The notes beneath the pieces were generated by a model. That model was not told the origin of the DNA. It saw only the letters and a list, made by a program, of their open reading frames with translations, and did not search any database. The position numbers were made by a program, and so were the translations under genes. From Polaromonas naphthalenivorans CJ2 (lineage in GTDB: Bacteria; Pseudomonadota; Gammaproteobacteria; Burkholderiales; Burkholderiaceae_C): a stretch of 21,611 nt of DNA. Every line of letters starts with the position of its first letter. Positions within the stretch are counted from its first letter, which is position 1. Shown one piece after another: positions 1-21,611 of the stretch. The stretch is from positions 1-21,611 of the forward strand of contig NC_008762.1 of assembly GCF_000015505.1 (NCBI RefSeq), given 5' to 3'.

Positions 1-1119
1 ACCAAGCCCTCAGCCCACCCCAAAGCCCGCAGCCCACGAAGTTCTAACCCGCCAAAAGCCGACCGGATTGAGGCGATTGATCTGTTTTGTGGTGCGGGCG
101 GCCTGAGTTGTGGCTTAAAAAAGGTAGGCGTGCGTGTGGTGGCCGGGATTGATGTGGATGCGGCCTGCCAATACCCCTACGAGGCCAACCATCGTGGCGC
201 AAAGTTCTTGCTACAAGATGTGACCACTCTGACAGGGGCCGACTTGGAAGCACTTTGGAGCCCTACGTCAGTGCGGTTGCTGGCGGGCTGCGCTCCGTGC
301 CAGCCTTTTTCAAGCTACGCCAACACAAAGGCGTCTTCTGAAAATGACAAGTGGGGCCTGCTTTACCAATTCGGGCGTTTGGTGACTGAAACCAAGCCGG
401 ATCTAGTGACCATGGAGAACGTGCCGGGCCTAGCTGCGCAAGCGCCATTCAAAGCATTTTTGCACACACTCAAAACCTTGGGCTATAGCATTGAATATGC
501 GGTACTAAACGCGGCTGACTACGGTGCTCCACAACAGCGCAAGCGCTTGGTGCTGCTGGCATCTCTGCTAGGCCCAGTGCAAATGCCTGCAGCTACGCAC
601 CCGGGGTCGGCCAACTGGGTGACGGTGCGCAAAGCGGTTGGTGCCTTGCCGGCCATTGGCGACGGCGAAGCATCCGCTCACGACCCTTTGCACAGGGCGG
701 CGGCTCTTTCAGCTTTGAACCAGCAGCGCGTGCGTGCTTCAAGGCCTGGCGGCACTTGGCGCGATTGGCCACCTGACTTGGTGGCCGAGTGCCACCGAAA
801 GGCCAGCGGACGGCATTCGGCCGGCGTTTATGGGCGTATGGAATGGGACAAACCTGCACCCACCATGACCACGCTGTGTATCGGATATGGCAATGGGCGT
901 TTTGGACACCCGCAACAGCACAGAGGCATTTCTCTGCGCGAGGCGGCAATCTTTCAGTCATTCCCAACCAGCTACAAATTCGTGAAACCGGGTATGCGTG
1001 TGTTGGCCAAGCCGCTAGCGCGACTTATCGGAAACGCCGTACCGCCTAAGCTAGGGGAGGCGGTGGGGCGGGCGTTACAGGCGGCGGTACGTTCGCGCGG
1101 AGGTACAACCCGCGTTTGA
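1..1119 (+). CDS. DNA cytosine-5 methyltransferase (Dcm-like)
   Basis: Transfers a methyl group from S-adenosylmethionine to C5 of cytosine in a specific DNA site. The frame is open from base 1. Motif I (DLFCGAGG) is encoded at 79-102, the catalytic Pro-Cys of motif IV (GCAPCQPFS) has its Cys codon at 298-300, then follow ENVPGL (motif VI), QQRKRLVLL (motif VIII) and GNAVPPKLG (motif X). All core motifs are present, so the enzyme is probably active. The target site cannot be read from sequence. An internal ATG at 130 would remove motif I, so it is not the start. If the window is circular, the start is the ATG at 21609-21611, giving 373 aa, a normal family length. The gene faces the HEPN/DUF262/repressor operon, and its last 74 bp overlap the HEPN gene on the other strand. 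It is probably the modification partner of that operon. Confidence 0.95.
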   Translation, partial: TKPSAHPKARSPRSSNPPKADRIEAIDLFCGAGGLSCGLKKVGVRVVAGIDVDAACQYPYEANHRGAKFLLQDVTTLTGADLEALWSPTSVRLLAGCAPCQPFSSYANTKASSENDKWGLLYQFGRLVTETKPDLVTMENVPGLAAQAPFKAFLHTLKTLGYSIEYAVLNAADYGAPQQRKRLVLLASLLGPVQMPAATHPGSANWVTVRKAVGALPAIGDGEASAHDPLHRAAALSALNQQRVRASRPGGTWRDWPPDLVAECHRKASGRHSAGVYGRMEWDKPAPTMTTLCIGYGNGRFGHPQQHRGISLREAAIFQSFPTSYKFVKPGMRVLAKPLARLIGNAVPPKLGEAVGRALQAAVRSRGGTTRV

Positions 1120-1798
1120 GGTAATTGTCGACGTGATCGACCACACTGACGAGGCAGTTCAGCAGACCGTTAGTATCTCTGTCCACGTCGGCGTACGCCA
1201 GTAATTGCCCGCAATCGCGGAAGCTGACTTCGCCATGGGCTAGCATATTACGGTGGGTCTTGGTGGTCAGTAAGCTGGCATGGCTGAGGTGCGCATCTTG
1301 GCCCTTTTCTAAGCTGGCGAAACCGTAATTCCGGCCGATTTCTCGGATACGCTTGCTGTCCACATTGCCTGAAAGTAGGTAGTTGCTGTAAGCCTTGGCT
1401 CGGGTCTCGTAGTCGTTAAGCCAGTGATCAATGATGGCAGTGCCGCTGGGCACGAGTGCGGTCGTCTCGGGGATGTCGATCTTGACATTTTGAAACCGCC
1501 GAAGGATGTGCAGGTACATTTGCGGATGCAGTTCATCCAGTACGGCTCCACTCTGCTTAACTGTTCTGTGGATGTCGCCGATGAGCTGGGTCATGGTCGC
1601 TTCGACCACGTTGTAGAGCAGCAAATAGGTGTTGGCCTTCAGCGTGTGTGTGAGTTCAATATCTAGCTCTAAAGGAGCAGCCAGCGACCGGGCGTTAAGT
1701 TCCGCCCCGCGTTCAAGTGCTGCTTGCAAAAATGCCAAGTAGGCCCGCACCTCGGTGGCGCGGGCGTTCAATAGCGAGCGACTGAGCGCGGCGGGCAT
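1046..1798 (-). CDS. HEPN-domain nuclease, MAE_28990/MAE_18760-like
   Basis: 250 aa, mostly helical, ending in a proline-rich tail. Residues 183-188 are RNMLAH, followed by GE. This fits the R-x4-H active site of HEPN ribonucleases, close to the consensus of the MAE_28990/MAE_18760 family. HEPN proteins are metal-independent RNases common in toxin-antitoxin and abortive-infection systems. The activity here is inferred. The start codon overlaps the stop of the upstream DUF262 gene (TGATG), implying translational coupling and a shared complex or dosage. The proline-rich C-terminus is encoded on the strand opposite the last codons of the methyltransferase. Family assignment rests on the motif, size and partner gene; no search was possible. 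Confidence 0.8.
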   Translation of the reverse strand: MPAALSRSLLNARATEVRAYLAFLQAALERGAELNARSLAAPLELDIELTHTLKANTYLLLYNVVEATMTQLIGDIHRTVKQSGAVLDELHPQMYLHILRRFQNVKIDIPETTALVPSGTAIIDHWLNDYETRAKAYSNYLLSGNVDSKRIREIGRNYGFASLEKGQDAHLSHASLLTTKTHRNMLAHGEVSFRDCGQLLAYADVDRDTNGLLNCLVSVVDHVDNYLKRGLYLRANVPPPVTPAPPPPLA

Positions 1799-2982
1799 CA
1801 GACCAGCAAGCTGAGTTGTTCGGCCTCAGGCGGTGCGTCTAAATTGGCGCTGGCCTCGACCTTGGCAGTATCCCCGTCGTATTGGACAGGGCGACCGATC
1901 AGGTTGTCGCGCACAAAATGAATTCGGTTGACCACCTTGGGTCGCGAGTTGCTGGCATCAGAGCGAGTGTGGTGTATGAACTCTTCGCTTTCAAGCCAGG
2001 CATTGACATTGATTGGCACCAGCGCAGGCTGTTCACGCAGGGCCAGCGTGGTACCCACCGACAAGCACTCAAAGCGAATACGGGCCACAGTGTTGGTGGT
2101 GGGCGACTTTCTGAAGCCGTTGGGCATTTGGCCTTGTACGAAAGCCAGCATGGTTTCAAATTCTTGGACGCTAGCTTCTTCAGCTTGCCGGTCATCGGCT
2201 TGGTTGCGGGCCTTCAGGTAGTCGGTCAGGAAGCTATCAACACGCTTGGTGAAGCCGGCATAGTTGTCGCAGTATGCGAAGTAGCGCAGCACCAGTTCAA
2301 CATGTTCTGCCCGATCAGCCAAGGCCTTACTTACAGGGCATAGTATTTTGAACAGCGGCATCTTGGCGCAGGCCTCTATCACCCTCAGGAAGGACCCATC
2401 CAAAGTTCCGCGGCGCGTCTCCATGCTCTCCAGCTTGGTGCCACCGCTGTTAAGTCGATCAAACATTTCACGCCGTGCCTCGTTGTCGGCGCGGCGCGTC
2501 AGCTCAATGACGCGCACTGTCTTGCGCTTAAAGCGCAGTTGCCCGGGTGGCGAGAAGTCTTGCAGTTTCAGGCCAATGGCCAGGTCCACCTTCTGCAACT
2601 GCTCAAGCGTGAGTTTGTTTTGTAGAAAGTTGACCAGTGTGCGCATGCGCTGCGAACCATCAATGATTTCAAGGTGGCCAGCGCGGGGCCCATCGGGCAC
2701 GTCGGCCACGAACATATAAGGCACTGGGAGATTCATCAGCAGCGATTCGATGAAGCGCGACTGCTGCCGGGCTGTCCATATAAATTCACGCTGGTAATCT
2801 GGGATGAAGACCTCAGCCTCATCGGTTTCAAGGCCCTTGGTGAACTTGTCCACCAGCACTTCGATAGGGTATTCGCGGATCTCGAAGTCCGTTACCTTGC
2901 GGATAGCATCAATCTGCTCGTCAAGCCGATCGGCGAGAACTTTTGGGTCGTCGATTGGCAACGGTAACGTTTCTTTGGTCAT
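1798..2982 (-). CDS. DUF262-domain protein (ParB/sulfiredoxin-like NTPase fold)
   Basis: 394 aa. The N-terminal half carries the diagnostic DUF262 motifs: IPDYQREFIWT at residues 60-70, DGSQR at 108-112 and FDRLNSGGTKL at 174-184. This is the fold of GmrS and SspE, which bind or hydrolyse nucleotides to control DNA cleavage. In those systems a DUF1524 HNH nuclease domain follows; no HNH-like His/Asn pattern is visible in residues 200-394, which look helical. The nuclease role may instead be taken by the coupled HEPN protein just downstream. It lies 27 bp below the repressor gene on the same strand, so repressor-DUF262-HEPN is probably one transcript. A role in sensing modified or foreign DNA is inference. 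Confidence 0.88.
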   Translation of the reverse strand: MTKETLPLPIDDPKVLADRLDEQIDAIRKVTDFEIREYPIEVLVDKFTKGLETDEAEVFIPDYQREFIWTARQQSRFIESLLMNLPVPYMFVADVPDGPRAGHLEIIDGSQRMRTLVNFLQNKLTLEQLQKVDLAIGLKLQDFSPPGQLRFKRKTVRVIELTRRADNEARREMFDRLNSGGTKLESMETRRGTLDGSFLRVIEACAKMPLFKILCPVSKALADRAEHVELVLRYFAYCDNYAGFTKRVDSFLTDYLKARNQADDRQAEEASVQEFETMLAFVQGQMPNGFRKSPTTNTVARIRFECLSVGTTLALREQPALVPINVNAWLESEEFIHHTRSDASNSRPKVVNRIHFVRDNLIGRPVQYDGDTAKVEASANLDAPPEAEQLSLLV

Positions 2983-3009
2983 AGTGGGCGCCTGTGGAGG
3001 GTGAGAGCG

Positions 3010-3705
3010 TCAGTGTTCCCGCAGCGTCAGCCAGGCCAGAACGCGACCGCAGATGGTCAGTTCGTTCTGAGCGACCAACTGCGGGTCGTGCTTGTCATTG
3101 TCTGAGCGCACATGAATCTTGCGAGTGGCGAAATCGGCAGACAGGCGTTTTGTCATCACGGCTTCGTTAAATAGGACGACATATATACCATCGGTCTCGA
3201 AACGCCGGCAGTCGGCATCAATGAAGGCCAGATCTCCCTCATTGATAGTTGGGCTCATGCCATCGCCGGCTACCGTGACGGCTCGGACAGAGTCAAGCTG
3301 CACTCCCAAGTGTTTGCGTGCCCAGGCTTCCGCCACGTCAATGTGGCCAAGTACCATAGAGAAGCTCTCCGACTCACTGCCCAAGATGGCGGAGGGTCTG
3401 GCGTTAAACCGCGAGATGCGTACGTGTCCGTCTTCGATCTTTGGCACAGGCTGTTTTGATGGGTCAAAATCGCGTGGTAACTTATAGCCATCCTTGACCA
3501 GAAGCTGCCAAGGTCGGAGTTTGAAGAAGCAAGCAATCTGGACAAGATTGGCTAGCTGTGGATTCCCAGACGCGTACTTGATCCTACCAAGCGTGCCATC
3601 AGCAACATCCATGCGCCGAGATAGCTCCATACGCGAAACGTCTGGATACCGCTGCAGCAAGGCGGTCAGATTTTCGGCGAGCGTTTGCTTGATGTCTTTT
3701 AGCAT
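3010..3705 (-). CDS. HTH (XRE/CI-like) repressor with S24 peptidase-like domain
   Basis: 231 aa. Residues about 8-68 form a CI-type helix-turn-helix. Residues about 115-228 form a LexA/CI S24 domain, with the Ser of GDGMSPT at 151 and the Lys of AVMTKRL at 186 as the catalytic dyad. No obvious Ala-Gly cleavage site is seen in the linker (residues 80-120), so SOS-type self-cleavage is uncertain; the domain may serve mainly for dimerisation. It is first in the operon with DUF262 and HEPN and probably represses it. A palindrome lies directly upstream. The ribosome-binding site is weak, which is common for repressors translated from near their transcription start. Confidence 0.88.
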   Translation of the reverse strand: MLKDIKQTLAENLTALLQRYPDVSRMELSRRMDVADGTLGRIKYASGNPQLANLVQIACFFKLRPWQLLVKDGYKLPRDFDPSKQPVPKIEDGHVRISRFNARPSAILGSESESFSMVLGHIDVAEAWARKHLGVQLDSVRAVTVAGDGMSPTINEGDLAFIDADCRRFETDGIYVVLFNEAVMTKRLSADFATRKIHVRSDNDKHDPQLVAQNELTICGRVLAWLTLREH

Positions 3706-3716
3706 TTATCTGCTAG

Positions 3717-3740
3717 TTTATGAAATAAATTTATCATAAA
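3717..3740. promoter_or_regulatory. Probable repressor operator/promoter
   Basis: TTTATGA and TCATAAA form a perfect 7-bp inverted repeat around a 10-bp AT-rich centre, 12 bp upstream of the repressor start. TATGAT on the minus strand within it could be a -10 box, so binding would block transcription. The position and symmetry suggest autoregulation of the repressor-DUF262-HEPN operon. A second motif, ATGCTAGC, lies further upstream at 3764-3771 and recurs in the methyltransferase promoter. Confidence 0.5.
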
Positions 3741-3861
3741 TGGCTTTAATATTAGTCCATATGATGCTAGCCCCTCTATCCATGACAGGAAGCCCCTATG
3801 GAAAAACGCTTGGCCAATGCGACGAGCACGGTCTTAACTGGGTTTTGCGTTCCGCTGCTCC

Positions 3862-3975
3862 CTAAACCCCAATACCGACCCCCATGGCGTGGTCTACGCC
3901 TGCTTCACATTGCAACATCACTTCGAGTTCTTGCGGCATCATCTGCAGCCGTGCGATCAAGTTACTGACTTTCAT
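3862..3975 (-). CDS. 37-aa hypothetical protein
   Basis: Starts MKVSNLIARLQ and ends in a glycine/valine-rich tail. It is preceded by a good GGAG ribosome-binding site six bases before the ATG and lies 22 bp after the exonuclease stop codon, so it is probably the last gene of the parA-led operon. The opening resembles small phage/plasmid proteins that begin MKVSDLI-x-LQ-x-LPQD, usually longer, so this may be a shortened version. Function unknown. Confidence 0.5.
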   Translation of the reverse strand: MKVSNLIARLQMMPQELEVMLQCEAGVDHAMGVGIGV

Positions 3976-3997
3976 TGAGCGCTCCTGTTTGTCGTCG

Positions 3998-4507
3998 TCA
4001 TTGAATTCTCCAGATTGGCTCCATGAATTTGTGCCAGGCGCGATAACCAGCCATGAGCGCCCGTGCATCGGAAAGCGCATGGTGTGGGGGCCAGTCTTGG
4101 GTATAGATGTGGTTCTGCGCCCGCTCAAAAACCGGGTGCGTGATGGTGTAGCTGTTCAGATACAGTTGTTTGGCAAAGTCACCGGGCGGCTTGCTGTGAG
4201 GTCGCCCAAGCATGGCGACGGCCAGCAAGTACCAGTCCCACTCATAATCAAAAATAACGGTGGCGGGTTCTGGCAACCGGGCGAACCAATCTCGCACGCG
4301 GTCGGTTAGCGCTGGACGGCTACAGGCCGCACCAGGCACACGGCCCAGCAAGGGCTGCACGGTTTCCCGCACAAAGTCGCTACAGTCGGCCTGGCAATAG
4401 TCGGTTCGCTCGGCATAGAATTCCCGGCCATCCTCACTCACAAGCGCAATGCTGATTAGGTCGGGCCGGACAAATTCGGTGAATTCGGTGTCGAGGAAAA
4501 CTAGCAT
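3998..4507 (-). CDS. 3'-5' exoribonuclease, Rv2179c-like (DEDDh)
   Basis: 169 aa. The DEDDh exonuclease residues are visible: D6 and E8 in DTEFTEF, an Asp in IFDYEWD (about residue 87), and H143 with D147 in HHALSDARA. The short length and compact arrangement fit the Rv2179c-like family, which trims RNA 3' ends with two metal ions. Its start overlaps the stop of the HigA-like gene by 7 bp, indicating translational coupling. Its place in a partition operon is unusual. It could act on plasmid RNA, on host RNA as part of a toxin-like module, or simply be a passenger. Confidence 0.8.
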   Translation of the reverse strand: MLVFLDTEFTEFVRPDLISIALVSEDGREFYAERTDYCQADCSDFVRETVQPLLGRVPGAACSRPALTDRVRDWFARLPEPATVIFDYEWDWYLLAVAMLGRPHSKPPGDFAKQLYLNSYTITHPVFERAQNHIYTQDWPPHHALSDARALMAGYRAWHKFMEPIWRIQ

Positions 4508-4917
4508 GGGGTGACTCCACGAACATCGACCTCCAGCGCTCGCATGAACGCAATCTCCTGGGCTGACACTGTTGTCCCATCCATCCGAGACCCAGCTTCA
4601 GTGTAGAGAAAACGGCATGCCCTGCCGTCCAGCTTGGTTGCGCTTGTCCTCTCCTGCGCCAGCGCAGCCAGCACCGGGTAGTCGGCCAGCGTGTAGAGCG
4701 AATGGTCGATGCCGTCATGGCCCATTGCACTCTCCAAATTTCCCCCTTGCAGCATTGATTTGGCAAGGCCGCTTTCATAAGCCTCCACCAGGAAGCCCAA
4801 CGCTTCAAGGCGGTCGGCCTCCAATGTGCCGCGTTGTGGATCTACGTCCACCAAAGCAGAAACGATCTTGAGCGCGGCCTTGTAGTCGGCCTCATTTTGG
4901 ATAGAGTGCATGTTCAT
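4501..4917 (-). CDS. HigA N-terminus-like protein lacking the HTH
   Basis: 138 aa. Residues about 5-52 (NEADYKAALK ... FLVEAYE) resemble the N-terminal helical region of HigA antitoxins, which normally leads into a DNA-binding XRE domain. Here the XRE domain is absent and an unrelated 85-residue C-terminus follows. A GGAG site lies upstream of the ATG. The start overlaps the stop of the 56-aa gene by 4 bp (ATGA), and the end overlaps the exoribonuclease start by 7 bp. No HigB toxin is adjacent, so it may instead pair with the exoribonuclease, or be a recombined remnant. Function is unproven. Confidence 0.65.
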   Translation of the reverse strand: MNMHSIQNEADYKAALKIVSALVDVDPQRGTLEADRLEALGFLVEAYESGLAKSMLQGGNLESAMGHDGIDHSLYTLADYPVLAALAQERTSATKLDGRACRFLYTEAGSRMDGTTVSAQEIAFMRALEVDVRGVTPC

Positions 4918-5084
4918 GTCTGCTCCAACTTAACCCCTGTCAACCGTCGAACGAGGCGCAGCCCACCGGCATCAAGTCGATATATCCCTATGGTCCCGAT
5001 CTTCGCAGTCACCGGGAAATACAGGGTGAGGTGAGAAAGTTTTCGTTCCTTGCGCGGCGTCGGCGGCTGTTCTAAATTTGCCAT
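4914..5084 (-). CDS. 56-aa hypothetical protein in partition operon
   Basis: Reads MANLEQPPTPRKERK and ends LTGVKLEQT. A strong GGAGG site lies seven bases before the ATG. The stop overlaps the next gene's ATG (ATGA), and the start is 28 bp below the RHH gene. The basic N-terminus followed by a predicted beta-rich part could suit nucleic-acid binding. No family is recognised. The tight coupling and strong ribosome-binding site are the reasons for calling it. Confidence 0.65.
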   Translation of the reverse strand: MANLEQPPTPRKERKLSHLTLYFPVTAKIGTIGIYRLDAGGLRLVRRLTGVKLEQT

Positions 5085-5112
5085 GATTTCGCCTCCATGA
5101 GGAAAAGCGTAT

Positions 5113-5346
5113 TTACTGATTTCCGTATTTCTTTAAAAGTAACTCGCGCACTTCGTCCGCAATCTTGGTGCCGCGCATGGCGCATTGGGATTTGATCGTT
5201 CGGTGCAAGCTCTCGGGGATGTCGATGGTCAAACGCTTCATCGCTTCGGCCTCGCCAGCGGCGCGATTCTCCACCCACGAATCAACCGGGGCCGGTTCTG
5301 GTTTGTTGGTCGGCTTGGTCCCGAAAGCGATTTTCTTGGTGCTCAT
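5113..5346 (-). CDS. Ribbon-helix-helix partner of ParA (ParB-like)
   Basis: 77 aa. The N-terminal 35 residues are flexible and basic. Residues about 37-75 (KRLTIDIPESLHRTIK ... VRELLLKKYG) look like a ribbon-helix-helix fold, with the strand residues that contact DNA. Small RHH proteins of this kind follow ParA in type Ib partition systems. They bind the centromere, repress the operon, and use the disordered N-terminus to stimulate ParA ATPase. The start overlaps the ParA stop (ATGA). Confidence 0.8.
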   Translation of the reverse strand: MSTKKIAFGTKPTNKPEPAPVDSWVENRAAGEAEAMKRLTIDIPESLHRTIKSQCAMRGTKIADEVRELLLKKYGNQ

Positions 5347-5972
5347 TTGGCGTACTCCATCAGCTCGGCTGCAACAGCCTCGATCTCGGCAACGGCAGGA
5401 CCGGCAGGATCAATTTCAAAAATAGCTTGACCCTGGGCCGCAGCTTCGGCAAAAACAACCCGCTGAGCCACGCTGGCATCCAGGACGCGGATCGGGTAAG
5501 CAGCAAGGGCATCGCGCACGTCGCGCCCTATTGCCGTATTTGTAATTTTGCGATTTACCACAAACACGGATTTGATATTTTCTTTATATATGTGAGCCTC
5601 CGCGATCAGCTTCACAACTTCTTCGGCCGCCCAGATGTCATAAGGGCTCGGCTGGACCGGGATGACAACGACATCAGAGGCCATGATGGCGGACCGGGCC
5701 AGGTCGGTGACTCGTGGCGGGCCATCGATGATGATGTGGTCATAGCCTTGGCCAAGTTGGCTGATTTCCTTGTGGATGGTGGCGCGGGGGAATCCGACAA
5801 CAGAAAAGAGGGGCGGTCCTTGACGGGCTGCGGCCCAATCGAGGGCGCTTCCCTGGGGGTCGGCGTCGATCAACAGGACACGCGCACCAGCGCGTGCAAA
5901 GCAGGCCGCAAGGTTGACGCTGAGGGTCGTTTTGCCGACGCCCCCTTTTTGATTCAATACACCAAAAATCAT
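5343..5972 (-). CDS. parA: ParA partition ATPase (type Ib)
   Basis: 209 aa from the chosen ATG, starting MIFGVLNQKGGVGKTT, with the deviant Walker A motif at residues 8-16, LLIDADPQGS (Walker A') and the IIIDGPP Walker B region. An upstream in-frame extension exists, but this ATG has an AAAGGTG site and gives the family's usual start. ParA binds DNA non-specifically in its ATP form and moves plasmid copies bound by its RHH partner. No N-terminal HTH is present, so regulation is expected to come from the RHH protein at the upstream repeats. First gene of a six-gene operon. Confidence 0.93.
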   Translation of the reverse strand: MIFGVLNQKGGVGKTTLSVNLAACFARAGARVLLIDADPQGSALDWAAARQGPPLFSVVGFPRATIHKEISQLGQGYDHIIIDGPPRVTDLARSAIMASDVVVIPVQPSPYDIWAAEEVVKLIAEAHIYKENIKSVFVVNRKITNTAIGRDVRDALAAYPIRVLDASVAQRVVFAEAAAQGQAIFEIDPAGPAVAEIEAVAAELMEYAK

Positions 5973-5980
5973 GATTTCAC

Positions 5981-6013
5981 CTTTTACTGTTTTGTATTTT
6001 TGTACTTTTACAG
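5981..6013. promoter_or_regulatory. Repeats upstream of parA: operator/centromere candidate
   Basis: CTTTTACTG at 5981-5989 and CTTTTACAG at 6005-6013 are direct repeats with 24-bp periodicity. TTTGTA occurs twice between them. The AT-rich repeat block directly upstream of parA is where RHH partners bind as operator and partition site in type Ib systems. The binding assignment is inferred. Confidence 0.45.
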
Positions 6014-6170
6014 AAAACCTTAAATAAAGCAATCAACCTCGTCCCTTGTCTTTGCCTTTCCCTGGCTCGGGTACATGCGGCAGGCAAAGCGCTCCATTGC
6101 GGCCTATGACCACCCTGTCGCCCGGCATGGGATAGGTGGCTACGGCTTGACCATGGTCGAGGACAGCACC

Positions 6171-7070
6171 TTAGACCTGCGCCTTAGCGGCCTTTGGTTT
6201 TGCACCACGCAACTCAGCGGCTTCCTCGCTCGATTTCTTGGCGGCTGCTTGAGCGGTGGCCACGGCCTTTTTGGCCTCCTCCAGTTCACGCGCCGCGCTC
6301 TCTAATCGGGCTTGACCGGCTTGGACAATGGCGTTTGCATTCAGCAGCTCACGCGCTACGGCGTCGGTTCGTGCTTCGGCCTTGGTCGTCCTGGCGTCGG
6401 CTTCTGTGGCCCGCCGGTCGGCGGCTTCCAGCTTTGCAGTCAACACGGCGGCTTGCTGCTCGGCTTGTTGGCGGGCTTGCTGATCTGTCTCCAGTGCGAT
6501 GCGTAGGCGCTCGATTTCGGCTTGCAGTCCTGGTACAGCTTCCAAGCGTACTTCGGCGCGGGCCAGTGCGGCGGCGGTGGTTTCTTGACGCTGGCGCTCG
6601 GTCATCAACTCTTGGCGCAAGGCGGTTGCGCTGGCTGTGGCCTGTTCGGCGGCGCGGTGCGCGTCAGCCTGAGCGGCTTTCAACTGCTCGTCAATGGAGG
6701 CGGCTTTGGTTTGAGCTGCATCGCGCTCGGTCGTCAGCACGGTGATTTGCTGCTCGGCGGCGGCTTGGGCTTCTGAGATTGCTTGCAAATCATCGGCGGC
6801 GGCGGCGGCGCGTTCTTCGGCTGTGGCTGCGGCTTGTTCGGCCACGCGCTGCATCTGCACCTTGATCGCATCGGTGATGCGGTGGTCCAGCTCGGTATCG
6901 GCAATACGCACGACAGGACGGCCCGCCTTCCACTCTGCAAGCAGTTTCAGGACGGCATTAGGGCTACCGCCCCCGATTGCGGCTGTGACGGCTCTCACGC
7001 TGGCCCGCTGGCCTGCGGCTTGAAGTGCCTCGGCGGCGGTTGCGACCGATTCAAAAGTAACGATTGCCAT
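6171..7070 (-). CDS. kfrA: KfrA-like DNA-binding coiled-coil protein
   Basis: 299 aa. The N-terminal about 70 residues form the KfrA-type DNA-binding domain (ATAAEALQAAGQRASVRAV...GGGSPNAVLKLLAEW). After it a very long Ala/Glu/Gln/Arg-rich coiled coil runs almost to the end, closing with a basic tail. KfrA proteins of broad-host-range plasmids repress their own promoter, form filament-like assemblies and aid stable inheritance. Repeats directly upstream are probable operators. The frame stays open for 45 more codons after the TAA stop. Confidence 0.9.
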   Translation of the reverse strand: MAIVTFESVATAAEALQAAGQRASVRAVTAAIGGGSPNAVLKLLAEWKAGRPVVRIADTELDHRITDAIKVQMQRVAEQAAATAEERAAAAADDLQAISEAQAAAEQQITVLTTERDAAQTKAASIDEQLKAAQADAHRAAEQATASATALRQELMTERQRQETTAAALARAEVRLEAVPGLQAEIERLRIALETDQQARQQAEQQAAVLTAKLEAADRRATEADARTTKAEARTDAVARELLNANAIVQAGQARLESAARELEEAKKAVATAQAAAKKSSEEAAELRGAKPKAAKAQV

Positions 7071-7074
7071 GATG

Positions 7075-7142
7075 TTATCCTTTTGTTATGTATTATTTAT
7101 AATAATAACGTAATCATAACAGATAACATTATCTTTTGTTAT
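7075..7142. promoter_or_regulatory. kfrA promoter/operator repeats
   Basis: TTATCCTTTTGTTAT (7075-7089) and TTATCTTTTGTTAT (7129-7142) are near-identical direct repeats. GTTAT/ATAAC half-sites lie between them, including ATAACAGATAAC. The block is AT-rich, abuts the kfrA start and fits KfrA autoregulation. Confidence 0.55.
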
Positions 7143-7157
7143 TTTTAGAAATTAAAT

Positions 7158-9791
7158 TTAGAGACCTTGGCCCCTGCTGTTTTCCCGCGCAAGCTCGCGC
7201 TCGCGCTCTTTATGAGGCTGCAAGGCGGTTTCTAGGCGCTTTTCCGCCACGGCCAGGCTCTCGTACCGCTCAAGCTGCTTGGCGTGCTGTGCGGTGTTTT
7301 TGCGGTTACTTGCTGTCACGGCCTCGGCTTCCTTGGTCACACGCTGCTCGGTGGTCAATGCAAGCTCGCGCTTGATGCCTTCGGCGGCTTTGGCCCAGCC
7401 TGTGGCCTTGGCCGATAGATCGGCGCTGCGCTCATCCCATGCCTTGCCTTCGGCTCCTTTGAACATGCCTGTCGGGCGCTGCGTCCCGGCGTGTGTATCG
7501 CGCTCTGCGCATGCCTTGGCGGTGATTGCGTCCCAAGCGCAAGCGCCTGTTTTTGACCCAATCCCACTCACGTACCAAGGCTCCGGGTCGCCCCGTTTTG
7601 CGGCGGCGGCGTTCTGCTCGGTTTTGACCTGGTGCGCGATTGCTGCCCGATTCACTTCCTGCGGGGCCACTGCGCCCAGCGCTTTTGCGGCTTCATTTCT
7701 AACGCCCCCAAAAGCATCCATGCACGACTGCAACTCTGCGCTGTCATTGGCTTTGATCGCTGCGTCGATGCGCTGCACAAGCTCGCGTTCACGGTCTGTG
7801 ACAAGCCCCTTCATATCCAACTCCAACTCAATCGGCTGCGCCTCCGGCGCGGGGTCCAGGGTCTGGGGTCCAGAATCCAGAGACACGGCTTCGCCGGGGT
7901 TGTTGGATGGAGAATGCAGGGGGGCGGGTTCCTTGGATTTCTCAAGCTGTGCAGCGGCTGCGCGGTCGCGCTCGGCGCGGGCGGCTTCCCGTGCTGCTTC
8001 GTACTTCTGCTGCTGCAACTGCTCGCGCAGTTTGTCAAGCTGCGGGTCTGCAAACTTGCAGGTCAAACCGTTGGCCACGGCCACGGCCACGGCGTTTTTC
8101 TTGAATTCGTCAGAGCCGGTGAGTTCGAGCGTTTGCCCGAATTTCTGTTGCGCGGTCGCAAGGGCGGCAGCAATGCCACGGTCTGATTTCAAGTCCAAAA
8201 TCTGAATGCTTCGGCCCTCATCTCTGAAAACGTCTTTTTGGGCAAGTTGGTAAGTGATGTGCTTGCGTGCATCGACCGTGCTCGTGAGCGCTCTGAGTGT
8301 GCTTGCCACTGTGCTCGTTGCTGTGCTTCGCTCCGTGACTGGCAGGACGTGCAGGCTGACAATTTGCGGCTGTTCTTTCCACTGTCGATACATCGGCAAC
8401 GGCTTGTATTGGGCCTGCAACGCTTTGCGCTCGGCTCGGTGTCGCTCGGATAGCTCCAGCTTTTCGGCGGCTTGCAGGGGTGCTAACAGGCTCTGCAATG
8501 CGTTGCGCTGTGGGCCTTTGTCTTGCCAATTTCCGCTCAGTGCTTCGGTGCGCTCTGTTTTGAGCTTCGCCAGGAGCGCTGCCCGCTCGGCTCCGTGGCG
8601 TTTCTGTAGCTCGATGGTGTCGTGCGTTTTGGCCGCTTTATGAGCGTCACGGATGGCAATGTATTCATTCCAACCGGGTTGCCCTTGACGCATTGGCTGC
8701 GGGGTTAGGCCGGTGCTGTTGTCTCGTCCGGCAACCCGTCGCAGTCCGTCAACAGGTCGTCCACCAGGACATGCATCAACGTGCAGTACACCCTTGCGCC
8801 GGGTTTGACCTTGATTTTTAAGGACTGCCAGATTGCATTCGGACAGTTTGCGCAGACCGTTTGTGGCTGTATCTCTAATCGCAGTAGGGTACGGCTGCGG
8901 GGTGTGATGGTGGTATTCATTGGGTTTAATTTCCTGGGGTGGTTGATAGGGGCCGAAACGTTTTTGTAAATTTCCGAAGCTGGCTTTTCGGTCTATGTCA
9001 CTGGCCTTGACTCCAATGTCACCGACATAAACTTTTGCGCCTGAACCTTCGCGGCGATATTCAAGCCCGGCTGCTGCCATTTGGGTGTGCAGGTCTTTCC
9101 AACTGCTGGCCTTTGCAATGATCGGGGCGGCGTTTTCAATGCCGATACGCTGGGCCGATTTCTGCCCGGTCTGAATTTCCATGTCTTGCGCGGGGCCAGT
9201 TGGCTCTAGCGGCTTGTCTTTGGCTTTGTTGACTGCTGGCCGTTTGGTCTTGCTATCGGCGAGCAACTCGCCGTTGTCGTTGGTTTGATACCGTGCGTTC
9301 TCGACACTTTTCCAGCCCTGCTTTTTTTCGATGATTGCAATGGCTTGGTGGGCAGCATTGAGTTGAAACCCTTTGTTGATTTCGATAACCTTAAGCGTGT
9401 CAGGATGCACGCGGTTAACAGCAATGTGAACGTGCAGGTTCTTGGTGTCGTCGTGCAGTCCCCAGATCACCTGGTGGCCGGTCAGACCGCAATGGCCAAC
9501 AAACATTTTCACGGCTTCGCGCACTTGGTCAACGCTCGGGCGCTCGTTCGGTCGCCAGCTTAAAACCCAATGGTCTATTGGGTCTTTAGACCTGACGGCA
9601 TCTTGAGCCAGTGCAATCATTTCGGCAACGTGGCCTTCGTGCGTGTCAGTCAGAAAGTTGTCGGCTTCGTGGTGGATGCATTTCTCCATGCCGTTTTCAC
9701 GCTGCGGTTCAACAATATAGTTTGCAACGCCAGCAACACGGGCGGATTTTGTACCTCCCGCTTTTTTGTTGGGTATCTTTTTGACGATCAC
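7158..9791 (-). CDS. traI: MOBP relaxase, TraI/IncP-like, with LPD7-like domain
   Basis: 877 aa. Nicks one strand at oriT, stays covalently bound through a tyrosine (probably Y25 in GVANYIVEP) and pilots the strand. Motif III is HDDTKNLHVHIAVNR at residues 113-127, the metal-binding histidine triad of MOBP relaxases. A central segment around residues 470-610 resembles the LPD7 domain often fused to these relaxases. The C-terminal third is long, charged and probably coiled. The start overlaps the stop of the TraJ-like gene by 4 bp. The length is within the range of large MOBP relaxases. No transfer-pore genes are in the window. Confidence 0.93.
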   Translation of the reverse strand: MIVKKIPNKKAGGTKSARVAGVANYIVEPQRENGMEKCIHHEADNFLTDTHEGHVAEMIALAQDAVRSKDPIDHWVLSWRPNERPSVDQVREAVKMFVGHCGLTGHQVIWGLHDDTKNLHVHIAVNRVHPDTLKVIEINKGFQLNAAHQAIAIIEKKQGWKSVENARYQTNDNGELLADSKTKRPAVNKAKDKPLEPTGPAQDMEIQTGQKSAQRIGIENAAPIIAKASSWKDLHTQMAAAGLEYRREGSGAKVYVGDIGVKASDIDRKASFGNLQKRFGPYQPPQEIKPNEYHHHTPQPYPTAIRDTATNGLRKLSECNLAVLKNQGQTRRKGVLHVDACPGGRPVDGLRRVAGRDNSTGLTPQPMRQGQPGWNEYIAIRDAHKAAKTHDTIELQKRHGAERAALLAKLKTERTEALSGNWQDKGPQRNALQSLLAPLQAAEKLELSERHRAERKALQAQYKPLPMYRQWKEQPQIVSLHVLPVTERSTATSTVASTLRALTSTVDARKHITYQLAQKDVFRDEGRSIQILDLKSDRGIAAALATAQQKFGQTLELTGSDEFKKNAVAVAVANGLTCKFADPQLDKLREQLQQQKYEAAREAARAERDRAAAAQLEKSKEPAPLHSPSNNPGEAVSLDSGPQTLDPAPEAQPIELELDMKGLVTDRERELVQRIDAAIKANDSAELQSCMDAFGGVRNEAAKALGAVAPQEVNRAAIAHQVKTEQNAAAAKRGDPEPWYVSGIGSKTGACAWDAITAKACAERDTHAGTQRPTGMFKGAEGKAWDERSADLSAKATGWAKAAEGIKRELALTTEQRVTKEAEAVTASNRKNTAQHAKQLERYESLAVAEKRLETALQPHKERERELARENSRGQGL

Positions 9792-10108
9792 TTTGATCTA
9801 CCGGCTTGGCTGATTGACTTGATCGCATCGCTTATCAAACGCAAAGCTGCGGCTGTTTCGGCTGAATACGCTCCGTCGCTCTCAAGGTGGACTTTGTTGA
9901 GTAAGCCGCCCTGTCGGCGCAATTCTCGAATCATCACTTGATCGGTGTTGGCAATGATCGGTCGGCCAAAGTAGCGGGCACGCACAAGGGCGCTCATGGA
10001 CATTCCGGCGAATTCTGCATCTTCTTGGAGGCGTGCCTTTTCTTCGCTTGTCAAGCGAACGTCAACTTTAGTGTCTAGCGGTTCATCACCGATTGCTTTG
10101 AAAACCAT
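9788..10108 (-). CDS. traJ: TraJ/MobC-like relaxosome accessory protein
   Basis: 106 aa from the ATG at 10108, chosen over an upstream GTG at 10114 because the GGAG site is seven bases before the ATG but too close to the GTG. The core (VDVRLTSEEKARLQ ... FAGMSMSALVRA) is a ribbon-helix-helix of the TraJ/MobC type, followed by a helical part with RRQGGLLNKV. Such proteins bind an inverted repeat beside nic and recruit the relaxase. Its overlap with traI and its position next to the putative oriT match the IncP order. Confidence 0.85.
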   Translation of the reverse strand: MVFKAIGDEPLDTKVDVRLTSEEKARLQEDAEFAGMSMSALVRARYFGRPIIANTDQVMIRELRRQGGLLNKVHLESDGAYSAETAAALRLISDAIKSISQAGRSK

Positions 10109-10114
10109 AAGCAC

Positions 10115-10280
10115 GCTCCAGGGTAGCGGGGGTTGTTGGCTGTTTGTCAGCGGGTCAAGGGCAGAGCCATTGCAAGGGGAGGGTAGATGTGAGAAGGCGA
10201 AGCCGCCGAATAGCTACCCGTGGTTTGGAAGGCACATGGAAGCGTAGCGCCTATGTGTCTGACAAACCCCATCTTGTAAC
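10115..10280. other. Putative oriT with nic site
   Basis: The gene-free gap between divergent traJ and traK, exactly where RP4 has oriT. GGCACAT (10231-10237) and ATGTGTC (10253-10259) form an imperfect inverted repeat. It is followed by CCCCATCTTGTAAC, one base away from the MOBP nic consensus YATCCTG, with cleavage predicted after G10276. Longer-range inverted repeats are GTTTGTCAG (10142-10150) with CTGACAAAC (10259-10267), and GGGTAGC (10121-10127) with GCTACCC (10213-10219). The remaining 10281-10428 is AT-rich and probably holds the traK promoter. Confidence 0.55.
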
Positions 10281-10428
10281 TGCCTTCATGACTTATACGA
10301 TTCCCGTTTATGATGCTAAGAATACAGTATTAATTCAATGTTTACAACATTTAGTTACTATGCAACAATGCTTGTGTGCTAAGAAAACAATTAGCTAAAA
10401 ATTAACGAATCAACTTTTTGGAGAAAGC

Positions 10429-10821
10429 ATGAACAAGGCAATCAGAAAATACGACATTGCAGAATACGCAGCAAAAGGGGGGGATGCAATTGATCGGATG
10501 ATGGCTACACAACAGGCTGGAAAACTTGTTAAAGGCAGCAAGCATGACGTATGTGTGGCGATGCGTGAAAAACTGAAAGTGGCTTTAGAAGCGGGCTTCA
10601 CAGTGCAGCAAATTGCAGAAGCTTTGAAGGATGGTGATGTTTTTGGAATCTTGCCTAAAACAATTTTAGAGATTGTTAAAGGCGATAAAAAGCCAGTAGT
10701 TAGACGAAAAGCAAAAGGCACTACCGAAACTAAAAAAACAACTTCTGAACCGGTTTCAACCCCGAAAACTTTGCCAGATAGCACCACTAAACAAGTCACA
10801 AGAATTGTGGATGCAACATGA
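10429..10821 (+). CDS. traK: TraK-like oriT-binding protein
   Basis: 130 aa with a GGAG site before the ATG. The middle segment (LKVALEAGFTVQQIAEALKD ... PKTILEIVKGDKKP) matches the layout of TraK proteins, in which a helical region precedes a basic Lys/Pro/Thr-rich tail. In RP4, TraK wraps oriT DNA to help nicking. It is the first gene of a traK-traL-traM operon diverging from traJ-traI, and its stop overlaps traL (ATGA). The block is AT-richer than its neighbours, suggesting a different origin. Confidence 0.7.
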   Translation: MNKAIRKYDIAEYAAKGGDAIDRMMATQQAGKLVKGSKHDVCVAMREKLKVALEAGFTVQQIAEALKDGDVFGILPKTILEIVKGDKKPVVRRKAKGTTETKKTTSEPVSTPKTLPDSTTKQVTRIVDAT

Positions 10822-11522
10822 AAAATTATATTTATGTGACTGGCGGAAAAGGCGGTATTGGTAAATCATTTGTGTCAATGCTTGTTGCGGATTACATGGC
10901 AACTAAAGAACAAGTTTTGCTGATTGACACTGATATGACTAACAGTGACTGCAATGCTGTCTACAAAGACAAGAAACAATCGACTATTGAATGCAATGTT
11001 CAACAGTTACGATCTGAAGATACAAGCGGGCAAGTTGATACGAGTGGTTTGCTTTCAACTTTTAACGTTGACCGAGAATGCGTTGTTGTTGATGCGCCTG
11101 CGGGGGACACGGTTTTGCTTGCTAATGCTGGCAGCATGATTAATGAGATGTGCCAAGAATACAAAGCTAAATCAGTGATTGTGTGGCTTGCTGATAGCGG
11201 TGATCAAAATGCTGTCAATGGCCTAAATGCTGTATTTGAACAAATCAAAAACGTTGATTTGATTTTGATTGTCAAAAACTTTAAATCAAGTACTGATTTT
11301 GATTTGCTGGACAAGTCAAACACACTTACAAAATTCAAATCGCTGCCAAATTGTCACGTTGTTGATTTTCCAAAAATCGCTGCACGCATTACTAAACGCG
11401 TAAGAACAGACAAGAATAGTTTCGTTGAAATGATTTCAGAAAATACGCCAATTGGTGATCGTGTTGAAGCCCGCCGTGTGCGCAGTTTGATGCATAAGGT
11501 TTTTGAAGAAGCGGGGCTATGA
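10818..11522 (+). CDS. traL: TraL-like ParA/MinD-type ATPase
   Basis: 234 aa. Walker A is GGKGGIGKSFV at residues 9-19, then LLIDTDMTNSD and the CVVVDAPAGDT region. Size and position equal TraL of IncP plasmids and MobD of IncQ-like plasmids. It is the second ParA-type ATPase of the plasmid but has no centromere partner; its neighbours are mobilisation genes, so a role in relaxosome delivery rather than partition is inferred. It overlaps both traK and the next gene by 4 bp. Confidence 0.82.
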   Translation: MKNYIYVTGGKGGIGKSFVSMLVADYMATKEQVLLIDTDMTNSDCNAVYKDKKQSTIECNVQQLRSEDTSGQVDTSGLLSTFNVDRECVVVDAPAGDTVLLANAGSMINEMCQEYKAKSVIVWLADSGDQNAVNGLNAVFEQIKNVDLILIVKNFKSSTDFDLLDKSNTLTKFKSLPNCHVVDFPKIAARITKRVRTDKNSFVEMISENTPIGDRVEARRVRSLMHKVFEEAGL

Positions 11523-12316
11523 AATTTGCAAAAGCGTTTGAAACGCTGAACGGTCGGCCACCTGAAACCGCAGACATACGGCGGTTTCAGACATTAACAA
11601 ATGCTCTGGAAACAACTCCAGAAGATGCGATATTGTCGATATTTGTTGCCTGCGATCATTATGAAATGATGTATGAAAAAATTCCAGCGCAAATTATTGA
11701 AGCATTAAGAGTGGCAGTTGAAACGGCTAATCGTGCTGCTAAGTTAGTAGTTGACGATGCGTCTGGAAAAGTGCAAACGATTGTCGCGGGTTCACTCGTA
11801 CCGCTGGCTAAAGATGCGTTTGAAAAGGGAGTTAACAGATATATAGACCAGATTGATGGTGAGGCTAGAAACTATGCAAAGACAAAAGCAATTCCAGTTG
11901 CAATTGCAACAGTTGCAATGGCTGTTTTGGTTGGGATTGGATTGGGCTGGGCTGGTGGCACCTGGGCACGGTCAGATGCAGATGCCACGGCGATTGCTTC
12001 TGCTGCTGTTGCACAAAAAACAGTTGCTGGTCAACTTGCACAAAAAGACGCAGAGGCGGCGGCAACGATTGCAAATTTGAAAGCTGAACAGGCGGCAACG
12101 ATTGCGAATTTGAACGCGGCCAAAGTATGGTCCGGTACAGCAGAAGGCCAACTGGCTTATAAATTTTTCACAGTGGGGTCTGGGGCGCTGGCTGCGAAGT
12201 GCCAGGCTGAACACTGGACACTTGGAAAGAATGGCAAAGGCGAAAAATTGTGTATCCCACAGCATGAAAAATGGTCAGGTTGGACAGAAGGTAGTGAAGG
12301 GTGGGTGATACCTTGA
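11519..12316 (+). CDS. TraM/MobE-position membrane protein
   Basis: 265 aa. A helical N-terminal 120 residues is followed by one clear transmembrane helix (about 124-148, with VLVGIGLGWAGG). Then comes an Ala-rich segment with the direct repeat AATIANL at 181-187 and 192-198, and a C-terminal domain with two Cys and several Trp. It occupies the position of traM but is longer than RP4 TraM and has an extra membrane anchor. Homology to TraM is not evident to me. It could connect the TraL-type ATPase to the membrane. Confidence 0.6.
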   Translation: MKFAKAFETLNGRPPETADIRRFQTLTNALETTPEDAILSIFVACDHYEMMYEKIPAQIIEALRVAVETANRAAKLVVDDASGKVQTIVAGSLVPLAKDAFEKGVNRYIDQIDGEARNYAKTKAIPVAIATVAMAVLVGIGLGWAGGTWARSDADATAIASAAVAQKTVAGQLAQKDAEAAATIANLKAEQAATIANLNAAKVWSGTAEGQLAYKFFTVGSGALAAKCQAEHWTLGKNGKGEKLCIPQHEKWSGWTEGSEGWVIP

Positions 12317-12337
12317 TTTTCAAAAAGGGGCGCTTCA

Positions 12338-12660
12338 GGGGTTCTACGCCAAAACCGGCGGAATTTGTCCAATTTGGCGCAAAGCCAGCATTGGTGCGGG
12401 CTTGACTGGAGTTTGGGCTTACATCCCCAAGCTGGGTTCTAAGCCGGAACCGCCGAAAATTCCGCCGGAAAACATCACAGCCCGCGTTTCCGGCCACTGA
12501 ACCTATCCGACACGGTTTGTCGTGTATGTTTTGCCCGGTTAAGAGTACCGTTTTCGACCGATGGCAGGCCGCGCCGGAAAACAACTGTTTAGCGTCAACT
12601 CGCACCAGTGCTGGCTTTGCGCGCTTGCCGGAAAAATCGGCGGTTCCGGCTTAGAACCCC
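12338..12660. repeat. Degenerate inverted array of two sub-repeat families
   Basis: A 23-bp sequence starting GGGTTCTAAGCCGG occurs at 12434-12456 and as a perfect inverted copy at 12637-12659; a decayed third copy lies at 12339-12361. A second 22-bp motif starting GCGCAAAGCCAGCA occurs at 12377-12398 and, inverted with one mismatch, at 12601-12622. Outer-to-inner spacing is about 38 bp on the left and 37 bp on the right, so the two sides are mirror images. No coding sequence is supported. It may be an old non-autonomous mobile element. Confidence 0.6.
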
Positions 12661-12679
12661 GGTTTTCATTGGTAAACGC

Positions 12680-12716
12680 GTGACCGATAACCGGGGGGTT
12701 TGTGACCGATATCCGG
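12680..12716 (+). repeat. Two 15-bp direct repeats
   Basis: GTGACCGATAACCGG (12680-12694) and GTGACCGATATCCGG (12702-12716) differ at one base and are spaced 22 bp, about two helical turns. They lie just 3' of the MmeI-like gene, on its downstream side. Possible protein-binding pair or the edge of a further element. Confidence 0.5.
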
Positions 12717-12721
12717 CTAAC

Positions 12722-13194
12722 TGTAGCGACCTGCAATCGAGACCGCCCCGACCTGCATTCAGCGGCTTTTTCGACCAGAATTAACTGCGACCAGCGGCCA
12801 CCTCAAACCAGAAATAACTGCGAATGAACCTGCAATCAGCCGGACCGACCTGCATTCCATCGCGGCCGACCAGGAATAGCTGCAACTGAAACTTGGTCCA
12901 GAAAGCCGTCAATGGCCTCCGTTTCTGGATGAAGATTCTTGCACCAAGTTTATGGAAGTAGCGCGCGGGGCGTCCTCGTCATAGTGCCGGTACGTCAACC
13001 GAAGTCCAGGAAATCCACGTTTGTTGGACCGGCCTTCCCGCCGTTTTCAGTCGCAGTTAATTCTGGTTGGCGCCGATGGAATGCAGGTTCATGCGCAGTT
13101 ATCTCTGGTTTGGCGGGGTGGATAGACGCAATTATTCCTGGCTCAAAATCGCGCTGAATGCAGGTCGGAGCGTTTTTGGATGCAGGTCGCTACA
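12722..13194. mobile_element. 473-bp non-autonomous element with complex arms
   Basis: The ends are TGTAGCGACCTGCA and its inverted copy (the right copy reads TGCAGGTCGCTACA), flanked on both sides by the same 6 bp, GCTAAC (12716-12721 and 13195-13200), which look like a target-site duplication. Each arm holds alternating motifs. Motif A (near CGACCTGCATTC) is at 12727, 12749, 12826, 12846 and, inverted, at 13079, 13156, 13178. Motif B (near CGACCAGAATTAACTGCG) is at 12772, 12805, 12867 and, inverted, at 13052, 13094, 13127. The order is A-A-B-B-A-A-B on the left and A-A-B-B-A-B mirrored on the right. The core holds short hairpins but no gene. TG/CA ends with repeated arm sites are typical of rve-type (Mu/Tn7/IS21-like) transposases; none is present here. 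Confidence 0.8.
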
Positions 13195-13195
13195 G

Positions 13196-16100
13196 CTAAC
13201 CCACGTTGACCCAAAGGCTCGCGCTTTGGGCGTGGACCCGTCCCAGGACGACCAGCGTCTCAAGGATGGAGGGAAGGCGCTCACGCCAGCGGCCACGGCT
13301 GCTGAAGTGCGCGGCGATGGCGTCGAGGTCCATGGCGGTTCCGGTTTGGGCCAGTACGTCAGCCACGGCCTTGACCTGTTCGGGCATGCTGGCGGGCCAG
13401 GGCTGGGCGGCGCTGGCTTTCAGGCTCTTGGCTTTCTTTCCTTTGGCGGTGAGGGCTGCTTGCTCGGGCATGGCGATGGCTGCTTGCTGGCCCTGGCTCG
13501 GCGCCTGGAACGCGGGACGCAGCCAGCGGACAGTGCCCTTGGCTTCTTCGGCTGTGCGTTGGGCGTTCAAAGCCACCAGACGCGCCAGGAGCGCGTCTGG
13601 TGCAGCGGTGAAGGGGTAGAGGTCGCTCCAGCCGTAAGAGGCCAGCACGGCGGCATCCAGCTCGTCGTGAAGGCTGCGCAGCACGCCGACGAGGCCATGC
13701 TCGTGCAGCGTCTTGTCCTTGGCGGTGAGTGCTTCACCTGTGCGGAGCTTTTCCAGCACGTTGTAGAGCCCTGTAAGGGTCACGTCGGCATGCGCGGCCT
13801 GCTGCTTCTTGCGGTGGGCGTCGATCTGTTCGGCCAGCTGGCGGATTTTGTCGGTCAGCGCGGGCGTGAGGCCAGTGTCTGCTGCGGGGAAAGGGAAGGT
13901 TTCAAAGCAGCGGGATTTAACGTACACCGGATCATTGCCCACTCCTAACCAACTCCCGGTAGCCAGCGCCCAAGCAGTATGCAGGCGGCTGGACAGCACG
14001 CCCAAACAAAACGCATCGTCCAAGGCGATGGCAATCAGCTTGTTGTCGGGCAGGATGCTCGCGTCGAGGAACTGGAACAGGCGGTGTTTGGCGGTTTCGA
14101 CTGTGGCGATGTAGCGGGGTAGGCCGGTGAGCTGTTTGCGCATCTCCTGGCGCGGCTTGCCGTGGAGCCACCACAACTTCGCATAACCGGCACCGTCTTT
14201 GCTGGTGCCTTTTGCATCGCGTTCAGGCTTGACCCGATCCAGCAGCCACTGGTACACGGCGGGGTATTGGCTGCGCAGTTCGTCAGCGCTCAGGCCAAAG
14301 GCGTCGATGATTTGGACGCCGCGCGGCTTGTCGGTCAGGTCGCGCCCATTACGGTAGTCGCGGATGATGGCTGGCTGGCCCAGGGCGGCGGCTTCGGCTG
14401 GCGTCACGATGAACCCCGCCCCGTGCAGCTTGACGCCGGGCGATGAAATGCCCGACATGGCTTGCAACGACACGGCAGCCGTCACATTCACCCCTACGCT
14501 CAAATCGGCATGAATCACGCCCCGGCGCTCATCCAGCGTCACGGCCACTTCCCCATCCTGGCCCGGCGTTTCGCTGGTCACGGTCTGCAGGCGGCCTTCC
14601 CCGGCTCCCGGCTGCAGCACCGTCATGGCAATGCGCACGGCAGCGCCATCGGCACTATCGACCCACGGATGGTCGGGCACGGCAAAGGCCAGTGCGGTGG
14701 ACTGGCCGAGCGCGGCCTGAACCACACGCCGGTTGAAGGTCTGGCGCAGGCTGTTGGTGGTGATCAGGCCCATGCGCTGGGCCTGGCCGGTTGACACCAG
14801 TCCAGCGGCACGCGACCACCAGAACATGACGAAATCGGCGCTGTCGGGCACCTGGGGCCACGCCTGGCGTAAGGCTTCGACGTAGCCATCGCCCAGCGCG
14901 GCACGCATGGGGGACGCGCCAATGAACGGGGGATTGCCGACGATGAAATCCGCCGCTGGCCAGTCGGCCTGGCGTGCGCCGCTGTAGCGCCATTGCGGCA
15001 CCTGGGCGGCCTCGTCGGGCACGGACTCGCCCGTCACCGGGTGGATTTTCAGGGTCACGCCATCCCAGCGCGTGAGCGGCTGGCCGTGGGCATTGAGGGC
15101 CGGGGCGCGGCCATCCCAGGCCAGCACGGCATCGCGGTTTTCAATGTTGCCGTAGTTGTGAACGACCGGCTCAGCGACACCGGCATTGCCGAAGGTGCGG
15201 ATCTGCCATTGCAGGTAGCCGATCCAGAGCACCAGTTCGGCCAGGGCGGCAGCGCGCGGGTTGAGTTCGATGCCGCGCAGCTGCTGCAGCGTGACGGTTT
15301 CGCCTTCCAGCGTGAGCTTGGCCTGGGTGTCGCCCAGCGCGTCCAACTGGTTGAACACCTCGCCTTCCAGGCGCTTCAAGTGCTCCAGCGTGACGTAAAG
15401 AAAATTGCCGCTCCCGCAGGCGGGATCGAGCACGCGCAGGGTGCAAAGGCGGTGGTGAAAGCGCCGGACCTCGGCGCGGGCTTCGGTCAGCTTGGCCTTG
15501 CTTTGCTTCTTGCTGTCGAGTTCGGCGGCTTCATTGACCAGCACCAGGGCAGCGGCCTGGACGTTGGCCCATTCGGCGCGCAGCGGCTCCAGCACGGCGG
15601 GCAGCACCAGGCGCTCGACATAGGCGCGCGGCGTGTAGTGGGCGCCCAGGGCGTGGCGTTCGGCGGGGTTGAGCGCGCGTTCCAGCAACGTGCCAAAGAT
15701 GGCAGGCTCTACTTCGCGCCAATTGGCTTTGGCCGCTCCGATCAGCAAATCAATTTGCGCGGTCGTCAGCAACAGGCTGTAGCCGGGCGTGTTCGCGCCC
15801 TTGAACAGCTTGCCGTTGAACTTCAGGATGTTCCTGGCCAGCGCGCCGGAGAAGCCGCCCCGATCCATGTCGGCCCACAGCGCCTGCAGCATGCTCTGCA
15901 AGGTGGCAGGCGCCTCGCGGTGGGCTTTGAGCAGGCCAAAGAAGGCACCCTTGGGCAGCAGCTCCACATCCTCGGCAAACATGCTGAACAGGGCGCGTGT
16001 GAGGTAGGCGGCTACGTTTGCGGCGGAATGCCTGGCATCTTCCAGCGACTTGGCCAGCCGGGCCAGCTGGGCAGACACGATGCCGGTGACCTCGGCGCTG

Positions 16101-16660
16101 ATGCGGGCAGGGTCAAGCTGGTCGGGATTAGTCCAGATCAGGCGCAGGCGCTCGCGCACCTCGGGCTTGAGCAAATCTGCCAGCGCGATACGGTGGCTGC
16201 GGGGATCGGGGAAGGGGATGTAGGTGCCGCCGCTGCGGCTGAACTCGGCATACACCTCGATGACGGTGCCCACGTCGATGACCAGCAAAAACGGCGGTCG
16301 CCCTTCGTCTGCAGGCAGCGCGCGGGCGTAGTTCTGCGCCTGGGCGTGGGCTTCGAGCAGGTTGCGGCTGAAGCGTTCGGTGCCCACGGAGGCCTTGAGT
16401 TTTTTTGATTCGGCGATAAAGCAGCCGCGCCGGTAGCAATCGACCCGGCCAGCGCTGCTGGTGCCATCGGCATAGCTGAAGGTCACCGGGCGCTCGAACA
16501 TGTATTCCTGCGCGGGCGTGGCGTGCGGCCGGGGCACGCCGAGCAGTTCGCACAGGTTGATGATGAAGCTTTGAGAGGTGGACAGTTCGCTGGCGGTCAC
16601 GCCTTGCCACAGGGCTATGAAGGCTTCTGGGGTGTTGTCCAGCTTGTTGTTATTTTTCAT
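13196..16660 (-). CDS. MmeI-like type IIL restriction-modification enzyme
   Basis: 1154 aa, one chain with nuclease, methyltransferase and specificity parts. Residues 74-86 (D-x9-ESK) fit a PD-(D/E)xK nuclease. LGAHYTP at 338-344, DPACGSGNF at 412-420 (SAM binding) and NPPF at 576-579 (catalytic, adenine-N6) mark the methyltransferase. A target-recognition region and a C-terminal winged-helix-like extension follow. Such enzymes methylate one strand of their site and cut at a distance, and need no separate methyltransferase. It is longer than MmeI itself (919 aa), mainly through the C-terminal extension. The stop codon TAG lies inside the GCTAAC duplication of the adjoining element, so the insertion occurred at the gene's end without truncating it. 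No strong ribosome-binding site is seen. Confidence 0.88.
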   Translation of the reverse strand: MKNNNKLDNTPEAFIALWQGVTASELSTSQSFIINLCELLGVPRPHATPAQEYMFERPVTFSYADGTSSAGRVDCYRRGCFIAESKKLKASVGTERFSRNLLEAHAQAQNYARALPADEGRPPFLLVIDVGTVIEVYAEFSRSGGTYIPFPDPRSHRIALADLLKPEVRERLRLIWTNPDQLDPARISAEVTGIVSAQLARLAKSLEDARHSAANVAAYLTRALFSMFAEDVELLPKGAFFGLLKAHREAPATLQSMLQALWADMDRGGFSGALARNILKFNGKLFKGANTPGYSLLLTTAQIDLLIGAAKANWREVEPAIFGTLLERALNPAERHALGAHYTPRAYVERLVLPAVLEPLRAEWANVQAAALVLVNEAAELDSKKQSKAKLTEARAEVRRFHHRLCTLRVLDPACGSGNFLYVTLEHLKRLEGEVFNQLDALGDTQAKLTLEGETVTLQQLRGIELNPRAAALAELVLWIGYLQWQIRTFGNAGVAEPVVHNYGNIENRDAVLAWDGRAPALNAHGQPLTRWDGVTLKIHPVTGESVPDEAAQVPQWRYSGARQADWPAADFIVGNPPFIGASPMRAALGDGYVEALRQAWPQVPDSADFVMFWWSRAAGLVSTGQAQRMGLITTNSLRQTFNRRVVQAALGQSTALAFAVPDHPWVDSADGAAVRIAMTVLQPGAGEGRLQTVTSETPGQDGEVAVTLDERRGVIHADLSVGVNVTAAVSLQAMSGISSPGVKLHGAGFIVTPAEAAALGQPAIIRDYRNGRDLTDKPRGVQIIDAFGLSADELRSQYPAVYQWLLDRVKPERDAKGTSKDGAGYAKLWWLHGKPRQEMRKQLTGLPRYIATVETAKHRLFQFLDASILPDNKLIAIALDDAFCLGVLSSRLHTAWALATGSWLGVGNDPVYVKSRCFETFPFPAADTGLTPALTDKIRQLAEQIDAHRKKQQAAHADVTLTGLYNVLEKLRTGEALTAKDKTLHEHGLVGVLRSLHDELDAAVLASYGWSDLYPFTAAPDALLARLVALNAQRTAEEAKGTVRWLRPAFQAPSQGQQAAIAMPEQAALTAKGKKAKSLKASAAQPWPASMPEQVKAVADVLAQTGTAMDLDAIAAHFSSRGRWRERLPSILETLVVLGRVHAQSASLWVNVG

Positions 16661-16804
16661 GTTTTCGATGGTATCGGCCCCCTGGCAGGAATCGAATGTC
16701 TCTTGGAGACTGTTTTTACATTTATTCGGATTGACCTTTTAGGGGTCACTTCGGGAAACGCCCTGGTAGTGCTTTATTTTCCGTTTCCTGAGGCGACCCC
16801 CTTT
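16661..16804. other. Gene-free spacer with one weak terminator-like hairpin
   Basis: Upstream of the MmeI-like gene. GTCTC-TTG-GAGAC (16698-16710) followed by TGTTTTTAC could be a short intrinsic terminator on the plus strand. Nothing else is recognised; the promoter of the MmeI-like gene must lie here on the minus strand, but no convincing boxes are visible. Confidence 0.3.
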
Positions 16805-17023
16805 ATGCCGAAGGCATGTAGCGCAGCGGTACGGCTGCTTTGCCTTCTTCCTGGACAAGCATGCAACTGGGAGGCCCCTTGTGGGCCGGGCGAAGCCCTC
16901 TTTGCATTTTCACCGGCCTATCCAGCCATGAGCCGCGTAGCGGCTACTTGGCTATCCCTGGCCTGGGGGCCGTTCTGTACCCCCTTTGGGGGTCTGTTGT
17001 TGATGGCCGTTGAGCGAAGCGCT
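16805..17023. other. Chain of eight small hairpins, possible structured RNA or ssDNA origin
   Basis: Consecutive stems with short loops: ATGCC/GGCAT (16805-16817), GCAGC/GCTGC (16823-16838), GGCCC/GGGCC (16873-16887), GGGC/GCCC (16888-16898), AGCCGC/GCGGCT (16931-16945), GGCC/GGCC (16960-16971), CCCCC/GGGGG (16980-16992) and AGCG/CGCT (17013-17023). The last is followed by a T run. An open frame runs through on the plus strand, but its translation looks like a by-product of the hairpins. The block lies between the MmeI-like gene and the replication origin. Confidence 0.6.
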
Positions 17024-17093
17024 GGATTTTTTTCGTTTGCGTTATTGAATTAAGAGTTAAAGATAGTTAAGGCCCCTTTTTTCATTGGGGAGG

Positions 17094-17233
17094 GTGTGGG
17101 TGAAACCACGTTGCCGCGTGTGTGAAACCACGAGCCAATCCACAGATTTTGTGTGTGAAACCACGAGCCAATCCACAGATTTTGTGTGTGAAACCACGAG
17201 CCAATCCACAGATTTTGTGTGTGAAAATACGTG
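17094..17233 (+). repeat. oriV iterons
   Basis: Three exact tandem 33-bp repeats at 17118-17150, 17151-17183 and 17184-17216. Each starts GTGTGTGAAACCACGAGCC and ends in CCACAGATTTT. A degenerate half-copy precedes them (GTGGGTGAAACCACG, 17096-17110) and another follows (17217-17233). They sit directly downstream of the repA stop and next to a DnaA box and AT-rich DNA (17037-17071). This is a typical iteron origin at which RepA binds and controls copy number. Confidence 0.9.
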
Positions 17234-17250
17234 TTTTTTTATCCAGCCTT

Positions 17251-17259
17251 TGTGGATAA
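17251..17259 (-). promoter_or_regulatory. DnaA box
   Basis: TGTGGATAA, the exact complement of the consensus TTATCCACA, located 18 bp past the iteron block and 20 bp before the repA stop. It supports this segment as the vegetative origin. Confidence 0.75.
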
Positions 17260-17279
17260 CCGCATCTAAAAGTACGTGC

Positions 17280-18218
17280 CTACCGGCGAATGAATGTCAC
17301 CATATCGTCAACCATGCCGACCTTGTAGTCTGGCAACTCATCGGACTCGACAAGCGTTTTTACTGTGCGGCGAAACTCTCGCAAATTTGCAGTGCTGCCG
17401 CTTTTTTCGTACAGCGTTTTAATCGTGCATTGCCATTGCCGTTGGGCGCCACAGTGCTTTCTAGCCAGCTCGTACATGCGTCGATCTGCTGGCTTACGGA
17501 TTCTGAAATAGTCCGGCGATAGCGTTAGCACTTGTTTTGCTTTAATTGATCGATACAGCCAGTCCGATAAAGTTACTTCAACGGCAACCATCCGTCCGCC
17601 TGCTGTTTTTTCAATAACTCGCCAGGAGTCGATCAAACCAAAACCGGCTCTCTCACGTTGTCCATCTGTGATGATGTTTGTTTCAATGCTCGTGCCGCGC
17701 AGCCTTGCCAATGCGTCACCCATGCGCTTATAACTGTCGCCATCAACAGGTCTATTTGTCGTGACAAGAAAGTTGTACGCCGTGAATCTCACTGTGCGAC
17801 TAACGTCATCACGCCCACGATTCATCGCTTCGATAAGTTGGCTCGTGCAGTAAATCCAAACGTCTTTGTCGTGAATCGTGGCGCAGCCGTCAGAACCTGG
17901 CTTGATCGTCACGCTGTTGCCGTTTCGCTCGTACACACGCACGCGCATGTCACCGGCTTTGAGTGCAAACAATGGATGTTCCATGCTTGCCATGTCGTCT
18001 TTGATCGCTGTATCAAAAATGTCGGCGATGAAAAAATCTTTTTGGAGATGTTTCACTGGTGCCAAGACGGAGGGTGGCGGCTCTTTGAATTTTTTCAGGT
18101 CTTCAACAATCGCTGCGCGTATTTCGTTCTGGTTTTCTTTGCCTTTTGCTCGCAGTTTTGCAAGCATTGCCTGAATTTCTACCTCGGTGCGCTTTTTGGT
18201 ATTCTTGTCTTCAGCCAT
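17280..18218 (-). CDS. repA: RepA replication initiator (RPA family)
   Basis: 312 aa. The core begins at about residue 77 with ASMEHPLFALKAGD and continues through VWIYCTSQLIEAMNRGRDD and RMGDALARLRGTSIETNI, the pattern of replication initiator protein A. C-terminal winged-helix sequence (SPDYFRIRKPADRRMYELAR) would bind the iterons. The charged N-terminal 50 residues are probably flexible. RepA binds the adjacent iterons and recruits host DnaA and helicase. The 71-bp gap upstream probably contains its promoter; the start ATG follows a weak AAGAG site. Confidence 0.92.
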   Translation of the reverse strand: MAEDKNTKKRTEVEIQAMLAKLRAKGKENQNEIRAAIVEDLKKFKEPPPSVLAPVKHLQKDFFIADIFDTAIKDDMASMEHPLFALKAGDMRVRVYERNGNSVTIKPGSDGCATIHDKDVWIYCTSQLIEAMNRGRDDVSRTVRFTAYNFLVTTNRPVDGDSYKRMGDALARLRGTSIETNIITDGQRERAGFGLIDSWRVIEKTAGGRMVAVEVTLSDWLYRSIKAKQVLTLSPDYFRIRKPADRRMYELARKHCGAQRQWQCTIKTLYEKSGSTANLREFRRTVKTLVESDELPDYKVGMVDDMVTFIRR

Positions 18219-18289
18219 TTTTAACTCTTACTCAGTTGGATTTGGTTAGGCTTTGCCGGGTGTATCAGCACCTGACAGAGCCGCTAATG

Positions 18290-18595
18290 CTAAGTCTCTT
18301 TTTTTCTCGTGGGCCACTGCTGGCGGGCGTGGAACACGTTCACCACCTCCACCAGCGTCGGCGTCTCCCGATAGAGCACGATGTAATTGCTCCTGGCCAC
18401 CAACTCACGCATGCCCTTCACGCGAGGCGAAGGTTTGTAGAGCTTCGGGTGATCGGGCAACTTTGCCGCCTTTTCCTCAATTTCGTCCTTGAGTTCTTGT
18501 GCCGCGTCGGGGTTGTCTTCGGCGATGTACTCGACAATTTCCACCAGGTCATCAATCGCCTGCTGACGCCACTCAAGCTGCGGCTTTGGCTTCAT
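18290..18595 (-). CDS. parE: ParE/RelE-family toxin
   Basis: 101 aa. The segment WRQQAIDDLVEIVEYIAEDNP is truncated-barrel ParE helix 1, followed by LPDHPKLYKPSPRVKGMRELV and YIVLYRETPTLVEVVNVFHARQQWP, the usual ParE ending. ParE toxins inhibit gyrase and kill cells that lose the plasmid. The start overlaps the upstream partner by 23 bp on the same strand, so the two are made together. Confidence 0.88.
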   Translation of the reverse strand: MKPKPQLEWRQQAIDDLVEIVEYIAEDNPDAAQELKDEIEEKAAKLPDHPKLYKPSPRVKGMRELVARSNYIVLYRETPTLVEVVNVFHARQQWPTRKKET

Positions 18596-19037
18596 GCTTC
18601 TTGCGTTTCGTGTCGATCACTGCTTGAACGCTGGACATGGCCTGCTCGTGCGAAACGTTGGGCCGCGTGTCGGCCAGCGACGCATCGGCTTGCTGCTGCA
18701 TCCGCTTGGTTTGCGCTGACGCTTCAAAGGCGCTGCGCATGCGCTCGGATGAATCTGGCCGCACCCGCGTGGTCTTGAGCGCTGCGGCGTCAAAGTTGGC
18801 CGCGTTGACGTGGTATTCACAAATCCCCACGTCCTTGAGATAACCCACGAGCGTTTCAAACTTGCGAAACGTCCGCACGGCTCCGCGCCTGGCGGCCAGT
18901 GCGCGCTCGGTCATGCCGTACTTGACGATAACCCCCCATCCGCCGGGGTGGCCGATCACATCCGCGCCGCGAACGGCTCCGGCTTCGACGAGCCGCTCCA
19001 GGGTGAGATGGTCGATGGTATTTGCTGTAGTGGACAT
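18573..19037 (-). CDS. Probable antitoxin of the ParE pair, with extra N-terminal domain
   Basis: 154 aa from the ATG at 19037, which has a GGGA site; upstream in-frame ATGs at 19049 and 19109 lack one. The C-terminus (SLADTRPNVSHEQAMSSVQ) resembles RelB/ParD-type toxin-binding tails. The N-terminal about 90 residues (LERLVEAGAVRGADVIGHPG, then GWGVIVKYGM) form a beta-rich domain I cannot place. Antitoxins are usually 70-90 aa, so this one is nearly doubled. A symmetric CGGTNA/TNACCG sequence upstream (about 19089-19105) could be its operator. Confidence 0.65.
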   Translation of the reverse strand: MSTTANTIDHLTLERLVEAGAVRGADVIGHPGGWGVIVKYGMTERALAARRGAVRTFRKFETLVGYLKDVGICEYHVNAANFDAAALKTTRVRPDSSERMRSAFEASAQTKRMQQQADASLADTRPNVSHEQAMSSVQAVIDTKRKKHEAKAAA

Positions 19038-19166
19038 TGAGTTTCCCATTTTGGTGTAGAAATAACAACTACAATTATAACCAAGTAACGGTAATTTGGT
19101 AACCGACATTCGTTAATATTTCTTCTCTACTCAACATAACGCCTGTTTTCAGTGTGCCTGGTGGCT

Positions 19167-19736
19167 CTACTTCAAAGGCTGAACCACCCCCACACGTTTG
19201 TACAGGGTCGTCCGCGACACGCCATAACGCTCGGCAATGTCCTTCACCTGCGCCGCTGGATCAGTCAGCAGTGTCTTGATCTCCCGTATCTGCTTTTCGT
19301 TGAGCTTGGGCTTGCGACCACCCACCCTGCCACGGGCGCGCGCAGCAGTGAGGCCCGCCAGGGTGCGCTCCCGTATCAGATTGCGCTCGAACTCGGCCAG
19401 GGCCGCGAAAACATGGAACTGCAACTTACCGGAAGCACTGCCCGTGTCGATTTTCTCGCTCAGGCTTTCAAAGGGGATGCCTTCACGCTCCAGGTCTCCA
19501 ATGATCTTCACCAGGTCAGACAGGGAACGCCCCAACCGGTCCAGTCGCCACACCACCAGGGTGTCGCCCGAACGCAGCGACTTGAGGCAATGCGCCAGCT
19601 CGATGCGCGTGGCCGACTTGCCCGAAGCCGTCTCTTCGTAAATCGTGATGCAGCCTGAACGGGTCAGGGCATCACGTTGCAAGTCCAGATTCTGATCATC
19701 GGTGGAGACACGGGCATAACCGATTCGTTGACTCAT
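19167..19736 (-). CDS. Serine resolvase/invertase
   Basis: 189 aa. The catalytic serine is S11 in YARVSTDDQN; the WRLDRLGRS arginines and EFERNLIRERT follow. A C-terminal helix-turn-helix (VKDIAERYGVSRTTLYKRV) completes a normal-length small serine recombinase, Tn3-resolvase/Hin-like. No transposase gene is in the window, so it probably resolves plasmid multimers, or is left from a Tn3-family transposon. The start region is overlapped by inverted repeats that could be its res site. Confidence 0.92.
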   Translation of the reverse strand: MSQRIGYARVSTDDQNLDLQRDALTRSGCITIYEETASGKSATRIELAHCLKSLRSGDTLVVWRLDRLGRSLSDLVKIIGDLEREGIPFESLSEKIDTGSASGKLQFHVFAALAEFERNLIRERTLAGLTAARARGRVGGRKPKLNEKQIREIKTLLTDPAAQVKDIAERYGVSRTTLYKRVGVVQPLK

Positions 19737-19831
19737 ACGTTTAGTGAACTTTGATTTAAATATGAGTTAGTTTACACATTTGAGCCAAAAAATGGGCTTT
19801 TAAAGCCCATTTTGCAAGTGTCAACTAAACG
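19732..19831. promoter_or_regulatory. Putative res site and resolvase promoter
   Basis: Nested inverted repeats: CTCATA (19732-19737) with TATGAG (19761-19766), and CGTTTAGT (19738-19745) with ACTAAACG (19824-19831). The DNA is AT-rich and directly upstream of the resolvase, where res subsites and the autoregulated promoter normally lie. Subsites I-III cannot be assigned by eye. Confidence 0.5.
19789..19813. terminator. Perfect 12-bp-arm palindrome, bidirectional terminator candidate
   Basis: AAAATGGGCTTT, one T, then its exact complement. Flanking A and T runs fit a bidirectional intrinsic terminator that would separate the resolvase from the gene remnant upstream. It may also be part of the recombination site. 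Confidence 0.5.
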
Positions 19832-19851
19832 ACCGTTTTATTGACGAAACC

Positions 19852-20040
19852 TCATGCCTGATCGTGTTTTGTGAGTGACTGCAAAAGACTGATTGCGGTA
19901 GTAGCGGTTTGTGATCGGCCTGCTCCAAACCCGACATTGGCATCAACAGCCGACGGTCGCAATGCGGCGATGATTTCATCAATGGCAGCACTCGCCCAAT
20001 CGGCCACTTTTGTACATACGGAGTCCGGGCGGTGGATCAA
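19852..20040 (-). pseudogene. Short open frame, possible gene remnant
   Basis: 62 codons ending SLLQSLTKHDQA, with only a TTG start, no ribosome-binding site and an in-frame stop three codons upstream. The amino-acid composition is protein-like (WASAAIDEIIAALRPSA), so it may be the 3' end of a decayed gene located 66 bp below the ATPase gene. Low certainty. Confidence 0.3.
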
Positions 20041-20106
20041 TGCCGATCAACACGATGTAGCGTCGGTCTGTACGCACCCGGCAGTGGTGCGGAAACCAGC
20101 AACGCG

Positions 20107-20820
20107 TCAGTTGACCGCTGACACTTGAATCGCGCCGTTGTTCAAGAAGCAAGTCCTGTCGAATAACGTGAGATCGAGGGGGTTCGGCAACCGAACGTCA
20201 GCGAGACCAGGTAAAGGGCTTGCTACCGGGTCGTAAGATCGGTCAATTTGGGAGATGAACACGACGATCAATCCCCGATCACGGGCAAATGCCTTGAGGG
20301 ACCGAACCTGCACGGCAAGCTCCGGGTGCTCTCGTTTCTGGTCCAAAAGCTGAAGATAGTCGATGACTACGACTGTGCCGCTTTCTGCAGAAGCAAGCTG
20401 ATCGATGATGTAGGTTGCGCATATGGCGTTGGAGTTGTCGAACTCGAATCTTTCGCCGATGGCCGAAGGGTCTTTACCCAGTGTCCGCAGCCCGCTCAAT
20501 AGGTCACTCATATTCCACTCTAGGGTAAAAAACCAACCGTATCGACCGGACTGAACGGATTTAACGGCAAGCTCAAGGCCCATCAAGGTCTTGCCATGAC
20601 CCGGCCGCGCTCCCAACAACACCAGGTCTCCCGGAGCCAACTGGGAGAGTAATTCGCGCGCTGGACTTTCGGCGGAAAGCCGCGCAGCAAGTAGGCTCCA
20701 ACTCGCGAATCCTTCCTCTTGGGCGACTCGATTCAAGGCTGCGTGCAGCGGTATTTTTCTTTCTCGCGACAGATCTTTGGCCAGCCGTTTCAAGCTGTAG
20801 ACGGGTACGGACATTTTCAT
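20107..20820 (-). CDS. Mini DnaB-like (RecA-fold) ATPase
   Basis: 237 aa from the ATG at 20820, which follows an AGAGG site; the frame is open further upstream but without a better start. Residues about 5-45 (SLKRLAKDLSRERKIPLHAA) resemble a short helical segment that database entries often label glyoxalase-superfamily N-terminal. Then GARPGHGKT (Walker A), VVVIDYLQLLDQ (Walker B) and VVFISQIDR (sensor) outline the C-terminal helicase domain of DnaB. The DnaB N-terminal primase-binding domain is absent and the whole protein is half the usual helicase size. It might load or modulate replication, or act in defence; function unknown. Confidence 0.75.
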   Translation of the reverse strand: MKMSVPVYSLKRLAKDLSRERKIPLHAALNRVAQEEGFASWSLLAARLSAESPARELLSQLAPGDLVLLGARPGHGKTLMGLELAVKSVQSGRYGWFFTLEWNMSDLLSGLRTLGKDPSAIGERFEFDNSNAICATYIIDQLASAESGTVVVIDYLQLLDQKREHPELAVQVRSLKAFARDRGLIVVFISQIDRSYDPVASPLPGLADVRLPNPLDLTLFDRTCFLNNGAIQVSAVN

Positions 20821-21215
20821 GGTTAAACCTCTCGTTGCGAGCAGACGTCGCAACCCCTCCTTATGCGCCTTGCTCGAACAGTTGGTTCGTGAGTGTTTTG
20901 AGCCCCGTATGTGGTGTACTTTCCCGACGGAGGGGGGAGGCATGGGCGGTTGCCTGACCGATATTATTGACCAATAACAGTCCCTTGTCATCGGACAGCG
21001 TAGCTCGGGCGTCTTCGCTGTGGGCGTCGTGAGAACATCGGCTTCTGGTCGGTGCTGGCACCCCCGCACGACGCCTGACAGACTCAAAAAAATCATGCAG
21101 TTGGGTTGCCAGAAAACAGGCGCTGGCAACAGACCGCTTGCGCTGCATTGCAGTCAGTGCTCGAATACTGCAAACACTCCCACTTGACATAACGCCTGTC
21201 GAGCATTCAGGAAAT
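20821..21215. other. Gene-poor spacer upstream of the ATPase
   Basis: A 109-codon minus-strand frame (20861-21190) starts at an ATG with only AGG before it, and the ATPase frame is also open to 21129. Neither translation shows a recognisable domain, so I leave both uncalled. The ATPase promoter should lie here. Confidence 0.3.
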
Positions 21216-21512
21216 GGGGTTCGAGGTGCAGTGGAACGGAAAACCGGTTTAACTGGTCAATTGAAGTAGCCAAATAGGTTGTGGCCAACTTGCATCGACT
21301 TTTTAGCTCGTGTCCATCAGCATTTCGGACGGCCAAGATGGGTTTACTTAATTTGGCTGCACTTCAAAGCGGCACCGGTTAGAAAAATCTAATGCGCGAC
21401 ATCACGAGATCAATGGAGACTTCAGATTTTTATAGCTTTTCAAACTGAACCTGAAGTTCTTTATATTTTCTTGGCTTAAACCGGTTTTCCGTTCCGTTGG
21501 ACCTCAGACCCT
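21216..21512. mobile_element. 297-bp Tn3-derived miniature element (TIME-like)
   Basis: Two 38-bp terminal inverted repeats: 21216-21253 begins GGGGTTCGAGGTGCAGTGGA, and 21475-21512, read on the minus strand, begins AGGGTCTGAGGTCCAACGGA. Their inner 20 bp are identical (21233-21252 and 21476-21495). Both closely resemble the 38-bp ends of Tn3 (GGGGTCTGACGCTCAGTGGA...). The 221-bp interior carries no gene. Expected 5-bp target duplications are not seen (GAAAT on the left, TAACG on the right), so the ends may derive from separate events. A Tn3-family transposase elsewhere would be needed to move it. Confidence 0.75.
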
Positions 21513-21608
21513 TAACGGCCAACTCTTTTGGCAAGCTATAGAGACATTTCTAGCTATATAATGCTAGCATGGGTTAGCTTCGCTATTAGAATCGTTTTCG
21601 CACTCAAA
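21513..21608 (+). promoter_or_regulatory. Promoter of the C5 methyltransferase (if circular)
   Basis: TATAAT at 21557-21562 is a perfect -10 box; a -35 box at good spacing is not clear (TTGGCA at 21528 is 23 bp away). The 10-bp palindrome ATGCTAGCAT (21561-21570) overlaps the -10 box and presumed start site, which suggests repression at this point. The window ends in ATG, the probable start codon. No strong ribosome-binding site precedes it. Confidence 0.5.
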
Positions 21609-21611
21609 ATG

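Follow-up and report, generated by a model that had tools for sequence, protein, structure and literature searches.

What is a complete C5 cytosine DNA methyltransferase (MTase) doing beside coupled genes for a DUF262 protein and a HEPN protein, and do the three together join restriction to abortive infection? The question is raised by a 21,611 nt contig of Polaromonas naphthalenivorans CJ2 (the window, 1..21611), which is a whole contig and is read as a circular plasmid. The relevant features are as follows.

21609..21611, forward strand: ATG start codon of the C5 MTase, in frame, followed by TKPSAHPKAR and continuing at base 1 once the circle is closed
1..1119, forward strand: C5 cytosine DNA MTase, 373 aa including the start codon (PF00145, E 4e-55), with the recognition-domain signature PGGTWRDW
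1046..1119, no strand: convergent 3'-end overlap of the MTase and HEPN genes, 74 bp, from the gene coordinates
1046..1798, reverse strand: HEPN protein, 250 aa, a predicted RNase of MAE_28990/MAE_18760-like type (PF18737; phrog_3846, 1e-42)
1235..1252, reverse strand: codons of the HEPN active-site motif R183-N-M-L-A-H188, from sequence, translation and conservation
1798..2982, reverse strand: DUF262 protein (GmrSD_N, ParB/Srx-like NTPase), 394 aa, without DUF1524 (PF03235, 5e-26; phrog_2598, 2e-109)
3010..3705, reverse strand: S24-like repressor (PF00717, 5e-15)
3717..3740, no strand: candidate operator, a perfect inverted repeat TTTATGA-N10-TCATAAA lying 5' of the repressor gene, from the repeat listing

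The reading frame of the MTase runs off the left end of the window, and its ATG is found at the other end, at 21609-21611, because the window is an entire contig read as a circular plasmid; the MTase of the nearest relative (L010) begins MTKPSALPKVR, likewise with MTKPSA. Reading frames and Pfam matches show the MTase, DUF262 and HEPN genes to be intact, as the sequence-only reading of this DNA had proposed, and the motifs that it named (IPDYQR, DGSQR and FDRLN in DUF262, RNMLAH in HEPN) are all present in the window proteins. The DUF262 and HEPN genes overlap by 1 bp; across the wider set the two genes overlap or lie no more than 20 bp apart in 79 of 88 loci, and the MTase and HEPN ends overlap in 71 of 111 convergent trios, near-copies counted.

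The HEPN protein scores 43.5 bits against PF18737 (HEPN_MAE_28990; cut-off 26.8) and has the R-x4-H arrangement, with R183 and H188 invariant in all 123 complete trios, as are D108, G109, Q111, R112 and N178 of DUF262. Sequence searches of solved structures retrieved three sequences for DUF262 (E 3e-5 to 5e-4) and none for the HEPN or S24 proteins. No DUF1524 HNH nuclease was matched at 1e-3 in the window's DUF262, HEPN, MTase or S24 proteins, which agrees with the earlier view that a HEPN gene stands in its place. A DUF262 protein with an effector other than DUF1524 is not, as had been supposed, new, because PD-T4-2, Menshen and Dazbog are described as DUF262 systems without DUF1524 (PMC10952713) and the trio itself was listed in 2013 (PMC3710099). 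Among PADLOC models the window DUF262 protein best matches NsnA (4.8e-47), ahead of PD-T4-2_A (5.7e-36); a literature search for NsnA, NsnB and NsnC found, among the matches listed, unrelated uses of the letters alone.

Recurrence and rearrangement of the trio

Gene neighbourhoods were counted around the best 80 relatives of each of two scans, of genomes and of viral sequences. In both scans DUF262 is followed by a HEPN match at every locus, 80 of 80 in genomes and 80 of 80 in viral sequences, a coupling beyond chance. The sequence-only reading would have the pair keep company with a C5 MTase rather than occur mostly without one, and an adjacent C5 MTase was indeed found at 54 of the 80 genome loci (7 are cut by contig ends, 19 lack it) and at 75 of the 80 viral loci (3 cut, 2 without). 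The DUF262-HEPN pair with a C5 MTase is thus a widespread module of bacteria, plasmids and phages.

The fourth gene fares differently. Of the four-gene neighbourhood originally described, the MTase, DUF262 and HEPN genes recur, but a similar S24 gene lies within 2 kb upstream of DUF262 at just 8 of 168 loci, by a one-sequence search that would miss remote repressors. On this search a conserved S24 repressor was rejected as part of the module, and the S24 protein, a presumed repressor, is probably a local regulator outside the conserved module. The window protein has Gly (GDGM) where relatives with a detectable motif have Ser (GDSM, GQSM, GRSM), and its candidate operator is one of 15 listed repeat pairs, in an AT-rich stretch and without a chance control.

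The association is also flexible. The trio occurs in three gene arrangements. Mapped on a quickly built DUF262 tree with 112 rows, the arrangement with the MTase upstream on the same strand takes 5 changes, and the presence upstream of MTases from other C5 sub-families takes 4. In two clades the pair has no MTase beside it, and for 17 of the 19 genomes that lack an adjacent one the whole assembly gave no MTase of the sub-family (no match at all, or none better than E 1e-48). Two loci (L002, of which L296 is an allele, and L023) have a broken MTase beside intact DUF262 and HEPN genes, the same number as those (L019 and L041) with a broken DUF262 gene and an intact MTase. Strict dependence of the pair on its MTase is not supported, given the two MTase-free clades and L002 and L023. 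Nor was the co-inheritance expected under classical restriction-modification (R-M) found: rank correlations of identity between MTase and pair are 0.07-0.16 for the core and 0.14-0.24 for the recognition region, set beside 0.59-0.70 between DUF262 and HEPN segments. The MTase and the pair thus have no history in common, a result that counts against a fixed trio.

The methyltransferase sub-family and its probable target site

To which other systems does this MTase belong? PADLOC places the window protein with MTase_II (2.5e-85) and DrmMII (2e-81) among the best 25 of 61 families. Trio MTases for comparison had to have a profile E-value under 1e-100, so that the seven loci whose C5 MTase is of another kind are not among them. 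At matched core identity (0.42-0.52), recognition regions are 0.48 identical between trios (2881 pairs), 0.50 between trio and DISARM MTases (414 pairs) and 0.48 between trio MTases and those near GHKL genes (1164 pairs); C5 MTases without the signature give 0.29 among themselves (33 pairs), an imperfect control that is defined by lacking the signature and is small when tightly matched. In a wider core band (0.35-0.55) the recognition region is 0.48 identical in trios vs 0.22 in other C5 MTases, with mean core identities of 0.48 and 0.40. The recognition domain is thus well conserved and common to several effectors; we claim no known factor by which it is exceptional, because the control lacks the signature by definition, tight pairs are few and trio MTases compared with no-signature ones reach 0.43 (388 pairs).

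The sub-family also adjoins unrelated restriction systems, an addition of this analysis. Of 56 signature MTases, 27 have no DUF262-HEPN pair in the stretch examined, one of them (L176) having it further along the contig. Among 28 signature MTases without DUF262 in the stretch examined, 17 lie near a GHKL/MORC-like gene, 6 near DISARM genes and 3 near Vsr or NERD only; two GHKL proteins scanned match the PADLOC 'Type II restriction enzyme'. One homologue with the signature (P0213) is named 'modification methylase HgiDII' by its source, and the likeness to HgiDII rests on signature and name, the M.HgiDII sequence itself lying outside the comparison.

The DUF262-HEPN pair, together with a signature-type MTase, lies inside two DISARM operons. 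In one, on a single contig (L018), the order is MTase-DrmD-DrmMI-DUF262-HEPN-DrmA-DrmB; in the other it is MTase-DrmD-DrmMI-DUF262-HEPN, read from L095 and L176, two stretches of one viral contig. Of the hybrid of restriction and abortive infection first proposed for the window, the tie to restriction is supported by these operons and by the sub-family's other neighbours, with the abortive half kept here as a proposal.

The target site of the MTase is probably TCGA-centred, with methylation giving 5mC. The DISARM methylase of Serratia SCBI has the site YMT(mC)GAKR, to which the window MTase may be linked; GTCGAC and YMTCGAKR have TCGA alone in common. GTCGAC, the site that an MTase of HgiDII-type R-M would methylate, occurs once in the plasmid against 7.0 expected, five other palindromes ranking lower. 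Trio loci avoid it no more than do the controls, loci whose C5 MTases are of other kinds: 106 vs 150.4 expected in genome trios (rank 14) and 56 vs 75.4 in viral trios (rank 24), against 29 vs 46.1 (rank 3 of 64) in the controls. CCWGG was considered because the DISARM of Bacillus paralicheniformis is reported to methylate it (PMC5957327; also PMC12926258), and set aside because the recognition region of Escherichia coli Dcm is unlike that of the trios (identity 0.06-0.12).

Proposed working and its alternatives

The best explanation, to which we give an even chance, is an abortive restriction module that is carried on a plasmid and gated by DNA modification. The convergent C5 MTase, of HgiDII or class I DISARM-like type, would place 5mC in resident DNA at one fixed site, probably centred on TCGA. 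DUF262, whose frame overlaps that of HEPN, would serve as a DNA-sensing NTPase; on meeting unmarked DNA of an incoming phage or plasmid it would activate its HEPN partner, a predicted RNase, which would then cut RNA and stop the infected cell. Methylation would, in this way, gate the RNase. In favour of this reading stand the frequent adjacency of a C5 MTase, the repeated rearrangements, the recognition domain shared with other restriction loci, the pairs inside DISARM operons, the invariant HEPN and DUF262 residues and the close coupling of these two genes; against it weigh the clades of the pair alone, the broken MTases beside intact pairs, the separate histories, the imperfect recognition-region control and the unremarkable avoidance of GTCGAC.

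The most serious alternative, itself rather unlikely, makes the DUF262-HEPN pair a self-contained abortive system answering to another cue, such as a phage protein or modified or unusual phage DNA, and the MTase a passenger that shields the mobile element from host restriction systems that are common and share its specificity. The clades of the pair alone, the intact pairs beside broken MTases, the signature MTases that lack the pair and the differing histories of MTase and pair all point this way, as does the report that PD-T4-2, a system listed under DUF262 and HEPN, defends in its native strain. Yet a passenger MTase need not adjoin the pair in three arrangements, nor be replaced by other C5 MTases, and the presence of the pair in two DISARM operons argues in the same direction. 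A toxin-antitoxin system, with a HEPN toxin silenced by binding of DUF262 or the MTase and released when host expression is shut off, would fit the overlapping genes and the reported commonness of HEPN toxins (PMC3710099); we consider it improbable, DUF262 being NTPase-like and conserved, with motif residues that do not vary, rather than a simple antitoxin, and the conservation of the MTase's recognition domain being left unexplained. It is more doubtful still that modified cytosine switches DUF262 on in type IV fashion, as in GmrSD and BrxU, with HEPN replacing the nuclease and the MTase acting as a decoy or anti-restriction device: the DUF262 family does include restriction enzymes for modified DNA (PMC10952713), but an adjacent MTase would mark the host's own DNA as target, and yet the association is strong. 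Least probable of all is that DUF262 nicks DNA like other ParB/Srx proteins, forming a restriction nuclease with the MTase and leaving HEPN as accessory or back-up, a reading with the printed term 'ParB nuclease' (PMC3710099) and matches of 11 of 11 members to the PADLOC model REase_II PDLC03418 (best 2.4e-12) in its favour and the retention of HEPN active-site residues in 123 of 123 complete trios against it.

If the modification-gated reading is true, an RNase is under the control of a methylation mark, and plasmids, prophages and chromosomes carry a compact cassette of three genes that unites restriction with abortive infection. More tentatively, and at well under an even chance, one fixed 5mC 'password', TCGA-centred and written by HgiDII-like MTases, may be read by at least three unrelated effectors, namely DISARM, MORC-like ATPase restriction enzymes and DUF262-HEPN, with mobile elements shuffling effectors round the common mark and DUF262-HEPN serving as an RNase alarm for its loss. 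Such a shared mark would explain the swapping and stacking of modules and would yield, for many loci as yet uncharacterised, a single testable prediction: 5mC in a TCGA-centred site.

Comparison with known systems

The trio is not new, having been in print since 2013: the table of Anantharaman et al. places this HEPN family 'in operon with a ParB nuclease and DNA methylase genes' (PMC3710099). The PF18737 HEPN and its DUF262/ParB-like and methylase partners are all found in the window, where, however, the methylase is convergent and separately transcribed; the 2013 row is a table row without site, counts, or DISARM or MORC link.

PD-T4-2, listed under DUF262 and HEPN (PMC10952713) and reported to give defence in the strain from which it comes (Vassallo et al. 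2022, PMC9519451), has a homologous DUF262 component, PD-T4-2_A matching the window protein (5.7e-36) and 11 of 11 members. In PADLOC, PD-T4-2_B has no match to the window HEPN and matches 1 of 8 relatives at E 0.017, so that identity of the window pair with PD-T4-2 was ruled out on component B; in addition, the passages of PMC9519451 and PMC10952713 concerned with the system name no methylase, whereas the window pair adjoins a C5 MTase. GmrSD, BrxU and SspE (PMC10952713) share with the window the DUF262 domain and its DGxQR motif (PF03235, 5e-26), but combine DUF262 with DUF1524, while the window has a HEPN gene and its own C5 MTase, and no DUF1524/HNH was found there.

On the MTase side, HgiDII-type R-M and MORC/paraMORC R-M loci (PMC5867850, PMC2292703) have the sub-family with the window's recognition-domain signature; their effector, which may or may not be accompanied by Vsr, is a GHKL ATPase/restriction enzyme in place of DUF262-HEPN, and no GHKL/MORC-like family was found among the 19 window proteins scanned. 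Class I DISARM (PMC9142583) likewise places a C5 MTase of the window's type beside DrmD. DrmA, DrmB, DrmD and DrmMI have no match in the window proteins scanned; for DrmA and DrmB this covers PADLOC with the four window proteins (for the MTase, the best 25 of 61 families) and Pfam with 19 proteins, none with a fitting match. Unmethylated DNA is reported to stimulate the DrmAB ATPase of class I DISARM more, and DISARM is also reported to restrict phages without its methylation sites (PMC9142583), the first a point in favour of the modification-gated module and the second a point against it. Closest in proposed working is PrrC-EcoprrI (PMC3710099), in which a HEPN anticodon nuclease stands beside a type I R-M system as a suicidal second line; PrrC itself fuses an ABC ATPase with HEPN and is tied to hsdMSR, and its likeness to the window is one of HEPN domain and logic.

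The plasmid and its gene layout

The window is an entire contig of its assembly (21,611 bp) and, from its gene content, reads as a mobilizable plasmid, with a RepA-type initiator (PF10134) and protein family matches to a relaxase, a NikA-like protein, ParA, KfrA and a resolvase. At base 1 the frame of the C5 methyltransferase is still open, and its ATG is supplied by the final three bases at the far end of the window. Since the N-terminus read across the junction (MTKPSAHPKARSPRSS...) is like that of the nearest relative, from locus L010, which starts MTKPSALPKVRNPRKP, we take the enzyme to be complete and the replicon to be circular. A Polaromonas plasmid matches 23% of the window at 82% identity, which makes a host resembling Polaromonas likely. 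The other genes that concern us are as follows.

1046-1798, minus strand: HEPN protein
1798-2982, minus strand: DUF262 protein
3010-3705, minus strand: S24-like repressor
13196-16660: MmeI-like restriction-modification protein, the plasmid's second restriction-modification gene (PF20464, PF20465, PF20473, PF20466)
18290-18595: ParE-type toxin gene (PF05016)

The DUF262 and HEPN genes overlap by one base, and the convergent HEPN and methyltransferase genes by 74 bp. Elsewhere, an unassigned frame at 18573-19109 adjoins the ParE-type gene, and a frame at 3998-4507 matches phrog_2259 'Rnase H' (6e-20) with no Pfam match at 1e-3.

The sequence-only reading gave the operon its own repressor. An S24-like gene does stand upstream, but it is probably not a conserved part of the module, a similar gene being found upstream, in a one-sequence search, at only 8 of 168 loci. 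Its product has Gly in the motif GDGM where relatives have Ser, which we take to be the catalytic serine, so that it is perhaps incapable of self-cleavage. A perfect 7-bp inverted repeat, a candidate operator and one of 15 such pairs listed in an AT-rich stretch, lies in front of the gene, where a search for a sigma-70-like promoter found none. Given the substitution, the rarity and the repeat, the S24 protein looks like a local regulator.

Linkage and history of the pair and the methyltransferase

A profile of DUF262 proteins was scanned against one genome per species (at least 567 confirmed matches) and against IMG/VR (97 confirmed). From each scan the 80 best-scoring loci were retained, so that both samples are biased towards close relatives. 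HEPN matches stand directly after DUF262 in 80/80 genome and 80/80 viral loci, a number of the HEPN frames being truncated or disrupted. A C5 methyltransferase is adjacent in 54 of these best 80 genome loci: 35 downstream and convergent, one downstream and co-directional, 13 upstream and likewise co-directional (including L069, whose over-extended frame was automatically scored 'far', placed by hand) and five upstream but of other C5 sub-families (L028, L031, L043, L052 and L072, the last ending right after HEPN with its downstream side outside the sequence). A further 7/80 are cut by contig ends and 19/80 have none adjacent. In the viral set, which includes many near-copies, the enzyme is found in 75/80 loci (73 convergent, two upstream; L142 and L169 are of other C5 sub-families), three being cut and two lacking it. 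Six of eight annotated phage or plasmid records hold the complete trio, while L006 has the pair only and the frames of L009 are broken at the record end. Thus the linkage first seen in the window holds and, among the close relatives examined, the pair occurs mostly with a C5 methyltransferase.

The 274 genomes of the window's class provide a less biased sample. Four, its own included, encode HEPN alongside a DUF262 protein that matches at E ≤ 1e-100, and in three of them (again including its own) the methyltransferase is adjacent. Another two carry distant DUF262-HEPN pairs with no such methyltransferase, and a further five encode other DUF262 proteins, for which the stretch fetched showed no HEPN match. 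Among 61 relatives searched, the only match was in the window's own genome, as would be expected for genes carried by a plasmid.

In 123 complete trios (94 without near-copies), HEPN residues Y62, E66, R183, H188 and G189 are invariant, despite a mean identity of just 25-32% across HEPN segments, as are Y63-Q64-R65, D108-G109, Q111-R112, F174, R176 and N178 of DUF262. In a quickly built tree of 112 DUF262 protein sequences, lack of the methyltransferase requires two changes. The first clade lacking it comprises 12 cyanobacterial entries nested among 11 others, likewise cyanobacterial, with the enzyme; the second comprises L006, L078, L088, L157 and L159, L018 being labelled separately. Upstream same-strand methyltransferases require five changes, and upstream ones of other sub-families four. 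On this tree, therefore, pair and methyltransferase are seen to have been rearranged repeatedly, yet to have remained neighbours in most cases. Rank correlations with DUF262 or HEPN segments are 0.07-0.16 for the methyltransferase core and 0.14-0.24 for its recognition region; between DUF262 and HEPN segments they are 0.59-0.70. By this sequence measure, methyltransferase and pair are without a common history.

The one-sided loss expected of strict restriction-modification addiction shows no sign, since broken methyltransferases beside an intact pair (L002, L023) are as frequent as broken DUF262 genes beside an intact methyltransferase (L019, L041; 2 vs 2 among 168 loci). In one complete E. 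coli genome (L296, 4355-5400, a P2-prophage methyltransferase adjoining an intact DUF262-HEPN) the annotation marks the L002 allele as frameshifted, and in another (L297) it is intact beside the same pair. These two were inspected among the 3 of 5,426 E. coli genomes holding an L002-type DUF262-HEPN stretch (at least 80% of its length). L018 aside, 18 genomes lack an adjacent methyltransferase. In 17 of them no enzyme of the HgiDII/class I DISARM-like sub-family occurs anywhere, though assemblies may be incomplete; the exception is the genome of L086, where DUF262 is broken and such an enzyme lies elsewhere. Cyanobacterial pairs without an adjacent C5 methyltransferase include L053-L056, L059, L060, L070, L073-L077, L079, L087 and L089. 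Vsr-like frames, judged by eye, lie beside DUF262-HEPN in L047 (1836-2246) and L052 (7644-8063).

Target recognition and other partners of the methyltransferase

The target-recognition region of the METHYLTRANSFERASE is conserved to much the same degree as the core (0.50 vs 0.52; 94 trios), with a signature around PGGTWRDW...CH..SG. For pairs matched at a core identity of 0.42-0.52, the recognition regions of trio enzymes share an identity of 0.48 with one another (2881 pairs), 0.50 with those of DISARM-linked enzymes (414 pairs) and 0.48 with those of GHKL-linked enzymes (1164 pairs), against 0.43 between trios and methyltransferases lacking the signature (388 pairs) and 0.29 among the latter (33 pairs). 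The contrast is indicative only, as this control is small and defined by absence of the signature.

A scan with the methyltransferase profile (80 viral loci and 13 class genomes, 93 loci) yielded 56 signature enzymes. Of these, 28, the window's included, stand with both DUF262 and HEPN; one, at a contig end, has HEPN alone; and 27 have neither within the stretch examined. Three further loci combine the pair with a no-signature enzyme. The 28 signature enzymes without DUF262 in the stretch neighbour GHKL/MORC-like proteins (17; matches weak in L212 and L216), DISARM genes (six), Vsr or NERD only (three) or none of these (two). Pfam assigned ten neighbour proteins to HATPase_c_3 (five), Vsr (two), an SNF2-type helicase (one) and NERD (one), with one unmatched; PADLOC gave two GHKL proteins the name 'Type II restriction enzyme' (1.6e-91, 3.8e-35) and matched the neighbour in L175 to DrmA/DrmD. 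Signature enzymes adjoin GHKL/MORC-like ATPase genes in L195, L196, L204, L236, L244, L256 and others, in viral contigs and genomes alike.

The pair also lies directly after DrmMI within DISARM operons.

L018 (Alcanivorax), 5938-7817: DUF262-HEPN, in the single-contig order MTase-DrmD-DrmMI-DUF262-HEPN-DrmA-DrmB
L095, 4905-6482: DUF262-HEPN, on the viral contig shared with L176, in the order MTase-DrmD-DrmMI-DUF262-HEPN, the contig end cutting HEPN

The homologue P0213, 86% identical to the L176 methyltransferase, carries the signature and the source name 'modification methylase HgiDII', which suggests a putative likeness to HgiDII. Source names of this sort are mostly automatic. M.HgiDII is an experimentally characterised 5mC methyltransferase for GTCGAC, according to the available part of PMC5867850. 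The motifs given for Serratia SCBI DISARM in the available part of PMC9142583 are ACAC(mA)G and YMT(mC)GAKR, of which the second must belong to the C5 enzyme. Because both cytosine sites contain TCGA, we predict TCGA-centred 5mC for the window's enzyme, a prediction that covers these four bases and not their flanks. That DISARM, MORC-like and DUF262-HEPN effectors all read one such mark seems a doubtful proposition, graded slightly lower since the recognition-region contrast weakened on recomputation.

A proposed mechanism and known systems

In the best reading, the methyltransferase would mark self DNA, DUF262 would sense DNA without the mark and, on sensing it, would switch on the predicted HEPN RNase. 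The pair-only clades and broken methyltransferases show that, in terms of gene content, the pair can survive where the mark is absent; such a pair may be inactive, respond to some other cue or rely on a different methyltransferase.

The locus is a member of a known, predicted association: a 2013 table, in the available part of PMC3710099, links HEPN proteins of this family to DNA methylase genes and a ParB-like gene. Among the open-licence full-text papers listed for the trio we recognised no experimental study of it, which is not proof of absence, nor is it described in the available portions of PMC3874153, PMC11437467, PMC13092281, PMC12839542 and PMC6329791. That one methyltransferase type is common to DUF262-HEPN, DISARM and MORC-type loci is apparently the new part, as we did not find this described among the open-licence papers listed on the trio, DISARM or HgiDII/MORC.

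The mechanism is modelled on two systems, each as presented in the available part of its source: class I DISARM, in which unmethylated DNA is the stronger stimulus for the ATPase (PMC9142583), and PrrC-EcoprrI, where a modification system holds a HEPN RNase (PMC3710099), the likeness being a HEPN RNase tied to a modification system. PD-T4-2 is described in part of PMC10952713 as DUF262 plus HEPN and in part of PMC9519451 as active in defence in its native strain.
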